Positions 1 through 64,000 of a DNA stretch of 64,000 nt are shown piece after piece. Source of the stretch: Nesterenkonia ebinurensis (GTDB lineage Bacteria; Actinomycetota; Actinomycetes; Actinomycetales; Micrococcaceae); NCBI RefSeq assembly GCF_008711175.1, contig NZ_VWNF01000041.1, positions 186,001 to 250,000 on the forward strand, written 5' to 3'. The notes beneath the pieces are model-generated. The model saw nothing but the letters and a program-made list of their open reading frames with translations, was not told the origin of the DNA and made no database searches. A program made the position numbers and the translations under genes. Every line of letters begins with the position of its first letter. Positions within the stretch are counted from its first letter, which is position 1.

Positions 1-808
1 GGTCTAGGTCCTGCATCGGGATGAAATCTGCAATATGCACGCCTCCGGTCAGCAATTCGCTGATACGGGTGGAATCCTCACCGATGATACGGAATTCGAC
101 AGTGTCCCATTCTGTGACGTCCCCGCGGAAGTAGTCCTCATAGCGGGAGATGGTGAAATTCTCGCCTTCGGACCATTCGACGAATTCAAAGGCGCCGCTG
201 CCGACCGGATGCTCCATATATCCTTCCCAGCCTTCTTCCTCGATGTAGTTCTTGGGGAAGATGCCGGAACCCTCACGGGCCAGACGATAAGGCAACACAG
301 GGTCTGGACCGTCGGTGACGATCTCGAAGTTCAGCTCATCAATTACGTTGACCTCAGCGATGGTGTTGTAGTTGGCGTACTGGGCCAATGTGTCATCGCT
401 AGATACTCGTTCCAGGGTGAACTTCACGTCCTCCGAGGTCAAGGGGTCCCCGTTGTGGAAAGTAATACCCTCGTGCAGGGTGAAGGACCAGGTCTGCTCA
501 TCAATATTCTCGTAGGTCTCCGCCAGGTGCGGCTGAAGCGTGCCGTCATCATCGCGACGAATAAGGTAGTCCTGCACGTTGACCATAATGGCTTCGGTAG
601 CGATATCCGCAGAGTTGTGGGTATCTACAGTGTCGATGTCCCGGCCGAAGCCGATGATGAGTTCGTTGCTGCCGGTGCCAGCGGCTCCGGTGCCATCATC
701 CTCACCGCCTTCCGTCACTGCGTCACAGGCTGACAGCGCGAAGAGGCTGCCGATAGCCAATCCAGAGATAGTGGTTCGCCGAAGGGTGTGGGAGTTTCGT
801 GCTTTCAT
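1..808 (-). CDS. ABC transporter solute-binding lipoprotein, family 5 (C-terminus cut by window edge)
   Basis: Reading the minus strand from an ATG at 808 gives an open frame running off the left edge (about 269 residues seen). The N-terminus has a signal peptide ending in a lipobox (LSAC), so the mature protein should be a lipoprotein. It continues with the peptide/nickel-binding (SBP_bac_5) pattern: an ETYENIDEQTWSFTL-like strand, then HEGITFHNGDPLTSEDVKF and later VGSGAFEFVEWSEGENF. It starts 34 bp after the second ATPase gene and is the last visible gene of a dppBCDF-like operon. It should deliver substrate to the two permeases. The substrate is unknown; the shared operator with the ureide operon suggests a ureide or similar nitrogen compound rather than a peptide (inference). 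Confidence 0.9.
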   Translation of the reverse strand, partial: MKARNSHTLRRTTISGLAIGSLFALSACDAVTEGGEDDGTGAAGTGSNELIIGFGRDIDTVDTHNSADIATEAIMVNVQDYLIRRDDDGTLQPHLAETYENIDEQTWSFTLHEGITFHNGDPLTSEDVKFTLERVSSDDTLAQYANYNTIAEVNVIDELNFEIVTDGPDPVLPYRLAREGSGIFPKNYIEEEGWEGYMEHPVGSGAFEFVEWSEGENFTISRYEDYFRGDVTEWDTVEFRIIGEDSTRISELLTGGVHIADFIPMQDLD

Positions 809-842
809 GGTGTCATTTCCTCTCAGATGGGGTGAGTGCTCT

Positions 843-1925
843 TCAGTTATGGTTCAGTGGGAAGTGGCAGGCGGCCTGAGCCGTATCGCTAAGAGATCGC
901 AGCGGCGGTTCTTCAGACCGGCATCGGTCCTGGACATAGAGACATCGAGTGTTGAACGGACACCCCCTCGGAGTGATGTCAAGGCTTGGAACTTCTCCCT
1001 CGAGCAGCTCATCCTGGCTGCCTCGCAGTTCGGGCGAGGATACCGGGGATGAATCCAGGAGAGCTTTGGTATAAGGGTGTTTGGGATCGTCGAAGAGTGA
1101 ATCCCGGGTGGTGATCTCAACGATCTTGCCCAGGTACATCACCGCGATCCTGTCACTGATGTGATGAACCGCCGGCAGGCCATGGCCGATGAAGATATAG
1201 GTAAGGTTGAACTCTGCTTGCAGTTTCTTGAGCAGATTGAGCACCTGCGCCTGGATGGATACGTCAAGTGCAGAGACTGCCTCATCGCACACGATCAGCT
1301 TGGGGTTGAGCGCCAGAGCCCGGGCTATGCCAATACGTTGGCGCTGACCGCCGCTGAACTCATGGGGGAAGCGGTCAACGAAGTCCGGACTAAGCCCTAC
1401 GGTGTCCATCAGATCCAGCACCCGGTCACGCCGACCCCGACGGGTGGGCAGGGTCCTATGCGTGCGCAGCGGCTCCTCAATGATCTCACCGACCCGCATG
1501 CGAGGATTCAACGAGGAAAAAGGGTCCTGGAAGACCATCTGCATGTCTCGCCGACGCCGACGCATCTCCTGGGGCGGGAGCTCCAACAGATTCTGACCTT
1601 CGAAGTACACTTCTCCGCTGGTAGCTTCGAGCAGCCGCAGAATCAGTGCCGCAGTCGTGGATTTTCCAGACCCGGACTCGCCAACGAGGCCGAGTGTCTC
1701 CCCGGGGTAGACGTCGAAGGAGATGTTGTTGACAGCAACCAGCTCATTGCGGGGACTCTGCCGTTCCTGAGCCTGATCGGAAGCCTTCCCCTGCTCATCC
1801 TTAGCGCTGGCCTTGGGCCGGGGCCCCCGCAACGTGAATTTCTTCGTCAGGTGACGCACTGTGATCAGCGGCTCCTGCGCGGATGCCTCCGTGGTGCTGT
1901 GTAAGTGCTCAATCGCCTCAGTCAT
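843..1925 (-). CDS. ABC transporter ATP-binding protein (DppF/OppF type)
   Basis: A 360-residue ATPase of the dipeptide/oligopeptide/nickel importers. Visible motifs are Walker A GESGSGKS, the ABC signature FSGGQRQRIGIARAL and Walker B LIVCDEAVSALD. The C-terminal oligo_HPY region ends in CPFNTRCLYVQDRC, the cysteine cluster common in this family. The ATG at 1925 was chosen because it overlaps the stop of the upstream ATPase (ATGA), indicating translational coupling; a longer frame upstream lies inside that gene. It energises uptake together with the DppD-type ATPase at 1922-2950. Confidence 0.93.
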   Translation of the reverse strand: MTEAIEHLHSTTEASAQEPLITVRHLTKKFTLRGPRPKASAKDEQGKASDQAQERQSPRNELVAVNNISFDVYPGETLGLVGESGSGKSTTAALILRLLEATSGEVYFEGQNLLELPPQEMRRRRRDMQMVFQDPFSSLNPRMRVGEIIEEPLRTHRTLPTRRGRRDRVLDLMDTVGLSPDFVDRFPHEFSGGQRQRIGIARALALNPKLIVCDEAVSALDVSIQAQVLNLLKKLQAEFNLTYIFIGHGLPAVHHISDRIAVMYLGKIVEITTRDSLFDDPKHPYTKALLDSSPVSSPELRGSQDELLEGEVPSLDITPRGCPFNTRCLYVQDRCRSEEPPLRSLSDTAQAACHFPLNHN

Positions 1926-2950
1926 GAACCAGTCTCCTGTTCGGCATAGAGCCAGCATCGGGTCTTCGCTCCGCTGCCGAGCTCCACCTCGGGCGGACGC
2001 TCAGAACAGATTTCCATAGCTTTGGGACAGCGGGCGGCGAACCGGCAGCCAGTGGGCATCTTTGAGGGTGTGGGAACAGCGCCCGGAATAGATTCAAGCT
2101 CGTCCCGGACTTCTTCAATCTTCGGAGTGCTGGCCATGAGCGCTTTGGTATATGGATGCCGGGGTTCACGGAAGAGCTCATAGACCTCGGCTTCTTCAAC
2201 GACCTGCCCGGCATACATGACGACTACTCGGTCAGCCATCTCTGCGATGACGCCTAGGTCGTGGGTGATCAGCAGAATAGAAGTCCCGGTAGTTCTCCGC
2301 AGCTTCTTCATCAGGCGCAGAATCTGTGCCTCGACGCTGACATCCAGTGCGGTGGTCGGCTCGTCGGCGATGAGCAGCTGAGGCTCACAGACCAGAGCAA
2401 TGGCAATCATGATGCGTTGGCGCATGCCCCCGGAGAGTTCGTGAGGATAAGAGCTGTAGGTCTGTTCTGCCCGGGGGATACCGACACTGCGCAGCGCTTC
2501 CACAGTGCGTCTCTTCGCTTCCTTACGTGACAGCTTCTCGTGGTAGCGCAGCGGCTCAGCGATCTGTTTGCCCACGCTCATGAGTGGATTCAGGGAGGTC
2601 AGCGGTTCCTGGAAGACCATCGAAATCTCTTTGCCCTGCAGCCTACGGCGCTTCTTCGACGGGAGCCGAACGAGGTCATGCGCGCCGGCGAAGAACATCT
2701 TGGATGCTGTGACCTCCGCATTGGGCGGCAGCACACCCATGATGCCGTACGATGTGACGCTCTTTCCGGACCCGGATTCCCCGACGATACCGACAACTTC
2801 ACCGCGTCCGACGGTGAAGGAGACATCTTCGACCACGGTGGTGCTGCTGTCGTCCCCTCTGAAGGAGATCTGCAGCTTCTCAACCTCCAGAACTGGGGGA
2901 TGCTTCTCTGTCATGATTCTCTGCTGCGGAAAATCGGCTGTAGCAGTCAT
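1922..2950 (-). CDS. ABC transporter ATP-binding protein (DppD/OppD type)
   Basis: A 342-residue ATPase with Walker A GESGSGKS, signature LSGGMRQRIMIAIAL, Walker B LLIADEPTTALD and the C-terminal CRFAARCPKAMEIC cysteine region of peptide-type importers. The ATG at 2950 overlaps the stop of the permease gene by 4 bp (ATGA), which favours it over a longer frame. It is the first of two ATPases in an ABC importer operon ordered permease-permease-ATPase-ATPase-binding protein, as in dpp, opp and nik systems. Confidence 0.93.
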   Translation of the reverse strand: MTATADFPQQRIMTEKHPPVLEVEKLQISFRGDDSSTTVVEDVSFTVGRGEVVGIVGESGSGKSVTSYGIMGVLPPNAEVTASKMFFAGAHDLVRLPSKKRRRLQGKEISMVFQEPLTSLNPLMSVGKQIAEPLRYHEKLSRKEAKRRTVEALRSVGIPRAEQTYSSYPHELSGGMRQRIMIAIALVCEPQLLIADEPTTALDVSVEAQILRLMKKLRRTTGTSILLITHDLGVIAEMADRVVVMYAGQVVEEAEVYELFREPRHPYTKALMASTPKIEEVRDELESIPGAVPTPSKMPTGCRFAARCPKAMEICSERPPEVELGSGAKTRCWLYAEQETGS

Positions 2951-3897
2951 GAGCGCTTCTTCTCCCTTGGGTCGAGGACGTCTCGGAGCCAGTCCCCCAG
3001 GAACATGATGGCCAAGACTGTGATGGTGATCGCTAACCCTGGAAAAGTGGCAATCCACCAGGCGGTGGCCAGATAGTCACGGCCTTCGTTCAGCACATAG
3101 CCCCAAGTGACGGTAGGCGGCTGGATTCCCAAACCTAAGAAGCTCAGGGAAGCTTCAATCACTATGTTCGTGCCGAAGCTCAGCGTGGCCACAACGATGG
3201 TGGTGGGCATCACATTGGGCAGAATGTGCCGCATCATCATCACGGGATCGCGAGTACCGATCGATCGTGCCGCTCGGACGAAGTCGCGCTCCCGGAGGCT
3301 GACGACATCAGCCCTGACCATACGAGCGAAAATCACCCATCCGGTGACCCCGAGTACCACAGTCAGCGTGACAGTGCTGGGACCCATGCTGCCGATGATC
3401 ACCAGAATCAGCAGGATGTTCGGGATTGCCATGTTGGCATCCACTAGACGCTGAATGATGGTGTCGAACCAGCCACCGGCGTAAAAACCGCTGATCACTC
3501 CGAGAGTGACCCCCAAGACCGCTGAGATGATTACGGCTATTCCACTGACCAGCAGAGTGACCTGTACCCCGTGGACGATCCGACTCAGGATGTCCCGCCC
3601 CAGGTTATCCGTGCCCAGCAGAAACTCGGTGCTGCCGCCCTCCAGCCAGAACGGCGGCAGCAGACGATCCTGCGGGTGTTGCTGGCCCGGCGGATATGGT
3701 GAGATGAATGGGGCAAGCAGTGCCGTCAGCACACAGAGCAGCAGCACCAGGGCGCCGATGGTGGCAGCGGGGCTCTGCAGAAGTGTGCGGAGCCGACGGC
3801 GCACCACGGCTGCTGAACCACCGCTGCCTGAGACCGCCGGGCCTCCGGGTGCGGCCTTGGTGCTGGTCTCATTCTCCATCAGGGGCTGTTGTGTCAT
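2947..3897 (-). CDS. ABC transporter permease (DppC/OppC type)
   Basis: A 316-residue inner-membrane permease. After a polar N-terminus of about 35 residues it has a hydrophobic segment (ATIGALVLLLCVLTALLAPF), further membrane spans, and the EAA-type cytoplasmic loop around RAARSIGTRDPVMMMRHILPN that contacts the ATPases. LGTDNLGRDILSRIVHG is a hallmark of DppC/OppC. It starts 6 bp after the partner permease and overlaps the ATPase gene by 4 bp, so all belong to one transcript. Confidence 0.93.
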   Translation of the reverse strand: MTQQPLMENETSTKAAPGGPAVSGSGGSAAVVRRRLRTLLQSPAATIGALVLLLCVLTALLAPFISPYPPGQQHPQDRLLPPFWLEGGSTEFLLGTDNLGRDILSRIVHGVQVTLLVSGIAVIISAVLGVTLGVISGFYAGGWFDTIIQRLVDANMAIPNILLILVIIGSMGPSTVTLTVVLGVTGWVIFARMVRADVVSLRERDFVRAARSIGTRDPVMMMRHILPNVMPTTIVVATLSFGTNIVIEASLSFLGLGIQPPTVTWGYVLNEGRDYLATAWWIATFPGLAITITVLAIMFLGDWLRDVLDPREKKRS

Positions 3898-3903
3898 GGG
3901 GAC

Positions 3904-4836
3904 CTACTCGAATCGGATCCGGGGGTCGATCACTTTGTTGAGGATGTCCGCGGCCAGGTTGAACGCGATGATCAGGAGTGCGGTGACAAAGACCACCGCT
4001 TGCACGATGGCCATATCTGCGGCAGTCACAGCGTTCACCAGCAGTTGGCCGATGCCGGGCCAGGCGAAGACGCTCTCGGTGATGATCGCACTGCTGATCA
4101 CCAGTGGCGTGGTGAGCGCAAGCAGTGTGATGCAGGGAACCAGGCAGTTGCGAAAGGCATGACGGTAGAGCACAACCTGGTGAGGCAGCCCCTTGCTGCG
4201 GGCGGTACGGATGTAGTCCTGGTTCAGCACCTCCAGCATGTTGGAGCGGATCACCCGGGTCAGCTCGGCGGTGACCCCACCACTGAGGGTAATGGCAGGC
4301 AGCACCAAGTGGGCCCAGCTGCCGGAACCCGAAACGGGGAACAGCCCCAACGATACGGAGAGAACCAGAATGAGCATGATGCCGAGCCAGAAGTTTGGAA
4401 TGGCTTTTCCCACCACAGCGAGTCCTGAGACCACCACGTCGAGTACAGAATTCTTATGCGTTGCTGACAACACCCCCAGCGGCACTGCCATGGCGATGGA
4501 GATCAGCATTGCAGCTCCTCCAAGCAGAAACGTATTGGGAAGCCGATCCAGCACAATGGGCATAGCGTCACGGCCATACATATAGGATTCGCCGAAGTCC
4601 CCGCGCACCAGGTTCCACATATATTCCCCGTACTGGACATGGAACGGACGGTTGAGCCCCATCGCTTCTCGAAGATCCGCAATCTGCTGAGGCGAGGCGT
4701 TGTCGCCCAACCGCTGGCCGACGGGATCTCCCGCAATGTAAACCAGAAAGAAAATTACAAAAGTGATGATGAGCAGCACAGGAATGATCTGTAACGCGTA
4801 GCGCGCCCAGTAGGAGGTGGCAATCCTGTATAGCAT
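3904..4836 (-). CDS. ABC transporter permease (DppB/OppB type)
   Basis: A 310-residue permease, the first gene of the transporter operon. Six hydrophobic segments are visible. The family features are an N-terminal span (IIPVLLIITFVIFFLVYIAG) followed by DPVGQRLGDNASPQQIADLREAMGL, and the EAA loop YIRTARSKGLPHQVVLYRHAFRN. The ATG at 4836 has a plausible GAGGGG ribosome-binding site upstream. The promoter region carries an RpiR-type palindrome at 4904-4921. Confidence 0.93.
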   Translation of the reverse strand: MLYRIATSYWARYALQIIPVLLIITFVIFFLVYIAGDPVGQRLGDNASPQQIADLREAMGLNRPFHVQYGEYMWNLVRGDFGESYMYGRDAMPIVLDRLPNTFLLGGAAMLISIAMAVPLGVLSATHKNSVLDVVVSGLAVVGKAIPNFWLGIMLILVLSVSLGLFPVSGSGSWAHLVLPAITLSGGVTAELTRVIRSNMLEVLNQDYIRTARSKGLPHQVVLYRHAFRNCLVPCITLLALTTPLVISSAIITESVFAWPGIGQLLVNAVTAADMAIVQAVVFVTALLIIAFNLAADILNKVIDPRIRFE

Positions 4837-4903
4837 CGACCTGCGATCCCCTCATTTGGACCTGGAGGCGCCCAGGCCTGAAAAGCGGCTGACTGGACAC
4901 CGT

Positions 4904-4921
4904 ATGAAACAGTAGTTTCAT
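4904..4921. promoter_or_regulatory. Probable RpiR-family operator upstream of the ABC transporter operon
   Basis: A perfect 7-bp inverted repeat, ATGAAAC-AGTA-GTTTCAT, lies 68 bp upstream of the first permease. The core TGAAAC-N4-GTTTCA occurs again, with the same spacer length, in the pucG promoter (8562-8579). Further half-sites (GTTTTCATC, GTTTCACC, CGTTTCATC) are scattered over 4946-5007. The rest of the 234-bp gap (4837-5070) shows no gene. That the neighbouring RpiR protein binds here is inference. Confidence 0.7.
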
Positions 4922-5070
4922 TAGATCACCCTTGAATGTCACAGAGTTTTCATCAATATGACACTTATGTTTCACCAACTGAGTGATGATCGATCATTCG
5001 TTTCATCAAGTGGAAACTCACAGTGTCCCGACCAGTTGGCGCCACCTAACAGAGCGGGTGGCCTGGTGGT

Positions 5071-5988
5071 TCACAGTTCAAGCTCGTCCAGATCCTCATA
5101 AGCCGCAGCGATGGCCGAGATGCGCCGTCGGCTCTCCGGCAGTAAAGCGTTCAGCACACCGTTGGCCAGCACACTCACCAGGGACATCGGTGCGGAATAG
5201 GAGTCAAATGCTCCATCGGTGCTGATGGGGCATTCCAGCCACAGATCAGCGTCCCCGGCATAGTGCCGGGAAGTAGAGTCTCCGATGCACAGCAATTTCG
5301 CCTCAGAGTCGGAGATCCAACGAATCATCCGAGAGAACACCGCGGGGCGCCGGCGGAAGCCCACTGCCACGACTAGATCCCCGACGCGCAACTTGGCCAG
5401 CTCCTCGCCGAGGGTTTGCCCCGGCTGCGGAGAGACCCGCACATCAGTCCGTGCCTGAACCAGCTGCTGATGAAGATGAAGTGCAATGGGATAGCTGTTA
5501 CGCAGACCTATCACGCTGATCCTCTTGGCTCCGGCGAGCATGCTGACTGCGGCGCTGAGGCGCCCATTCGCCAGGAGTGCACTGAGCTTTGCGAGATTCT
5601 CTTGTTCATGGGCCTGGTGCCTCTGCAAGCCGCTGGTGGGGGTGCCGCTTTCATCGGCGTGATGCCCTGACAGGGCAGGAGAGGCCACGGGCAAGCCTCT
5701 GCTGCGCAGAGATCGGGCGTGGTCTCGGACTTCTCTGAAGTCATCAAAGCCGAGTTTGCGGAAGAGCCGGGAGACAGTTGCTTTGGAGACTCCCGTTTCA
5801 CGGCTGATATCAGCGGCGGAGAAGATCGCCAAATCGCCAAGATGCTCCAATAAGAAGTCAGCTACTCGCCGTTCCTGGGGCGGTAGACCTCCGTAGCGGG
5901 CATCGATCCTGGCATCGATGCGAACCTCAGCTGGCTCCGGCTCCTTCCCGGCGCCGCTCATTACTGCGAAAGACGTATCCCCACTCAC
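5071..5988 (-). CDS. RpiR/MurR-family transcriptional regulator (HTH + SIS)
   Basis: A 305-residue regulator. The N-terminal HTH_6 domain (about residues 25-100) includes PPQERRVADFLLEHLGDLAIFSAADISRE read across the first helices, then GVSKATVSRLFRKLGFDDFREVR. A C-terminal SIS sugar/phospho-ligand domain (about 140-290) includes ISVIGLRNSYPIALHL and GDLVVAVGFRRRP. The GTG start overlaps the stop of the amidohydrolase gene (GTGA), so it is the last gene of the pucG-amidohydrolase-regulator operon. It probably recognises the TGAAAC-N4-GTTTCA palindromes upstream of that operon and of the transporter operon. The effector is unknown. Confidence 0.9.
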   Translation of the reverse strand: MSGDTSFAVMSGAGKEPEPAEVRIDARIDARYGGLPPQERRVADFLLEHLGDLAIFSAADISRETGVSKATVSRLFRKLGFDDFREVRDHARSLRSRGLPVASPALSGHHADESGTPTSGLQRHQAHEQENLAKLSALLANGRLSAAVSMLAGAKRISVIGLRNSYPIALHLHQQLVQARTDVRVSPQPGQTLGEELAKLRVGDLVVAVGFRRRPAVFSRMIRWISDSEAKLLCIGDSTSRHYAGDADLWLECPISTDGAFDSYSAPMSLVSVLANGVLNALLPESRRRISAIAAAYEDLDELEL

Positions 5989-7316
5989 GCTGCCGTCCCT
6001 CCGACGCTGAACTCACCGGCATCATAGTTCTCCGCTGTCTTCCATACGGCTGTTTCGAGCGCGTTCAGAGCGGCGGCAACATCCTCGGTGGTCACTGACT
6101 CCTCGGGATGGTGACTGATGCCGTCATGACACCGTGTGAACAGCATGGCAACCGGGGTCAGGGCAGCCATGGCCATGGCGTCATGGCCAGCTCGGGAGTA
6201 GAGCTGCATTGGATCAGGGTCTCCGGTATGCACGATACCGGCGGCGACCGCCTGGGAGAGCTGATGATCACAGTAGACGGTGCCGGCGGTGTGAATTTCT
6301 TCGGCCTCATACTCCAGCCCACGTTCCGAGCACAAATTCTCCAACTCAGTCTCGATCGCAGCCCAGGCGTCGTCTCGAAGTTCATCTGTCTCGGCACGTA
6401 GATCAAGGGAGAGATCCGCTCGGCCAGGAACTACGTTGACGGCTCCAGGCACGGCGGTCATCTGCCCCACTGTGGCTATCGCTTGTTTCTCCCGGCCGAT
6501 CCGTTCGATGTCCAAGACAGCTTGGGATGCACCGATCAGCGCATCACGGCGCCGAGCATAGGGAGTGCCGCCGGCATGGCGGGCCTCCCCCAGAACACTG
6601 ATCCGGAAACGCCTAGCCCCAGCGATGGAAGTGACCACGCCGAGCGGACGATCAGCGATCTCCAGATAGGGCCCCTGTTCGATGTGGGCCTCCAGGTAGC
6701 CCACAAGGTCCGCAGGCTTCCGTGCCGCCTCGCCGACGCGGTCCGCGTCCAGACCGAAGACCTCGAAAGCCTCCCGGAGAGTGATTCCATCCTCATCCTT
6801 CACATCCCACCATGTGGGATCCCAGGTACCAGCCATCGCCCGAGACCCGAGTAATGTGGCACCGAACCTGGTACCCTCCTCATCACCGAAAGCAGCCACT
6901 TCTATGGCGAAGGGAAGCTGGGCAGAATGTGGGGCCATTCGCCGTGCTGTCTCAATGCCTATGAGCACACCAAGAATGCCGTCATAGCGGCCGGCGTAGG
7001 GCACCGTGTCCAGGTGAGAGGCGATCAGCAGGGCGGGCAGACCGGGTTCGCGACCTTCGATCCTGCCGCACTGGTTTCCGGCGGCGTCCTGCCAAGTGGC
7101 CATCCCAGCTTCCTGCATCCAATGGGCGGCCAACGCGTTGTGCCTGCGATGCTCCTCGGTGAGATAGGCGCGCAGGATCCCGTCCGGCAGCGCGCTGATA
7201 GCGGCCAGCTCGTCGCAGCGGGCCATGATCCGCCGGGCTGCGGTCATGGTCTGCTCACTGGGCAGGTAGGTGCTGTGCTGATGGGCGCCGGGTGTGGCGT
7301 GGTGGGCTGTGCTCAT
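5985..7316 (-). CDS. allC: Allantoate amidohydrolase / N-carbamoyl-amino-acid hydrolase family (M20)
   Basis: A 443-residue zinc hydrolase. Metal-ligand motifs of the family are visible: SHLDTVPYAGRYDG, GDEEGTRFG, AHIEQGP and the C-terminal AGHDAMAMA with GISHHPEES. Allantoate amidohydrolases convert allantoate to ureidoglycine (via ureidoglycine carbamate), whereas close relatives cleave N-carbamoyl amino acids or ureidoglycolate. The adjacent pucG-like transaminase, which uses ureidoglycine and glyoxylate, favours allantoate as substrate. Its ATG overlaps the pucG stop by 4 bp and its stop overlaps the regulator's GTG. Family is certain; the exact substrate is inferred from context. Confidence 0.85.
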   Translation of the reverse strand: MSTAHHATPGAHQHSTYLPSEQTMTAARRIMARCDELAAISALPDGILRAYLTEEHRRHNALAAHWMQEAGMATWQDAAGNQCGRIEGREPGLPALLIASHLDTVPYAGRYDGILGVLIGIETARRMAPHSAQLPFAIEVAAFGDEEGTRFGATLLGSRAMAGTWDPTWWDVKDEDGITLREAFEVFGLDADRVGEAARKPADLVGYLEAHIEQGPYLEIADRPLGVVTSIAGARRFRISVLGEARHAGGTPYARRRDALIGASQAVLDIERIGREKQAIATVGQMTAVPGAVNVVPGRADLSLDLRAETDELRDDAWAAIETELENLCSERGLEYEAEEIHTAGTVYCDHQLSQAVAAGIVHTGDPDPMQLYSRAGHDAMAMAALTPVAMLFTRCHDGISHHPEESVTTEDVAAALNALETAVWKTAENYDAGEFSVGGTAA

Positions 7317-8548
7317 CCGGCCTCCGCATATATCTCACTGGCGGCGCCGGTTCCGCCACCGGCGGTGACCTGCGCCCCGGCGGACCGCAGCACCTGTTCC
7401 AGGGCGGCCAGGGTGAGCATCACGGCGTCTTTACGGGCGTTATAGCCCATAGTGCCGATCCGCCAGACCACTCCGTGCAGGGGGCCGAAGCTGGTGCCGA
7501 TCTCAATGCTGTAGTCGCTCAGCAGGGCGGACCGCACTGCCTCGCCGTCCACCCCGTCGGGGATGTGCACGGCCACCACGTTGTTCATCCGGTGGGTCTG
7601 GTCGCCGAAGAGCTTCAGCCCCAGTCCCTGTACCCCGGCAACCATGGCGGCACCGTGCAGCCGGTGACGCTCCACAGCATTGTCCATACCTTCGTTCACC
7701 AGCAGCCGGGCGCACTCGCGTGCCGCATACAGCATGGAGGTGGCCTCGGTGTGGTGGTTGAGCCGCTGCGGGCCCCAGTAGTCCAGGATCATCGCCAGGT
7801 CGAAGTAGTTGGAGGCGATCCGGGTGCCGCGCGGGGTGGTCCCGTCATCGATGCCGGACTCTACATGGCGGCGGGCCCGGATGACCTCCACCGCGCGGTC
7901 AGAGAGAGTAATCGGAGCTGAGCCGGAGGGCCCGCCCAGGCATTTCTGCAGACCGGCGGTGGCGGCGTCGACTCCCCAGTCATCGGCCAGGAAGGTGTTG
8001 CCGACCAGGGATGCGGTGACATCGGTGTAGAACAGGGCGCCGTGCTTGCGGCAGAGTTCACCGACTCCCTTCAATGGCTGGTTCATGGTGGTGGAGGTGT
8101 CGCCCTGGACCAGGGCCAGGAGCTTGGGCCGATGGGTGGTAAGGGCGGCGTCGAGCTCTTCCAGGGTGAAGACTTGCCCCCATTCTTTCTCGATGACGAC
8201 GACTTCGCCCCCGGCTCTTTCTGCGATCTCCTTCAGCAGGTGCCCGAACCGGCCGAAGACCGGGACCAGTACCTTCTCCCCCGGCTCCACCAGGGATACG
8301 ATGGCGGCCTCGATGCCTGCGCGTGAGGTGCCGTCGACGAGCAGCGTGGCTCTGTTGCTGGTGCTGAAGACTCCGCGGTAAAGCTCCATCACCTCATTCA
8401 TGTAGCTGGTCATAGCTGGGGCGAACTGGCCGATCAGTTGGGCGGTCATCGCCCGCAGCACCCGGGGGTCAGCGTTGACCGGCCCGGGCCCCATCAGCAG
8501 CTGCTGCGGCGGATGGATCTGGCGATGCTCTGCCACGGAGGATGTCAT
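7313..8548 (-). CDS. pucG: PucG-like (S)-ureidoglycine-glyoxylate aminotransferase (class V, PLP)
   Basis: A fold-type I, class V aminotransferase of 411 residues starting LLMGPGPVNADPRVLRAM, as in alanine-glyoxylate transaminases. The PLP lysine lies in GLQKCLGGPSG and the substrate arginine near the C-terminus in VWRIGTMG. PucG transfers the amino group from ureidoglycine to glyoxylate, giving oxalurate and glycine; the neighbouring amidohydrolase would make ureidoglycine. The ATG at 8548 is preferred over 8560 because a TATGAT -10 hexamer lies just upstream, implying leaderless translation; no Shine-Dalgarno sequence is present for either. Alanine-glyoxylate or serine-pyruvate activity remains possible. 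Confidence 0.8.
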   Translation of the reverse strand: MTSSVAEHRQIHPPQQLLMGPGPVNADPRVLRAMTAQLIGQFAPAMTSYMNEVMELYRGVFSTSNRATLLVDGTSRAGIEAAIVSLVEPGEKVLVPVFGRFGHLLKEIAERAGGEVVVIEKEWGQVFTLEELDAALTTHRPKLLALVQGDTSTTMNQPLKGVGELCRKHGALFYTDVTASLVGNTFLADDWGVDAATAGLQKCLGGPSGSAPITLSDRAVEVIRARRHVESGIDDGTTPRGTRIASNYFDLAMILDYWGPQRLNHHTEATSMLYAARECARLLVNEGMDNAVERHRLHGAAMVAGVQGLGLKLFGDQTHRMNNVVAVHIPDGVDGEAVRSALLSDYSIEIGTSFGPLHGVVWRIGTMGYNARKDAVMLTLAALEQVLRSAGAQVTAGGGTGAASEIYAEAG

Positions 8549-8561
8549 GGGGATCATCATA

Positions 8562-8579
8562 CTGAAACAATTGTTTCAG
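8562..8579. promoter_or_regulatory. Operator palindrome in the pucG promoter
   Basis: A perfect 18-bp palindrome, CTGAAACAA/TTGTTTCAG, immediately precedes a TATGAT -10-like hexamer (minus strand, about 8562-8557), so it fills the spacer between -35 and -10. The TGAAAC-N4-GTTTCA core is identical to the transporter operator at 4904-4921, which supports control of both operons by the RpiR-type regulator at 5071-5988. The remainder of the gap to the nuclease gene (8580-8684) shows no gene. Confidence 0.72.
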
Positions 8580-8684
8580 CCAGATGAAACGCCGCAAGCT
8601 TCCCATCGCCCGTTCTGGGACGGTGAGCCAGCCGGGAAATTCGCCAGCCCACCCTCGTGTTGCGGTCGGGGAGAAATCCCCCGG

Positions 8685-11642
8685 TCAGTCGGTGAATTGA
8701 CTGCTGCGGCGTGCCCGGTGATGCAGAATCAGCCCCAGCAGCACCAGCAGCAGAGCTCCACCCAGGACCGCGCCGATAGCAGCGCCGGTGCGGGCCAGGC
8801 CCCCTTCACTGCCCTCATCGAAGTCTTCGGGCTCCGTCGGCTCTTCCGTCGGTGTACCTGTCGGATCGTCCGTAGGTGCCTCGGCAGGGGGAGTGGTTTG
8901 GTCATCCGTAGGATCCTCACTCGGCCGGTCTGTCGGCTCGGCCTCAAGGGCGATATCAGCAATGATCGGGTCGTGATCTGAAGCTCGCCAGACCATGGAA
9001 CCCCATGTCTCAGTACCGTAGATGCCCTCGGTTCCGGAGGCCTCGTAGCGGCTGTACTCCAGGGCGATGGGTTCCCGGGCGTTGGTGTTCCAGATGACGG
9101 TCTGCTCCACGGTTTCCGCTGCAGAACCCGAGGCCAGGATGTGGTCCAGGGCGCCGAGCTCGCCGCCGAAGTGGTAACCGTCCTGTCCGAGGGAGAGGTT
9201 CTGGTAGTCGCCGAACTCAGCATCGTAGATAGCACGCATCGGGTCCTCATAGGCATGGGAGTTGAAGTCGCCCATGAGGTAGAAGTTCTCGATGCCGCGG
9301 TCGTCACGGATGGCCTCAGTGAAGGCCACCTGGGCCTCTGCCTGGGCAGTCCGGTCAGCGTTGAAGCAGGCCTGACCGTCGCCCTGGTCCTGGTTGGCGC
9401 CCTCTGCCCCGCTGCAGCTCTTGGACTTGAAATGGTTGACGATAGTGACGAACTGGTCCGTGTCGGTTCCGCCCACCGGCTGGAAGACCGCGGCCATGGG
9501 CTCGCGGGCGTTGGAATAGATATCGGCCAGGTCGTAGCCCTCCAGCGCGTCGGAGTCCAGGGCGGCCACCCCGTCCTCGAAGAGGATCAGGGAGTCCACC
9601 AGTTCCACGTTGGCAGGCTTGTAGACGAAGCCGTTGCGGATCACATCCTCATCCTCCGGGTGCTCGTCCACCGGCACGAAGTCCCAGGCCTCGTCGCCCT
9701 CAGCGGCGTTCAGCGCCTCGACCAGCACTTGGTGGGCGTAGTCGCGGTCCTCGCCGAAGTGTGAGGAGTTCTCGATCTCCTGGAGGGCTACGATATCGGC
9801 ATCCATCTCCACGATGGTGTTGACGATGCGTGCCTGCTGCACCTGGAAGTGCGCCTCGGTGTAGGCGCCGCGGACGTCACACCAGTCGGCGGTGGTGGGG
9901 TTGCCGTGCCGGTCCTCGTGATAGTCACAGCCGGGTTCGTCCTCACCGAGGTGCGGGAAGTAGTTCAGCACGTTGAACCCGGCCAGGCGGAGGTCACCGG
10001 CCCGCTCAGGAAGGACGGCTCCGCTGCGGGTGTCCTGGATCTCCACGGGCTCCGCCTCGGGGTTTCCGGGCAGGAAGCTGGTGGGCTCGAAGCGCCAGCC
10101 GTCGTAGCGGTACTCCAGTATCACGTGGTCGGTCCAGGTGAGGGCTGCTCCGATGCGCACGGTGTCGTTGCTCTGCAGGTAGGGCAGCGGCATATGCCGG
10201 TCGAAGGCGAAGGACGCCCAGCGGTTGCGTCCGCCGTGGCCCAGGGTGATCTCCCTGGCCTGGTTCTCCGCCAGGTGCGCATCGGCCTCTGCGCCTGGTG
10301 CCATGAGATGGGTTGCGGTGTAGTGCGGCTCGGTGCCGTCCACGATGCGCAGCACTCCGCCTACGCTGTCCGGCTCACCGTGCAGTAACCCGTAGTTGTC
10401 GCTGATGGCCCAGTCCCCGGCAGGCTCGATGAGCATGCCGATGAGGTGCTCCCGCTCCTCGGCGCTGAGGAAGCCCTCGTAGACATAGGGCACGGGCTCG
10501 GTGACACCATCTTCGGGTTCCGCCACCTCAATAACTGCCCCGTTGAGGATCTGCAGCTGGGCGGATTCCTGGGCGCCGGTCTCGTTCCAGGTGCCCACGG
10601 TGCCGGTGATCTCCACGTAGTCGCCGATCTCGACTCCAGCACCGTCCCAGCTGGTGCCCTGGTGGACGAAGATCGCGCAGGAGACCTGGTGGTCGGTGTA
10701 GTCCCCCTCACCGCAGGCTGCCTCTTCCTGGACGTAGAAGCCGTCGTGGGCGCGGGAATCGTTCTCGGCGTCGTCGTACTTGGCGGTGACGAAGCCCGCG
10801 ATCATCACGTCCTCACCCTCCAGCGGGCTTTCAAAGGAGTCGGTCCAGTTCTCTCCGCGGATCTCGGAGATGCGGACCTCTTCGCCGTCCTCCGGCGCCC
10901 CGGGGGCGTCAGGGTCGGTGGGGGTGGGGGTATAGGGCTCTCCGCTGGAGTTGACCGGTTCAAACTCCTCCGTCGGGGCGAAGTCGGTGCTGTTCTCGGC
11001 GGAGGGGCCCTCCCAGCTGGTGACCCGCTGCAGGGCGGCGTCCTCCACCTCGTTTCCTGCCGGAGCGGCAGCCTCGCCGGCCCAGGCGTATGCGCTGCCG
11101 TAGCCGATGAGGTCGACGATCTCCTCATAGTCGGTCACCTCAACGCTGCCCTCCGGCATGGTGATACGGTCGGTCTGCGGGGCCAGCAGCAGGGTGTAGT
11201 CGGAGGTGTGGAACCAGTCGTTGGTGGCGTCGAAGTCGGCGTAGTCCACTAGGGTGTACTCGCCGTCGGCGGCCTGGGCTCCCTCGAAGGCGATGAGGAA
11301 GTGACCGCCGGCTGGGACGGTTCCCTGCAGGTTCTGGTCGCCGTGGAAGCTGCCGGCGGCGTTGGTGTACTGCAGGGACCACTCTGCCAGGTCGATGTCC
11401 TCGGTGCCGTAATTGTAGAGCTCTACGTACCGTTCCAAGTAGGTGGAACCTGGTTCGCCGCCCTGGGTGTAGACCTCATTGATCAGCAGCGTCTCGGGGC
11501 CGTCATAGGGTTCCTCGGACTGGGTGTCAGCGGAGACGGGGGCGAGAGTAGCACCTAGCAGGGCCCCGGTCAGGCCGAGTCCGCCCAGGCCTTTGGTGAC
11601 GCGGGTGCGGAGTGAGCGCGTCGAGGTCGTGTGTGTACTCAT
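8685..11642 (-). CDS. Secreted, wall-anchored ExeM/NucH-type extracellular nuclease
   Basis: A 985-residue protein. It has a signal peptide (about 1-39), a lamin-tail domain (about 45-185, LLINEVYTQGG and ERYVELYN), an acidic and proline-rich linker, an OB-fold-like segment (about 245-370), and an endonuclease/exonuclease/phosphatase domain (about 545-895). The last carries LAGFNVLNYF, ADIVALQEIENSSH, MGDFNSHAYEDP and ASDHDPIIADI, the Mg-dependent DNase I-fold catalytic motifs. A Thr/Pro-rich stretch leads to LARTG, a hydrophobic span and an RARR tail: a sortase signal of the actinobacterial LAxTG type. It should degrade extracellular DNA at the cell surface, supplying nucleobases upstream of the neighbouring purine catabolic genes (inference). 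Confidence 0.9.
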   Translation of the reverse strand: MSTHTTSTRSLRTRVTKGLGGLGLTGALLGATLAPVSADTQSEEPYDGPETLLINEVYTQGGEPGSTYLERYVELYNYGTEDIDLAEWSLQYTNAAGSFHGDQNLQGTVPAGGHFLIAFEGAQAADGEYTLVDYADFDATNDWFHTSDYTLLLAPQTDRITMPEGSVEVTDYEEIVDLIGYGSAYAWAGEAAAPAGNEVEDAALQRVTSWEGPSAENSTDFAPTEEFEPVNSSGEPYTPTPTDPDAPGAPEDGEEVRISEIRGENWTDSFESPLEGEDVMIAGFVTAKYDDAENDSRAHDGFYVQEEAACGEGDYTDHQVSCAIFVHQGTSWDGAGVEIGDYVEITGTVGTWNETGAQESAQLQILNGAVIEVAEPEDGVTEPVPYVYEGFLSAEEREHLIGMLIEPAGDWAISDNYGLLHGEPDSVGGVLRIVDGTEPHYTATHLMAPGAEADAHLAENQAREITLGHGGRNRWASFAFDRHMPLPYLQSNDTVRIGAALTWTDHVILEYRYDGWRFEPTSFLPGNPEAEPVEIQDTRSGAVLPERAGDLRLAGFNVLNYFPHLGEDEPGCDYHEDRHGNPTTADWCDVRGAYTEAHFQVQQARIVNTIVEMDADIVALQEIENSSHFGEDRDYAHQVLVEALNAAEGDEAWDFVPVDEHPEDEDVIRNGFVYKPANVELVDSLILFEDGVAALDSDALEGYDLADIYSNAREPMAAVFQPVGGTDTDQFVTIVNHFKSKSCSGAEGANQDQGDGQACFNADRTAQAEAQVAFTEAIRDDRGIENFYLMGDFNSHAYEDPMRAIYDAEFGDYQNLSLGQDGYHFGGELGALDHILASGSAAETVEQTVIWNTNAREPIALEYSRYEASGTEGIYGTETWGSMVWRASDHDPIIADIALEAEPTDRPSEDPTDDQTTPPAEAPTDDPTGTPTEEPTEPEDFDEGSEGGLARTGAAIGAVLGGALLLVLLGLILHHRARRSSQFTD

Positions 11643-11898
11643 AGAAGCAGACGTTCCTCATCAAGAGACAGCGAGTGGACAAAGCTTCGGCGCCGACCGG
11701 GGAAGAGGCTGGGAAAACCGGAAGCGAATATCTGTCAGCCAACCAGGACGATGTTAAATTTTGGTGACAAGCGCACTAACTTCCCGTGCCCACGCCATGG
11801 CGCTACCTGCCAGCTGCCGCATCTTCCCGGGAAAGAACCACGCTTCAATGTCGGTGACCTGCTGGTTTCTGCGGGCAAACATTACGTGGCACAGAGTC
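11643..11898. other. Intergenic region between nuclease start and uraD end
   Basis: This 256-bp gap holds the putative promoter of the nuclease gene (minus strand, near 11643-11760) and the 3' flank of uraD. No conserved coding pattern, RNA gene or convincing hairpin was seen. Confidence 0.4.
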
Positions 11899-12399
11899 TC
11901 AGGAAGTGACTGCGTCCGCCAAGCGGAGAAGGGCAATCTCAGCGAGCTGCTCGCGGCGGATACGCGCCTCGGCGTCGGCGTCGTTCTCCAACCGCCCACG
12001 CAATTGGGCGAGCATCTCCTGGTGGGACCGGCCCCTGGCTCGGATCAGGAAAATCCGGTCGAAGCGCTCCTCGTACTCCTTATTGGCCGCCAGCCACTCC
12101 TGCTGGGCACGCTCATCCTCGCTGAGGCTGCCCTGCTCAGCACGCGAGGCGCGAGCCTCGACCGACTCACCGGCAGCCTTCTCGCCAATCCGCGGGTGAT
12201 GCGCCAGAGCGGCGTCGACCTCCTGGTCGGTCCATCCCTCGGCCAAGGCCGCGGCAGTCTCCAGCAGCTGCTCCAAAGAGCTGTACGGGCGGCGGGCCAG
12301 AATCCCTGCACGCCAGGAGGCGATCGGCGCGCAGGTGGCCAGGATCTCCCCGACCGCTTCAGCCGATGCAACGTTGAATTCCTCCACACTCAGGCTCAC
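11899..12399 (-). CDS. uraD: 2-oxo-4-hydroxy-4-carboxy-5-ureidoimidazoline (OHCU) decarboxylase
   Basis: A 166-residue all-helical protein with the family's catalytic signature AHHPRIGEKA (His plus neighbouring Pro-Arg-Ile-Gly), followed by EQGSLSEDERAQQEWLAANKEYEERF in pieces, and FLIRARGRSHQEML, the second signature. It converts OHCU, the product of HIU hydrolase, to S-allantoin in uric acid degradation. The GTG start overlaps the amidase stop (GTGA), making it the third gene of a formamidase-amidase-uraD operon. Uricase, HIU hydrolase and allantoinase genes are not in this window. Confidence 0.92.
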   Translation of the reverse strand: MSLSVEEFNVASAEAVGEILATCAPIASWRAGILARRPYSSLEQLLETAAALAEGWTDQEVDAALAHHPRIGEKAAGESVEARASRAEQGSLSEDERAQQEWLAANKEYEERFDRIFLIRARGRSHQEMLAQLRGRLENDADAEARIRREQLAEIALLRLADAVTS

Positions 12400-13709
12400 T
12401 GCTCACCTGCCAACCGTGCAGCGTAGCGGATCAGCGCTTTGTCACTGCCGGCAGGGCCAATCAGGCTCACTCCGCCGGGCAGGCCGGCGGCAGTGGTGAT
12501 GGGCACATTCACCGCAGGCAGCCCGGAGAGCCCAGCCACGCAGGTCAGCAGCAGATTACGACGCCGCACCTGGGTTGACCGCTCCGAGCCCGCCTCTGCT
12601 TCCTCCACGGTAGGCGCCGCTGAGGCAGCCGAAGGCAGGGCCAGCACTCCGTCAGCCACCCAGGAGCGGATGGTCTCCCGTGCGGTACCCAGCAACTCAC
12701 GCCCGGCCGCAGCCTGCTCCGCAGTCACCTCTGCGGCCTTGGCATAGCGGGCTGCGACCTCGGGGGTCATCGCCTCCCAGTGCCGGCTGATCCAGTCCCC
12801 GTTATTGGCCCAAGCCTCGAAAACCTGCACCTTCTGGAAAGCCTCGTCCAACCAGTACTCCAGGATCTGCGGCTCCGGGCCCAGCAGCTTCTCCGCCGTC
12901 TCCCCGTTCAGCTGCTCCAGCCGGGCTACCAGTCCGCCCAGTGCCTCAGCCAGCTCAGAGTCAGCCAGCTCAGCGAGGCTCGGGGCGATCCGCAGCCTGT
13001 CCAGCTGCTTATCAGCCTCCCATGCCAGCGGGCCTTTGGGGACGGTGGGGATGGATCCGGTGGTACCCATTCCGCCCAACGCGGAGGGGGCCGAGGGCAC
13101 AATCTTCTTGGGCCGGGGGACCAGCACCTCGGCCACCTCGGCCAGCAGCTCAGGGGTCCGGGTCAGCCAGCCCACGGTATCGAAGCTCTGAGCCAGCGGG
13201 TGCACCCCGGCAATCGGCACCAGGCCGTGGGTGGGGCGGATGCCCCAGAGCCCCTGGTAGGCGGCGGGCACCCGGATAGACCCCCCGGTGTCGGTGCCCA
13301 GTCCGATGCTCACCTCACCCAGTGCCACTGCTGCCGCTGAGCCGTTGGAGGATCCGCCGGGAATGCGCCCCGGGGCCGCTGGGTTGGGCGGTGTGCCGTA
13401 ATGTCCGTTGGTCCCGGCCAGGGAGAGCGCGAACTCATCGGTCTGGGAGATACCGGTGATCTCTGCCCCGGCATCCAGCAGGGCCTGCACCGCAGGTGCG
13501 TTGGCCGGCTCGGAGCGCGCCTGGGCCAAGAAGGCGGGGTTGCCCGCCCCGATGGGCTCACCAGCCACTGCGAAGAGGTCCTTGACCGCCACCGTCTCCC
13601 CGCTCAGCGGGCCGGTCCTGGCGACAGGGACCAGTGGCGACCCCTTGGTGCGCCATACGGAGCGGTCGTAGGTGTCGGTGTCTGTTTCCGAGGCAGCTGG
13701 TGTACTCAT
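12396..13709 (-). CDS. Amidase-signature family hydrolase
   Basis: A 437-residue amidase. The Ser-cisSer-Lys triad is seen as VAVKDLFAV (Lys), the GGSSNGSAAAVALG glycine/serine-rich loop (cis-Ser) and TDTGGSIRVPA (nucleophile Ser). Length fits single-domain AtzF/AtzE/GatA-like amidases; the C-terminal domain of full allophanate hydrolases is absent. It starts with an ATG overlapping the formamidase stop (ATGA) and overlaps uraD. Context suggests ureide, oxamate-type or hydantoin-derived amide nitrogen release, but the substrate cannot be read from sequence. Confidence 0.88.
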   Translation of the reverse strand: MSTPAASETDTDTYDRSVWRTKGSPLVPVARTGPLSGETVAVKDLFAVAGEPIGAGNPAFLAQARSEPANAPAVQALLDAGAEITGISQTDEFALSLAGTNGHYGTPPNPAAPGRIPGGSSNGSAAAVALGEVSIGLGTDTGGSIRVPAAYQGLWGIRPTHGLVPIAGVHPLAQSFDTVGWLTRTPELLAEVAEVLVPRPKKIVPSAPSALGGMGTTGSIPTVPKGPLAWEADKQLDRLRIAPSLAELADSELAEALGGLVARLEQLNGETAEKLLGPEPQILEYWLDEAFQKVQVFEAWANNGDWISRHWEAMTPEVAARYAKAAEVTAEQAAAGRELLGTARETIRSWVADGVLALPSAASAAPTVEEAEAGSERSTQVRRRNLLLTCVAGLSGLPAVNVPITTAAGLPGGVSLIGPAGSDKALIRYAARLAGEQ

Positions 13710-14794
13710 ATCTGGCTCCTGACGTCGACATCTCGGAAATCGGCTTTGCGCACAGCTGCATGGACACCCTTGACGATGTCCACCACCTGGGAGATGTGGA
13801 AGTCGGTGGCTGCCGAGAGGTAGGCATAGGCATGCTCGGCGTCCAGGCCCCAGCGGGCCTGCAGCAGGGCGAGGCAAGAGCGCACACAGTTCTGCACAGC
13901 CAGGTCCAGGTCCTCGTCCAGCCCGGTGGGGATGAGGAACTCCTCCGTCTCGGCGATCGGTCCCGCCTGTTCGCCGAACTGCCGGACCGCCTCCTCCCGG
14001 GCCACCACCTCGAACTGCACGGTCCCGCGCAGACTGGCCTCCATCGCGGTCAGCGCCACCTCCCCGTCCCCCTGGGCGAAGTGCGGGTCACCCAGAAACG
14101 CCAAAGCACCTGGTACCTGCACCGGCAGATACAGCGAGGACCCCTCAGTGAGCATCCGGATGTCGATGTTCCCGCCGTGGGCACCCGGGGGCACCGAGTG
14201 GGGGCGGGCGTCGTCGTCGACTGCCACCCCAATGGTGCCGAAGAACGGTTCGAGCGGGAATCTGATGCTGCGTAACGCTCCTGCGGCCGGGGCGATGGTG
14301 CCCTGCTCAGCGTCCACTCCGGCGAAGACCGAGACATTGCGCTCCCCTCGGGGGAACTCGGGCAGGGCACCCTTGCCGTGTCGGTTGGAGATCACCCCGT
14401 ATGGCACTCGGCGCTCCAGCTTCACAATGGTGACTTTGAGCAGGTCCCCGGGCTGTGCCCCCTCCACATAGATGGGTCCGGTGTTGACATGCGGGCCGTC
14501 GGTGCGCGGATCGCGCGGATGGTCGCTTGCGGCCAGTGCGGCGGCATCGGTGAGCACCTGCTCGGCCTCCACGCCGTAGGAGCCGAAATAGGCTACCGGG
14601 TCCCTGCCCTGGTCCTCCAGGATGCCTTCGTGGGAGATGGTGTCCACCGTGACGGTCTCGCCGGGGCTGATCCGCAGCACCGGGGCGTCATTGCGGGCGG
14701 GCAGCCGTCCCCAGAACACGGTGTCCAGCTCAGCGGGGAGATAGTGCGGGACATTCTCGGGAAGGTGTTCGCCGGGCTGCAGGATTCGAGTCAC
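13706..14794 (-). CDS. Acetamidase/formamidase family protein
   Basis: A 362-residue FmdA/AmdA family hydrolase that releases ammonia from short-chain amides. Family features are the N-terminal metal-binding region (SPGETVTVDTISHEG), VNTGPIYVEGAQPGDLLKV, the HGGNIDIRML segment and ALAFLGDPHFAQGDGE. The start codon is a GTG at 14794, 9 bp after metX, so it may be read through from the riboswitch-controlled met operon. It is coupled to the amidase by a 4-bp overlap. Confidence 0.9.
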   Translation of the reverse strand: MTRILQPGEHLPENVPHYLPAELDTVFWGRLPARNDAPVLRISPGETVTVDTISHEGILEDQGRDPVAYFGSYGVEAEQVLTDAAALAASDHPRDPRTDGPHVNTGPIYVEGAQPGDLLKVTIVKLERRVPYGVISNRHGKGALPEFPRGERNVSVFAGVDAEQGTIAPAAGALRSIRFPLEPFFGTIGVAVDDDARPHSVPPGAHGGNIDIRMLTEGSSLYLPVQVPGALAFLGDPHFAQGDGEVALTAMEASLRGTVQFEVVAREEAVRQFGEQAGPIAETEEFLIPTGLDEDLDLAVQNCVRSCLALLQARWGLDAEHAYAYLSAATDFHISQVVDIVKGVHAAVRKADFRDVDVRSQI

Positions 14795-14803
14795 CCTGCC
14801 ACC

Positions 14804-15958
14804 CTATAGGCCGAGCGTTACACGAATTTCACGTCCCAGCTGCTCAGCAGAGGTGAGAAAACCGTCATGGCCGATGTGTGAGGTGATCAGGTGCACCTGG
14901 TGCTCTCCGGGGATGAGGTCGGCGATCTGCTGGGACTGTTCGGGGAAGTAGAGCCGGTCGGTGTCCACTGCGGCCAAGAACGGAGTGGCGCTGACCTGCC
15001 CCAGGGCGGCTTCCACTCCCCCGCGGTGGCGGCCCACATCGTGGCTGATCAGCGCTTCGCCCAGGGTGATGTAGGCATTCGGGTCGAACCGCTGGGTGAG
15101 CTTGGCGGCCTGGTGGTCCAGATAGGACTCCACCTGGTACCTGCCAGTACGACGCCGTCCGCCGGCCAGCTGGGTGCCCGCGAACGGGTTCTCTGCCCCT
15201 TGGGGGGAGCGGCCGAAGCGCAGGCCCAGCTCGGCCTCGGTACGGTAGGTGATATGCGCGATCCGGCGGGCCAGGCCCAGCCCGGCCTGCGGCTTGTCTC
15301 CGGCGTAGTAGTCCCCGCCGTTGAAGTGCGGGTCATTGCGGATGGCCAATACCTGGGCCTGGCCGAAAGCGATCTGCTCGGCGGTGGAGGCCGCCCCGCA
15401 GGCGAAGACCCCGAAGCTGCGCACGAACTCCGGGTAGGTCACCGCCCACTCCAGGGCACGGGCCCCGCCCATGGAGCCACCGACCACAGAGTGCAGTCGG
15501 GTGACCCCCAGATGGTCCAGCAGCCGTTTCTCCAGGTGTACTGAGTCGCGGATGGTCACGAACGGGAACCGTGAGCCCCACGGGGTGCCGTCGGGGTCGG
15601 CCGAGCCTGGTCCGGTGGAGCCGTAGCAGCCGCCCACCATGGCCGGGGCGATCACAAACCAGCGGGAGGTGTCGATGGGCCGGCCCTCTCCCAATAAGCC
15701 TTCCCACCAGCCAGCTGACGGGTCAGCGGGACTAGAGGCCACATGGGAGTCCCCGGTCAAGGCGTGGGCCACCAGCACGGCGTTGTCGCCTGCGGCGTTC
15801 AGCTCACCCCAGGTCTCGTAGGCCAGTGTGATGGCAGGCAACTGGCCGCCGGTCTCAAAGGTGAAGGCACCGGCGTCGTATGTTTTCAGGGCACCGGCAG
15901 GGCGGGTGCCATAGTCGTTCTCAACTGCACCCACCTTCTCCTCCGGCACCAGGGACAT
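14804..15958 (-). CDS. metX: Homoserine O-acetyltransferase
   Basis: A 384-residue alpha/beta-hydrolase-fold acyltransferase transferring acetyl from acetyl-CoA to homoserine. Visible are AYETWGELN, LVAHALTGDSHVA, the nucleophile elbow VVGGSMGGARALEW and the C-terminal catalytic His in SHIGHDGFL. It lies 8 bp downstream of metY and should be on the same SAM-IV-riboswitch-controlled transcript. Together they make homocysteine by direct sulfhydrylation. Confidence 0.96.
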   Translation of the reverse strand: MSLVPEEKVGAVENDYGTRPAGALKTYDAGAFTFETGGQLPAITLAYETWGELNAAGDNAVLVAHALTGDSHVASSPADPSAGWWEGLLGEGRPIDTSRWFVIAPAMVGGCYGSTGPGSADPDGTPWGSRFPFVTIRDSVHLEKRLLDHLGVTRLHSVVGGSMGGARALEWAVTYPEFVRSFGVFACGAASTAEQIAFGQAQVLAIRNDPHFNGGDYYAGDKPQAGLGLARRIAHITYRTEAELGLRFGRSPQGAENPFAGTQLAGGRRRTGRYQVESYLDHQAAKLTQRFDPNAYITLGEALISHDVGRHRGGVEAALGQVSATPFLAAVDTDRLYFPEQSQQIADLIPGEHQVHLITSHIGHDGFLTSAEQLGREIRVTLGL

Positions 15959-15966
15959 CAGCCGAC

Positions 15967-17307
15967 TCAGTCCTCGGCCTTGGCCAGCGCTTGGTCGAGG
16001 TCAGCGATGATGTCATCGATATGCTCCAGACCCACCGAGAGGCGCACCAGTCCGGGTTTGACTCCGGCTGCGCGCTGGTCCTCCGGAGACAGCTGGCGGT
16101 GGGTGGTGGAGGCCGGGTGGATGGCCAGCGAGCGCACATCGCCCACATTGGCCACCAGGGAGTGCAGTTTAAGGGTGTCCACCAGCTCCTGGCCCTTGGC
16201 CACGGCCTTCTCCGGGTCACGCTCATGCAGCTCGAAACTCAGCACAGCACCGACCCCCTTCGGCAGGTATGTCTGGCCGCGCTCATAACAGGGGCTGGAC
16301 TCCAGCCCGGAGTAGAAGACCCGGCGGACTGCGCGGTGGCTCTCCAGATATTCGGCGACCTTCTGCGCATTCTGGACGTGGCGTTCCACACGCAGGCTGA
16401 GCGTCTCCAACCCCAGGTTGATCTCAAAGGCGTTGTGCGGGGAGAGGGCGGGCCCGATATCGCGCAGCAGCTGCACCCGGGCCTTGAGGATGTAGGAGAG
16501 ATTGACCCCGAAGATGCCCTCAGGTCCCAGGTCACGGCCGAAGACCAGCCCATGGTAGCTCTCATCGGGCTGGTTGAAACCTGGGAACCTCTCTGGGTGC
16601 TGGGCGTAGTCGAACTTTCCAGAGTCCACTACGACGCCGGCAATAGCAGTGCCGTGCCCGCCCAAGAACTTGGTGGCCGAGTGCACCACCACATCGGCGC
16701 CGAAGTCGAATGGCCGCAGCAGGTAGGGGGTGGGCAGGGTGTTGTCGACGATCAGCGGGGCGCCGTATTCGTGGGCGATGGTCGCGACTGACTCGATGTC
16801 TAATACGTCAGTGCGTGGATTGGCTACGGTCTCGGCGAAGAAGGCCACCGTGTTGTCCCGAATCTCTGCACGCCAGGACTCCGGGTCGTCAGGGTCCTCC
16901 ACAAAACTGATCTCCACCCCGAACTTGGGCAGGGTGTGCTTGAACAGATTCTGAGTGCCGCCGTAGAGGGAGGGCGAGGCCACTACGTGGCTGCCGGCTT
17001 CGGCGATGTTCAGCAGGGCTAGGGTGGTGGCGGCCTGTCCGGATCCCACTGCCAACGCACCAACTCCGCCCTCAAGGGCCGCGATCTTGTCCTCCACTGC
17101 CTGCACCGTGGGGTTGCCAATCCGGGAGTAGATGGGGGCGATCTCTTCCAGCCCGAAGCGTTTGGCCGCAGCCTGGGTATCGGGGAACACGAAGCTGGTG
17201 GTCTGCTGGATAGGCAGTGCTCGGGCTCCTGACCCTGGGTCAGGCTGGACTCCGGCATGGATCTGCAGGGTCTCAAATTTAGGCTGGGTGCTGTTCTGCT
17301 CGCTCAT
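15967..17307 (-). CDS. metY: O-acetylhomoserine sulfhydrylase / aminocarboxypropyltransferase
   Basis: A 446-residue Cys/Met-metabolism PLP enzyme that condenses O-acetylhomoserine with sulfide to homocysteine. The PLP lysine lies in HSATKFLGGHGTAI. Other family blocks are YSRIGNPTVQAVEDKIAALEGG, PLIVDNTLPTPYLLRPF and RLSVGLEHIDDIIADL. It is the first gene of the metY-metX unit, with the SAM-IV aptamer about 80 bp upstream of its ATG. Confidence 0.96.
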   Translation of the reverse strand: MSEQNSTQPKFETLQIHAGVQPDPGSGARALPIQQTTSFVFPDTQAAAKRFGLEEIAPIYSRIGNPTVQAVEDKIAALEGGVGALAVGSGQAATTLALLNIAEAGSHVVASPSLYGGTQNLFKHTLPKFGVEISFVEDPDDPESWRAEIRDNTVAFFAETVANPRTDVLDIESVATIAHEYGAPLIVDNTLPTPYLLRPFDFGADVVVHSATKFLGGHGTAIAGVVVDSGKFDYAQHPERFPGFNQPDESYHGLVFGRDLGPEGIFGVNLSYILKARVQLLRDIGPALSPHNAFEINLGLETLSLRVERHVQNAQKVAEYLESHRAVRRVFYSGLESSPCYERGQTYLPKGVGAVLSFELHERDPEKAVAKGQELVDTLKLHSLVANVGDVRSLAIHPASTTHRQLSPEDQRAAGVKPGLVRLSVGLEHIDDIIADLDQALAKAED

Positions 17308-17387
17308 GATGGTGCTCCAGTGGTCTCTAAGACCTGCACTGGCAGCCAGTGAGGTCCGCGCTTGCCGTCACGGGGCGTTCCGTGCGG

Positions 17388-17497
17388 CCAGGTCGTCACC
17401 CGGGGCACCCCACCGCGGATCGGGAGAATCTCAACGATTCACCCTGGAGGGTTGCCGGCCAGCAAACCGGGGTTTGGCACTGGCACTCTTGACCTAA
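17388..17497 (-). promoter_or_regulatory. SAM-IV riboswitch upstream of metY
   Basis: Read on the minus strand, the leader contains GGTCAAGAGTGCCAG, then CCCCGGTTTGCTGGCCGGCAA with CCCTCC, then GCGGTGGGGTGCCCCGGGTG followed by ACGACC. This order and these conserved blocks match the SAM-IV aptamer known from Actinobacteria; GGTC at the 5' end pairs with GACC at the 3' end to form P1. It precedes metY, a classical SAM-regulated gene, so SAM should lower expression. The other 200 bp of the 17308-17625 gap hold the divergent ldh promoter region. Confidence 0.88.
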
Positions 17498-17625
17498 TCC
17501 ACAAGTTTGCTGAAAGTGCGGTGCGTGTGCAAGTCGCCGCGCAATATTCTGCAATCTGGAACATTGCCGTTGTGATCTGTTTCCGGTGCTGGTACTGGAC
17601 CCAGCTGCTGTGCAAGGCTTGGACT

Positions 17626-18579
17626 ATGAGTGCTATTGAGAACTCCACCCTGGCCATCATCGGGGCCGGAAGCGTGGGCACCTCCACCGCCTATGCGGCG
17701 ATGATCCGCGGCTCAGCCCGGCATGTCCGGCTTTATGACATCAACGCAGCCAAGGTCGAGGCCGAGGTGCTGGATCTTGCCCACGGCAGCCAGTTCACCG
17801 GTGCCAGCGATATCGACGGCGGGGACGACCTCAAGCACGTTGAGGGCGCAGACGTGGTGGTGATCACCGCAGGGGCCAAGCAGGACCCGGGGCAGAGTCG
17901 CCTGGATCTGGCCGCCACCAATGTCCGCATCCTCGAAGACCTGATGCCGCAGTTGGTCGAGCGGGCACCGCAGGCAATCTTCCTGCTCGTCACCAACCCC
18001 TGCGATGTCCTCACTGTGGCAGCCCAGCAGATCACTGAACTTCCCTCGCACCGGATCTTCTCCTCCGGCACTGTGCTGGACACCGCACGGCTGCGCTGGC
18101 AGCTGGCCCGCCGCGCCGGGGTCGCTCAGCAGAGTGTGCACGCCACCATTGTCGGTGAGCACGGCGATACCGAGTTCCCCCTGTGGTCCACCGCCACCAT
18201 CGGCACCACCCCGCTGCTGGACTGGCAGCAGCACGGCCAGGCTGTGTTCACTGCAGAGAGCCTGGAGAACATCGCAGATCAGGTTCGCACTGCCGCATAC
18301 CAGGTGATCCAGGGCAAAGGAGCCACCAACTACGCGATCGGCCTCTCCGCGGCCCGGATCGTGGAAGCTATCTTCAACGATGAGCATGCCGTGCTGCCCG
18401 TCAGCACTGTGCTCAACGGGTTCCAAGGTATCGCCGGCACCGCCCTGTCCATCCCTAGTGTCATCTCCGCCCATGGCGCCGAGCCGGTACTCACCACACC
18501 GTTTACCGAGCAGGAGGCCCAGCACTTACAGGCCTCTGCCGAAGCGCTCACACAAGCCCAGAAAAGCCTAGGAATCTGA
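17626..18579 (+). CDS. ldh: L-lactate dehydrogenase
   Basis: A 317-residue NAD-dependent lactate/malate dehydrogenase family enzyme. It shows the Rossmann motif IIGAGSVGTSTAYA, GAKQDPGQSRLDL (Gln at the position that separates lactate from malate specificity), VTNPCDVLT, DTARLRWQLA and catalytic His in GEHGDTEFPLWS. The ATG at 17626 is chosen because the Rossmann fold begins directly after it, although the frame is open further upstream across the riboswitch region. Divergent from metY and convergent with gluQ. Confidence 0.95.
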   Translation: MSAIENSTLAIIGAGSVGTSTAYAAMIRGSARHVRLYDINAAKVEAEVLDLAHGSQFTGASDIDGGDDLKHVEGADVVVITAGAKQDPGQSRLDLAATNVRILEDLMPQLVERAPQAIFLLVTNPCDVLTVAAQQITELPSHRIFSSGTVLDTARLRWQLARRAGVAQQSVHATIVGEHGDTEFPLWSTATIGTTPLLDWQQHGQAVFTAESLENIADQVRTAAYQVIQGKGATNYAIGLSAARIVEAIFNDEHAVLPVSTVLNGFQGIAGTALSIPSVISAHGAEPVLTTPFTEQEAQHLQASAEALTQAQKSLGI

Positions 18580-18648
18580 CCACGGCGGTGAGGAGCCTTC
18601 CACGACCAGATACGTACCTCGCCACTTCGGCGCCACGCCTGCACGTTT

Positions 18649-18710
18649 GGTGTGTTGAAATCTCCGAATCGGGTCCCCACAGAAGGTTATTCCGGGGATT
18701 TCAGCACACC
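18649..18710. terminator. Large hairpin between convergent ldh and gluQ
   Basis: Imperfect inverted repeat with arms of about 21-22 nt (left GGTGTGTTGAAATCTCC, right GGGGATTTCAGCACACC plus flanks) and a 19-nt loop. It sits between two convergent genes, and its right arm overlaps the last 24 bases of gluQ. Position suggests a bidirectional terminator, but there is no clear T-run, so a mobile palindromic repeat is also possible. Confidence 0.5.
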
Positions 18711-19610
18711 ATCTGGAGTGGAAGTGACCATCCAGGGCTCCAGGGGCAGGGCGGCGGCGTCGAAGGCTGCCAGCACCTTGTCCAACGGCCCCGGCGGGAG
18801 GTTGAGTGAGCCCAAGAGACTGTCACGAACCTGCTCTGCGGCGACACCCTGCTCAGCCAACTGGCCCAGGGTGACCGCACCGTCGCGCTTGGCCAAGCGC
18901 TTGCCTTGCGCGTTCACTACCAGCGGCACATGGGCGTACTGCACAGCCTGGACGGCAGTCTGACCGTAGAGCAGCCCACGCAGATAGGCCTGCCGGGGCG
19001 CGGAGTCGGCCAGGTCATCTGCCCGAACTACCTGGTCCACCCCGGACAGCTGGTCATCGACCACCACCGCCAGGTTGTAGGCGGCGGCCCCATCATTGCG
19101 TGCCAGTACAAAGTCATCCACCGCCGCAGTCACTGATCCCAGCAGCTGATCCTGGACTGTGAACTCAGTACGCTCAGTACACAGCCGCAAGGCTGGCGGT
19201 CGCTCGGTACGACGACGCCCCCGCTCCTCATCGGTCAGCTCACGGCAAGTGCCGGGATAGGCTCCAGGTGGCGCGTGCGGGGCACGCGGGGCCTCCTGGA
19301 TCTCACGGCGAGTGCAGAAGCACTCATAGACCAGGCCTTGAGCACTCAGCTGCGCCACGGCGTCGTGGTAATAGCGCTGACGGTGGGACTGGTACACGGG
19401 CTCCCCGTCAAAGGTGATCCCGAGGGCGCCGAGGTCTGCCAGTTGGCGGTCGGCAGAGCCGGGCACCGTGCGCCCGGTGTCCAGATCCTCATAGCGCAGC
19501 ATGAACTCCCGGCCCGAGGCTTTGGCGAAGAGCCAGGCGAGGATCGCAGTGCGCAGATTCCCCAGATGCAGGTCTCCCGAAGGACTCGGTGCATACCTGC
19601 CAGCAGACAT
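18687..19610 (-). CDS. gluQ: Glutamyl-Q tRNA(Asp) synthetase
   Basis: A 307-residue paralogue of the GluRS catalytic domain lacking an anticodon-binding domain, as is typical for GluQ. It charges glutamate onto queuosine in tRNA(Asp). Visible are the HIGH-like YAPSPSGDLHLGNLRTA, the KMSKS-like GKRLAKRDGA and the zinc-site cysteines in YECFCTRREI and GTCREL. ATG 19610 is preferred over a TTG two codons upstream. Transcribed alone, convergent with ldh. Confidence 0.94.
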   Translation of the reverse strand: MSAGRYAPSPSGDLHLGNLRTAILAWLFAKASGREFMLRYEDLDTGRTVPGSADRQLADLGALGITFDGEPVYQSHRQRYYHDAVAQLSAQGLVYECFCTRREIQEAPRAPHAPPGAYPGTCRELTDEERGRRRTERPPALRLCTERTEFTVQDQLLGSVTAAVDDFVLARNDGAAAYNLAVVVDDQLSGVDQVVRADDLADSAPRQAYLRGLLYGQTAVQAVQYAHVPLVVNAQGKRLAKRDGAVTLGQLAEQGVAAEQVRDSLLGSLNLPPGPLDKVLAAFDAAALPLEPWMVTSTPDGVLKSPE

Positions 19611-19742
19611 GGTCAACAGCCTACTTCCGGCAGCGGTGCCGTCATCTGCCCAAAGCTGCTGACAATGCCGAGCGTTACAGCACTGGGCGATGCGAACAGG
19701 TCTAGGCAGAGCGGAAAGGTCAAGGAATCAGCGCCCTTATCC

Positions 19743-20534
19743 TTACTTGGGCTCGAGTCTGATCGCTCCGTCGAGGCGAATCGTTTCTCCGTTGAGCATA
19801 GGGTTGGCGATGATCTGCAGAACCGTCTGGGCGTAGTCCTCAGGTTTGCCGAGCCGGGCCGGGTGCAGGGTCTTGGCGCGCAGGGATTCCTTGGCCGCCT
19901 CGGGCAGTCCGGCCATCATCGGGGTCTCAAACAGTCCTGGGGCGATGGTCACCACCCGGATGGCGTGAGCGGCCAGTTCGCGGGCCGCAGGCAGGGTCAG
20001 TGCGGCCACCGCGCCTTTGGAGGCGGAGTAGGCGATCTGGCCGATCTGGCCGTCGAAGGCGGCCACCGAGGCGGTGTTGATCAATACTCCGCGATCCTCC
20101 CCGGCGAGCGCATTCTCAGTCATCGCGGCAGCCGCCGCAGTCATCAGGTTCACGGTACCGCCGGTGTTTATGGCCAGAACCTTCATGAAGGTGCCAGCCG
20201 GCAGCGGTCCCTTACGGCCTAGCAACTTGCCCGGAGTGGCGATTCCGGCGCAGCTGATCGCCGCACGCAGCGGGCCGCGCTTCACAGCACGTGCCACGGC
20301 GTCTGCGCTGGTCTGCGGGTCGGTGACGTCTCCGGGATGGAACTGGGCGCCTTCCCCCAGAGCTGCCACCGCATCTGCCCGGGCGGTGGAGTCTGGAGCA
20401 TCGGGCAAGTCGATCACCACTACCTGGGCGCCGGCCTCCACCAAGGCGGCGGCGGTGGCGTAGCCGAGTCCGGAGGCTCCTCCGGTGACCACTGCGCTGG
20501 ATTCAGTGAGGCTGAGCGGTGCGTTCAGTGCCAT
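19743..20534 (-). CDS. Type II 3-hydroxyacyl-CoA dehydrogenase (SDR, HSD17B10-like)
   Basis: A 263-residue short-chain dehydrogenase. Cofactor loop [12 protein letters not shown], catalytic [11 protein letters not shown], and the C-terminus [18 protein letters not shown], characteristic of the HSD17B10/2-methyl-3-hydroxybutyryl-CoA dehydrogenase group used in isoleucine degradation. It is 34 bp downstream of a thiolase, which would take the next step (2-methylacetoacetyl-CoA cleavage). GGGAG ribosome-binding site 7 bp before the ATG. Confidence 0.9.
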
Positions 20535-20568
20535 TGTTGTTCTCCCTGGTTGGTGTCCCTAGTTGCTT

Positions 20569-21753
20569 TCAGCTGTTGACGTGCAGGATCAGGGCGTCGC
20601 CCTGGCCGCCGCCCCCGCAGAGGGCGGCCGCTCCGGTGCCGCCGCCGCGGCGGCCCAGCTCCAGAGCCAGGTGCAGCAGCAGGCGGGCCCCGGACATGCC
20701 CACCGGATGGCCCAGGGCGATCGCCCCGCCATTGACGTTGACGATCTCCTCACGGACCCCCAGCTGACGCATGGAAGCAGCCGAGACTGCGGCAAAGGCC
20801 TCGTTGATCTCGATCAGATCCAGATCAGCGGCCCCGATCCCAGCCTTGGCGCAAGCAGCCTCAATGGCATTGGCCGGCTGCAGCTGCAACGAAGAGTCCG
20901 GACCGGCCACCATGCCGTGGGCACCGATCCGCGCGATCCAGTTCAGCCCCAGCGCCTCGGCTTTGGCCCGGGACATCACCACCAGGGCACAGGCCCCGTC
21001 AGAGATCTGTGAAGCCGAGCCAGCGGTGACCGTGCCTTCTTTGCCGAAGGCCGGGCGCAGCTTGCCCAAAGACTCCGGGGTGGTCTGCGGGCGGATGCCC
21101 TCATCGGCCTCGATCACCATCTCATCACCGCGCCGCTGCGGAATACGGACCGGCACGATCTCCTCGGCGAACAGGCCAGCCTCCGCGGCACGAGCAGCCC
21201 GCTGATGCGAACTAGCGGCAATCCGGTCCTGCTCCTCACGGGAGACCTCCAGGGCATGGCCATTGCAGGATTCGGTCAGCGCTCCCATGGACTGGCTGGT
21301 GGCCTGGTCGTAGAGGGCGTCGTAGGCCATGGAATCCACCAAGGCGGCGTCGCCATATTTGATCCCGGTGCGCGAAGCAGGCAGCAAATGCGGAGCCTGG
21401 GACATCGACTCCATACCACCGGCCACCACCACCTCGGACTCCCCAGCGCGGATCATCTGATCAGCAGTAGCTACCGCGTTCAGCCCAGAGAGGCAGACCT
21501 TATTCACAGTGATGGCAGGAACCGAGGCGGGGATCCCCCCGGCGATAGCCGCAGTCCGCGCGGGGTTCTGCCCCGCACCAGCCTGGATCACCTGACCCAT
21601 CACCACATAGTCCACCGCATCCCCGCTGATCCCGGCCCGCTGCAGAGCACCGGAGACGGCGACGCCACCCAACTCAGCTGCAGAGCGGGAGGATAAGCCA
21701 CCCAGCAGCCTCCCCATCGGAGTACGAGCACCGGCTACAATCACTGATTCCAC
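20569..21753 (-). CDS. Acetyl-CoA C-acyltransferase (thiolase)
   Basis: A 394-residue thiolase with the acyl-enzyme Cys in [12 protein letters not shown], His in [11 protein letters not shown] and the second Cys in [16 protein letters not shown] start at 21753 is chosen: AGAGAGG lies 6 bp upstream and the family N-terminus ([15 protein letters not shown]) begins there. Likely degrades 2-methylacetoacetyl-CoA or acetoacetyl-CoA with the neighbouring SDR. Divergent from the valine operon. Confidence 0.92.
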
Positions 21754-21828
21754 GAAAGACCTCTCTGTCTGTTCAGGGTCTGTTTGTCCTCGGCCTGTTC
21801 TTCCAGGCACAGGAACGTCAGAAATTTA

Positions 21829-21880
21829 GTTGCACGTCCAACCACCTGGGCATAGGCTAACAGATGAGAGATGGATCACA
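21829..21880. promoter_or_regulatory. Divergent promoter region, candidate operator and CRP-like site
   Basis: Between the thiolase and mmsA starts lie an imperfect palindrome TTGCACGTCCAA (about 21830-21841), of the kind bound by TetR-family regulators, and TGAGA-GATGGA-TCACA (21865-21880), one mismatch from the CRP/GlxR consensus TGTGA-N6-TCACA. Both are pattern observations only. The divergent arrangement would let one site control both operons. Confidence 0.4.
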
Positions 21881-21931
21881 CCCTTCGGGCCCTGCGCGGA
21901 GCACCGAAGACCCCCGTGCAAAGGAGCACTG

Positions 21932-23428
21932 ATGGCACAACTGACCCACTTCATCCATGGCGAGCATATCCAAGGCACCTCTGGCCGCACCAGAGAGGTG
22001 TTCAACCCGGTGCGCGGCGAGGTGAGCGCCCAGGTGCCGCTGGCTAGCTGGGAGGAGGTTACCGCGGCAGTGGACTCCGCCCAGCGGGCCTTCGGCGAGT
22101 GGTCGGCTGTCAACCCGCAGCGCCGCGGACGCATCCTGCTGAAGTGGGTGGATCTGATCAACCAGCACCGCGACGAGCTGGCCGAGGCGCTCTCCAATGA
22201 GCACGGCAAGACCTTTGAGGATGCTAAGGGCGATATCCAGCGCGGGGTGGAGGTGGTGGAATTCGGCGCCGGCGCCCCGCACCTGCTCAAGGGTGAGTTC
22301 AGCCATAATGTGGCCACCGGGATGGACGTGCACAGTCTGCGCCAGCCCCTCGGCGTGGTCGCTGGGATCACTCCGTTCAACTTCCCAGCCATGATCCCGC
22401 TGTGGAAAGCCGGGATCGCCCTAGCCGCCGGCAACACTTTTGTGCTCAAACCTTCCGAACGCGATCCCTCGGTCCCACTGCGGCTGGCTGAGCTGGCACG
22501 TGAAGCCGGGATGCCGCCGGGCACGCTCAACGTGGTCAACGGGGACAAGGAAGCGGTGGATGCCCTGATTGAGGACCCCCGGGTCAAAGCCGTGGGCTTT
22601 GTGGGCTCCACCCCCATCGCCCAGTCCATCTACTCTGCGGCCGCTGCCGCCGGCAAGCGGGCCCAGTGCTTCGGCGGGGCCAAGAATCATATGGTGATCA
22701 TGCCCGATGCTGACCTGGACCAGGCCGCCGATGCGCTCATCGGCGCCGGCTACGGCTCAGCCGGCGAGCGCTGTATGGCGATCTCGGTGGCTGTCCCGGT
22801 GGGTGAGGCCACTGCTGAGGCACTGCGCGAGAAGCTCCTGGCGCGGATCAGCAAGCTCACTGTGGGCCCCTCCTTGGACCCGGTCAGCGACTTCGGGCCG
22901 GTGGTCGGTGCAGATGCCAAGGAACGGATTGAGGACTATATTGCTGCCGGGGCGGATGAGGGGGCGGAACTGGTGGTGGACGGCCGCGGCGTCGTCGTAC
23001 CCGGTCATCCCAATGGCTTCTGGGTGGGCGCCACCCTGTTCGACCATGTCACCCCCGATATGCGGATTTACCGGGAGGAGATCTTCGGGCCGGTGCTGTG
23101 TATTGTGCGAGCCGCCGACTATGAGGCTGCATTACGGCTGCCCAGTGAACACGAATTCGGCAACGGGGTGGCCATCTTCACCCGCGACGGTGACACCGCC
23201 CGGGACTTCACCTCCCGCGTGGAAGTGGGGATGGTGGGGGTCAATGTGCCGATCCCGGTGCCGATTGCGTACTACACCTTCGGCGGCTGGAAGGCCTCCG
23301 GATTCGGGGACCTCAACCAGCACGGCACCGACGGGCTGAGGTTCTACACCAAGACCAAAACGGTGAGCACGCGCTGGCCCTCCGGGCTGAAAGAGGGCGC
23401 GAGCTTCATCATGCCGGAGGGAAGCTGA
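21932..23428 (+). CDS. mmsA: Methylmalonate-semialdehyde dehydrogenase (acylating)
   Basis: A 498-residue CoA-acylating aldehyde dehydrogenase converting methylmalonate semialdehyde to propionyl-CoA in valine degradation. Family blocks: GITPFNFPAMIPLWK, VGFVGSTPIAQSIYS, FGGAKNHMVIMPDADL and nucleophile Cys in GSAGERCMAIS; ends with FYTKTKTVSTRWP, typical of MmsA. ATG at 21932 has AAAGGAG 5 bp upstream. Overlaps mmsB by a TGATG junction. Confidence 0.95.
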   Translation: MAQLTHFIHGEHIQGTSGRTREVFNPVRGEVSAQVPLASWEEVTAAVDSAQRAFGEWSAVNPQRRGRILLKWVDLINQHRDELAEALSNEHGKTFEDAKGDIQRGVEVVEFGAGAPHLLKGEFSHNVATGMDVHSLRQPLGVVAGITPFNFPAMIPLWKAGIALAAGNTFVLKPSERDPSVPLRLAELAREAGMPPGTLNVVNGDKEAVDALIEDPRVKAVGFVGSTPIAQSIYSAAAAAGKRAQCFGGAKNHMVIMPDADLDQAADALIGAGYGSAGERCMAISVAVPVGEATAEALREKLLARISKLTVGPSLDPVSDFGPVVGADAKERIEDYIAAGADEGAELVVDGRGVVVPGHPNGFWVGATLFDHVTPDMRIYREEIFGPVLCIVRAADYEAALRLPSEHEFGNGVAIFTRDGDTARDFTSRVEVGMVGVNVPIPVPIAYYTFGGWKASGFGDLNQHGTDGLRFYTKTKTVSTRWPSGLKEGASFIMPEGS

Positions 23429-24555
23429 TGGCAGGGATGAAACCAACAACGGGTGAGGTTGGCAGCGAAGCGGGCGAGCCGACTTCAGGCGTGACCAGCA
23501 CTGACGACGCCGTCACCGTGAGCAAAGAGCACAGTGATGCTGCAACTTCAGGCGTGAAGGCTGGCCTAAGCCAGCCGAGAGGGGCCCGGGGTCTCCCCGC
23601 CCCCGGGACCAGCACTGTGGCGTTCATCGGGCTGGGCAATATGGGCGGGCCGATGGCCGCGAATCTGGTCAAGGCTGGGGTGGATGTGTGGGGGTACGAC
23701 GTCGTCCCCTCTGCCATGGAGACCGCACGGGCCAACGGAGTCCAGGTGGTGGAGGATCCGCTGGAAGCCGTGCCCCGGGCCGATGTGGTGCTCACTATGC
23801 TGCCCTCTGGCCAGCATGTGATCTCCGCCTACCAGGACTCCCCTGGGCTGCTCTCAGCCGCTGGGCCCGGCACCATCTTCCTAGACTGCTCGACGATCAA
23901 TATTTCCGAAGCGCAGCAGGCGGCTGAGTTGGCCCAGGCTGCCGGCTTCCGGGCTGCCGATGCACCGGTTTCCGGCGGGGTTGTGGGCGCCGAGGCCGGC
24001 ACTCTGGCGTTCATGGTAGGTGCCAGCGCAGAGGTCTTCGCAGAGGTCGAGCCGCTGTTAGACATCATGGGCGCCCGGGCGATCCACTGCGGGGGCAACG
24101 GGTTGGGCCAGGCGGCCAAGATCTGTAACAACATGATTCTGGGCGTCACCCAGATCGCAGTCGGTGAGGCCTTTGTGCTGGGTGAGAAGCTGGGGCTGAC
24201 CCACCAGGCGCTTTACGATGTGGTCTCCAAGGCCTCCGGGCAGTGCTGGGCGGTGACCACCAACTGTCCGGTGCCCGGCCCGGTGCCGAGCTCACCAGCG
24301 AACCGGGACTATCAGCCCGGATTCGCTGGCGCCCTGATGGCCAAGGACCTCAACCTGGCCGCCAACGCCCTGGATGAGCAGGGGGTCCGTGCCCAGCTGG
24401 GCCGCCTGGCCACCGCTATCTACACTGAGTTCGCCGCCGGTGAGGGCGCGGGCCAGGATTTTTCTGCGATCATCAATACCATCCGCGAGGACTCCCAGCA
24501 TCAGAGCTCTGGGCCTGAAAACTCCTCAGCACCACTGGCAAAGGACACTACATGA
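23428..24555 (+). CDS. mmsB: 3-hydroxyisobutyrate dehydrogenase with N-terminal extension
   Basis: A 375-residue NAD-dependent dehydrogenase of valine catabolism. Rossmann motif [17 protein letters not shown] starts only at about residue 62; substrate motif [21 protein letters not shown]; catalytic Lys in [14 protein letters not shown]. The first 60 or so residues are low-complexity, polar and Ser/Thr/Gly-rich and are not part of the usual 295-300-residue enzyme. The ATG at 23428 has a GGAGGG site and overlaps the mmsA stop, so the extension appears translated; a GTG close to the Rossmann fold is an alternative start with no good ribosome-binding site. Confidence 0.92.
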
Positions 24556-25328
24556 CTGAGTACACCACCATCCTGGTCTCCGCTGAGGGCCGGGTAGGCA
24601 CCATCCAGCTGAACCGACCAAAGGCGCTGAACGCGCTGAATGAGACGGTGATGGAGGAGGTGATCTCCGCGGCGTCGGACTTTGATGCCGACTCAGCTGT
24701 TGGGGCGATCGTGCTCACCGGTTCAGAGAAGGCTTTTGCTGCCGGAGCCGATATCAAGCAGATGGCGCAGATGGACTACCCGGCTATGTACGCCGCCGAC
24801 TTCTTTCAGCGCTGGGAGGACTTCGCCAAGCTGCGCACTCCGATTGTGGCTGCGGTCAACGGCTACGCCCTGGGCGGGGGATGCGAGCTGGCCATGATGA
24901 CCGATGTGATCATCGCCGGGGAGAGTGCAAAGTTCGGCCAGCCCGAAATCAACTTGGGCGTGATTCCTGGGATGGGCGGATCCCAGCGGCTGGCCCGCTC
25001 GGTGGGCAAGGCTAAGGCGATGGATATGGTGCTCACCGGCCGGCATATTGACGCCGCGGAGGCCGAGCGGATCGGTCTGGTCTCCCGGGTGGTGCCTGAT
25101 GAGCAGACCGTGGCGGAGGCTGCGAAGGTGGCCGAGACCATTGCAGCGAAGTCCAAGCCGGCTGCCCAGCTGGCCAAGGAGGCGGTGACCACTGCCTTTG
25201 AGACCCCGCTGAGTCAGGGCCTGCTCTTTGAGCGGCGGATCTTCCACTCCCTGTTCTCCACCGAAGACCAGGCTGAGGGTATGTCAGCCTTCGCTGAAAA
25301 GCGCGACCCGCGGTGGAAGCATCGCTGA
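24552..25328 (+). CDS. Enoyl-CoA hydratase (crotonase family)
   Basis: A 258-residue crotonase. Both catalytic glutamates are in place (GGGCELAMM and [13 protein letters not shown]) and the oxyanion-hole motifs [11 protein letters not shown] and GYALGGG are present, so hydratase activity is expected. ATGA overlap with mmsB makes it the third gene of the valine operon (methacrylyl-CoA or tiglyl-CoA hydration). The gene ends next to a decayed transposase. Confidence 0.93.
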
Positions 25329-25334
25329 GCTGAA

Positions 25335-25700
25335 GCCGCGCGGGTCTAGAGCGCGTCTGATGTAATGCTTGGTCCAGGCGATGACGCCGTGCAGTGGGGC
25401 TGCAGCGCCGAATGTGGTGGCCAACTCGTCGTAGCCGGTGGTGATGCCTCGCCATTGTTTCAGGTGGCAGAACCCGCGGTTCAACGATGGTAGGGCCCTT
25501 GCAGCGCTCAGTGTTGAACGTCCGGGCCTGCCGTCCTTGGTGCCGCGGTGCCGTCGGTGGCATTTCTAGTCCTCGGGCTCTGCAATGGTGGCAGTGCTCC
25601 CGCGGTCGCGCTGGCATGTGCGGATCGCACGGGATCAGGAGGCTTTATCGCCCAGCAGCCCGGACCCAACCTGGACCGGCAAGAGCTGCCGCACACCGCA
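25335..25700 (-). pseudogene. Decayed IS5-family transposase (C-terminal part)
   Basis: Minus-strand translation in pieces gives LLGDKAS*SRAIRT, then DRGSTATIAEPED*K, then GRQARTFNTERCKGPTIVE, then after a frame change RGFCHLKQWRGITTGYDELATTFGAAAPLHGVIAWT. In order and spacing this matches the DDE transposase C-terminus of IS5-family (IS427-type) elements (GDKAYSSRAIR, EPxDQ, GRPPxFD, ERxFxxLKQWRGIATRYDKLA). At least two stops (a Tyr and a Gln codon lost) and one frameshift are present; no matching N-terminus or terminal repeats were found. Confidence 0.8.
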
Positions 25701-25752
25701 ACATCTTGTGACTATTCTTAGGTGTTCGGAGCGCCTCAGGGAGACTCTGCCA

Positions 25753-25947
25753 TCAAGAAGAATGTGTCTGAGCTTGCTTGCGGCGTTGGATGGTTAGCAG
25801 GATGAATACTGCACCTGATCCCAGCAGTAATGCCCAGACTGGCGAAATGCTGGTTTCGGACCACGCAGTAGCTACTCCTGCGATACCGAGGATCAACCCG
25901 ATAAGGGCCAGTAAGACCCCGATGCCAGTAAGTAGTTTCGAGTTCAT
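25753..25947 (-). CDS. Small two-span membrane protein, unknown function
   Basis: 64 residues starting MNSKLLTGIG with two hydrophobic segments (GVLLALIGLILGIAGVA and ISPVWALLLGSGAVFILL) and a basic tail. The ATG at 25947 lies just after the stop of the upstream secreted-peptide gene, so the two are probably co-transcribed. No homology recognised. By position it could protect against or help export the secreted peptide, but that is speculation. Confidence 0.5.
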   Translation of the reverse strand: MNSKLLTGIGVLLALIGLILGIAGVATAWSETSISPVWALLLGSGAVFILLTIQRRKQAQTHSS

Positions 25948-25949
25948 AA

Positions 25950-26231
25950 TCACCATTCAGGTTGTGACCAGCAGACCGGGGCAGGTCCAGTACTCATAAC
26001 GATGCCATGTCCCCATGAGTTACACAGGGCGCTAAGACTGTCTATTAACCCTAGAGCTGCCGCCGTTGCCGCGTGTTCATTGGGCACCTGTTCTGCAGCT
26101 TGTGCTGGTGCAAAGCTCAGTCCTAGCAGGCCCGCCACTAGCAGAAGGACGATTGGAAAGCGGAAATTGCGCGAGGGCGACGAAATCGTAGAGTGATTTT
26201 TTTCTTCATTAAAAAGCAAAGCGGCACTCAT
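25950..26231 (-). CDS. Small secreted peptide, unknown function
   Basis: A 93-residue frame: a polar N-terminus, a hydrophobic core (PIVLLLVAGLLGLSFA), a signal-peptidase-like site APAQA/A, then about 48 mature residues with two cysteines (SALCNSWGHG and APVCWSQPEW). An alternative start just inside (MKKKITLRF, other frame) looks more like a signal n-region, so a frameshift near 26170 is possible. Its promoter DNA is markedly AT-rich compared with the surroundings. A bacteriocin-like or signalling peptide is possible; no family match was recognised. Confidence 0.45.
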   Translation of the reverse strand: MSAALLFNEEKNHSTISSPSRNFRFPIVLLLVAGLLGLSFAPAQAAEQVPNEHAATAAALGLIDSLSALCNSWGHGIVMSTGPAPVCWSQPEW

Positions 26232-26470
26232 ATTATGTATGTCTTATACGTTTATAGTACATGTTCCATGGCTAACGTATCGGTAGTTTATAGTCTTCAT
26301 TGCACACCCATCGAGTGTCAACGGTGAGCAGGACTCGTTATGGAGATGCTGCTTTCGACGGATTACGAAGCTTGCGAGCAACTCTCTCGTGCCTCCCGCT
26401 CCGAGACACGCCCCAGGCTGCCAGACTTCCAGGGCAACCCACACATATTTCTCAGACACGCCCTCAATGC
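26232..26470. promoter_or_regulatory. AT-rich intergenic region with a 9-bp direct repeat
   Basis: Holds the putative promoter of the secreted-peptide gene. GTTTATAGT occurs twice (26250-26258 and 26286-26294), 36 bp apart, in DNA much richer in A+T than the neighbours, which suggests recent acquisition. No convincing gene; a 71-codon minus-strand frame here has no recognisable features. Confidence 0.4.
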
Positions 26471-26977
26471 TCAGGCCTTGAAATCACCGGCGCGCTGCCG
26501 GAAGTTGGCCAGAATCCGGTTGAGCTCGGCGACCTCCTCCGCGGTGAAGCCGGTCTGCTCGAACAATTGCTCATTGAGCGCCGCAGTGGCCCGATCCACC
26601 ATCTGCTTGCCCCTGGGGGTGAGCACCAGCAGCATGGCGCGCCGGTCGGTGGCATGGGGCTGGCGCTCTACCAGTCCGGCGGCCTCCAACCGGTCCACTG
26701 CATTAGTGATCGAGGTGGGGTGGACCTGCAACAGGGCGGAGGCCTTGTTCATCGGCATCCGCCTCTCCCTGGAGAGGCTGAGCAGACTGATCACCTCATA
26801 CCGGGCGAAAGTCAGCTTGAACGGCTTGAGAATCTCCTGAGCACGGGCTAGCAGGATCTGCTGAGTGCGCATAATCGCAGTCACCGCCGCTGCTGGGGCG
26901 GCTGCCTGCTGCCAGCCCTGACGCTCCCAATTGCGCTGAATCTCCGCGATCGGGTCTTTGGTCAGCGGGACTGGCAT
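26471..26977 (-). CDS. MarR-family transcriptional regulator
   Basis: 168 residues with a central winged helix-turn-helix: FKLTFARYEVISLLSLSRER, MNKASALLQVHPTSITNAVDRLEAAGLV and the wing RQPHATDRRAMLLVLTPRGKQMV. The ATG at 26977 is chosen for its GAGGAG site; a frame starting 13 codons earlier is less likely. Divergent from an acyl-CoA dehydrogenase, which it may control, perhaps with an acyl-CoA or aromatic ligand. Confidence 0.92.
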   Translation of the reverse strand: MPVPLTKDPIAEIQRNWERQGWQQAAAPAAAVTAIMRTQQILLARAQEILKPFKLTFARYEVISLLSLSRERRMPMNKASALLQVHPTSITNAVDRLEAAGLVERQPHATDRRAMLLVLTPRGKQMVDRATAALNEQLFEQTGFTAEEVAELNRILANFRQRAGDFKA

Positions 26978-27033
26978 GTGGAGGCTCCTCATCTGTTGCG
27001 GCACGATTCCGTCCATTCTATGGATACCGATGA

Positions 27034-27049
27034 TGTGATACGCATCACC
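27034..27049. promoter_or_regulatory. CRP/GlxR-like site between marR and the acyl-CoA dehydrogenase
   Basis: TGTGA-TACGCA-TCACC matches the CRP/GlxR consensus TGTGA-N6-TCACA with one mismatch. A TATACT hexamer follows about 7 bp downstream and TAGGAG precedes the plus-strand gene. Binding is inferred from pattern only. Confidence 0.5.
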
Positions 27050-27101
27050 TACTATATACTTGGAAGTCCTACAGTTGGTCTACCTATAGGAGCTTGCAGC
27101 A

Positions 27102-28298
27102 ATGCCGCTGACTCAGCAGTCCCCACGCGCAGCCGCCACCACACCCCCAGCGACGGCTGTCACCTTTCTGGACCTGGCCCGTCACCTGGAGCCGGCCGAG
27201 TGCGAGCGTCTCGAGCGCATTGACCAACAGCTGCAGGCCACACTGCGGCCAGCAAGCATTGAGCCCTGGAACCAGGAGGAGTTCCCCCAGAAGCTGCTTC
27301 CGGGTCTGGGCGCACTGGGTCTGGGCGAGACCTTCGCCGACGGCTCCTCCCATCTCTTCCAAGGGCTGGCCAGCGCCGCAGTGGCCCGGGCCGATATCTC
27401 CATCTCGGCACTGCTGGGGATTCATAACGAGCTGATTCTGGGCACCATCGCCACCCTGGGCTCTGCAGAGCAGAAGCAGACCTGGCTGCCACGGCTGCGC
27501 AGCCTCGAATCACTGGGCGCCTTCTGCCTCACTGAGCCCGAGCACGGATCCGATATTGCCGGGGGCCTGGCCACCACGGCCCGCAGAACAGCTCAGGGCT
27601 GGCATATCGCCGGTGCTAAGCGCTGGATCGGCGTGGGCACTATTGCTGATATCGCCATCGTGTGGGCCCGAGACACCGCCGATCAGCAGATCAAAGGCTT
27701 CCTGGTGCCTACTGACGCCCCGGGCTACTCCGCACAGAAAATCAGCAATAAGACCGGCTTGAGGATCATGCAGAATGCTGATGTGCAGCTGGATGTCACC
27801 ATCCCTGCCAATGCTCAGCTGCCAGGGGCGTCGTCGTTCTCAGCAACCAATGAGCTGCTGATGTCCTCCCGCGCCTGGGTGGGCTGGCAGGCGGTGGGTG
27901 CCCAGCAGGCGCTGCTGGATGTGATGAGCGCCTATGCCGGCCAGCGCGAACAGTTCGGCCGACCCATCGACTCCTTCCAGCTGATCCAGGCAAAACTGGC
28001 AGAGGTCGCAGGCAACCTCACCGCCTCGGCCGCGATGATGGCCGATACTGCTGACCTGCAGGCCCGCGGCGAGCTGACTATGATGCGGGCCTCAATGGCC
28101 AAGGCCACCCTGACCCGACTGGCCCGCTCCTCGGCAGCCATCGCCCGTGAGAGCCTCGGTGGCAACGGCCTGGTCAGCGACTTTGAGGCGGCCAAGATCG
28201 CCGGGGATGTTGAGGCGATCTACACCTATGAGGGCAGCTACCACATCAACTCCCTCATTGTGGGCCGAGCACTCACCGGCGTCTCTGCCTTCATCTGA
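27102..28298 (+). CDS. Acyl-CoA dehydrogenase (glutaryl-CoA dehydrogenase-like)
   Basis: A 398-residue flavoprotein. FAD/substrate blocks: ADISISALLGIHNELILGTI, GAFCLTEPEHGSDIAGG, RAWVGWQAVGAQQALLD. The C-terminal AIYTYEGSYHINSLIVGRALTG pattern carries the catalytic Glu in the YEGTxDI position, as in glutaryl-CoA and short-chain acyl-CoA dehydrogenases. Start ATG follows TAGGAG by about 11 bp. Divergent from marR and between BCAA and phenylacetate genes; isobutyryl-, 2-methylbutyryl- or glutaryl-CoA are all candidate substrates. Confidence 0.9.
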   Translation: MPLTQQSPRAAATTPPATAVTFLDLARHLEPAECERLERIDQQLQATLRPASIEPWNQEEFPQKLLPGLGALGLGETFADGSSHLFQGLASAAVARADISISALLGIHNELILGTIATLGSAEQKQTWLPRLRSLESLGAFCLTEPEHGSDIAGGLATTARRTAQGWHIAGAKRWIGVGTIADIAIVWARDTADQQIKGFLVPTDAPGYSAQKISNKTGLRIMQNADVQLDVTIPANAQLPGASSFSATNELLMSSRAWVGWQAVGAQQALLDVMSAYAGQREQFGRPIDSFQLIQAKLAEVAGNLTASAAMMADTADLQARGELTMMRASMAKATLTRLARSSAAIARESLGGNGLVSDFEAAKIAGDVEAIYTYEGSYHINSLIVGRALTGVSAFI

Positions 28299-28346
28299 GC
28301 CGCCCAGCCCAGCGCACCCTGAACTGTGCACTGGGACACCTCACCC

Positions 28347-28362
28347 TGTGCTTGACATCACA
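28347..28362. promoter_or_regulatory. CRP/GlxR-like site upstream of paaI
   Basis: TGTGC-TTGACA-TCACA matches TGTGA-N6-TCACA with one mismatch and lies 22 bp upstream of the PaaR operator. The TTGACA inside could also serve as a -35 element. Inferred from pattern. Confidence 0.55.
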
Positions 28363-28384
28363 GGTGCCTGATGCTTATGTTGAC

Positions 28385-28406
28385 TTACTGACCGATTGGT
28401 CTGTAA
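28385..28406. promoter_or_regulatory. PaaR operator, paaI-paaK-paaR promoter
   Basis: Inverted repeat TTACTGACC-GATT-GGTCTGTAA, 25 bp before the paaI start. It shares its sequence with three other sites in this window (31003, 39011, 45171), all upstream of phenylacetate-related units. The TetR-family regulator encoded at the end of this operon is the obvious binder, implying autoregulation. Confidence 0.82.
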
Positions 28407-28431
28407 TTGCTGTTTGCGCCCCAGGAGCACC

Positions 28432-28908
28432 ATGACTGATACCAGCACCACCGCCGAAACCACCTATGAGGGCGTGTCGATGCCACCGGGCGGCCCGCAC
28501 CACAAAATGCTGGAGACTGACCGGTGTACCGCCTGGCTGGGCGCGGAGGTGCTGCTGGCCGATCCGGGCCACGCCAAACTGCGGATGACCGTGCGCCGGG
28601 AGATGACTAACGGCTTCGACATTGTGCACGGCGGGATGGTCTTCACCCTGGCCGACACCGCCTTCGCTATGGCCTGCAACCACCCGCAGGGTGAAGAGGG
28701 AACCATCACCGTGGCCTCCGGGGTGGACATCAACTTCATGAAGACCGCCTGGCTGGGCGATGAGCTCATCGCTGAGGCCAAACCGGTGGCCCAGGCCGGG
28801 CGCAGCGGCGTCTATGACATCGCCGTGACCCGGGGTGAAGACCTCATCGCCGTGTTCCGCGGACGCTCCCGCACTATCCCGTTCAACCCAGAGAAGGTGA
28901 TCCGCTGA
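28432..28908 (+). CDS. paaI: Hydroxyphenylacetyl-CoA thioesterase (hotdog fold)
   Basis: 158 residues with the PaaI pattern MTNGFDIVHGGMVFTLADTAFAMACN, including the catalytic Asp region, and GVDINFMKTAWLGDELIAEA. It hydrolyses dead-end (hydroxy)phenylacetyl-CoA intermediates, recycling CoA. ATG at 28432 follows AGGAG. Its stop overlaps the paaK start, so the genes are translationally coupled. Confidence 0.94.
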   Translation: MTDTSTTAETTYEGVSMPPGGPHHKMLETDRCTAWLGAEVLLADPGHAKLRMTVRREMTNGFDIVHGGMVFTLADTAFAMACNHPQGEEGTITVASGVDINFMKTAWLGDELIAEAKPVAQAGRSGVYDIAVTRGEDLIAVFRGRSRTIPFNPEKVIR

Positions 28909-30293
28909 TGAGCATCGCCCCCTCCCCCGCCGGACCTGACACTGAGTACGACGACGCCAACGCCGTGGCAGCCGCCTTCGCCACTACTGCCGCCGCTCCC
29001 ACACCAGGCAGTAAGCCTGATGCCGAAGAGCTGTTCACCCGCGAACAGATCGAGGAGCTTCAGCTGACCCGCCTGCAGGCTACGGTGCGGCATGCCTACG
29101 AGAACATCGCCGCCTACCGGGAGCTCTACGACGCCCACGGGGTGCACCCGGAGGACCTGCAGACCCTGGAGGATCTGGCGAGGTTCCCCTTCACCGACAA
29201 GGAGTTCCTGCGCAGCGCCTACCCCTTCAAGTCCTTCGCGGTGCCGATGGACCAGGTGCGGCGCATCCATGCTTCATCAGGCACCACCGGCCGGCCCACC
29301 GTTGTGGGCTACACCGAGGGTGATATTGACCGCTGGGCCACCCTGCTGGCCCGCTGCCTGCGCTTCTCAGGGGCCAAGCCCGGCGACATTGTGCATAATG
29401 CCTACGGCTACGGCCTGTTCACCGGCGGACTGGGCGCCCACTACGGCATCGAGAAGCTCGGCGCCACGGTGATCCCGATGTCCGGCGGGCAGACTGAGAA
29501 GCAGATCCAGCTCATCCAGGACTTCCGGCCGCGGGTGATCCTGTGCACGCCCACCTATCTGCTGGCCCTTGCTGATGCGTTCCGGCACAAGGGCCTGGAT
29601 CCCCGGAAGACCTCCTTGGAGGTGGGGGTCTTCGGCGCCGAGCCCTGGACTGAGGAGATGCGCCATGAGATCGAGAAGGCCTTCAACATCACCGCCTGCG
29701 ATATCTACGGCCTCTCTGAAGTGATGGGCCCAGGCGTGGCCGGGGAGTCCGCGGAGCACAAGGACGGCTCCACCATCTGGGAGGACCATTTCCGCCCGGA
29801 GATCATCGACCCGATGACCGAGGAGGTACTGCCTCTGGGTCAGCACGGTGAGCTGGTGTTCACCACACTAACCAAGGAGGCGCTGCCGATCATCCGCTAC
29901 CGCACCCATGACCTCACCCGGCTGCTGCCCGGTACCGACCGCCCGGGTCACCGCCGGATGGGCCGGATCACTGGGCGCAGCGATGACATGATCATTCTGC
30001 GCGGGGTCAACCTCTTCCCCACTCAGATCGAGGAGATCGCGTTGAGCATTCAGGGGCTTTCTCCACACTTCCAGCTGGAGCTGACCCAGCCTCAGCATAT
30101 GGACCAGATGACGGTGCATATTGAGCGCCGCCCGGAGGCCACACCTGAGGCCGCCGAGGCCGCCGGGGCCGAGCTGGCCCGGCAGATCAAGGTCAAGATC
30201 GGTTCCAGTTGCCAGGTGCAGGTGGCCGAGCCGGAGACCCTGGCCCGCTCCTCGGGCAAGCTGCGCCGCATCTACGACAGACGCCCCCGCTGA
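28908..30293 (+). CDS. paaK: Phenylacetate-CoA ligase
   Basis: 461 residues, ANL-superfamily adenylating enzyme activating phenylacetate to phenylacetyl-CoA. P-loop SSGTTGRPTVVGYT, CTPTYLLALAD, IYGLSEVMGPGVA, GELVFTTLTKEALPIIRYRTHDL and the hinge GRSDDMIILRGVNLFP all match PaaK. About 25 extra N-terminal residues rich in Ala/Pro precede the usual start. Followed 39 bp later by the regulator gene. Confidence 0.96.
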   Translation: MSIAPSPAGPDTEYDDANAVAAAFATTAAAPTPGSKPDAEELFTREQIEELQLTRLQATVRHAYENIAAYRELYDAHGVHPEDLQTLEDLARFPFTDKEFLRSAYPFKSFAVPMDQVRRIHASSGTTGRPTVVGYTEGDIDRWATLLARCLRFSGAKPGDIVHNAYGYGLFTGGLGAHYGIEKLGATVIPMSGGQTEKQIQLIQDFRPRVILCTPTYLLALADAFRHKGLDPRKTSLEVGVFGAEPWTEEMRHEIEKAFNITACDIYGLSEVMGPGVAGESAEHKDGSTIWEDHFRPEIIDPMTEEVLPLGQHGELVFTTLTKEALPIIRYRTHDLTRLLPGTDRPGHRRMGRITGRSDDMIILRGVNLFPTQIEEIALSIQGLSPHFQLELTQPQHMDQMTVHIERRPEATPEAAEAAGAELARQIKVKIGSSCQVQVAEPETLARSSGKLRRIYDRRPR

Positions 30294-30332
30294 GCAGCTC
30301 CCTGAGACTGGGCTGAACGGTAGTCTGGGACA

Positions 30333-30962
30333 ATGCCGCCCACCACCGATCTCACCGCCGCTGAGTCCGACCGACAGTCCAGACGAGGACGCCCCGGGTA
30401 TCACCGGGACTCCCTGGTCAGGGTCTGCGTGGAGGTCTTCAACCGGCACGGCTACGAGGCCACCTCCATGGGGGTGCTGGCCCAGGAGCTGGGCATCTCC
30501 AAGTCCGCCATCTACCACCATGTGAAGTCCAAGGAAGATATCCTTGAGGCTGCGCTGAGCCACTCACTCACTGAGCTGGAACAGGTGGTGGCCGAGGCTG
30601 AGGCGCTGGAGGTGCCGGCGGTGATGGAGCTGGAGACCATCATCCGCGAGTCGGTCAATGTGCTCACCCGCTCGCTTCCCTATGTGACCCTGCTGCTGCG
30701 GCTGCGCGGGAACTCTGAGCTGGAGACTGCCGCACTGCGGCGCCGCCGTGAGATCACCCTACGGATTGCTGAGCTGATCCGGCAGGCCCAGCAGGACGGT
30801 GACCTGCGCAGCGACATTAACGCCCGCACCGCCTCCCGACTGGCCATGGGCATGGTGAACTCCATTGTCGACTGGTACCGCCCGGAGCGGGCGGATTCCG
30901 GGGCGCCGGTAGCTGATGCGGTGGTCACCCTGCTGCTGGAGGGGCTGCGCACCCCGCAGTGA
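30333..30962 (+). CDS. paaR: TetR-family regulator of phenylacetate catabolism
   Basis: 209 residues with an N-terminal TetR helix-turn-helix (RDSLVRVCVEVFNRHGYEAT then MGVLAQELGISKSAIYHHVKSKEDIL) and a helical ligand domain. Encoded after paaI-paaK and before paaA, it is the likely repressor at four palindromes of the form TTACTGACC-N4-GGTCAGTAA; phenylacetyl-CoA is the inducer of known PaaR proteins. No operator is seen in the 39-bp gap before it, so it should be expressed from the paaI promoter. Confidence 0.9.
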   Translation: MPPTTDLTAAESDRQSRRGRPGYHRDSLVRVCVEVFNRHGYEATSMGVLAQELGISKSAIYHHVKSKEDILEAALSHSLTELEQVVAEAEALEVPAVMELETIIRESVNVLTRSLPYVTLLLRLRGNSELETAALRRRREITLRIAELIRQAQQDGDLRSDINARTASRLAMGMVNSIVDWYRPERADSGAPVADAVVTLLLEGLRTPQ

Positions 30963-30977
30963 GGCCCACCGGAGTGT

Positions 30978-30993
30978 TGTGCATCACGTCACA
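30978..30993. promoter_or_regulatory. CRP/GlxR-like site upstream of paaA
   Basis: TGTGC-ATCACG-TCACA, one mismatch from the consensus, 10 bp upstream of the PaaR operator and about 60 bp from the paaA start. Suggests catabolite (cAMP) control of the epoxidase operon; inferred. Confidence 0.58.
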
Positions 30994-31002
30994 ACTGGTA
31001 TA

Positions 31003-31022
31003 TACTGAACGAACGGTCAGTA
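31003..31022. promoter_or_regulatory. PaaR operator overlapping the paaA promoter
   Basis: Near-palindrome TACTGAACG-AA-CGGTCAGTA lies 16 bp before paaA and overlaps a TATACT -10-like hexamer, a typical repressor position. Matches the other PaaR sites in this window. Confidence 0.84.
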
Positions 31023-31037
31023 ATTCAGGAGGTCATG

Positions 31038-32078
31038 ATGTCCACACAGTCACCCACGCTGCACCCCGTTGAAGAGACAGCCGCCACCGAGCAGATCTCT
31101 GAGGATGCCCGCGCCGCCGCCGATGAGGCCCGTGTGGGCTGGGAGCGGTTCGAGCAGCTCATCGCTGAGGATAAGCGCGTCGAACCCCGGGACTGGATGC
31201 CCGATAACTACCGCAAGACCCTGGTCCGTCAGGTCTCCCAGCACGCCCACTCCGAGATCATCGGCATGCAGCCGGAGGGCAACTGGATCACCCGGGCGCC
31301 GAGCCTGAAGCGCAAAGCCGTGCTGATGGCCAAGGTGCAGGATGAGGCTGGCCACGGGCTCTACCTCTACTCCGCCGCCGAGACCCTGGGCACCCCCCGT
31401 GATGAGCTCTACGAGCAGCTCTACACCGGCAAGGCCAAGTACTCCTCCATCTTCAACTACCCGGCCCGCACCTGGGCTGATATCGGGGCTATCGGCTGGC
31501 TTGTGGACGGTGCGGCGATCACTAATCAGGTGCCGCTGTGCCGGGCCAGCTACGGCCCCTATGGCCGGTCCATGGTCCGCATCTGCAAGGAGGAGTCCTT
31601 CCACCAGCGCCAGGGCTGGGAGATTCTCTACAGCCTCTCCCACGGCACCGAAGAGCAGAAGCAGATGGCCCAGAACGCAGTGGACCGTTTCTACGGACCG
31701 GCCCTGCAGATGTTCGGCCCCCCGGATGATGAGTCGCCGAACTCGAGGCAGTCCATGGCTTGGAATATCAAGCGGTTCTCCAATGACGAACTGCGCCAGC
31801 GGTTCGTGGACATGATTGTCCCCCAGGCTGAGGCACTGGGTCTGCGCCTACCGGACCCGGAGCTGAAGTGGAACGAGGAGCGCGGCCACTATGACTACGG
31901 TGATTTGGACTGGGACGAGTTCTTCAGCGTGGTCAAGGGCAACGGCCCGCTGAACCACCAGCGGCTGGCCCACTACCGGGCCGCCCGGGACAACGGAGCC
32001 TGGGTCCGTGAGGCAGCGGCCGCCTATGCCGCCAAGCAGCAGCAGACAGAGTACGACGCCGCCCTACTCGCCGCCTGA
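31038..32078 (+). CDS. paaA: 1,2-phenylacetyl-CoA epoxidase, catalytic subunit A
   Basis: 346 residues, ferritin-like di-iron oxygenase subunit that epoxidises the ring of phenylacetyl-CoA. Carboxylate/His ligand motifs are visible as [11 protein letters not shown] and [20 protein letters not shown] 5 bp before the second of two adjacent ATGs favours a start at 31038. First gene of paaABCDE-paaG under PaaR control. Confidence 0.97.
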
Positions 32079-32130
32079 GCCCTGTTCTCCTCCGCTTCAC
32101 CTCACCCAAGACATGAAAGGCCTCTCCGGC

Positions 32131-32481
32131 ATGACTAAACCTGAGCAGAATGCAGAGCAGATCCCGGACGGCGGCGTGATCGCCACTGATCCGGCCGACC
32201 GCAGCCTGTGGCCGCTCTGGGAAGTCTTTGTCCGCTCCTCGCGGGGGCTCTCCCATGTGCATGCCGGTTCCCTGCACGCCCCGGACGCCTCCATGGCGCT
32301 GCGCAACGCCCGGGATCTCTACACCCGGCGCAATGAGGGAACCTCCATCTGGGTGGTGCCCACTGCAGAGATCGCAGCCTCCGACCCCGACTCCAAGGGT
32401 GGCTACTTCGAGTCCGCCCAGGGCAAGGCCTATCGGCACGCCACCTACTACACCCAGTCCGAGGGGGTGCCACACCTGTGA
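32131..32481 (+). CDS. paaB: 1,2-phenylacetyl-CoA epoxidase subunit B
   Basis: 116 residues. WPLWEVFVRSSRGLSHVHAGSLHAPD and ALRNARDLYTRRNEGTSIWVVP are family hallmarks. Structural subunit bridging PaaA-PaaC complexes. Start ATG at 32131 is chosen from family length; the longer frame upstream is Pro/Ser-rich and not conserved. Stop overlaps the GTG of paaC. Confidence 0.95.
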   Translation: MTKPEQNAEQIPDGGVIATDPADRSLWPLWEVFVRSSRGLSHVHAGSLHAPDASMALRNARDLYTRRNEGTSIWVVPTAEIAASDPDSKGGYFESAQGKAYRHATYYTQSEGVPHL

Positions 32482-33323
32482 ATGAGACCGCAGGATTCAC
32501 TGCCCAGGACTCCGCCACCAGGATCTCGGTGGGCGATGCCATCACCCCTGAGGATCTGCGATCCTCCGGGGCGGCCACCGATGAGGAGACAGCCCGCTAC
32601 GCCCTAATCCTGGGAGATGACTCACTGATGCTCGCCCAACGGTTGGGGCACTGGATCTCCCGGGCACCAGAGCTGGAGGAGGATATCGCCCTGGGCAATA
32701 TCGCCCTGGACCTGCTGGGCCATGCCCGGTTCTTCCTCACCTATGCCGGCACTGCCTGGGGCAAGACCGAAGATGACTTGGCTTATTTCCGTGACGAGGA
32801 TGAGTTCCGCTCCGCCCGACTGGTGGAGCAGGACAACGGCGACTTCGCCAAGACCATCGCCCGGCAGCTGATCTTCAGCTTCTACTCCCATGAGCTGTAC
32901 TCCCGACTGGTGGACTCCGCCGATGAGACCCTGGCCGCCGTGGCAGATAAGGCGCTCAAGGAGGTGGCCTACCACCAGGACCACTCCGCCCAGTGGCTGC
33001 TGCGCTTAGCCGGCGGCACCGAGGAGTCCCACCAACGCATGCAGGCAGGGCTGGAGGCGGTCTGGGCCTATGTGGACGAGCTGTTCTACGACGCCGAGCC
33101 CACACCCAAACTGGCTGAAGCCGGCATTGCTGTGCTGCCTTCAACCCTGCGGGAACCGGTGATGTCCCGGCTGACTCAGAGCATTGAGCAGGCTGGGCTG
33201 AGCATCCCTGAGGTCAAAGGCGCCTTCGGAGCTGACCGGTCCGGACGGTTCTCTGAGCAGCGCGGCTTCATCCTGGCTGAGATGCAGGTGCTGGCCCGCC
33301 AGCACCCCGGAGCCACCTGGTGA
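32478..33323 (+). CDS. paaC: 1,2-phenylacetyl-CoA epoxidase subunit C
   Basis: 281 residues, catalytically inactive ferritin-like partner of PaaA. Conserved blocks: LGDDSLMLAQRLGHWISRAPELEEDIALGNIALDLLGHAR in overlapping stretches, and FSFYSHELYSRLVDSAD, KEVAYHQDHSAQWLLRLAGG. GTG start overlapping the paaB stop (GTGA). Confidence 0.95.
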   Translation: MNETAGFTAQDSATRISVGDAITPEDLRSSGAATDEETARYALILGDDSLMLAQRLGHWISRAPELEEDIALGNIALDLLGHARFFLTYAGTAWGKTEDDLAYFRDEDEFRSARLVEQDNGDFAKTIARQLIFSFYSHELYSRLVDSADETLAAVADKALKEVAYHQDHSAQWLLRLAGGTEESHQRMQAGLEAVWAYVDELFYDAEPTPKLAEAGIAVLPSTLREPVMSRLTQSIEQAGLSIPEVKGAFGADRSGRFSEQRGFILAEMQVLARQHPGATW

Positions 33324-33871
33324 CAGCCGCCATGACCACTGCTGAAGACATCCGCCTCTCCCCGGACGGTGTGCGTCCAACAGAACCGCGCGATGCCGCA
33401 GTCTGGGACCTGGCCGCCCAGGTGAACGATCCGGAGATCCCAGTGCTCTCCATTGCTGATTTGGGCATCCTGCGGGCCGCTGCGGCAACTGGGGACGGAG
33501 GCGGCGTCGTACTGATCACCCCCACCTACTCCGGCTGCCCGGCCATGGACACCATCACCGAAGATGTCCGGACCGCCCTGCAGCAGGGCGGCTATGATCC
33601 TGTGCGAGTTCAGACGGTGCTCAAACCCGCCTGGACCACCGACTGGATGACCGATGAGGGTAAGACCAAACTGCGCGAGTACGGCATCACCCCGCCCAGC
33701 GGCACCGCCCCGGTGCGCAACGGCCCGGTCTCGGTGGGGCTGAGCGTGAAATGCCCGCGGTGTAATTCCCTAGACACCCGTGAGCTGGCCCGGTTCGGCT
33801 CCACTGCCTGCAAGGCGCTGTACCAGTGCCGGGCCTGCCTGGAACCCTTCGACTACTTCAAGGTGCTGTAA
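33320..33871 (+). CDS. paaD: Phenylacetate epoxidase maturation protein D
   Basis: 183 residues: MIP18/DUF59 domain (VNDPEIPVLSIADLGIL, TPTYSGCPAMDTI) and a C-terminal zinc-ribbon-like segment CPRCNSLDTRELARFGSTACK with CRAC. PaaD helps iron-sulfur or cofactor assembly for the epoxidase. GTG at 33320 overlaps the paaC stop; an ATG four codons later is an alternative. Confidence 0.95.
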   Translation: MTAAMTTAEDIRLSPDGVRPTEPRDAAVWDLAAQVNDPEIPVLSIADLGILRAAAATGDGGGVVLITPTYSGCPAMDTITEDVRTALQQGGYDPVRVQTVLKPAWTTDWMTDEGKTKLREYGITPPSGTAPVRNGPVSVGLSVKCPRCNSLDTRELARFGSTACKALYQCRACLEPFDYFKVL

Positions 33872-35049
33872 TGACCGTTGAGACCCCTGCCGCGGAAGCG
33901 GCTCCTGCGGCGCGCCGCCGCGCCACCTTCAACACCCTGCGGGTCAAGGATGTTCGCCGGCTGACCGCCGACTCCGTGGAGGTCACCTTCGAGGTGCCCA
34001 CGGAGTTGCAGGAAGACTTCGACTACGCCCCGGGTCAGTATGTAGCCCTGCGCACCCAGATCGAGGGCAAGGAAGTGCGGCGCTCCTACTCGATCTGCAC
34101 CGAACCGGTTGCCGGAGAGATCCGGGTGGCGATCAAGCGTGACATCGGCGGAGTGTTCTCCACCTGGGCCAATGAGGAGCTGATCCCGGGGGCAAGCCTG
34201 GAGGTGATGAACCCTTCCGGTGCGTTCGTCTCCAAGACCGCGATCACCTCGATGAATCGTCCGGAGGAGCTGGCTGAAGAAGCGGTGGCCCGCCGCACTG
34301 ATGCCCGACTGGTGGCCTTTGCCGCAGGCTCCGGCATCACCCCGATTATGGCGATCGCCCGCTCAGTGCTGCGCTCCTCCCCTGAGGCTACTTTTGAGCT
34401 GGTCTACGCTAACCGTTCGGCCGGCGAGGTAATGTTCGCTGAGGAGATCGGGGACCTGAAGGACCGTTATCCGGCCCGGTTCGCAGTCCACCATGTCCTC
34501 TCCCGCGAGCAGCGGCTGAACCCACTGCTGACCGGCCGGATCGACGCCGAGAAGCTCACTGCCCTGCTGGACTATGTGCTGCGCACGCAGGAGACCGACG
34601 AATGGTTCCTCTGTGGGCCCTTTGAGCTGGTCCAGCTGGTACGTGATGAGCTGGCTTCCCGGGGGGTGCCGGAGGAGAGGGTGCGCTTTGAGCTGTTCAG
34701 CACCGGGCGGCCCGACCAGCCTGCTGGCCAGCAGGGCCGCCGGGTGCAGACCGATCCGGGCGGGAAGACCATGGAGATCGAATTCACCTTGGACGGGCTG
34801 ACCGGCCAGGTGGCCTCTCCGGCTGCCTCCGGGGAGACCGTGCTCAACGCCGCCCTGCGCTCCCGCTCCGATGTGCCGTTCGCCTGCGCAGGCGGAGTGT
34901 GTGGCACCTGCCGGGCCAAAGTGGTCTCCGGAGACTTTGAGATGGAGGAGAACTACGCCCTGGAGAAGGACGAGGTGGAGCGCGGCTATGTGCTCACCTG
35001 TCAGACCAGACCCACCGGCGAGAAGCTCGTGGTGGACTACGACGCCTGA
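33871..35049 (+). CDS. paaE: Phenylacetyl-CoA epoxidase reductase subunit E
   Basis: 392 residues: FNR-type FAD/NADPH module (YAPGQYVALRT, RRSYSICTEP, GSGITPIMAIARSVL) followed by a plant-type 2Fe-2S ferredoxin domain with FACAGGVCGTCRAKV and the last Cys in VLTCQTRP. Delivers electrons from NADPH to the PaaAC di-iron centre. TAATG overlap with paaD. Confidence 0.96.
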   Translation: MTVETPAAEAAPAARRRATFNTLRVKDVRRLTADSVEVTFEVPTELQEDFDYAPGQYVALRTQIEGKEVRRSYSICTEPVAGEIRVAIKRDIGGVFSTWANEELIPGASLEVMNPSGAFVSKTAITSMNRPEELAEEAVARRTDARLVAFAAGSGITPIMAIARSVLRSSPEATFELVYANRSAGEVMFAEEIGDLKDRYPARFAVHHVLSREQRLNPLLTGRIDAEKLTALLDYVLRTQETDEWFLCGPFELVQLVRDELASRGVPEERVRFELFSTGRPDQPAGQQGRRVQTDPGGKTMEIEFTLDGLTGQVASPAASGETVLNAALRSRSDVPFACAGGVCGTCRAKVVSGDFEMEENYALEKDEVERGYVLTCQTRPTGEKLVVDYDA

Positions 35050-35093
35050 GCACTCTGGCCCCTGACCCCGACCCACCAACACGGAGGCAGCTG

Positions 35094-35864
35094 ATGATTG
35101 ATCTGACTATTGATGAGGGCTTGGCCGAGGTGGTGCTCAGCGCGCCAGAGAAGCTGAACTCGCTGGATGAGGCGGCCCTGGCGCAGCTGGAGGGCGCCTA
35201 CCAGGAGGCCGAGGCAGCCGGGGTCCGGGCCCTGCTGCTGCGCGGTGAGGGCCGCGGGTTCTGTGCAGGCCGGGACATCTCCGGGGTTATCCCAGCCGAC
35301 GACGACGTGCTGGGTTACCTGGGAGGGAAGGTCACTCCCCTGCTGCACCGGATGGCGCAGTTCCCGGCACCGACCTTCGCTGCGGTGCAGGGCGCCTGTC
35401 TGGGAGTGGGACTGGGGTTGGCGATCGCCACCGATGTGGTCTATGTGGCCGAGGACGCCAAGATCGGCTCCCCCTTCGCCTCCCTGGGCGCGACCCTGGA
35501 CTCCGGGGGCCATGCCCTGTTCGTGGAGCGACTGGGCGTCCACCGCACCCTGGACCTGATCTACACTGCGGAGCTGATCTCCGGGTCAGAAGCGGTGGCG
35601 GCCGGGCTGTTCTCCCGGGCTGTGCCTGCTGATGAGCTGGTGGAGTTCACCCGGGAGAAGGCGCAGAGGGCTGCCTCCGGCGCCACTCTGGCTTTCCGGG
35701 AGTCGAAGAAGCTGGTCGCCCAGATCCGCGATGAGCGGATCGGGCTGTGGGAGTCTCTGGACGCGGAGAACCGCGCCCAGGCCGCACTCTGCGCCACCGA
35801 GGACTACGCCGAGGGTTTCGCCGCCTTCCAGACCAAGCGCAGGCCCACCTTTAAAGGTCATTAG
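35094..35864 (+). CDS. paaG: 1,2-epoxyphenylacetyl-CoA isomerase (crotonase family)
   Basis: 256 residues. The crotonase oxyanion motifs are present (GFCAGRDISGV, GACLGVGLGLA). Both hydratase glutamates are absent, and an Asp sits in ATLDSGGHALF, the arrangement of PaaG isomerases, which form the oxepin-CoA. Last gene of the epoxidase operon. A diverged second copy of its last 100 bp lies at 36667-36768. Confidence 0.9.
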   Translation: MIDLTIDEGLAEVVLSAPEKLNSLDEAALAQLEGAYQEAEAAGVRALLLRGEGRGFCAGRDISGVIPADDDVLGYLGGKVTPLLHRMAQFPAPTFAAVQGACLGVGLGLAIATDVVYVAEDAKIGSPFASLGATLDSGGHALFVERLGVHRTLDLIYTAELISGSEAVAAGLFSRAVPADELVEFTREKAQRAASGATLAFRESKKLVAQIRDERIGLWESLDAENRAQAALCATEDYAEGFAAFQTKRRPTFKGH

Positions 35865-35908
35865 ACCTCCGGGAAGAGCCGTTGGACTCCTGAATTCCCG
35901 TGGATACC

Positions 35909-36577
35909 TCAGTCCGTGCGTCGCCAAATGGCTTCCCATTGAATCCAGGTGCCCGGGCCGCTCCTGCGGGGTTGAGCGTCTTTCACGAGAGGAAGAACAG
36001 GATCCCAGCTTTCAAAAAGGTTCTCTAGCTCAGCAGCAGCGAAGAAATGTACGTCTAGGTATTGCTTAGGACCTTCCAAGTAACGGATGTCGAAACTGCT
36101 GTCCGCATTCTCGGAGGTTACCTCATAGGCGGGCCATACCTCTGTCCCGACCGCATTTGCCCTCAAGCAGAAGAGTCCTCCTGGCCGAACAAGCCTTTGA
36201 GCAGAACGAATATGGCGGTGACATCGCTGGCGAGTTCCAAACATGAATACTTGGATCCCGATCACCATGCTCGTGATCTCTGGCGGCAAGGTCTCAACAG
36301 TTCCTATGTTGAAGCGGTGCGCGCGCTCTGGGAATCGGCGGCGCATTTGCTCAATTGCCACAGAAGATATGTCCAGCCCGCACAGATCCATGTTGGCATC
36401 GATGAACGCCTGCGTATTGCGACCATTACCACATCCAACCTCAAGTGCGTCATTGATACCGAAGGTCTGAGCCGTAGCGACTATCTTTTCCGCAAAAGGG
36501 ATTGGCAGCTGGCTCATATAGCGTCCCGACCCGAACTGCGCATTCCAGGACCGTTCGTTGGCTTCCTTCCAATTCAT
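35909..36577 (-). CDS. Class I SAM-dependent methyltransferase
   Basis: 222 residues with SAM motif I ALEVGCGNGRNTQAFID, motif II DLCGLDISSVAIEQ and RLVRPGGLFCLRANA. Substrate unknown. G+C is about 52-58% in the lines counted, lower than the flanking paa genes, and the gene lies between paaG and a degenerate copy of the paaG 3' end, on the opposite strand. These signs indicate insertion by transfer. Confidence 0.85.
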   Translation of the reverse strand: MNWKEANERSWNAQFGSGRYMSQLPIPFAEKIVATAQTFGINDALEVGCGNGRNTQAFIDANMDLCGLDISSVAIEQMRRRFPERAHRFNIGTVETLPPEITSMVIGIQVFMFGTRQRCHRHIRSAQRLVRPGGLFCLRANAVGTEVWPAYEVTSENADSSFDIRYLEGPKQYLDVHFFAAAELENLFESWDPVLPLVKDAQPRRSGPGTWIQWEAIWRRTD

Positions 36578-36666
36578 GCGACAACTCTGTCATAGTCCGT
36601 TCAGCTCGGGTTGAAGCACTTCGACGCCTCAAACTTCTGCCTAAGCCCTAGAGGTCGCTGGTGCTG

Positions 36667-36768
36667 AAAAAGAACCGCGCCCAGGCCGCGCTCTGCGCCA
36701 CTGAGGACTATTCAGAGGGCTTCGCCGCCTTCCAGGCCAAGCGCAAGCACACCTTCAAAGGTCATTAG
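36667..36768 (+). pseudogene. Duplicate 3'-end remnant of paaG
   Basis: About 100 bp here encode NRAQAALCATEDYSEGFAAF and QAKRKHTFKGH followed by a stop, aligning with the last 33 codons of paaG (NRAQAALCATEDYAEGFAAF, QTKRRPTFKGH). Similarity starts abruptly at 36667; no start or upstream domain exists. Most differences are in third positions, so it is a diverged paralogue's end rather than an exact recent copy. Confidence 0.9.
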
Positions 36769-36874
36769 CGTCTCCCCCGCCGAGCTAGCCGATCACCCGC
36801 AATTGGGACACATCCAAAGGTGGGGGATGCAATAGTTGGCTTTCCTTCCAAAGCCATCATGGTAGGTGAGTTTG

Positions 36875-37069
36875 ATGATCCCCCTCATGCTGCTCTACCG
36901 ACTCGTCATCGGCCGCTGGTGGAAACTGGCGCTGCTGACCGCGGGACCTGTCTGGATCCTGATACTCCTCGTTGATTCTCAGTGGAGAAACCAACTGACC
37001 GAGGTCGGATGGTTCAGCACATTGGTGGGAGCCCTCCTCCTGGCCACCCTCATGCTGCTCTCGGCGTAG
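36875..37069 (+). CDS. Small two-span membrane protein
   Basis: 64 residues from ATG 36875 (AGGTGAG just upstream); two hydrophobic segments (WWKLALLTAGPVWILILLV and TLVGALLLATLMLLS) separated by a short charged loop. No family recognised. Lies in the accessory island between the paaG and paaZ 3' ends. Confidence 0.5.
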   Translation: MIPLMLLYRLVIGRWWKLALLTAGPVWILILLVDSQWRNQLTEVGWFSTLVGALLLATLMLLSA

Positions 37070-37359
37070 CGGTGCACCAGGGGCTGCTCCAAGGCTTCCG
37101 ACTGCTCCGGCGGCAGTTCACTGATGCCGCATGCGCGCCCAACCCTGCAGCTCAGTAGGTACCGCGCCCCAACGTTGCTCCCGCCTATCCACGCGGGCCG
37201 GAGCAGCGTCTTCCCAGCCCCGCTGGGCGCCGTGCGGAGAAACTCATTCGATGGGCACAAATGCCCACAGTTCAGCTGTTGCGACCCCGGATTTATGGAC
37301 AAACGTGCCCACCGAACGCCGAGGACACGCACTCCCAAGTGAAAGGACCGCCAGTGGGA
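37070..37359. other. Non-coding stretch in the accessory island
   Basis: About 290 bp between the small membrane protein and the Nudix gene. Overlapping frames have no conserved motif or ribosome-binding site; no RNA gene or strong hairpin was seen. Confidence 0.4.
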
Positions 37360-37812
37360 TCAGCCGGCTGGCCGCTGCCGGATGACCCATGCTGCGATGG
37401 CGTCGTCGATGGCTGAAACCTTCAGCTCGGTGCCACTGAGGGGTTCCCTCCAGACGAACGTTTCCAACTCGTCACTGGGGTGCGCTTGCTGCCCGGTGCC
37501 ATCAGCGGCATAGATCGCTCCGAGTTCCTCTCGCGGCGGAGCGGCCATACTGAACCGGGCGTAGCCCACCAGCGTGAGGGAGGCGGCTGCTATACCGGTC
37601 TCTTCCTGGAGTTCACGTGCTGCCGCATCACGAGGCGATTCACCTTCCTCGATGATCCCTCCGGGAAGCTCATATTCCCTCCGCCAGGTGTTCAACCCAA
37701 ACAGCACCTCCCCGTGGGACTGGTTGACCAGCACCACCAGTGCCAGAGGGCAGGGAGTCTCTCTGACAGCTTCTTCAAGCTGCTCGATGCTCACAGCCCG
37801 GAGGTCAGTCAT
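37360..37812 (-). CDS. Nudix hydrolase
   Basis: 150 residues with a complete Nudix box: GGIIEEGESPRDAAAREL followed by QEETGI (G-x5-E-x7-REUxEExGU). Hydrolyses a nucleoside diphosphate linked to another moiety; substrate not predictable. ATG 37812 chosen over an upstream TTG. Accessory-island gene on the minus strand. Confidence 0.88.
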   Translation of the reverse strand: MTDLRAVSIEQLEEAVRETPCPLALVVLVNQSHGEVLFGLNTWRREYELPGGIIEEGESPRDAAARELQEETGIAAASLTLVGYARFSMAAPPREELGAIYAADGTGQQAHPSDELETFVWREPLSGTELKVSAIDDAIAAWVIRQRPAG

Positions 37813-37894
37813 CACGTTCCCGTGGACATCGACGGCAAGTGGGGCACTCACCCTCAAAGACTACGTGCATTAGCGCACCAGCAGCCGAACTGTT

Positions 37895-38461
37895 CTAGTT
37901 GGAGGCGCGTGAGATGAGAACCTCGGCGCTGCAGGGGGTGCCGTCCTCATCATCGTCCTGGTCAGGTTCGCCGGGGCGCAGATGGATGGCGCGGATAGTT
38001 CCCTCGGGCAGCTCCAGCAGCTGCTCGGCGCGGATGAACAGCTCCTGCCAGACCTGAAGCTCCTCCTCACTCTCAGTCCCAGGCAGGGAGACGAAGGGGG
38101 CCCGCCCGTCATTGAGCAGACGCTGGGCATTGCGAAAGATATGCAGGCCGAAGTCGACTAAGCCGGCGGAGATGCCGGTGCCGTTGCAGATCACCTTGTC
38201 CTGGGCACGAGCCAGCCGCTGCGGGCTGATGAAGCTGCTGGGCGGCTCAGACAGGTGCTGATCCACCAGCAAAGCCCAGTCGCGGGTGCTACTTCTGCGG
38301 GTGCCATCGGAACCGAGCGCCTCCACCCGGGGACCGAATTCCTGGTGCAGGACGCCCAGGAACTCCAGGGTTGCGGCAGTGAAGAGCTCGTTCTGCCGCG
38401 GGACCTCAGGGCCAGCCAGGGTAGCAAACTGGCGTGATGTCTCAGGGGCGGTGATGGTCAT
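37895..38461 (-). CDS. Shortened malate-synthase-like protein
   Basis: 188 residues. The N-terminus (ELFTAATLEFLGVLHQEFGPR) resembles the start of malate synthase A. The C-terminal half (SAGLVDFGLHIFRNAQRLL, VWQELFIRAEQLLELPEGTIRAIHL) resembles the LFDFGLYFFHNAKELL and [27 protein letters not shown] regions. Normal enzymes have about 530 residues; the section carrying the ADFEDA segment and everything after strand TIRA, including the catalytic base region, are missing. Yet AAAGGAG sits 8 bp before the ATG and the frame is clean. It may be a stable domain-sized derivative or a deletion product; catalysis is unlikely. Confidence 0.6.
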   Translation of the reverse strand: MTITAPETSRQFATLAGPEVPRQNELFTAATLEFLGVLHQEFGPRVEALGSDGTRRSSTRDWALLVDQHLSEPPSSFISPQRLARAQDKVICNGTGISAGLVDFGLHIFRNAQRLLNDGRAPFVSLPGTESEEELQVWQELFIRAEQLLELPEGTIRAIHLRPGEPDQDDDEDGTPCSAEVLISRASN

Positions 38462-38603
38462 GGCGAATCTCCTTTGATTCTTGGGCCGTCTTCCTTGACA
38501 TTCACCAGTCTTGACCACTGGACAACCCGCTCACCAGCGATTCTTCCGCAAAGATTGACGCTTCTTCGCAGTGGCGAAGAAAAGCCAAAACTCCCGCACC
38601 CCT

Positions 38604-38870
38604 TCAGGGAGCCAAATGCCCCAGAGAGACCACATGGACTCCATCTGGTCGCGTGTAACTCAACTCGCCTCCGGTCAGCACGACTAGCGCTTGGAGCTGA
38701 GCTTCACGCTGTTCAGAGACCTTAGCCTTGAGCTGCCGCAAATTACCCGCTGCACGGTCGATGTGCTTCTGACCCCCAGCTTTCACCTCAAAAGCGGCCC
38801 AACGACCGTCGCGGAGTTCAACAATGGCGTCAACTTCCAGGTGTGAGCTATCCCGGTAATGGAAGACACC
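38604..38870 (-). pseudogene. C-terminal fragment of an AAA/DUF4143-type ATPase
   Basis: Minus-strand translation gives VFHYRDSSHLEVDAIVELRD, then GRWAAFEVKAGGQKHIDRAA, then the C-terminus ending VSLGHLAP and stop. This is the nuclease-like C-terminal domain (D...ExK) of predicted AAA+/DUF4143 ATPases. The roughly 330 residues expected before it are absent; upstream DNA (38871-38966) has stops in frame, so the gene is truncated. Confidence 0.72.
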
Positions 38871-38967
38871 CCCCGGTGGACATCCGCACTGTATGAATTT
38901 CCGTACCCATTTTGCACACGAGAGACTACCTAGTTTGCACGAATTCTGAGAAAAGGTCTGATTTGCC

Positions 38968-38999
38968 TACTCCGCCCAGCCGGAGGTCTCCTTCACCAT
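38968..38999 (-). pseudogene. Duplicate 3'-end remnant of paaZ
   Basis: TACTCCGCCCAG-C-CGG-A-GGTCTCCTT (26 nt) repeats the 3' end of paaZ at 42983-43008 with two mismatches and encodes VKETSGWAE-stop, against paa[10 protein letters not shown]-stop. It is on the same strand and lies immediately left of the TRAP cluster, whose right edge is paaZ itself. Confidence 0.75.
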
Positions 39000-39010
39000 C
39001 AGCAACTTAC

Positions 39011-39032
39011 TAACTAACCGTTCGGTCAGTAA
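39011..39032. promoter_or_regulatory. PaaR operator upstream of the TRAP-TAXI operon
   Basis: TAACTAACC-GTTC-GGTCAGTAA matches the PaaR palindrome (left half one or two mismatches), about 80 bp before the TRAP permease. It places the transporter and the prephenate-dehydratase-like gene in the PaaR regulon. Surroundings 38462-39110 otherwise hold only the ATPase and paaZ remnants. Confidence 0.76.
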
Positions 39033-39053
39033 TGTGCTATCGTGAACGCTAAA

Positions 39054-39069
39054 CGTGATGTAGCTCACT
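39054..39069. promoter_or_regulatory. Weak CRP/GlxR-like site, TRAP promoter
   Basis: CGTGA-TGTAGC-TCACT, two mismatches from TGTGA-N6-TCACA, 21 bp downstream of the PaaR operator. Listed because the other three PaaR-marked promoters have similar sites. Confidence 0.35.
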
Positions 39070-39110
39070 GGCATCTGTGAGCTGAACCTCAAGCACCCTG
39101 GTGGCGATAC

Positions 39111-41084
39111 ATGGCAACAGCGACAACTGCTCAGGAAACTCCGAAGGAATTCGGAGACGTCACGCCCGGAACTTCCGCGCAGGAAACTCTGGGCAACGAT
39201 GCTAAGCGGAGCTTCGGCCCGCGTGCGGGCCTCATCGTTGCTGCAATAGCCATCATCTGGGCTGCCTTCCAACTCTTCGCGACAGTTTCAGGAACTGTGG
39301 GGGCCATGAACCTCCGCGGGTGGCACATCGTCTTCCTCGTCCTCCTGACATTCCTGATATTCCGGCCTTTCAAAGCACGGTGGACGCGCAGTAACTACGT
39401 CACCGCCTTGGATGTCCTACTAGCCCTCGTAGCGACATCTCCCTTTCTCTACTTTCTTTGGAACTACGAGAGCATCGCCTTGCGTGGAGGGTTCCTGGAA
39501 CCTCTGGATTACGCGATGGGCATCCTTGGTGTGATCGTGGCGCTTGAAGCTGCTAGAAGAGTTGTGCGCAACCTCGCCATCCTGGCCGCGATCTTCTTGT
39601 TGTATGCCGTCTTCGGAGGCTACATCAGTGGCATCTTTGGTCACGCGGGCTACTCCATGGAACGTCTCACACAACAACTATTTTGGGGTAGCCAAGGCAT
39701 CTTTGGAATCGCGATCGGGGTCTCAGCCACCTTTGTATTTATCTTCATCGTCTTTGGCGTCTTCCTGAAGTACAGCGGCTTCAGCGACTTCATCAGCGAT
39801 ATCTCACTCGCCATCACCGGCCACTCCCCTGGCGGCCCAGCCAAGGTAGCTGTCATTGCCAGTGCTTTAACTGGGACAATCAACGGCAGCGCCCTGGCAA
39901 ACGTCGCAACCACTGGTTCCATCACAATCCCCTTGATGAAGCGGAACGGTTACACACCTCGAATGGCGGCTGCGGTTGAAGCTGTGGCTTCAACTGGCGG
40001 ACAGTTTGCCCCACCGGTAATGGGCGCGGTCGGCTTCGTCATGGCTGAGTACTTGGGGCTGCCCTATGTGGCCGTCATGCTGGCTGCGGTGCTGCCCGCC
40101 GTTTTGTACTACTTCGCCATTCTGCTGGTGGTTCACTTTGAAGCCAAGAAACAGGGCCTCTCAGGAATCTCACGAGAGAACCTCCCGCGCGCCTTCGAGG
40201 TGATGAAACGCAAAGGCCATCTGTCACTGCCACTTATTGTGCTTGTGACCCTCCTGCTCATGGGCTACACCCCGCTGTTCGCAGGAGTCGTGGGAATCGG
40301 GTGTGCAATTGCTGCCTCATGGATCCGACCCTCTGACGGCATGCGCCCCAAAGACATCCTGAAGTCTCTTGAGGAGGGGGCGCGGAGTGCGATCGGCGTC
40401 GGCGTGGCCTGCCTAGTCATCGGCATCATCATTGGTGTTGTTTCGCTCACGGGCTTGGGACTGAATCTGGGGTTTTTCATCGCCAACTTCACAGGCGGTT
40501 ACCTCTTCGTCGCAGCGCTCTTGGTGATGATCATGAGCATCATCTTGGGGATGGGAGTCCCAGGGGTGGCTGCTTACGTGATCGTTGCCGCCGTAGGCGC
40601 TCCGATCCTGACCAACGCTGGGGTTGAGCCGCTGGCAGCCCACATGTTCATCCTGTTCTTCGCCTCCCTGTCCAATATCACTCCACCAGTTGCCCTTGCC
40701 TCTTACATTGCCGCGGGAATCGCACAGGAAGACGAGACCAAGGTCTCTCTCACAGCAGTCAAAGTGGGACTCATCGGCTTCATCATGCCATTCATTTTCA
40801 TCTACAATCCACGGCTTCTGATGGACCCAAACGATCTCGGGGCCAGCCTGCTGCCAGCGCTCACCGCGTTGTCGGCCGTAGTGCTGATGACCGCGGCCTT
40901 GCAGGGATGGCTATGGGGAGCACTTCACCCGATCCTAAGGTTTGTGCTCTTCACAGCCGGCCTCTTGGTGTTCATCCCCGGCCTGATGACCACGCTGGTG
41001 GGTGGCGGAATGGCGGCAGCAGCACTTGTTCTCCACGTAACCACGAATGTGAAACGAAGCGAAGACGCTTCTCAAGGAAGGTAA
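39111..41084 (+). CDS. TRAP transporter fused permease (4TM/12TM, TAXI type)
   Basis: 657 residues with many hydrophobic segments, fusing the small and large TRAP permease subunits as in TAXI systems (DctQ-like first 200 residues, then DctM-like). Landmark stretches: SGFSDFISDISLAITGHSPGG, GTINGSALANVATTGSITIPLM, VASTGGQFAPPVMGAVGFVMAEYLG read in parts, and PPVALASYIAAGIA. Ion-driven uptake of organic acids. Lower G+C (about 55% in lines counted) than paa neighbours suggests acquisition. Under a PaaR operator; substrate likely an aromatic or prephenate-like acid (inference). Confidence 0.93.
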   Translation: MATATTAQETPKEFGDVTPGTSAQETLGNDAKRSFGPRAGLIVAAIAIIWAAFQLFATVSGTVGAMNLRGWHIVFLVLLTFLIFRPFKARWTRSNYVTALDVLLALVATSPFLYFLWNYESIALRGGFLEPLDYAMGILGVIVALEAARRVVRNLAILAAIFLLYAVFGGYISGIFGHAGYSMERLTQQLFWGSQGIFGIAIGVSATFVFIFIVFGVFLKYSGFSDFISDISLAITGHSPGGPAKVAVIASALTGTINGSALANVATTGSITIPLMKRNGYTPRMAAAVEAVASTGGQFAPPVMGAVGFVMAEYLGLPYVAVMLAAVLPAVLYYFAILLVVHFEAKKQGLSGISRENLPRAFEVMKRKGHLSLPLIVLVTLLLMGYTPLFAGVVGIGCAIAASWIRPSDGMRPKDILKSLEEGARSAIGVGVACLVIGIIIGVVSLTGLGLNLGFFIANFTGGYLFVAALLVMIMSIILGMGVPGVAAYVIVAAVGAPILTNAGVEPLAAHMFILFFASLSNITPPVALASYIAAGIAQEDETKVSLTAVKVGLIGFIMPFIFIYNPRLLMDPNDLGASLLPALTALSAVVLMTAALQGWLWGALHPILRFVLFTAGLLVFIPGLMTTLVGGGMAAAALVLHVTTNVKRSEDASQGR

Positions 41085-41094
41085 AGAAATCACC

Positions 41095-42063
41095 ATGAGG
41101 AAACACCTCGCACCCCTCGCAATTCTCAGCATCTCCGCACTCACCCTCAGCGCCTGTAATGGTGAGGACAATGGCCCGGATGCCAGTGACCTACGGTTCC
41201 CCACAGCCAGCACCACTGGTGTGATTTATCCTCTTGGTGCTTCCATGTCTAATGTCTGGAACTCCGATCTAGAGGGTGTCACTGTTCACTCGGAAGCCTC
41301 CAATGGCGGCGTGGAAAATCTCAACCTGATGGCCAGCGGTGACGCAGACATCACCTTCGCCACAGCCGGAATCGCATATGAGGCGCTGCACGGTGAGGGG
41401 ACTTTCGAGGGTCGCCAGCATGAGGGACTTCGAGTATTGGCCGGTCTCTACGAGAATCCGAACCAGGTAGTGGTTCGTGCGGACCAGGGTATTGAGTCCA
41501 TTTCAGATCTTGAAGGACGCAACTTCGCACCTGGTGCCACGGGCAGCACACCCGAAGTGGAGGCCAGAGCCATTCTTCCGGTCTACGGAGTTGAGTACCC
41601 AGATGGAATCAACGCAAACTTCGTTGGCTTCGATGAAGCAATCGACCTGATGCGCAACCGGCAAGTTGATGGTGCGCTGATTCAAGCCGGCCTACCCACG
41701 GCAGCGGTGACGGAAATGACCTCCACTGTTGGGGCAGAGCTCATCCCGATTGAGGGCGAAGAACGCGACCAGCTGTTGGCTGAGTACCCCTGGTACAACG
41801 AGTTCACGATCCCCGCTGATACCTACGACAACCAGCCGGAGGATGTTGAGACCATCTCAATCAAGATGCTGCTTCTGGTTGACGAAAGCATGGACGACGA
41901 TCTGGCCTACGACCTTGCCCAGGCCTTCTGGGAGAATCTGGACCAGTTAGATCAGCAGAGCGTCGTGGAGCAAATCGATATTAGCGGCGCAGCACAGGAT
42001 CTCGGTGAAGTGCCCCTTCATGACGGTGCTGCCCAGTTCTACGAAGAGAATGGCAACCTGTGA
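41095..42063 (+). CDS. TAXI-family TRAP solute-binding lipoprotein
   Basis: 322 residues. Signal peptide with lipobox TLSAC, then FPTASTTGVIYPLGASMSNVW, the TAXI signature region, EASNGGVENLNLMASGDADI and GATGSTPEVEARAIL. Binds the ligand for the TRAP permease 10 bp upstream. Its stop overlaps the GTG of the following prephenate-dehydratase-like gene. Confidence 0.93.
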   Translation: MRKHLAPLAILSISALTLSACNGEDNGPDASDLRFPTASTTGVIYPLGASMSNVWNSDLEGVTVHSEASNGGVENLNLMASGDADITFATAGIAYEALHGEGTFEGRQHEGLRVLAGLYENPNQVVVRADQGIESISDLEGRNFAPGATGSTPEVEARAILPVYGVEYPDGINANFVGFDEAIDLMRNRQVDGALIQAGLPTAAVTEMTSTVGAELIPIEGEERDQLLAEYPWYNEFTIPADTYDNQPEDVETISIKMLLLVDESMDDDLAYDLAQAFWENLDQLDQQSVVEQIDISGAAQDLGEVPLHDGAAQFYEENGNL

Positions 42064-42971
42064 GTCACGCCTTGGGCGCGATGGCCCTTTCCAGCGAAGA
42101 ACCATCCGCGGAATCACCTCGAATCAGCTTCCTCGGACCGTCAGGGACATTCTCCGAGAGCGTAGTTGATTACATCTTTGAGGACCTTGCCATTCACCGA
42201 TCGCCGCAAGGCACCATTGGTGAATGCGTCGATTCGCTCAGGGGAGGCAATGCGGAGTACGCCGTTGTACCAGTCGAGAACTCCACAGGTGGCGTCGTCC
42301 CTGATTTCTGGGACCTCCTCGCAGCGCAGTGGCAGGATCGAACCTGGAATCTGGAACTCGATGTGGTCAGTGACGTTTCTCAGCATCTGTTTGCTTCAGC
42401 GGCACTCGTTGAACGCCATGAGGAGCCAACGAAGATCTTCTCGCATTGGCAGGCGCTGCGGCAGTGTCGAAAGTACCTAGATCGAATCTATCCGAAGGCT
42501 GAGCGAGTTCCGGTGGACAGCACAGCTGAGGCCGGACGGATAGCTCAGGAGTTCGCTGATGAGCCATTTGCAGCTATAGGACACCGCAATATTGGTGATC
42601 GCTTTGGGCTAGTGAGAATCGCATCATCCGTGGAGGACAATCCCTTCAACCAGACCCGCTTTGTAGTCCTTTCTAGCCGTGAGGCACCCAAGGCGGGAAC
42701 GTGGATTGACGCAGCAGAGCACCGTGCATTGACGTATCACTCTGTTGAGAGTTCGGGACTCACCTCCGTGCCCTCGACATTGGCCGAGATTGAGGCCAGC
42801 CGCGGTTGGGAACTCACTGGCTGTTACTCACTGCCAAAACCGGGGTACATGGGTGAGTACAACGTCTTTATGGACTGGCGCACCACTTCCACTGATACAG
42901 GCACTCACCAAAGCAGACCTAACAAGCAGGGCACATACGTGGTCGTCGACGCTTACCACAGAGTGCCATGA
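42060..42971 (+). CDS. Prephenate dehydratase-like protein with degenerate regulatory domain
   Basis: 303 residues. Catalytic domain: ISFLGPSGTFSESVVDYIF, YAVVPVENSTGGVV, TAEAGRIAQEFADEPFAAIGH and NQTRFVVLSSR with the catalytic Thr-Arg-Phe. Prephenate dehydratase converts prephenate to phenylpyruvate. The C-terminal ACT region lacks the usual GAL and ESRP phenylalanine-binding motifs (it has RAL and YSLPKPG), so feedback control is probably lost. GTG start overlaps the TAXI stop (GTGA). A catabolic rather than biosynthetic role is inferred from the PaaR operator and transporter context. Confidence 0.87.
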   Translation: MSHALGAMALSSEEPSAESPRISFLGPSGTFSESVVDYIFEDLAIHRSPQGTIGECVDSLRGGNAEYAVVPVENSTGGVVPDFWDLLAAQWQDRTWNLELDVVSDVSQHLFASAALVERHEEPTKIFSHWQALRQCRKYLDRIYPKAERVPVDSTAEAGRIAQEFADEPFAAIGHRNIGDRFGLVRIASSVEDNPFNQTRFVVLSSREAPKAGTWIDAAEHRALTYHSVESSGLTSVPSTLAEIEASRGWELTGCYSLPKPGYMGEYNVFMDWRTTSTDTGTHQSRPNKQGTYVVVDAYHRVP

Positions 42972-42981
42972 ACCCCTGGAT

Positions 42982-45117
42982 TTACTCCGCCCAGTCGGGG
43001 GTCTCCTTGGCAACCCGGGTGAGCACATCGTAGGTGGCCACGATCTCGTCATTCTGGTTGTGCAGCACGGTGTCCCAGCGCACCTCGCCGTAGTCGTCGG
43101 TCTCCCGCGGGGTGATCTGCTTGGCGGTCAACGTGACTCGGATCGAGTCGCCGTAGGTGACCGGGGTGAGGAAGCTGAGGTTCTCCAGCCCGGTATTGGC
43201 CAGCACCGGGCCCGGGGCCGGCTCCACGAACAGCCCGGCGGCCCAGGAGACCAGCAGGTAGCCGTGGGCCACTCGCCGCGGGAAGAACGGGTTGGCGGTG
43301 GCCGCCTCTTCATTGGTGTGGGCATAGAACGTATCCCCGGTGGACTCGGCAAAGGCCTCAATGTCCTCCAGACGTACCTCGCGCAGCCCGGAGACGAACT
43401 GATCACCGATCCGCAGCTCAGACAGCGGCTTGCGGAAGGGGTGGACCGCCTCACCGGAGGCCACCTTTTCAGGGGTGGCGGTATTGGCCTTCGCACCACG
43501 GTGCCAAACCCCGGTCACCCCGGTGAGCAGGTCAGGGGTGCCCTGAACTGCGGTGCGCTGCATATAGTGCTTGACCCCACGCATCCCGCCGAGCTCCTCG
43601 CCGCCGCCGGCCCGGCCTGGGCCGCCGTGCACCAGAGCGGGAAGCGGAGAGCCGTGCCCGGTGGAGGTCTTGGCATCGTCGCGATCCAGCAGGTGCACCC
43701 GGCCGTGGTGAGAGCCGATCCCGCGGACAAACTCCCCGGCAATCTCCGGGTCATGGGTAGCCACTGTGGCCACCAGGGAGCCGCCACCCAGGGCAGCCAG
43801 GGCCACGGCGTCGTCGATATCTGTGTAGCCCAGAACGGAGGTCACCGGCCCGAAAGCCTCCACCTGATGCACCTCAGGAGTGCGAGGCAGACTGAACTTC
43901 AGCGTGGTGACCGGGAAGAAGGCACCGAGCTCGGCATCAGCACCCCCAGTGCCTGCCTCAGGCCCGCCGAAGCAGACCTCCCCACCAGCCTCGATGAGCC
44001 GCTGGACTGCGGAGGCCACCTCTTCCTGCTGGTCCTTGGAGGCCAACGCACCCACGGTGGTGGCCGGATCGCGCGGGTCGCCCAGCACCGCACGGGACTC
44101 CACCCGGGCGCGCAGGGCCTCCACCACCGCATCCACATGCTCACTGGGCACAATGGTGCGGCGGATCGCGGTGCACTTCTGGCCGGCCTTGACAGTCATC
44201 TCCTGCACCACGGCCTTGACGAAGGCCGCGAACTCCTCAGTTCCGGGTGCGGCGTCGGGGCCCAGGATCGCCGCATTGAGTGAGTCGGTCTCAGCGGTGA
44301 ACCGCACGCCTTCCTGCTGCACATTCTGATGCGAGCGCAGCAGTTGAGCGGTGCCCGCCGAACCGGTGAAGGCCACATGGTCGCGGTAGTCCAAGTGGTC
44401 CAGCAGGTCCCGGGCAGAGCCGGAGATCAGCTGCAGGGAACCGGCCGGCAGCAATCCGGAATCCAGCATCAGCCGCACACAGGCCTCAGTGACGTAGGCG
44501 GTCTGACTGGCAGGCTTCACAATGGTGGGCACCCCGGCGATGAAGCTGGGCGCGAACTTCTCCAACATGCCCCAGACCGGGAAGTTGAAGGCATTGATCT
44601 GGACCGCCACCCCGGTCAGCCGGGTGTAGACGTGCTCGCCGATGAAGCTGCCGTCCCGGGAGAGCTGTTCGACTTGCCCATCGATGATGACGTTGGAGTT
44701 GGGCAGTTCCTTGCGTCCCTTGGATGAGTAGGCGAACAGGGTGCCGATCCCGCCGTCGACATCGATGAGATGATCCTTGCGAGTGGCTCCGGTCTTGTCC
44801 GAGAGCTCGTAGAGCGGCTCTTTGTTCTCACCCAGGTGAAGGGCCAGCTTCTTCAGGATCAGGGCCCGCTGGTGGAAGGTCAGTTCACCCAGCCCGGCCT
44901 GACCCACCGTACGGGCGTAGTCCACCGCAGCAGCGGCATCCAGGCCGTCAGTGGAGATCCGGCAGACCAACTCCCCGGTGGCGGCGTCGTTGATTTCAGA
45001 GACCCTCTGTGGATTTTCCGGAGTCCACCAGGAATCCGCAATGAAGCTGGGCAGGATGGCCTCGGGGCTGTGCGGGCTGGTCTTCGAAGTGCTTGCGGCG
45101 GGGGTTTCGACGGTCAT
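42982..45117 (-). CDS. paaZ: Bifunctional oxepin-CoA hydrolase / 3-oxo-5,6-dehydrosuberyl-CoA semialdehyde dehydrogenase
   Basis: 711 residues. N-terminal aldehyde dehydrogenase domain (about 1-530) with nucleophile Cys in [16 protein letters not shown] and C-terminal MaoC hotdog hydratase (about 545-690) with [18 protein letters not shown] and [19 protein letters not shown]. It opens the oxepin ring and oxidises the aldehyde. Divergent from the E1alpha-E2-paaJFH operon with a PaaR operator in between; converges with the TRAP unit 10 bp away. Confidence 0.97.
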
Positions 45118-45170
45118 TCGGCGTCCTCAATTCCACGTGCTGAAGGCTGGCTTCTCGGTAACACAACACG

Positions 45171-45192
45171 TTACCGACCAATCGGTCAGTAT
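45171..45192. promoter_or_regulatory. PaaR operator in the divergent paaZ / E1alpha promoter
   Basis: TTACCGACC-AATC-GGTCAGTAT, an almost perfect inverted repeat matching the other three sites. It lies 54 bp before paaZ and 76 bp before E1alpha, so it can control both directions. Confidence 0.84.
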
Positions 45193-45206
45193 TTACGATA
45201 CACTAG

Positions 45207-45222
45207 CGTGACAGGTATCACA
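45207..45222. promoter_or_regulatory. CRP/GlxR-like site in the paaZ / E1alpha promoter
   Basis: CGTGA-CAGGTA-TCACA, one mismatch from the consensus. Relative to paaZ it lies upstream of the PaaR operator with 36-bp start-to-start spacing, close to the 38 bp in the paaI promoter. Confidence 0.55.
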
Positions 45223-45267
45223 CAATGACGTGCGCCCAGTTAAGCGCCCATCGAAGAGAGGGGGATC

Positions 45268-46497
45268 ATGGACGATCCCATCACCAGCCCGGAGCAGGGT
45301 CACCAGAAGGCCGAGCAGGCTTCCCGGATCCTCGAGACCAGCAGAACCTTCGGCATCTCCCCGGAACAGTACATGCTGCCGGCCCAGCAGCAGATCCGCA
45401 TGCTGGACCCGGACGGCAGCCTGGTTCCCGAGGACCAGCAGGGCACCGGCCCCGGGCACGAATACCCGATCCCGGAGGATGATGTGCTGCTAAAGGCTTA
45501 CACCACCCTTGTGGCCGGCCGCCGCATCAATGATCAGAACTACGCCCTAGTCCGGCAGGGCCGGATGGCTGTCTACCCCTCCTCGCACGGCCAGGAAGCC
45601 TGCCAGGTGGGCGCCGCGCTGTGCCTGGGTGAGGGCGACTGGATGTTCCCCACCTACCGAGACTCAGTGGCAGTGATCTCTCGCGGAGTGGACCCGCTGG
45701 ACGTGATGGTCTCCTTCCGCGGGGACTGGCACTGCGGCTACGATCCCAAGGTCTACCGGGTGGGAGCGATGTCCACCCCGCTGACCACCCAGCTGCTGCA
45801 CGCGGTCGGTGTGGCCCATGCCGCCAAGCTGCGCGGTGAGGACACTGTGGTGCTTGCCATGTGCGGCGACGGGGCCACTTCCGAGGGCGATTTCCACGAG
45901 GCGCTGAACTTCGCCGCAGTCTTCGAGGTGCCGGTGGTGTTCTTTGTGCAGAACAACGGCTATGCCATCTCGGTGCCGCTGTCCAATCAGTCCGCCGCAC
46001 CCTCCCTGGCGCATAAGGCCATCGGCTATGGGCTCGCCGGGGAGCAGGTGGACGGCAATGACATGGTGGCCGTGCTGGCCACCCTGCGCCGGGCAGTGCA
46101 CCTTGCCCGGGAGAACTCCATGCCGCTGCTGCTGGAAGCCGTCACCTACCGGATGCAGGCCCACACCAACGCCGATGATGAGACCCGCTACCGCGACCGG
46201 GAGGAAGTGGAGCAGTGGAAGCGCAAGGATCCGCTGCTGCGCATGCAGAAGTTCCTCACCGCCAAGGGGCTGCTGGACGAGGCCGCCGAGACCCAGATCG
46301 CCGCAGCCGCCGAGGAGGTGGCCGCCTCACTGCGCCAGGCGATGTCTGCCGAGCCGGAGGAGGATCCACTCGAGATCTTCGATCACGTCTACACCGAACC
46401 CACTGCCCAGCTTTCTGCTCAGCGTGCACAGTTGGCCGATGAGCTGGACAGAGCCCATGGAGAAGCTTGGGCCGGCACCGAGGAGGGCACCCGCTGA
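45268..46497 (+). CDS. 2-oxoacid dehydrogenase E1 alpha subunit
   Basis: 409 residues, ThDP-binding: GDGATSEGDFHEALNFAAVF (GDG...N motif ending QNNGYAIS) and YPSSHGQEACQVGAALCL. Sequence type fits branched-chain 2-oxoacid dehydrogenase (BkdA) or pyruvate dehydrogenase-like E1alpha. It starts after GAGAGGGGG at a PaaR-marked divergent promoter, heading an operon that also carries paaJ, paaF and paaH. BCAA keto acids or phenylpyruvate/arylpyruvate are the candidate substrates. Confidence 0.9.
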   Translation: MDDPITSPEQGHQKAEQASRILETSRTFGISPEQYMLPAQQQIRMLDPDGSLVPEDQQGTGPGHEYPIPEDDVLLKAYTTLVAGRRINDQNYALVRQGRMAVYPSSHGQEACQVGAALCLGEGDWMFPTYRDSVAVISRGVDPLDVMVSFRGDWHCGYDPKVYRVGAMSTPLTTQLLHAVGVAHAAKLRGEDTVVLAMCGDGATSEGDFHEALNFAAVFEVPVVFFVQNNGYAISVPLSNQSAAPSLAHKAIGYGLAGEQVDGNDMVAVLATLRRAVHLARENSMPLLLEAVTYRMQAHTNADDETRYRDREEVEQWKRKDPLLRMQKFLTAKGLLDEAAETQIAAAAEEVAASLRQAMSAEPEEDPLEIFDHVYTEPTAQLSAQRAQLADELDRAHGEAWAGTEEGTR

Positions 46498-47543
46498 TGA
46501 GCACCGCGACAGCAACGGAAACCACCACCTTCGCCTCCGCCCTGAACACCGCGATGTCTGACGCCATGGAGGCAGATGACTCCGTGGTGGTCTTCGGCGA
46601 GGACGTCGGCACCCTGGGCGGGGTCTTCCGGATCACCGACGGGCTGACCAAACGCTTCGGGGAGAACCGCTGCTTCGACACCCCGCTGGCCGAGTCCGGA
46701 ATCGCCGGAACTGCGGTGGGCATGGCCATCAACGGGATGCGCCCGGTGATCGAGATGCAGTTCGACGCCTTCGCCTACCCGGCCCTGGAACAGGTCTTCA
46801 GCCATATCGCCAAGATGGCCAACCGCACCCGGGGACGGGTCCGCCTGCCGATCGTCATCCGCATTCCCTACGGCGGTGGAGTGGGCGGGGTGGAGCACCA
46901 CTGCGACTCCTCCGAGGCCTACTACGCCCACACCGCCGGACTGAAGGTCTTCACCCCAGCCACCGTGGCCGATGCTTACCTGATGCTGCGCGAGGCCATT
47001 GACACCGAGGATCCGGTGGTGTTCTTCGAGCCTAAGAAGCTCTACTGGTCCAAGGCCGGCGAGGACCTCTCCGCGCTGCGCCAGCAGTACGAATCCTCTG
47101 CGGACACCGCCGAAGCCGACAGTCCGCGGGTGGGACCCACCGGCAATGCCAAGGTGGTCCGTGAGGGCACCGATGTCTCGATCATCAGCTACGGACCCTC
47201 GGTCTCCACTGTGCTGAAGGCTGCTGAGGCCGCCGCTGAGGACGGGATCTCCGCCGAGGTGCTGGACCTGCGTTCCGTGGTGCCCTTCGATGAGGAGGCC
47301 CTGGTGACCACGGTGGAGAAGACCGGCCGCGCCGTGGTGGTGGCCGAGGCTCAGGGCTTCGTCTCAGTGGCCAGTGAGATCACCGCCCGGATCCAGGAGC
47401 GCTGCTTCCATTCCCTTGCCTCCCCGGTGCTTCGGGTCACCGGCTTCGACATCCCCTATCCGGCACCGAAGCTGGAGGAGCACCACCTACCGGATGTGGA
47501 GCGGATCCTCGATACCCTCGACGAACTCCAGTGGGAGGACTGA
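46497..47543 (+). CDS. 2-oxoacid dehydrogenase E1 beta subunit
   Basis: 348 residues, transketolase-like: VVVFGEDVGTLGGVFRITDGL, DTPLAESGIAGTAVGMAINGMRPV in parts, FDAFAYPALEQVFSHIAKM, GGGVGGVEHHCDSSEAYYAHT and the C-terminal VTGFDIPYPAPKLE. Forms the alpha2-beta2 E1 with the preceding gene (TGATG overlap). Confidence 0.93.
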   Translation: MSTATATETTTFASALNTAMSDAMEADDSVVVFGEDVGTLGGVFRITDGLTKRFGENRCFDTPLAESGIAGTAVGMAINGMRPVIEMQFDAFAYPALEQVFSHIAKMANRTRGRVRLPIVIRIPYGGGVGGVEHHCDSSEAYYAHTAGLKVFTPATVADAYLMLREAIDTEDPVVFFEPKKLYWSKAGEDLSALRQQYESSADTAEADSPRVGPTGNAKVVREGTDVSIISYGPSVSTVLKAAEAAAEDGISAEVLDLRSVVPFDEEALVTTVEKTGRAVVVAEAQGFVSVASEITARIQERCFHSLASPVLRVTGFDIPYPAPKLEEHHLPDVERILDTLDELQWED

Positions 47544-47545
47544 GC

Positions 47546-48994
47546 ATGACCACTTTCAATCTGCCCGATCTGGGCGAGGGCCTCACCGAGGCCGTGCTGC
47601 TGAACTGGCTGGTGGCCGAGGGCGACCCCGTGGAGGTGGATCAGCCCATCGCTGAGGTGGAGACCGCCAAGTCTGCCATCGAGGTGCCCTGCCCCTACGC
47701 CGGGCTGGTGCAGACCCTGCACGGTGAGGTCGGAGAGACTCTCGAGGTGGACAAACCGCTGATCACGGTCACCACAGGGGACGACGACGCACCCTCAGCT
47801 GCCGCTGACGAAGACGCAGGTGCCTTGTCCTACCGTGAGGAAGAGCGCGCAGGCACCGCCGCGCCTGAGGAAGCTGGATCGGAAGGCTCCGGGAACGTGC
47901 TGATCGGTTACGGCACCTCAGCATCCAGCAACGGACGACGCCGCCGCCGCAAACGGCAGGTGCCCACGCAGGCCGCACCGGGCGAGACTGCCCCGGGCGA
48001 GCCCCAGCTGGTGGAGGCCACCCCTACTCAGACTCCAGCCGTGGAGGCCACACCCTCCGGTTCGGCCAAGGCTCCCCGGGTCTCCTCTCCCCTGGTGCGC
48101 AAACTGGCCCGGGAGCAGGGCGTGGCCCTGGATTCGCTGCCCGGCAGTGGGCCGGACGGGCTGATCATGCGCCAGGATGTGCTCACTGCCGCTGGCGCTT
48201 CCACCGACGGGGTGGCCGGCTCTCCAAGCGAGCCTGTCGCAGCCCAGGCCGCAGGGACGTCGTCATCGGTTGATCCCGACCCGACCACAGGGTTGGCGGT
48301 GCGTGATCAGACCCCGGTGACCGGGATCCGCAAGGCGATCGCCACCAAGCTTTCGCAGTCACGGGCCGAGATCCCGGAGGCCACCGTCTGGCAGGACATC
48401 GATGTCACCGCGCTGCTGGATCTCCGCACCCAGCTGAAGGCCTCGGATCAGGGGGCGCCCTCGGTGCTGGCGTTCCTCTCCCGGTTCGTGATCGCCGGGC
48501 TGCAGCGCCACCCTGAGCTGAACTCCCGGATCGACTCCGATGGGACTGGTGAGACCATCACCCAGTTCCAAGGGGTGAACCTGGGCTTCGCCGCACAGAC
48601 CCCTAAGGGACTGCTGGTTCCGGTGCTGCGTCACGCGGAGCAGCACTCCGCCCGGGCGCTGCATACCGAGATTCGTCGGCTGGCTGAGGCTGGCCGGGAA
48701 GGCACACTTTCCGGCAAGGAGCTCTCCGGCGGCACGTTCACGGTGAACAACTATGGGGTCTTCGGCTCCGACGGAGCCACCCCCATCATCAACCATCCGG
48801 AGGCCGCGATCCTGGGCATCGGCCGCATTATGGACCGGCCTTGGGCGGTGGACGGTCAGCTTGCTGTGCGCAAGGTGACCACTCTGACCCTGGCCTTTGA
48901 CCACCGGGTATGCGACGGTGGTTCCGCCGGCGGGTTCCTCAACTATGTGGCCACCTGCATGGAGAACCCCGGAACGGCCCTGGCTGACCTCTGA
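47546..48994 (+). CDS. Dihydrolipoamide acyltransferase E2 of 2-oxoacid dehydrogenase complex
   Basis: 482 residues: one N-terminal lipoyl domain with lipoyl-Lys in VETAKSAIEVP, an RRRRKR-containing linker (GYGTSASSNG), a peripheral-subunit-binding domain (SSPLVRKLAREQGVALDSLPG, read in parts) and a catalytic core ending FDHRVCDGGSAGGF. The HRxCDG end and linker fit branched-chain-type E2. GGGAGG precedes the ATG. No E3 gene is nearby, so E3 must come from elsewhere. Confidence 0.94.
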   Translation: MTTFNLPDLGEGLTEAVLLNWLVAEGDPVEVDQPIAEVETAKSAIEVPCPYAGLVQTLHGEVGETLEVDKPLITVTTGDDDAPSAAADEDAGALSYREEERAGTAAPEEAGSEGSGNVLIGYGTSASSNGRRRRRKRQVPTQAAPGETAPGEPQLVEATPTQTPAVEATPSGSAKAPRVSSPLVRKLAREQGVALDSLPGSGPDGLIMRQDVLTAAGASTDGVAGSPSEPVAAQAAGTSSSVDPDPTTGLAVRDQTPVTGIRKAIATKLSQSRAEIPEATVWQDIDVTALLDLRTQLKASDQGAPSVLAFLSRFVIAGLQRHPELNSRIDSDGTGETITQFQGVNLGFAAQTPKGLLVPVLRHAEQHSARALHTEIRRLAEAGREGTLSGKELSGGTFTVNNYGVFGSDGATPIINHPEAAILGIGRIMDRPWAVDGQLAVRKVTTLTLAFDHRVCDGGSAGGFLNYVATCMENPGTALADL

Positions 48995-49028
48995 CCCTGT
49001 CTATCTCAATCACTAAGGAGAACGTTCC

Positions 49029-50231
49029 GTGTCTCAACCTGCTTTTCTCCTCGAAGGCACCCGCACTCCGGTGGGCCGCTACGGTGGCGCGCTGTCCTCG
49101 GTGCGTCCGGATGATCTGGCCGCCCTGGTGATCCGCCGGGTGGTGGAGGAGTCCGGGGTGCCCTCAGCCGAAGTGGATGAGGTGATATTCGGCAACGCCA
49201 ACGGTGCTGGGGAAGAGAACCGGAACGTGGCCCGGATGGCCTGGCTGCTGGCCGGGTTCGAGAACACTGTTCCGGGGATCACGGTCAACCGGCTGTGCGC
49301 CTCCGGAATGTCTGCTATCGCACAGGCCCATCACATGATTGCCGCCGGTGCGGCTGATCTGGTGGTGGCCGGCGGGGTGGAGTCGATGTCCCGGGCACCC
49401 TGGGTGATGGCCAAGCCGGAGAAGCCCTTCGCCCGGCCCGGTGAGGTGGTGGATACCTCCATCGGCTGGCGGTTCGTCAACCCGAAGCACTTAGAGCACC
49501 GGGGCCGGACCTTCTCCATGCCGGAGACCGCCGAGGAGGTGGCCCGGGTGGATGGGATCACCCGGGAGGATGCCGATGCTTTTGCTCTGGCCTCTCAGCA
49601 GCGCACTGCTGCAGCGATCGAGGCCGGCCGGCTGGTCCGGGAGATCACCCCGGTGGAGGTGACCGGACGCAAGGGCCAGGTCACAGTGGTGGACACTGAT
49701 GAGGGTCCCCGCCCCGGGACCACACTGGAGGCGCTGGCTGGTCTGCGCCCAGTAGTCAAGGGCGGTTCGGTGGTCACCGCGGGAAACTCCTCAACCCTGA
49801 ACGACGGCGCCTCCGCGGTGATCGTGGCCTCCGAGCGTGCCGTGGAGCGTTACGGTCTGACACCCCGGGCCCGGGTGGTGGGCTCAGCGGCTGCCGGGGT
49901 GCCCCCGGAGATTATGGGCATCGGTCCGGTGCCGGCCACCCAGAAGGTGCTCGAGCGCACCGGCTGGTCGCTGGACGATGTGGAAGCCGTGGAGCTCAAC
50001 GAGGCCTTCGCCACCCAGTCCTTGGCCAGCATCCGCAGGCTCGGCCTGGATCCGGAGATCGTCAACCCTGACGGCGGGGCGATCGCCCTGGGCCACCCGC
50101 TGGGCTCCTCCGGCTCACGGATCGTGCTGACCCTGCTGCGCCGGCTGGAGGATGACAATCTGACCCGCGGCCTGGCCACCCTATGCATCGGGGTGGGTCA
50201 GGGCCAGGCGATGCTGATCGAGAAGGTGTGA
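49029..50231 (+). CDS. paaJ: 3-oxoadipyl-CoA / 3-oxo-5,6-dehydrosuberyl-CoA thiolase
   Basis: 400 residues; Cys nucleophile in VNRLCASGMSAI, His in IALGHPLGSSGSRI and Cys in LCIGVGQGQAML. The N-terminus LLEGTRTPVGRYGGALSSVRPDDLAA fits the PcaF/PaaJ group. GTG start after AAGGAG. In the paa setting it cleaves the 3-oxoacyl-CoA intermediates to acetyl-CoA and succinyl-CoA. Confidence 0.93.
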   Translation: MSQPAFLLEGTRTPVGRYGGALSSVRPDDLAALVIRRVVEESGVPSAEVDEVIFGNANGAGEENRNVARMAWLLAGFENTVPGITVNRLCASGMSAIAQAHHMIAAGAADLVVAGGVESMSRAPWVMAKPEKPFARPGEVVDTSIGWRFVNPKHLEHRGRTFSMPETAEEVARVDGITREDADAFALASQQRTAAAIEAGRLVREITPVEVTGRKGQVTVVDTDEGPRPGTTLEALAGLRPVVKGGSVVTAGNSSTLNDGASAVIVASERAVERYGLTPRARVVGSAAAGVPPEIMGIGPVPATQKVLERTGWSLDDVEAVELNEAFATQSLASIRRLGLDPEIVNPDGGAIALGHPLGSSGSRIVLTLLRRLEDDNLTRGLATLCIGVGQGQAMLIEKV

Positions 50232-50239
50232 GCAGCCTG

Positions 50240-51052
50240 ATGACAACACACACCGGGCCCATCAACCCTGACGAATTCACCACCCTACGCATCACTGAGT
50301 CTGAGGACCGGGTTCTCGCCCAGCTGGACCGGCCTGAGGTGCGCAACGCGATTGATGCGATCATGATCGCTGAGCTGCATAATCTCTGCGGCTACCTGGA
50401 GGAGCACCCGAAGATCCTCATCCTTACCGGCACAGTCGTCGAAAGCGATGGAGCCGACGGCAAGGGCATCTTCGCCTCAGGGGCTGATATCGGCCAGCTT
50501 CGTGAACGGCGGCGGGCCGATGCGCTGCGCGGGATCAACTCAACCGCCTTCGACCGGCTGGCCAAGCTGCCGATGCCGGTGATTGCCGCGGTCGACGGCT
50601 ACGCCCTGGGCGGAGGCGCTGAGCTTGCCTGGGCGGCCGATTTCCGGGTAGCCACCACCCGGGTGAAGGTGGGCCAGCCGGAGACCAATCTGGGCATCAT
50701 CCCTGCCGCCGGGGCCCTGTGGCGGCTCAAGGAGCTAGCCGGGGAATCCATCGCCAAGGAGCTGCTGCTCACCGGGAGGATCCTCAGCGCCCAGGAGGCA
50801 CTGGAGCACGGCCTGGTCACCTCGGTGCATGAGCCCGGGGAGCTGCTTCAGGCCGCGGAGGCCCTGGCTGACCGGATCGCTGCCCAGGACCCGCTGGCGG
50901 TACAGGTGGCCAAACGGGTCTTCGCCATGCCCCGGGAGGCCCATCCGCATGTGGATGACCTGGCCCAGGCCATCCTGTTTGAGTCTCAGGCCAAGTTCGA
51001 CCGGATGCAGGCCTTCCTCGACCGCAAGAAGACCAAGGAGAAGAATGACTGA
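50240..51052 (+). CDS. paaF: Enoyl-CoA hydratase, phenylacetate pathway
   Basis: 270-residue crotonase. Both catalytic Glu positions are kept (GGGAELAWA and QPETNLGIIPA), with oxyanion motifs IFASGADIGQL and DGYALGGGAE, so it should hydrate 2,3-dehydroadipyl-CoA. ATG 50240 is just after the paaJ stop; it overlaps paaH by 8 bp. Confidence 0.9.
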   Translation: MTTHTGPINPDEFTTLRITESEDRVLAQLDRPEVRNAIDAIMIAELHNLCGYLEEHPKILILTGTVVESDGADGKGIFASGADIGQLRERRRADALRGINSTAFDRLAKLPMPVIAAVDGYALGGGAELAWAADFRVATTRVKVGQPETNLGIIPAAGALWRLKELAGESIAKELLLTGRILSAQEALEHGLVTSVHEPGELLQAAEALADRIAAQDPLAVQVAKRVFAMPREAHPHVDDLAQAILFESQAKFDRMQAFLDRKKTKEKND

Positions 51053-51902
51053 GACAGTGCCATCCCGCATCGGTGTGCTCGGCGGCGGCCGGATGGGCGC
51101 GGGCATCGCCCATGCCTTCCTGGTCTCCGGGGCTCAGCAGGTCACCGTGGTGGAGATCAACGACGACGCCGCGGCAGCAGCTGCCGAGCGGGTCACCTCG
51201 GATCTGGCCGCCAGCCTGGACCGGGGGAAGATCACCGGGCCGCTGGAGGACTGGACCGCTAAGCTCGCAATCTCCACCGACTACAGCGTCTTCGCCGACT
51301 GCCAGCTGGTGGTCGAAGCGGTGCCGGAGAAGTGGGAGATCAAGGTCGCCTCCCTGCAGAAGGCTGAAGCCGCGCTGGGCGCTGATGCCTGGCTGGCCAC
51401 CAATACTTCCTCCATATCAGTCACCCAGCTGGGTGAGCAGTTGGAGCGTCCGGGGCGGTTCTGCGGTCTGCACTTCTTCAACCCGGTGCCAGCCTCGAAG
51501 CTGGTGGAGGTGGTGCTGGCTGCCCAGACCTCCAGCGAACTGGAGGGCCTGGCCCGGACCTGGGTGCTGGGGCTGGACAAGACCCCGGTGGTGGTCAAGG
51601 ACGCCCCGGGCTTCGCCTCCTCCCGGCTGGGTGTGGCCATCGGCCTGGAGGCCATCCGCATGGTGGAGGAGGGTGTGGCCTCAGCCCAGGACATCGATAA
51701 CGCCATGGTGCTGGGCTATAAGTTCCCCATCGGCCCGCTGGCGCTGACTGACATTGTGGGCCTGGATGTGCGCTTAGGGATCGCCGAGTACCTTCACTCC
51801 ACCCTGGGTGAGCGATTCGAGCCCCCGCAGCTGATGCGCGATATGGTCGCCCGCGGGGAGCTGGGCCGAAAGACCGGCAAGGGCTTCTACACCTACGATT
51901 GA
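51045..51902 (+). CDS. paaH: 3-hydroxyadipyl-CoA dehydrogenase
   Basis: 285 residues, 3-hydroxyacyl-CoA dehydrogenase: Rossmann motif IGVLGGGRMGAGIAHAF, catalytic His in GRFCGLHFFNPVPASKLVEV and C-terminal PIGPLALTDIVGLDVRLGI. Oxidises 3-hydroxyadipyl-CoA to 3-oxoadipyl-CoA. ATG 51045 chosen because the Rossmann fold starts at once. Ends 10 bp inside the 3' end of the convergent monooxygenase gene. Confidence 0.95.
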   Translation: MTETVPSRIGVLGGGRMGAGIAHAFLVSGAQQVTVVEINDDAAAAAAERVTSDLAASLDRGKITGPLEDWTAKLAISTDYSVFADCQLVVEAVPEKWEIKVASLQKAEAALGADAWLATNTSSISVTQLGEQLERPGRFCGLHFFNPVPASKLVEVVLAAQTSSELEGLARTWVLGLDKTPVVVKDAPGFASSRLGVAIGLEAIRMVEEGVASAQDIDNAMVLGYKFPIGPLALTDIVGLDVRLGIAEYLHSTLGERFEPPQLMRDMVARGELGRKTGKGFYTYD

Positions 51903-53785
51903 TCCACAAGGATCCCGGCGAAGAACTCTGCCAGCTCCTCGGTGGCGCTCAGCGGCAGCACCTGGGCCACGTACTGGTCCGGGCGCACCACCACCACCGC
52001 ACCATCCCGGCTGATGCTGCGCTCCTCAAAGATGTCAGTCTGCGGATGCACCCCGAATACATCGTTGTAGTAGGTCAGCCGGAAGGGCCCCACCTTGGGC
52101 TTGAAAGCATCAGGCACCGCGTTGATGTCGATCTCAGGGTGAGCCTGCTGGTAGACGACCTTGGTGTCGAACACGGCGTCCTCGTCACCCTCTGAGGGGG
52201 TGAACCGCACCAGAGGCGAATCAGGAGCGGTCTTGAACCACTCGGCCCAACGGCTGACCCCGGACTTATCGCCCGCGGCGGGTGCATCGGCGAACACATA
52301 GATTCGCCAGCGGCCGTCCGCGGTGGCCAGATGCCCCAGATGCAGCGGATTGCCGTCGCAGACCCGGGAGACCTCCGCTGACTTGAACCGTTTACCCACG
52401 GTGTAGCCGGCGGCCAGCTCCTGATGCTCGGCGGTGCCGGTGATCATCGAGGGCTCGTACTCGGTCATAAACCCGGCGGGAAACTCGAAAGTCTTCACAT
52501 AGAAGTCCTCCAGCACCGAGGGATCCTCCATCTCCTCAGGCTTCTTGGCCATCAGGGTGGACCATTCCTTGTCGAAATCGATGAGGTTCTTGGCCACCAC
52601 CTGACGTTCCTCGGAGTAGGTGCTCAGCAGCGACTCGGGGCTACGCCCGGCGACCACCTGACCCAGCTTCCAACCCAGGTTGAAGCCGTCCTGCATAGAG
52701 ACGTTCATGCCCTGACCCGCCTTGGCGCTGTGGGTGTGGCAGGCATCCCCGGCGATGAACACCCGGGGAGTGCGCTGGCCGGTGAGCTCATCAGGCACGT
52801 CATCGAACTTGTCGGTGATCCGGTGACCCACCTCGTAGACACTGTGCCAGGCCACATGCTTCACCTCCAGGGTGTAGGGATGCAGAATCGCATTGGCTTT
52901 GGCGATGATCCCCTCCAGGGAGGTCTGACGGACCTTTCCGGCATCGTCATCGGCGACCTCGCCCAGGTCCACGTAGAGCCGGAAGAGATGCCCGCCCTCC
53001 CGGGGGATGAGCAGGATATTGCCCCCGGAGCGGGACTGGATGGCACATTTGAGCCTGATGTCGGGGAAATCGGTGACAGCAAGGGTGTCCATCACCCCCC
53101 AGGCGTGCTTGGCGGAATCGCCTTCCAGCTTCCGTCCGATGGAGCGGCGCACCTGGCTGCGGGCACCGTCGGCGCCGAGCGCATACTTGGCACGGACGGT
53201 GCGCTCGGCGCCCTCATGGATACCAGTGAGGTGGCGGACGGTGACATGCACCGGATAGTCGGGGTCCTCCGTAACCTCCAGACCCAGGAACTCCACCCCG
53301 TAGTCAGGGGTGATCCGGGAGGCGGAGCGCTCCATGAACTCGGCGAAGTAGTCCAGCACCCGGGCCTGGTTGACGATCAGGTGCGGGAACTCGCTGATGC
53401 CGTGCTCGTCGTCGAGCGGGCGGGAGGTGCGCCTAATGTGGTCAGGGTTCTGCGGGTCCGGCTTCCAGAAGGCCATCTCGGTGATCCGGTAGGCCTCGTT
53501 GGTGATCTCGTCGGCGAAGCCGAAGGCTTGGAAGGTCTCCACGCTGCGGGCCTGGATGCCGTCAGCCTGGCCCACTTCCAGCCGTCCGGGGCGGCGTTCG
53601 ATGATCCGGGTGTGCACATCCGGGTACTGGGAGAGCTGGGCGGCGGTGATCATACCGGCCGGGCCGGTGCCGACGATCAGCACGTCCATCTCATCGGGCA
53701 ACTCCTCAGGCCGTTCGGTGCCGATGCCGGCCGGTGCCTGGATCCGGGGGTTGCCGGTGACATAGCCGTGGTGGTGGAAGTGCAT
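51893..53785 (-). CDS. MobA-like FAD-dependent aromatic monooxygenase
   Basis: 630 residues, phenol 2-monooxygenase / 3-hydroxybenzoate 4-monooxygenase type. FAD motifs: VLIVGTGPAGMITAAQL, YALGADGARSQVRRSIG and RVFIAGDACHTHSAKAGQGMN; C-terminal thioredoxin-like domain. Length and N-terminus (MHFHHHGYVTGNPRI) resemble 3-hydroxybenzoate 4-monooxygenase. As the last gene of a homoprotocatechuate operon it more likely makes 3,4-dihydroxyphenylacetate from 3- or 4-hydroxyphenylacetate (inference). Confidence 0.88.
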   Translation of the reverse strand: MHFHHHGYVTGNPRIQAPAGIGTERPEELPDEMDVLIVGTGPAGMITAAQLSQYPDVHTRIIERRPGRLEVGQADGIQARSVETFQAFGFADEITNEAYRITEMAFWKPDPQNPDHIRRTSRPLDDEHGISEFPHLIVNQARVLDYFAEFMERSASRITPDYGVEFLGLEVTEDPDYPVHVTVRHLTGIHEGAERTVRAKYALGADGARSQVRRSIGRKLEGDSAKHAWGVMDTLAVTDFPDIRLKCAIQSRSGGNILLIPREGGHLFRLYVDLGEVADDDAGKVRQTSLEGIIAKANAILHPYTLEVKHVAWHSVYEVGHRITDKFDDVPDELTGQRTPRVFIAGDACHTHSAKAGQGMNVSMQDGFNLGWKLGQVVAGRSPESLLSTYSEERQVVAKNLIDFDKEWSTLMAKKPEEMEDPSVLEDFYVKTFEFPAGFMTEYEPSMITGTAEHQELAAGYTVGKRFKSAEVSRVCDGNPLHLGHLATADGRWRIYVFADAPAAGDKSGVSRWAEWFKTAPDSPLVRFTPSEGDEDAVFDTKVVYQQAHPEIDINAVPDAFKPKVGPFRLTYYNDVFGVHPQTDIFEERSISRDGAVVVVRPDQYVAQVLPLSATEELAEFFAGILVDQS

Positions 53786-53813
53786 CCTTGCTCCTTCTAA
53801 GTTCTCTGATAGC

Positions 53814-54596
53814 TCAGTTCTCTGTGCTGATGAAGTCTGTGGCCAGCTGCTCGGCGCCGCGGGCGAGCAGGGCGACGTCGGCTCCTACCAGAATCCAGGA
53901 AGCACCTGATGCGGCGTAGTCACGGGCGGTGGCGGAGTCGAAGGCGTTGACCCCGGCGGGAGTTCCGACTGAGGTGATGGCGGTGAAGGCCTCCTTGACC
54001 GCAGCGACCACCTCTGGGTGGGTCTGGGCGCCCAGGTGCCCCATGGAGGCGGCCAGATCGCTGGGGCCCAGGAAGACGCCGTCGATTCCTTCCACCGCGG
54101 CTATCTCCGCTGCGTTGCGCACCCCCTCAGCCGTTTCGATCTGCACGAAGACGCAGACCTGCTCGGCTGCGTTCTGCAGGTATCCCGGGACTCGGTTCCA
54201 GCGGGCCGAGCGGGACAGCGCACTGCCCACACCGCGGACTCCGGCAGGCGGATAGGCGGCCATGGCGGCCACCTGTCGGGCCTGCTCGGCAGTGGAGATC
54301 ATGGGCACCAGGATGTTCTGGGCACCGAGGTCCAGCACCTGTTTGATGATCACGGTCTCACCGACCGGGACCCGCACCATGGGGGTGACCGGGTACCCAG
54401 AGACCGCATGCAGCTGGGCGAGAACGGATTCCAGGGAATTGGGGGCGTGCTCCATATCGATGAGCAGCCAGTCGAGCCCAGCCCCGGCCATGATCTCTGC
54501 GGCCACTGGAGAACCGGAGCAGACCCAGCCGCCATAGAGGGTGCGCTCGGCCTGGTTGAGCTGTTCGCGGAAGGTGGGATTCAGCTGAAACGGCAT
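53814..54596 (-). CDS. hpaI: 4-hydroxy-2-oxoheptane-1,7-dioate aldolase
   Basis: 260 residues, HpcH/HpaI class II aldolase. Catalytic/metal blocks: WLLIDMEHAPNS, VRVPVGETVIIKQVLDLGAQNILVPM (in parts), FVQIETAEGVRNAAEIA and DGVFLGPSDLAASMGH. Cleaves the final homoprotocatechuate intermediate to pyruvate and succinate semialdehyde. Overlaps hpaH by 16 bp. The gabD at 61472 could oxidise the semialdehyde. Confidence 0.94.
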   Translation of the reverse strand: MPFQLNPTFREQLNQAERTLYGGWVCSGSPVAAEIMAGAGLDWLLIDMEHAPNSLESVLAQLHAVSGYPVTPMVRVPVGETVIIKQVLDLGAQNILVPMISTAEQARQVAAMAAYPPAGVRGVGSALSRSARWNRVPGYLQNAAEQVCVFVQIETAEGVRNAAEIAAVEGIDGVFLGPSDLAASMGHLGAQTHPEVVAAVKEAFTAITSVGTPAGVNAFDSATARDYAASGASWILVGADVALLARGAEQLATDFISTEN

Positions 54597-55366
54597 GTCA
54601 CTGTTCCTAGGTCTGCGTAGTCACAGAGCACGGTGTCCCCCTGCTCCACCCACATCGGCCGGGTGAAGGAGCCGGCCAGGATGATCTCACCGGCAGCCAG
54701 GGAGTCCCCGTGCTGGCTGAGCTTATTGGCCAGCCAGGCCACCCCGTTGGCGGGATGGTTGAGCACTGCGGCAGCCACCCCAGACTCCTCGATCGTCTCG
54801 TTGCGGTAGAGCAGTGCGGAGACCCAGCGCAAGTCGATCTCATGGGGTTTGACCGGGTTGCCCCCGTAGACCATCGCACCCATCGCGGCGTTGTCGCTGA
54901 TGGTGTCCACAATGGTGCGGCCGGCCATTTCGATCCGCGAGGAGAGGATCTCCAGGGCTGGGATCACGTAATCGGTGGCGGCCATCACGTCGAAAACGGT
55001 GACGTCTGGGCCGGTGAGGTCAGCACCGAGAACGAAGGCCAGCTCCACCTCGATACGCACATTGGAGAACCGGCTGTGCTCGATCACTGAGCCGTTCTCG
55101 TAGACCATATCGGCGAAGATGGCCCCATAGTCGGGTTCGGTGATGCCGGTGGCGGCCTGCATGACCTTGGAGGTCAGCCCGATCTTCCGGCCCACCGGCT
55201 TACGACCGGCCTCGATGCCGCGGCGTCGCCACTCATTCTGCACCGCATAGGAGTCCTCGATGGTCATCTCAGGGTAGCGGGCTGTCAGCAGGGCGATGGT
55301 ACTGCGGGCCTGCTCAGCCTCGGCAAGCTCATCGACGATGGCGGTGATGGTGTCCTTGGGCAGCAT
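54581..55366 (-). CDS. hpaH: 2-oxo-hept-4-ene-1,7-dioate hydratase
   Basis: 261 residues of the FAH-related hydratase family (HpaH/MhpD): EDSYAVQNEWRRRGIEAGRK, VGRKIGLTSKVMQAATGI, EVELAFVLGADLTGPDV and the C-terminal GEIILAGSFTRPMWVEQGDTV. Adds water to the 2-oxoheptenedioate intermediate. Sits between hpaD and hpaI in the meta-cleavage operon. Confidence 0.94.
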   Translation of the reverse strand: MLPKDTITAIVDELAEAEQARSTIALLTARYPEMTIEDSYAVQNEWRRRGIEAGRKPVGRKIGLTSKVMQAATGITEPDYGAIFADMVYENGSVIEHSRFSNVRIEVELAFVLGADLTGPDVTVFDVMAATDYVIPALEILSSRIEMAGRTIVDTISDNAAMGAMVYGGNPVKPHEIDLRWVSALLYRNETIEESGVAAAVLNHPANGVAWLANKLSQHGDSLAAGEIILAGSFTRPMWVEQGDTVLCDYADLGTVTCRFS

Positions 55367-55375
55367 AGCGGTCTC

Positions 55376-56473
55376 CTACAGTTGGTTCCCGAGCTTGTAC
55401 TCGCCTTGTTTCCACTCGGGCAGCCCGGCGTCGTCGTCCTTGCGGGTATAGGAGAAGCCGTCGGCGCCGATGGTGACTTCCATCTCGGAATCATCGGTGC
55501 GCTCGGTGGTGGGCATCAGATTTCCGTCTAGGTCCAGCACAGTGGAGGCCTCGGTGTACCAGGAGGGGACCACCGGGTTACCCCACCAGTCGCGTCGTTG
55601 GTTGTCATGGACGTCCCAGGTGACTACGGGGTTGTCCGGATCCCCGGTGTAGTAGTCCTGGGTGTAGATCTCAACCCGGTGGCCGTCTGGATCGCGCAGA
55701 TAGAGGTAGAAGGCGTTGGAGACTCCGTGCCGGCCGGGGCCGCGTTCGATGGCGTCGGAGAGCCGAAGGGCGCCGAGCTTATCGCAGATGGACAGGATGT
55801 TGTGCTTCTCGTGGGTGGCGAAGGCCACGTGGTGCATCCGGGGGCCTGCCCCGCCGGTCATCGCGGTGTCATGCACGGTGGGTTTGCGGCGCATCCAGGC
55901 GGCGTAGGTGGTGCCGGTCTCGTCACGAATATCTTCGGTGACCCGGAAGCCGAGGTCCTCCATATGGGCCACCGCCTTGGGCACATCGGGGAAGACCTGG
56001 TTGAAGTGATCCAGGCGCACCAGGGCACCGGGGGTGTAGAGGTCGTAGCGCCAAGCCAGCCGTTCCACATGCTGAACCTCGTAGAAGAATTCCAGGGGGA
56101 AGCCCAACGGGTCCTGGACGCGCACAGATTCGCCGATACCTCTGACGAAGCCTTCCTTGCTGCGGCGGACTTCGCAGCCCAGCTCAGTGTAGAAGGCCTC
56201 GGCCTTGTCCAGTTCCTGCGGGCTGCGCACCCGGTAGCTGAAGGCGGCCACAGCGGGCTGCTCGCCTTGGCGGAGCACCAGGTTGTGGTGGATGAACTCC
56301 TCCATGGAGCGCAGGTAGATGGCGTTGTCGTCCTCGGCGGTGACCACCAGATTGAGCACGTCCACATAGAAGTCCCGGGAGCGGGCCAGGTCGGTGACCA
56401 CCAGCTCCATATAGGCACAGCGGAGAATGTCCGGTGCCGGCACGCTGGGGGTGGGGATGCGGTTCTCTGTCAT
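55376..56473 (-). CDS. hpaD: Homoprotocatechuate (3,4-dihydroxyphenylacetate) 2,3-dioxygenase
   Basis: 365 residues, type I extradiol dioxygenase of the Brevibacterium/Arthrobacter HPCD-MndD kind (same length class). Metal ligands are His156 (RLDHFNQV), His215 (RMHHVAFAT) and Glu268 (HRVEIYTQD); the acid/base His201 (TVHDTA) is present; all sit one residue later than in the B. fuscum enzyme. Fe(II) versus Mn(II) cannot be told from sequence. Opens the ring to CHMS, substrate of hpaE. Confidence 0.96.
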   Translation of the reverse strand: MTENRIPTPSVPAPDILRCAYMELVVTDLARSRDFYVDVLNLVVTAEDDNAIYLRSMEEFIHHNLVLRQGEQPAVAAFSYRVRSPQELDKAEAFYTELGCEVRRSKEGFVRGIGESVRVQDPLGFPLEFFYEVQHVERLAWRYDLYTPGALVRLDHFNQVFPDVPKAVAHMEDLGFRVTEDIRDETGTTYAAWMRRKPTVHDTAMTGGAGPRMHHVAFATHEKHNILSICDKLGALRLSDAIERGPGRHGVSNAFYLYLRDPDGHRVEIYTQDYYTGDPDNPVVTWDVHDNQRRDWWGNPVVPSWYTEASTVLDLDGNLMPTTERTDDSEMEVTIGADGFSYTRKDDDAGLPEWKQGEYKLGNQL

Positions 56474-56520
56474 GTCAGGCGTCCTTGCTCTGTCTGCTCT
56501 GCTGGGAGAGGCGGGAGGGT

Positions 56521-58026
56521 TCAGTCGGCTTTGCCGAAGACGGGGTTGTGGACCTCGCCGAGGTTGATGTGCACCGCCTGCTGGTCGGTGTAGAAGTCGA
56601 TGGAGCGGTAGCCGCCCTCATGGCCGAGTCCGGAGGCCTTGACCCCGCCGAAGGGGGTGCGCAGGTCGCGGACGTTATTGGAGTTCAGCCACACCATGCC
56701 GGCGTCCACCGCCTGGGCGAAGTTGTGCGAGCGCTTCAGGTCATTGGTCCACACATAGGCGGCCAGCCCGTACTTGGTGTTATTGGCCAGCTCCAGGGCC
56801 TCCTCCTCGGTGTCGAAGGGGGAGATGGCTACTACTGGTCCGAAGATCTCCTCCTGGAAGATCCGGGCGGTGGGCGGTACATCGGCAAACACGGTGGGTT
56901 CGATGAAGTTGCCGGCGGGGAAGGCTTCGGGGCGCTCGCCGCCGGCGACCAGCCGGCCTTCGGATTTGCCGATCTCCACGTAGCTGAGTACCTTCTCAAA
57001 GTGCTCGGGGTGCACCAGGGCGCCCACCTCAGTGGCGGGCTCATGCGGGAAGCCGACTTTGACCCGCTTGGCCTGGGCGGCGTAGCGCTCCACGAACTCG
57101 TCGTAGATGGCCCGTTCCACCAGGATGCGGGAGCCGGCTGTGCAGCGCTCGCCGTTGAGGCTGAAGACCCCGAAGATGGTGGCGTTCACGGCAGCTTCCA
57201 GGTCAGCGTCGGCGAACACGATGGCCGGGGACTTTCCGCCCAGCTCCATGGACAGGCCCTTAAGATACGGAGCGGCGTTGGCGAAGATCAGCTGCCCGGT
57301 GCTGGATTCCCCGGTGAAGGAGATCAGCGGGACACCCGGATGCTTGACCAGGGCGTCGCCGGCCTGCTCACCGATGCCGTTGACCAGGTTGAACACACCT
57401 TTGGGGAGTCCGGCCTCCTCGAAGATCCCGGTCCATAGTCCTGCTGAAAGCGGAGTGAACTCGGCGGGCTTGAGCACCACCGAGTTACCGGTGGCGATCG
57501 CCGGGGCCAGCTTCCAGCTCTCCAGCATGAAGGGGGTGTTCCAGGGGGTGATGAGTCCGGCCACACCGATCGGCTTGCGGTTGACGTAGTTGGCCTGCCG
57601 GCCGGGGACTTTGAAGGCGTCGTCGTGCTGGGCGACGATCAGGTCGGCGAAGAACCGGAAGTTCTCGGCGGCCCGTTTGCCCTGGCTGCGTGCCTGTGTG
57701 ATCGGCAGGCCGGTGTCGAAGGTCTCCAGCTCGGCCAGCCGGGCGCCGCGCTCCTCCACAATGTCAGCGATCCGGTGGAGCACCCGGGCGCGCTCCCGGG
57801 GCAGTGCGTTGGCCCATACACCGGAGTCGAAGGTGCGCTGGGCGGCGGTCACCGCGGCGTCGATGTCTTCCTTTTTACCCGCGGCAGCCTGGATGTAGGG
57901 CTCATTGGTCACCGGGTTGAGCACTTCGAAGGTCTCACCGTCGGCGGAGTCGACGAACTCGCCGTCGATGTAGTGCTGGATGCGCTCGGGAAGCTCGGCG
58001 GGGACTTGGGTGGGGTACTGACTCAT
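56521..58026 (-). CDS. hpaE: 5-carboxymethyl-2-hydroxymuconate semialdehyde dehydrogenase
   Basis: 501-residue NAD-dependent aldehyde dehydrogenase: LITPWNTPFMLESWKLAPA, SFTGESSTGQLIFA, catalytic Glu in LSMELGGKSPAIVFADADL and Cys in SLNGERCTAGSRIL. The C-terminus (GGYRSIDFYTDQQAVHINLG) fits HpaE. ATG 58026 overlaps the gntR stop and has AAGGAG. Confidence 0.95.
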   Translation of the reverse strand: MSQYPTQVPAELPERIQHYIDGEFVDSADGETFEVLNPVTNEPYIQAAAGKKEDIDAAVTAAQRTFDSGVWANALPRERARVLHRIADIVEERGARLAELETFDTGLPITQARSQGKRAAENFRFFADLIVAQHDDAFKVPGRQANYVNRKPIGVAGLITPWNTPFMLESWKLAPAIATGNSVVLKPAEFTPLSAGLWTGIFEEAGLPKGVFNLVNGIGEQAGDALVKHPGVPLISFTGESSTGQLIFANAAPYLKGLSMELGGKSPAIVFADADLEAAVNATIFGVFSLNGERCTAGSRILVERAIYDEFVERYAAQAKRVKVGFPHEPATEVGALVHPEHFEKVLSYVEIGKSEGRLVAGGERPEAFPAGNFIEPTVFADVPPTARIFQEEIFGPVVAISPFDTEEEALELANNTKYGLAAYVWTNDLKRSHNFAQAVDAGMVWLNSNNVRDLRTPFGGVKASGLGHEGGYRSIDFYTDQQAVHINLGEVHNPVFGKAD

Positions 58027-58694
58027 CGTGACATCTCCTTGAAGGCCTTGACGGTGCGCCATTTGTGGTGGCGGACGGTCATTTCGATCTGGGTGGGGTC
58101 GGCATCCTCGCGGATCAGCCGGAGGATTTCGTCGTGCTCCTCCACCGAGCGCGGCGCGCGGTCGGGGACAAAGCTGAAGGTGGAGCTGCGCAGTCCGGCC
58201 ATCCGGGTCCAGCCGCGGTCCACCAGCATGCAGATATGCGAGTTGGGGCAGCGGTCACAGATGGCGCGGTGGAATTTCTCGTTCAGGGCGGTGAAGACTG
58301 CCGGGTCGAAGTCGGTGAGCATGGCACGCATCTGGTCGTTGATGGCCTGTGCGCGAGTGAGCACGGTCTCGGTGATGTGCGGCAGGGCCAGCGCGGTGGC
58401 CGCACCTTCGAGCACGCCGAGGCTCTGCATGGTGTCCACGTATTCGCCCTCGTCGACCATGGCTACCCGGGCTCCGACGTTGCGTTCGAACTCCACCAGC
58501 CCTTCAGCCTCGAGCCGGCGGATGGCCTCGCGCACCGGTACGGTGCTGACCCCCAGTTCGGCGGCGATGCTGGAGAGCACCAGTCGGTAGCCGGGGTTGA
58601 AGTCACGGGTCAGAATGCGTTCGCGGAGCCAGTCGTAGGTCTGTTGGGACTTACTGGTGGTGGTCGTGGTGGACGGTGCGGCCTGGGCGGGCAT
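58023..58694 (-). CDS. GntR-family regulator (FCD subgroup)
   Basis: 223 residues. Winged HTH: YDWLRERILTRDFNPGYRL and LGVSTVPVREAIRRLEAEGLVEF; C-terminal FCD helical domain with D...H metal-site pattern (NEKFHRAICDRCPN, EEHDEILRLI). Second gene of the operon it presumably controls, 3 bp after the FAH-RraA gene. Ligand probably a pathway intermediate. Confidence 0.92.
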   Translation of the reverse strand: MPAQAAPSTTTTTSKSQQTYDWLRERILTRDFNPGYRLVLSSIAAELGVSTVPVREAIRRLEAEGLVEFERNVGARVAMVDEGEYVDTMQSLGVLEGAATALALPHITETVLTRAQAINDQMRAMLTDFDPAVFTALNEKFHRAICDRCPNSHICMLVDRGWTRMAGLRSSTFSFVPDRAPRSVEEHDEILRLIREDADPTQIEMTVRHHKWRTVKAFKEMSR

Positions 58695-58697
58695 AGG

Positions 58698-60191
58698 TCA
58701 CCGCCCCTCAGTCTGTTGGGGCTGTTGTTGGGCGTTGTCGTTCTCCTCAGCCTGGTACCGGGCGCGCCATTCCTTATTCATGGGGAACAGCTCCGCCACG
58801 GATCCGCCCTCCTTGACCCGTTCGGCCACCCAGGCGTCCTCTGCCTCCTTGGCCAGGGCGGCGTCGGCCACCTCTTCTGCCAGGTGCGGGGGGATGACGA
58901 CGACGCCGTCATCGTCACCGACGATCACATCGCCGGGCTGGACAGTGGCTCCTCCGCAGGCGATGGTGAGATCGGTGTCCCAGGGCACGTGTCTGCGTCC
59001 GAGCACTGCGGGGTGGGCCCCGACGGTGAAGACGGGAAGGTCGATCTCGGCCACGGTGGCGTAGTCGCGCACGCCGCCGTCGGTGACCACACCGGCGGCT
59101 CCGCGGGCTTTGGCGCGCAGAGCGAGAATATCGCCCAGGGTGCCGGAGCCGGTCTCGCCGCGGGCTTCGATCACGATGACCTCGTCTTCGATGACTGCGT
59201 CGAAGGCCCGTTTCTGCGCGTTGAGCCCGCCGCCGTGGGTCTTGAAGAGGTCTTCCCGGTTGGGCACAAACCGCAGAGTCTTGGCGGTGCCGACCAGTTT
59301 GGTGCCGGGGCGGGTGGGTGAGATCCCGTCGATGGAGACATTGTTGAGTCCGCGCTGACGCAGCTGCTGGGAGAGCCCGGCTGTGGGGACCTCTAGAAGC
59401 TTGGCCTTCAGCTGGCGGGTGAGCGTGCCGGGTTTGGGGCTGAGGCCGGCCTTTTCGGCGGATCCCCAGGCCTCTTCGCGCTGGTTATCGTCCACGGTGG
59501 GCAGGCTGCCCAACTGGGGGTCGAAAGTATCGGCGCCCTCGGTGACCTGGGAGACCAGGCGGCCGGTGCTGAGCCCGTTCTCCGGTGAATCGACCTCCAC
59601 TTCGATGGTGTCCCCGGGCTCGGCTACGGAGGCCCCGGCGGGGGTGCCGGTGAGGATCACATCGCCGGGCTGCAGAGTCAGGTGCTGGGAGAGGTCGGCC
59701 ACCAGCTGGGCCGGTGGGAAGATCATCCCGGCGGTGGTGTCCTCCTGGACCAGCTGGCCGTTCTTCCAAGTGCGGATGCGCAGGGCATTGGGGTCGATAC
59801 TGGCGGCGTCGATGGTGTCGGGTCCGAGTGGGGTGTAGCCGTCGCGACCCTTGTTGCGCACGTTGGAGCCCTTGTCGGCCCCGCGCAGGTCGTAGAGGCC
59901 CCAATCGTTTGCGGCAGTGACAGCTTGTACGTGATCCCAGGCCTGCTCCAGGGGGACCTGGCGTGCCTCGGCGCCGATGATCAGGGCGATCTCGCCTTCA
60001 AAGGCCAGCAGCTCAGTGCCGGCCGGGCGTTCCACGGTGTGGCCGGAGGCGGCCACGGAGCTGGCGGGCTTGAAGAAGTAGGAGGGATCCTTGGGGCGGC
60101 GCCCGCGCTCGGCGGCACGGGACTCGTAGCTGATGTGTACCGCGATGATCTTCCCGGGCTGCTCTGCCGCAGGATCAATTTGAACTGTCAC
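58698..60191 (-). CDS. hpaG: FAH-family isomerase/decarboxylase fused to an RraA-like domain
   Basis: 497 residues. N-terminal half (about 1-235) is fumarylacetoacetase-like: FEGEIALIIG, NDWGLYDLRGADKGSN, GDVILTGTPAGASVAEPGD, as in 2-hydroxyhepta-2,4-diene-1,7-dioate isomerase / OPET decarboxylase. C-terminal half (about 275-480) is RraA/HMG-aldolase-like: GDILALRAKARGAAGVVTDG and GVRDY, ADVIVGDDDGVVVIP-type end. E. coli HpaG instead fuses two FAH halves, so here the RraA domain may replace one activity (OPET or oxaloacetate decarboxylation). First gene of the hpa operon. Confidence 0.85.
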   Translation of the reverse strand: MTVQIDPAAEQPGKIIAVHISYESRAAERGRRPKDPSYFFKPASSVAASGHTVERPAGTELLAFEGEIALIIGAEARQVPLEQAWDHVQAVTAANDWGLYDLRGADKGSNVRNKGRDGYTPLGPDTIDAASIDPNALRIRTWKNGQLVQEDTTAGMIFPPAQLVADLSQHLTLQPGDVILTGTPAGASVAEPGDTIEVEVDSPENGLSTGRLVSQVTEGADTFDPQLGSLPTVDDNQREEAWGSAEKAGLSPKPGTLTRQLKAKLLEVPTAGLSQQLRQRGLNNVSIDGISPTRPGTKLVGTAKTLRFVPNREDLFKTHGGGLNAQKRAFDAVIEDEVIVIEARGETGSGTLGDILALRAKARGAAGVVTDGGVRDYATVAEIDLPVFTVGAHPAVLGRRHVPWDTDLTIACGGATVQPGDVIVGDDDGVVVIPPHLAEEVADAALAKEAEDAWVAERVKEGGSVAELFPMNKEWRARYQAEENDNAQQQPQQTEGR

Positions 60192-60241
60192 CAGCAGGAA
60201 CCTCCTCGTCGTCTTGAACGCAACCTCTCGAGCTCGTCCAA

Positions 60242-60265
60242 TCAGGATCGTATTCCTGATCGTAT
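60242..60265. promoter_or_regulatory. Candidate GntR operator upstream of the hpa operon
   Basis: TCAGGA-N6-TCCTGA inverted repeat (60242-60259) overlaps a direct repeat of GATCGTAT (60246-60253 and 60258-60265, 12 bp apart), about 55-75 bp before the FAH-RraA start. ATCGTATATCAT-like patterns are typical of FCD GntR operators. Inferred. Confidence 0.5.
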
Positions 60266-60330
60266 ATCATTCGCGAGCCTCGTACAAGCCTTTTTTGTGA
60301 CTCCAGTCACGACCCTAAAATCCCCTCTCT

Positions 60331-60396
60331 GAGTGCATGGTTTGTGCAGCTGTTTTCGGTAATTTAGAGCCGAATTGCTGCACAAATCACGCACTC
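60331..60396. repeat. 66-nt imperfect palindrome, REP-like or structured RNA
   Basis: Arms GAGTGCATGGTTTGTGCAGC and GCTGCACAAATCACGCACTC pair at 18 of 20 positions; inside the 26-nt loop TTCGG pairs with CCGAA. It lies in the 364-bp gap (60192-60555) between the hpa promoter and the 3' end of the PaaY-like gene. There is no T-run on either side. No other copy was noticed in this window. The remainder of the gap shows no gene. Confidence 0.6.
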
Positions 60397-60555
60397 AAGA
60401 AGATTCATCCCCGAGGCAGGCCCTTATACACAGCGGTCATTCTCAGACAGTGCGGGCGTGCAGAGCGTCAGCGGGAATTGCCCACCAGCTGCCGCCCAGC
60501 GGCCTCCTCGGTGCATTGCTGGCGATGACGATATTGAGAACTTTCAGCACTCAGG

Positions 60556-61077
60556 CTATGACAGCTCGGCTTCCAGGTGGGCGTCTTTGAGCTCCAGGTA
60601 AGTGTTGGCATTGCGGTGCAGAGCGGCAACCTCGTCATCGGTGAGTTCGCGGCGGACCTTGGCCGGGGCCCCAGCCACCAGCGAGCGCGGCGGGACCGCA
60701 GCGCCCTCGAGCACCAGCGCGCCGGCGGCCACCAGAGACTCCGCGCCAATCACTGCCCCGTTCATCACCGTGGCAGACATCCCAATCAGGCAGTGGTCAC
60801 CAACCGTAGCACCGTGCACCACCGCGGAGTGGCCTACTGAGACTCCTTTGCCCAAGGTGCAAGGCACTCCCTCATCGGCGTGCAGCACCACATTGTCCTG
60901 CAGATTGGTTCCCTCTCCCACGCGGATGGTGTCCGAATCTCCGCGCACCGAGACCCCGTAGAACGCGCTAGCGTCGTCAGCGAACTCCACATCACCGGTG
61001 ATCGCCGCTGTGGGTGCGAGGAACACCCGCTGCCCCATTCGCGGAGTTTTGTTCTTAACCGTCAGCACATATGCCAT
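60556..61077 (-). CDS. PaaY/gamma-carbonic-anhydrase family hexapeptide-repeat protein
   Basis: 173 residues folding as a left-handed beta-helix: VFLAPTAAITGDVEFADDAS, SVRGDSDTIRVGEGTNLQDNVVLHAD in parts, VSVGHSAVVHGATVGDHCLIGMSA in parts. His ligands typical of gamma-class carbonic anhydrases (H in VLHAD, GHSAVVHG) are present. PaaY members are thioesterases in phenylacetate clusters; carbonic anhydrase-like function is the alternative. Transcribed alone. Confidence 0.85.
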   Translation of the reverse strand: MAYVLTVKNKTPRMGQRVFLAPTAAITGDVEFADDASAFYGVSVRGDSDTIRVGEGTNLQDNVVLHADEGVPCTLGKGVSVGHSAVVHGATVGDHCLIGMSATVMNGAVIGAESLVAAGALVLEGAAVPPRSLVAGAPAKVRRELTDDEVAALHRNANTYLELKDAHLEAELS

Positions 61078-61157
61078 AGCTCTTCTCCTTCACTCGGTTC
61101 AGAACTCATTACACCAGGGGAACTCGTCAGTGACTAGAACAGGCACTGCTACCGCGC

Positions 61158-61442
61158 TCAATCCCACTGAAGGGATAGATACTGGGGCCCGGTGAACTCA
61201 TCAATGCCCCACTGACCGCCCTGGCGGCCAATGCCCACCCATCGAGTGAAACTGGCGAAAGAGAGCTTCTTCACCGCATCACCAGCCGAGCTGACAACCG
61301 CCTTGAGTCGCCCGGGCGGAGTACTCACCGAGGGGCTCAAGGCTTGCGGCAAGACTGTGACTGCCCAGCAGGCGGCTCCACTGGGCACTTCTCCTATCCC
61401 CACCCCGAGCATTCGAACGTCAATATCGTGGGCATCGGCCAT
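61158..61442 (-). pseudogene. Decayed aldehyde-dehydrogenase (gabD-like) fragment
   Basis: The frame ends GIGRQGGQWGIDEFTGPQYL then SLQWD, almost identical to the gabD C-terminus (GIGREGGQWGIEEFTEPQYL, SVQWD) 235 bp away. Just before it, GDAVKKLSFASFTRWV resembles an internal gabD block (ADAVKKLSFTGSTPVG). About 240 intervening residues are deleted, and the first 50 residues have no clear match. A deletion remnant of a second gabD copy. Confidence 0.85.
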
Positions 61443-61471
61443 TTAGGCCCGTAGAGCACCACTGGTCAGCC

Positions 61472-62863
61472 TCAGTCCCACTGCACTGAGAGGTACTGCG
61501 GCTCGGTGAACTCCTCGATGCCCCACTGGCCGCCCTCCCGACCGATTCCGGCCTGCTTGACCCCGCCGAAGGGCGCGCTGGGGTCTGAGACGATGCCCCG
61601 GTTAACCCCGACCATCCCGGCCTCAAGCCGCTCGGCGATCTTCATGGCATTCTGCAGCTGCCCGGCGAACACGTAGGAGGAGAGCCCCACCTCCGCATCA
61701 TTAGCCCAGCTGATCAGCTCCTGCTCATCCTCCCAGACCACCACTGGGGCCACCGGACCGAAGATCTCCTCCTTGAGGATCCCGGCGTCGGCGGGCACTC
61801 CGGTCAGCAGGGTCGGGGCCACAAAGGCTTCAGTTGCCACATCATCCGGGACAGCAGCCTGATAGGCGATAGTGGCACCTTCAGCCACGGCCGAGTCGAG
61901 CAGCGCACGGATATCGGCTGCGGCCCTGTCATGGATCATCGGGCCGATCTGCGCCCCGGTGGCGGGGTCGCCCACCGAAAGCGCGGCGATCTTCTCTCCG
62001 AAGCGGGCAGTGAACTCCTCGGCTACCTCTGCATGGACGTAGAAGCGGTTGGCCGCAGTGCATGCCTGCCCGGAGTTGCGGAATTTGGCCACCATGGCGC
62101 CTTCCACCGCAGCAGGGATATCTGCATCGGCGGTGACGATGAACGGGGCGTTGCCGCCCAGCTCCATCGAGGCGTTGACCACCCGATCGGCGCATTGAGC
62201 CAGCAGGGTGCGGCCCACCGGGGTGGAGCCGGTGAAGGAGAGCTTCTTCACCGCATCGGCGGCCAGCAGTGCGGGCACCACTTCCCGGGTGGCGGTGGTG
62301 CTGGCCACCTGCACCGCACCCTCCGGGACCCCGGCCTCCACCAGGATCTCGGCGATGGCGATGGCGGTCAGCGGGGTCTCCCGGGCCGGCTTGAGCACCA
62401 CGGAGCACCCAGCGGCCAGCGCCGGGCCGATCTTCCGGGTGGCCATGGCCGCCGGGAAGTTCCAGGGCGTGATGAGCAGGGCCACGCCCACCGGGTGGTG
62501 GGTGACCACATTGCGCACCCCGCCAGCCGGGGCGGTGGTGTACTCCCCGTGCAGGCGCACTGCTTCCTCGGCGTACCAGCGGAAGAACTCGGCGGCATAG
62601 CGCACCTCAGCCTCGGCATCAGCCTGGGACTTGCCGTTCTCGGCCACGATGAGATCCCGCAGCCGCTGCACGTCGGCGATCATCAGCTCATAGGCCCGCA
62701 CTAGCACCTCGGCGCGCTTGCGGGGGGTCACCGCCCGCCACTGGGCGAAAGCCTCCTGGGCGGTCTCCACCTGGACCAGGGCCTGGTCGGCGGTGAGGTC
62801 CGGCACGTCCCCAAGGTGGGCGCCGGTGGCGGGATTGGTGACGGGGAAGACTGCGGTGCTCAT
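61472..62863 (-). CDS. gabD: Succinate-semialdehyde dehydrogenase
   Basis: 463-residue NAD(P)-dependent aldehyde dehydrogenase: ITPWNFPAAMATRKIGPALAAG, SFTGSTPVGRTLL, Glu in NASMELGGNAPFIV and Cys in FRNSGQACTAANRFY; C-terminal GGVKQAGIGREGGQWGIEEF fits SSADH. Would oxidise the succinate semialdehyde released by HpaI, linking it to the hpa operon. Divergent from a LysR gene. Confidence 0.9.
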   Translation of the reverse strand: MSTAVFPVTNPATGAHLGDVPDLTADQALVQVETAQEAFAQWRAVTPRKRAEVLVRAYELMIADVQRLRDLIVAENGKSQADAEAEVRYAAEFFRWYAEEAVRLHGEYTTAPAGGVRNVVTHHPVGVALLITPWNFPAAMATRKIGPALAAGCSVVLKPARETPLTAIAIAEILVEAGVPEGAVQVASTTATREVVPALLAADAVKKLSFTGSTPVGRTLLAQCADRVVNASMELGGNAPFIVTADADIPAAVEGAMVAKFRNSGQACTAANRFYVHAEVAEEFTARFGEKIAALSVGDPATGAQIGPMIHDRAAADIRALLDSAVAEGATIAYQAAVPDDVATEAFVAPTLLTGVPADAGILKEEIFGPVAPVVVWEDEQELISWANDAEVGLSSYVFAGQLQNAMKIAERLEAGMVGVNRGIVSDPSAPFGGVKQAGIGREGGQWGIEEFTEPQYLSVQWD

Positions 62864-62935
62864 GAGGGCTCCTGAGGTGGGGGCGACGTCGTGCTCTCAT
62901 GGACTACTGTCCTCCCCCAGCCCCTATGCCGTCCA

Positions 62936-62959
62936 ATACTTGTTTCCCATAACAGGTAT
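62936..62959. promoter_or_regulatory. Palindrome in the gabD / lysR divergent promoter
   Basis: ATACTTGTT-TCCCAT-AACAGGTAT: 9-bp arms matching at 8 positions, with the T-N11-A character of LysR boxes. It ends 11 bp before the lysR start and lies about 73 bp before gabD, so it likely binds the LysR protein. Confidence 0.65.
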
Positions 62960-62970
62960 GCTTTACAGGC

Positions 62971-63852
62971 ATGGAGACTCGTCTGCTGCGCTACTTCACC
63001 ACCGTGGTGGCGGCCGGCACGGTATCCGCGGCAGCGCAGCAGCTGCACATCACCCAGCCCTCGCTCTCCCGACAGCTGAGGCAGCTGGAGCACAGCCTGG
63101 GACTGGCCCTGTTCCACCGTGGGCACGGGCGGCTGCAGCTGACCACGGAGGGCCGGGAGTTCTACACCACCGCCCAGGACCTGCTGCAGCACCACCATGA
63201 GGTCGCCGAGTACGCCGCGCAGCTGGCCCAGGGGCGGATGCCGCGGATCTCGCTGGGCGCCCCGAACACCACACTGACCGATGTGGTGGCTCCCTTTGTC
63301 GCCACGTTTCAGCCGGCGGACCCGGTGCCCTCGGTCTCTGAACTCTCCATTGATCTGGAGGTCACCAGTGCGCTGTCCGAGTTCGACATGGTGGTGGCCC
63401 CGGTGCGCTGGCCGGACTCCGTGGCCACCCTGCACCTGATGGACCTGCCGGTATGGGCTTATGTGCCCGCTGAGCACCCTTGGGCAGAGTACGACGCCGT
63501 CCCCCTCACCTGGCTCGCCGAGGAGACCCTGATTCTGCCCACCGGCGGGTTCAAGGCCCGCCGAGTACTGGAGGCTGCCCTGGAGGAGGCCGGACTGCAG
63601 TCCGAGGCGGTGTTGGAGACCAAGCACAGCGAGGTGGCCCATGCCCTGGCCGCAGCTCGTCGAGGGGCGGCGATCCTCACCGATGACCCCCGCTACGATC
63701 TGCGCCCGGTGCGAATTCTGCACCAGGAAGCGCCGCTGCAGATCCGCCTCTTTGCCGCGTGGAGAGCCCGCCATCATGCCGCCGGGACGCTGGAGGCGCT
63801 GGCTAGGAGGCTGCGCGAGTTCTGCCGAGCCCGGTATGCGCAGGCTCAGTAG
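62971..63852 (+). CDS. LysR-family transcriptional regulator
   Basis: 293 residues. N-terminal HTH METRLLRYFTTVVAAGTVSA then AAQQLHITQPSLSRQLRQLE, then a periplasmic-binding-like effector domain. Divergent from gabD, which it probably regulates. It ends 7 bp inside the 3' end of the convergent dehydrogenase gene. Confidence 0.93.
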   Translation: METRLLRYFTTVVAAGTVSAAAQQLHITQPSLSRQLRQLEHSLGLALFHRGHGRLQLTTEGREFYTTAQDLLQHHHEVAEYAAQLAQGRMPRISLGAPNTTLTDVVAPFVATFQPADPVPSVSELSIDLEVTSALSEFDMVVAPVRWPDSVATLHLMDLPVWAYVPAEHPWAEYDAVPLTWLAEETLILPTGGFKARRVLEAALEEAGLQSEAVLETKHSEVAHALAAARRGAAILTDDPRYDLRPVRILHQEAPLQIRLFAAWRARHHAAGTLEALARRLREFCRARYAQAQ

Positions 63853-64000
63853 CCGGCCGCGGCGTCCACCACTCCCTCTGGAACCTCCCCGGCACGGATC
63901 CGGTTGATGTTCCGGCCCACCCGCTCGGCGAACAGGGGCATGATCATCTCCAGGGTGTCGGCGGCATGCGGGGTGATCAGTGCCCGGGGCTCCTGCCACA
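63846..64000 (-). CDS. D-2-hydroxyacid dehydrogenase, C-terminus only (cut by window edge)
   Basis: The last 50 residues read WQEPRALITPHAADTLEM, then IMPLFAERVGRNINRIRAGE and VPEGVVDAAAGY-stop. ITPHAADT carries the catalytic His region of NAD-dependent D-isomer-specific 2-hydroxyacid dehydrogenases, and the GVVD...GY end is typical. The rest lies outside the window. Confidence 0.82.
   Translation of the reverse strand, partial: WQEPRALITPHAADTLEMIMPLFAERVGRNINRIRAGEVPEGVVDAAAGY

Follow-up and report, generated by a model that had tools for sequence, protein, structure and literature searches.

Why should a gene for a prephenate dehydratase (PDT)-like enzyme lie in one unit with an importer, inside a cluster of genes for phenylacetate degradation? 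The 64,000-nucleotide stretch of DNA that we analysed (the window) comes from a Nesterenkonia genome (3.74 Mb in 50 contigs, 98.65% complete) and holds, at 39111-42971 (+), open reading frames for a TRAP permease, a TAXI protein and a PDT homologue, laid out as a sequence-only reading had described them. That reading took the three genes for a candidate new feeder branch into phenylacetate degradation, supplied by an imported acid. Our analysis indicates that the TRAP-TAXI-PDT unit is a real module, under selection, linked to PaaR and built from known protein families. As to what it does, we favour, with a probability of about 0.45, a module, gained by horizontal transfer, that would feed the phenylacetate pathway by turning an imported acid into phenylpyruvate or a relative of it, under PaaR control and free of feedback.

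A transporter-dehydratase unit in the paa cluster

The transporter is complete, as had been claimed, in that both of its components exceed curated NCBIfam cut-offs. The fused TRAP transporter permease (39111..41084, +; 657 aa) scores 633 bits with TRAP_fused (TIGR02123) against a cut-off of 320.65, and 289 bits with PF06808. The TAXI-family solute-binding protein (41095..42063, +; 322 aa) scores 272 bits with TRAP_TAXI (TIGR02122) against a cut-off of 84.35 and, from a lipobox LSAC read by eye, is probably a lipoprotein. The PDT-like enzyme (42060..42971, +; 303 aa), whose ACT domain is degenerate, passes the Pfam model of the PDT domain, PF00800, at 141 bits against a cut-off of 25.2. Its GTG start and the TAXI stop share 4 bases, so the overlap noted earlier is real, and the arrangement is identical in N. 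sedimenti MY13, which holds an orthologous unit in the same paaG-paaZ slot.

The sequence-only reading was also right to place the unit within the paa cluster, with a paaG-like gene on one side, from which 3.2 kb of other genes separate it here, and paaZ on the other. On the paaG side, the ORF for a paaI-type thioesterase (28396-28908; PF03061) carries a PaaR-like operator at its start (28388..28403, 19.2 bits). It is followed by the phenylacetate-CoA ligase gene paaK (28908..30293, +; TIGR02155, a bare pass with 646.8 bits against 646.3) and, between paaK and paaA, by a gene for a TetR-family regulator that we presume to be PaaR (30333..30962, +; PF00440, PF17932). Another PaaR-like operator (31005..31020, 24.1 bits) precedes paaA, paaC, paaE and the paaG-like gene (together 31035..35864, +; TIGR02156, TIGR02158, TIGR02160). 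The paaG-like gene itself (35094-35864) finds its best match in TIGR02280 (PaaG), below the cut-off (139 bits against 345). The presence of paaB and paaD within the same stretch is presumed from position. On the other side, paaZ (42982..45117, -; TIGR02278, 1038 bits) is convergent with the unit, and a further operator (45174..45189, 23.4 bits) lies between paaZ and a gene for an E1 alpha subunit. NCBIfam cut-offs are passed by paaK, paaA, paaC, paaE and paaZ. Beyond paaZ are genes for E1 alpha, E1 beta and E2 and then for a thiolase, an enoyl-CoA hydratase and a 3-hydroxyacyl-CoA dehydrogenase; model cut-offs are missed by several of them.

The claim that a PaaR operator stands ahead of the unit finds support at the level of the motif. 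The PaaR-like operator CTAACCGTTCGGTCAG (39014..39029) lies 81 bases 5´ of the TRAP start codon. We scored the window with a matrix (consensus CTGACCGATCGGTCAG) that owes nothing to the window itself and derives from the stretches preceding paaZ, paaA and paaK in 20 further Nesterenkonia genomes. Of 37 such stretches, 32 had a site with no more than 3 mismatches and were used; the five left out all belong to paaK, and two of the 32 rows (L074 paaA and L079 paaK) repeat paaZ sites. By this matrix, the operator of the unit ranks third in the window with 20.4 bits, after the sites at 31005 and 45174 and ahead of that at 28388, and fifth place falls to 12.7 bits. It is also the sole exact match to CTNACCGNNCGGTNAG within the window, where 10 places match this pattern with at most two mismatches (3.38 expected, and none of 100 shuffles reached 10). 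A site with no more than two mismatches to CTNACCGNNCGGTNAG precedes paaZ in all 20 other genomes. Genome-wide, five of the seven places within one mismatch of CNGACCGWWCGGTCNG fall in a 38-kb region (C33:214-252 kb), an uncontrolled count, and at two mismatches the pattern occurs no more often than by chance (68 places vs 75 in the control). Inverted repeats of broadly this type are the binding sites of TetR-type PaaR proteins, whose release is triggered by phenylacetyl-CoA (PMC9493321). PaaR control of the unit is supported by the operator motif, to which PaaR would presumably bind.

The N. sedimenti unit has no full operator: it scores 1.3 bits, the right half-site alone being kept. At the DNA level the two units are homologous over a stretch that starts near 39021, within the operator, and ends at 42884, the non-coding leader included. 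In N. sedimenti the unit lies 153 bases behind paaG, and paaA has a strong site (L032, 24.1 bits), so that transcription of the paa operon may read through into the unit; a search of the 153 bases found no terminator-like site. No sigma-70-like promoter was found upstream of the unit in either species.

The enzyme, the transporter and a possible step to phenylacetyl-CoA

The PDT-like enzyme misses the NCBIfam equivalog for prephenate dehydratase (NF008865, 145 bits against 219). It and its orthologue share E73, N74, S128, H129, Q131, Q135 and T199-R200-F201 with Salmonella PheA. The equivalents of Salmonella PheA E159, N160, S208, Q215 and T278 are thereby retained together with the TRF triad; the first four we take to be catalytic in E. 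coli, where T278 presumably also matters. In the ACT domain, GALV is replaced by STLA (AALA in the N. sedimenti orthologue) and ESRP by YSLP, and the canonical pheA of the host has GGLM and ESRP at these places. The roles of the TRF triad, and of the GALV and ESRP motifs in phenylalanine binding, are described in PMC10845154. W130, F83 and W84 of the unit enzyme, on the pocket side and close to the catalytic site, were seen in none of 26 compared PDTs (12 from Nesterenkonia, one cut short, L026, and one a reading with stops, L013), 24 of which have T at the F83 place and 24 L at the W84 place. Because the catalytic motifs are retained, the ACT motifs are gone and W130, F83 and W84 are unusual, this looks like an enzyme whose chemistry was kept, whose feedback was lost and whose pocket was altered. 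AlphaFold models made from two-sequence alignments have mean pLDDT values of 36.5 and 32.5, too low to be of use.

It had been proposed to check whether the genome has a second, canonical pheA. There is one other PDT gene, a canonical pheA at C12:171108-171644 (161 bits); with two PDT genes in the genome, the unit PDT is not the only pheA of its host. Biosynthesis is covered by this canonical gene, which counts for a catabolic role of the unit PDT. A recent duplication of the host pheA is ruled out by an identity of 28% and by the long branch on which the unit PDT and its orthologue stand apart from the 26 compared PDTs, a position that carries a long-branch warning and whose deeper placement is unsure.

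A changed substrate for the PDT-like enzyme is a serious rival reading. The unit would still be a feeder, importing a phenylacetyl conjugate or another aromatic precursor, and the PDT-like protein could act, for example, as an acylase that frees phenylacetate. For the PDT homologue GqqA, acylase activity on N-acyl-homoserine lactones and beta-lactams has been reported, together with a retained ability to complement pheA (PMC8192741). The unusual W130, F83 and W84 and the long branch, subject to the warning just given, point the same way, as do other possible feeder genes found in the slot elsewhere, such as those for a GMC oxidoreductase and an aldehyde dehydrogenase. Set against this, neither orthologue has lost a catalytic position or the TRF triad, and we consider a changed substrate unlikely.

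By the account of the sequence-only reading itself, binding of an unrelated ligand such as glutamate by the TAXI protein would speak against its model. We compared this protein at the glutamate-contact residues of VcGluP that are reported as mutation-tested in PMC11574862, namely Y45, S75, Q93, E125, Y200 and M201. None of the six is kept in the TAXI protein or its orthologue, which have I, V or G (depending on the alignment), T, N, I and Q, respectively, and a glutamate importer is made unlikely by this lack of any VcGluP contact. Nine other TAXI proteins, eight from other Nesterenkonia and one from a genome of the same order, retain Y45 and S75 and have neither Q93 nor E125. TAXI ligands appear not to be confined to glutamate, since an o-phthalate TAXI transporter is mentioned in PMC11574862 as well. 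Among 396 genomes of the order, the sole match to the TAXI protein at E <=1e-60 other than its own is 40% identical and lies beside genes for a GntG aldolase and a dicarboxylate symporter.

An altered TAXI pocket could suit a monocarboxylate, and a further alternative supposes no new branch at all. The unit would import phenylacetate, phenylpyruvate, phenyllactate or another ordinary acid of the pathway, and may itself be the phenylacetate importer (the role of PaaL, for example), with a PDT that works on endogenous prephenate or binds a ligand as a partner protein. The PaaR-like operator of the unit accords with this alternative too. It fits less well with the translational coupling of the PDT and the purifying selection on it, and a catabolically controlled drain on endogenous prephenate would probably be wasteful. 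We regard this alternative as rather unlikely.

A step from phenylpyruvate to phenylacetyl-CoA, the last that the sequence-only reading had proposed, could be encoded next to paaZ. The E1 alpha subunit of a 2-oxoacid dehydrogenase, a candidate phenylpyruvate dehydrogenase (45268..46497, +), scores 418.6 bits against 411.35 with TIGR03181, a model that bears the name of pyruvate dehydrogenase E1 alpha. The E1 beta subunit (46467..47543, +; NF006667, 271 bits) and the E2 lipoyl acyltransferase (47531..48994, +; NF008814, 281 bits) of the same complex are below their cut-offs of 321 and 722; in all 20 stretches, E1 beta adjoins E1 alpha. An E1 alpha orthologue with at least 78% identity is present in all 23 Nesterenkonia genomes with paaZ and in none of the seven without, two of which are incomplete (62 and 82%). 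Ignoring relatedness, a split like this would arise by chance with a probability of 4.9e-7. A second E1 alpha, of 39-46% identity, occurs in all 30 genomes. The natural reading is that the paaZ-linked E1/E2 genes are candidates for a dedicated phenylpyruvate dehydrogenase, and the co-occurrence of the E1 gene with paaZ across the 30 genomes points, independently of the unit, to a possible direct route from phenylpyruvate to phenylacetyl-CoA. Twenty-one genomes have this E1 alpha and lack the unit; the proposed step has thus gained a candidate enzyme, one that is tied to paaZ and not to the unit.

A further member of the presumed PaaR regulon, and with it another source of phenylpyruvate, could lie nearby. 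A second exact match to CTNACCGNNCGGTNAG, at C33:252363, 2.4 kb past the window end, is located between a gene for an MFS metabolite symporter and genes for an acyl-CoA thioesterase and a GlcD-like 2-hydroxyacid oxidase; symporter and oxidase are both under model cut-offs. Conversion of phenyllactate to phenylpyruvate by the oxidase would fit this setting. The whole cassette is found in four of the six relatives examined (G015, G005, G420 and G010), with an operator of at most three mismatches in one of the four (G015). The remaining two (G024 and G003) have the symporter alone, preceded in G024 by a 3-mismatch site at a distance of 79 bases. With our own genome included, the operator is kept in only two of five cassettes, an observation that we also counted against a feeder.

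Probable acquisition of the unit and cargo of its slot

A TAXI orthologue occurs in two of 30 Nesterenkonia genomes, those of the host and N. sedimenti, and the next match is 40% identical. The two units share 82% (TRAP), 85% (TAXI) and 66% (PDT) identity, with dN/dS values of 0.067, 0.059 and 0.107, respectively; dN/dS of 0.06-0.11 shows that all three genes are under purifying selection. Between the same two species, dS is 1.6-2.6 for the unit vs 0.55-0.80 for paaA, C, E, G and Z, where values above 1 approach saturation and may be inflated by unequal codon bias. GC3 of the unit is 0.59-0.67 in the host, vs 0.79-0.85 in the measured paa and E1/E2 genes, and 0.79-0.82 in N. sedimenti. The gap in dS and the low GC3 in the host unit alone suggest that the unit was acquired separately into the paaG-paaZ slot of each species, and they disfavour vertical inheritance shared with N. 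sedimenti. Since the N. sedimenti copy shares the slot though it has diverged, the link of the unit to paa appears to recur despite this mobility.

Conservation of a TAXI-pheA pair beside paa genes, which had been suggested as a check, holds for N. sedimenti, the only other species in which we found it. A sample of 396 genomes of the order contained one other PDT match at E <=1e-25 (G407, 34% identity), with no relatives of the TRAP, TAXI or paa proteins of the window in the 17 kb around it, and a class sample of 394 genomes, overlapping the first, contained no other PDT orthologue at 1e-24; N. sedimenti itself falls outside both samples, so absence there is weak evidence. Among plasmids, 73 records have a PDT match, and we inspected six of these with 7-kb flanks. 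The incomplete annotation of five of the six (H8, H12, H18, H19 and H25) names no TAXI gene, and comparison of the unannotated sixth (H3) with the TRAP and TAXI proteins of the window gave no match. The unit is present in none of 20 paaZ neighbourhoods fetched from other genomes.

Both paaG and paaZ are visible in 16 of these 20 neighbourhoods, and the slot between them varies in length between roughly 180 bases (G421) and roughly 9 kb (G019). We searched 20 of the 52 slot ORFs against protein families. Genes for a GMC oxidoreductase and an AraC protein occupy the slot of three genomes (G007, G420 and G016) along with an aldehyde dehydrogenase gene, whose product in G007 best fits, below cut-off, the models for aminobutyraldehyde and phenylacetaldehyde dehydrogenase, and which in G420 and G016 is known from a 34% match alone. 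Elsewhere the slot holds genes for malic enzyme, a sulfatase, a carboxylesterase, a methyltransferase or DUF proteins (DUF4143 among them), or nothing recognisable. The paaG-paaZ slot is thus a mix of possible feeder genes and unrelated ones. That the unit is a passenger in a gene-insertion hotspot, unrelated to phenylacetate, would accord with the mixed cargo of the 16 genomes with both ends seen (malic enzyme, sulfatase and DUF4143 genes included) and with a composition foreign to the host genome, and is improbable in view of the PaaR-like operator in the host and of the same three genes in the same slot of a second species, as a diverged and probably separately acquired copy.

A possible feeder route and its known counterparts

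In the feeder reading that we prefer, the TAXI protein would capture an acid outside the cell and the fused TRAP permease, to judge from its family, would carry it in. The PDT-like enzyme, given its kept catalytic residues, could convert the acid to phenylpyruvate or a close arylpyruvate with loss of water and carbon dioxide, and the paaZ-linked E1/E2 complex would make phenylacetyl-CoA, which feeds paaABCDE. PaaR, binding at the predicted operator, would keep the unit repressed as long as phenylacetyl-CoA is absent. With its phenylalanine-binding motifs lost, the PDT would escape feedback, which suits a role in catabolism better than one in biosynthesis. The substrate would most likely be prephenate, arogenate or a related cyclohexadienyl acid, a guess that can be tested. 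Counting against a feeder are the rarity of the unit, the altered PDT pocket, the missed equivalog, the incomplete operator in N. sedimenti, the failure to find a promoter and an E1 alpha gene that is not specific to the unit.

A bolder version, which we put forward tentatively and think possible though doubtful, is that bacteria eat prephenate or arogenate given off by plants or microbes. Under PaaR control throughout, a dedicated TAXI-TRAP system would import the acid, a PDT that has escaped feedback and passed from biosynthesis into catabolism would aromatise it, and a phenylpyruvate dehydrogenase would pass the product on to phenylacetate degradation. Free prephenate or arogenate is not known to occur widely outside cells. 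The sequence-only reading knew of no described pathway of this kind, and our search of the open-access literature, subscription journals being outside its scope, found no description either; among its best matches, no title concerned prephenate or arogenate uptake as food. The combination of known protein families in the unit was likewise not found in print in that search. If the feeder reading is true, a biosynthetic enzyme has been recruited to catabolism and the poorly known TAXI transporters have a new class of ligand. It would also suggest that a non-aromatic acid of the shikimate pathway circulates outside cells as food.

Several known systems resemble parts of this locus. Like the TAXI-TRAP transporters VcGluP/VcGluQM, TtGluBP and the o-phthalate TAXI of Azoarcus, the unit combines a fused permease with a TAXI protein, both above curated cut-offs; it differs from VcGluP in the six glutamate residues, and the nearest non-orthologous TAXI proteins that we found are 40% identical. 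The paa catabolon under a TetR-type PaaR has the same core genes, TetR gene and inverted-repeat type of operator, to which this locus adds a TAXI importer, a PDT and a 2-oxoacid dehydrogenase, absent from the paa gene list in the part of PMC9493321 available. The candidate E1/E2 complex can be likened, by function alone, to the pyruvate-dehydrogenase-like pair PglB/C of phenylglycine synthesis, for which PMC7089894 only suggests the conversion of phenylpyruvate to phenylacetyl-CoA; PglB/C is biosynthetic, unlike the catabolic complex proposed here. With PheA, finally, the unit PDT shares its family (PF00800), the catalytic positions and the TRF triad, and it differs in falling below the equivalog cut-off, in having lost the ACT motifs, in W130, F83 and W84, and in its place in an importer operon behind a catabolic operator.

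Sequence remnants upstream of the TRAP unit

Two fragments lie upstream of the TRAP unit, the fused TRAP permease, TAXI protein and prephenate-dehydratase-like genes that occupy the slot between paaG and paaZ. The first (window 38607-38873) is what remains of a DUF4143 gene and corresponds to residues 193-281 of a protein of 281 aa, which is intact in the genome of a relative, G015 (L072:8683-9528). The second, after the remnant at 38968-38993, is a 26-base copy of the paaZ 3´ end (92%). The two are likely a scar from the event that inserted the TRAP unit.

A 207-aa ORF resembling part of malate synthase A (37895-38518) is kept in G015 (L072:7904-8488) and in N. sedimenti (L031:13148-13777), the second species with the unit. 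The two unit-bearing species differ in the side of the unit on which this ORF lies. In N. sedimenti, amidase and GMC oxidoreductase genes, on the strand opposite to that of the unit, separate it from paaZ (L023:8913-12811).

Further upstream, the final 98 bases of the paaG-like gene (35767-35864) are duplicated at 36671-36768 with 90% identity. The two copies flank a methyltransferase gene of low GC content (35909-36577), an arrangement that would fit arrival of this gene together with a duplicated paaG-like 3´ end.

A PaaR-like site beyond the window

An exact match to the PaaR-like pattern, the inverted-repeat operator motif seen before paa genes, is located 2.4 kb past the window (G000:C33:252363-252378; L106:4364-4379), with an MFS symporter gene on one side and genes for a thioesterase and a GlcD-like 2-hydroxyacid oxidase on the other. 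G015 also has a PaaR-like site at this cassette, and none was found at ≤3 mismatches in the cassette-holding stretches of G005, G420 and G010, the genomes of further relatives.

2-Oxoacid dehydrogenase genes beside paaZ

Adjoining paaZ are 2-oxoacid dehydrogenase genes, E1 alpha first (45268-48994). This E1 alpha gene is present in 23 of the 30 Nesterenkonia genomes, exactly those with paaZ, and the enzyme is a candidate phenylpyruvate dehydrogenase of the phenylacetate pathway. The E1a-E1b-E2 operon looks like it was swapped between species, because the G420 genes (L077, G420:C51) share 94-97% identity with those of the window, compared with 79-87% for the G420 paaC, D, E, G and Z.
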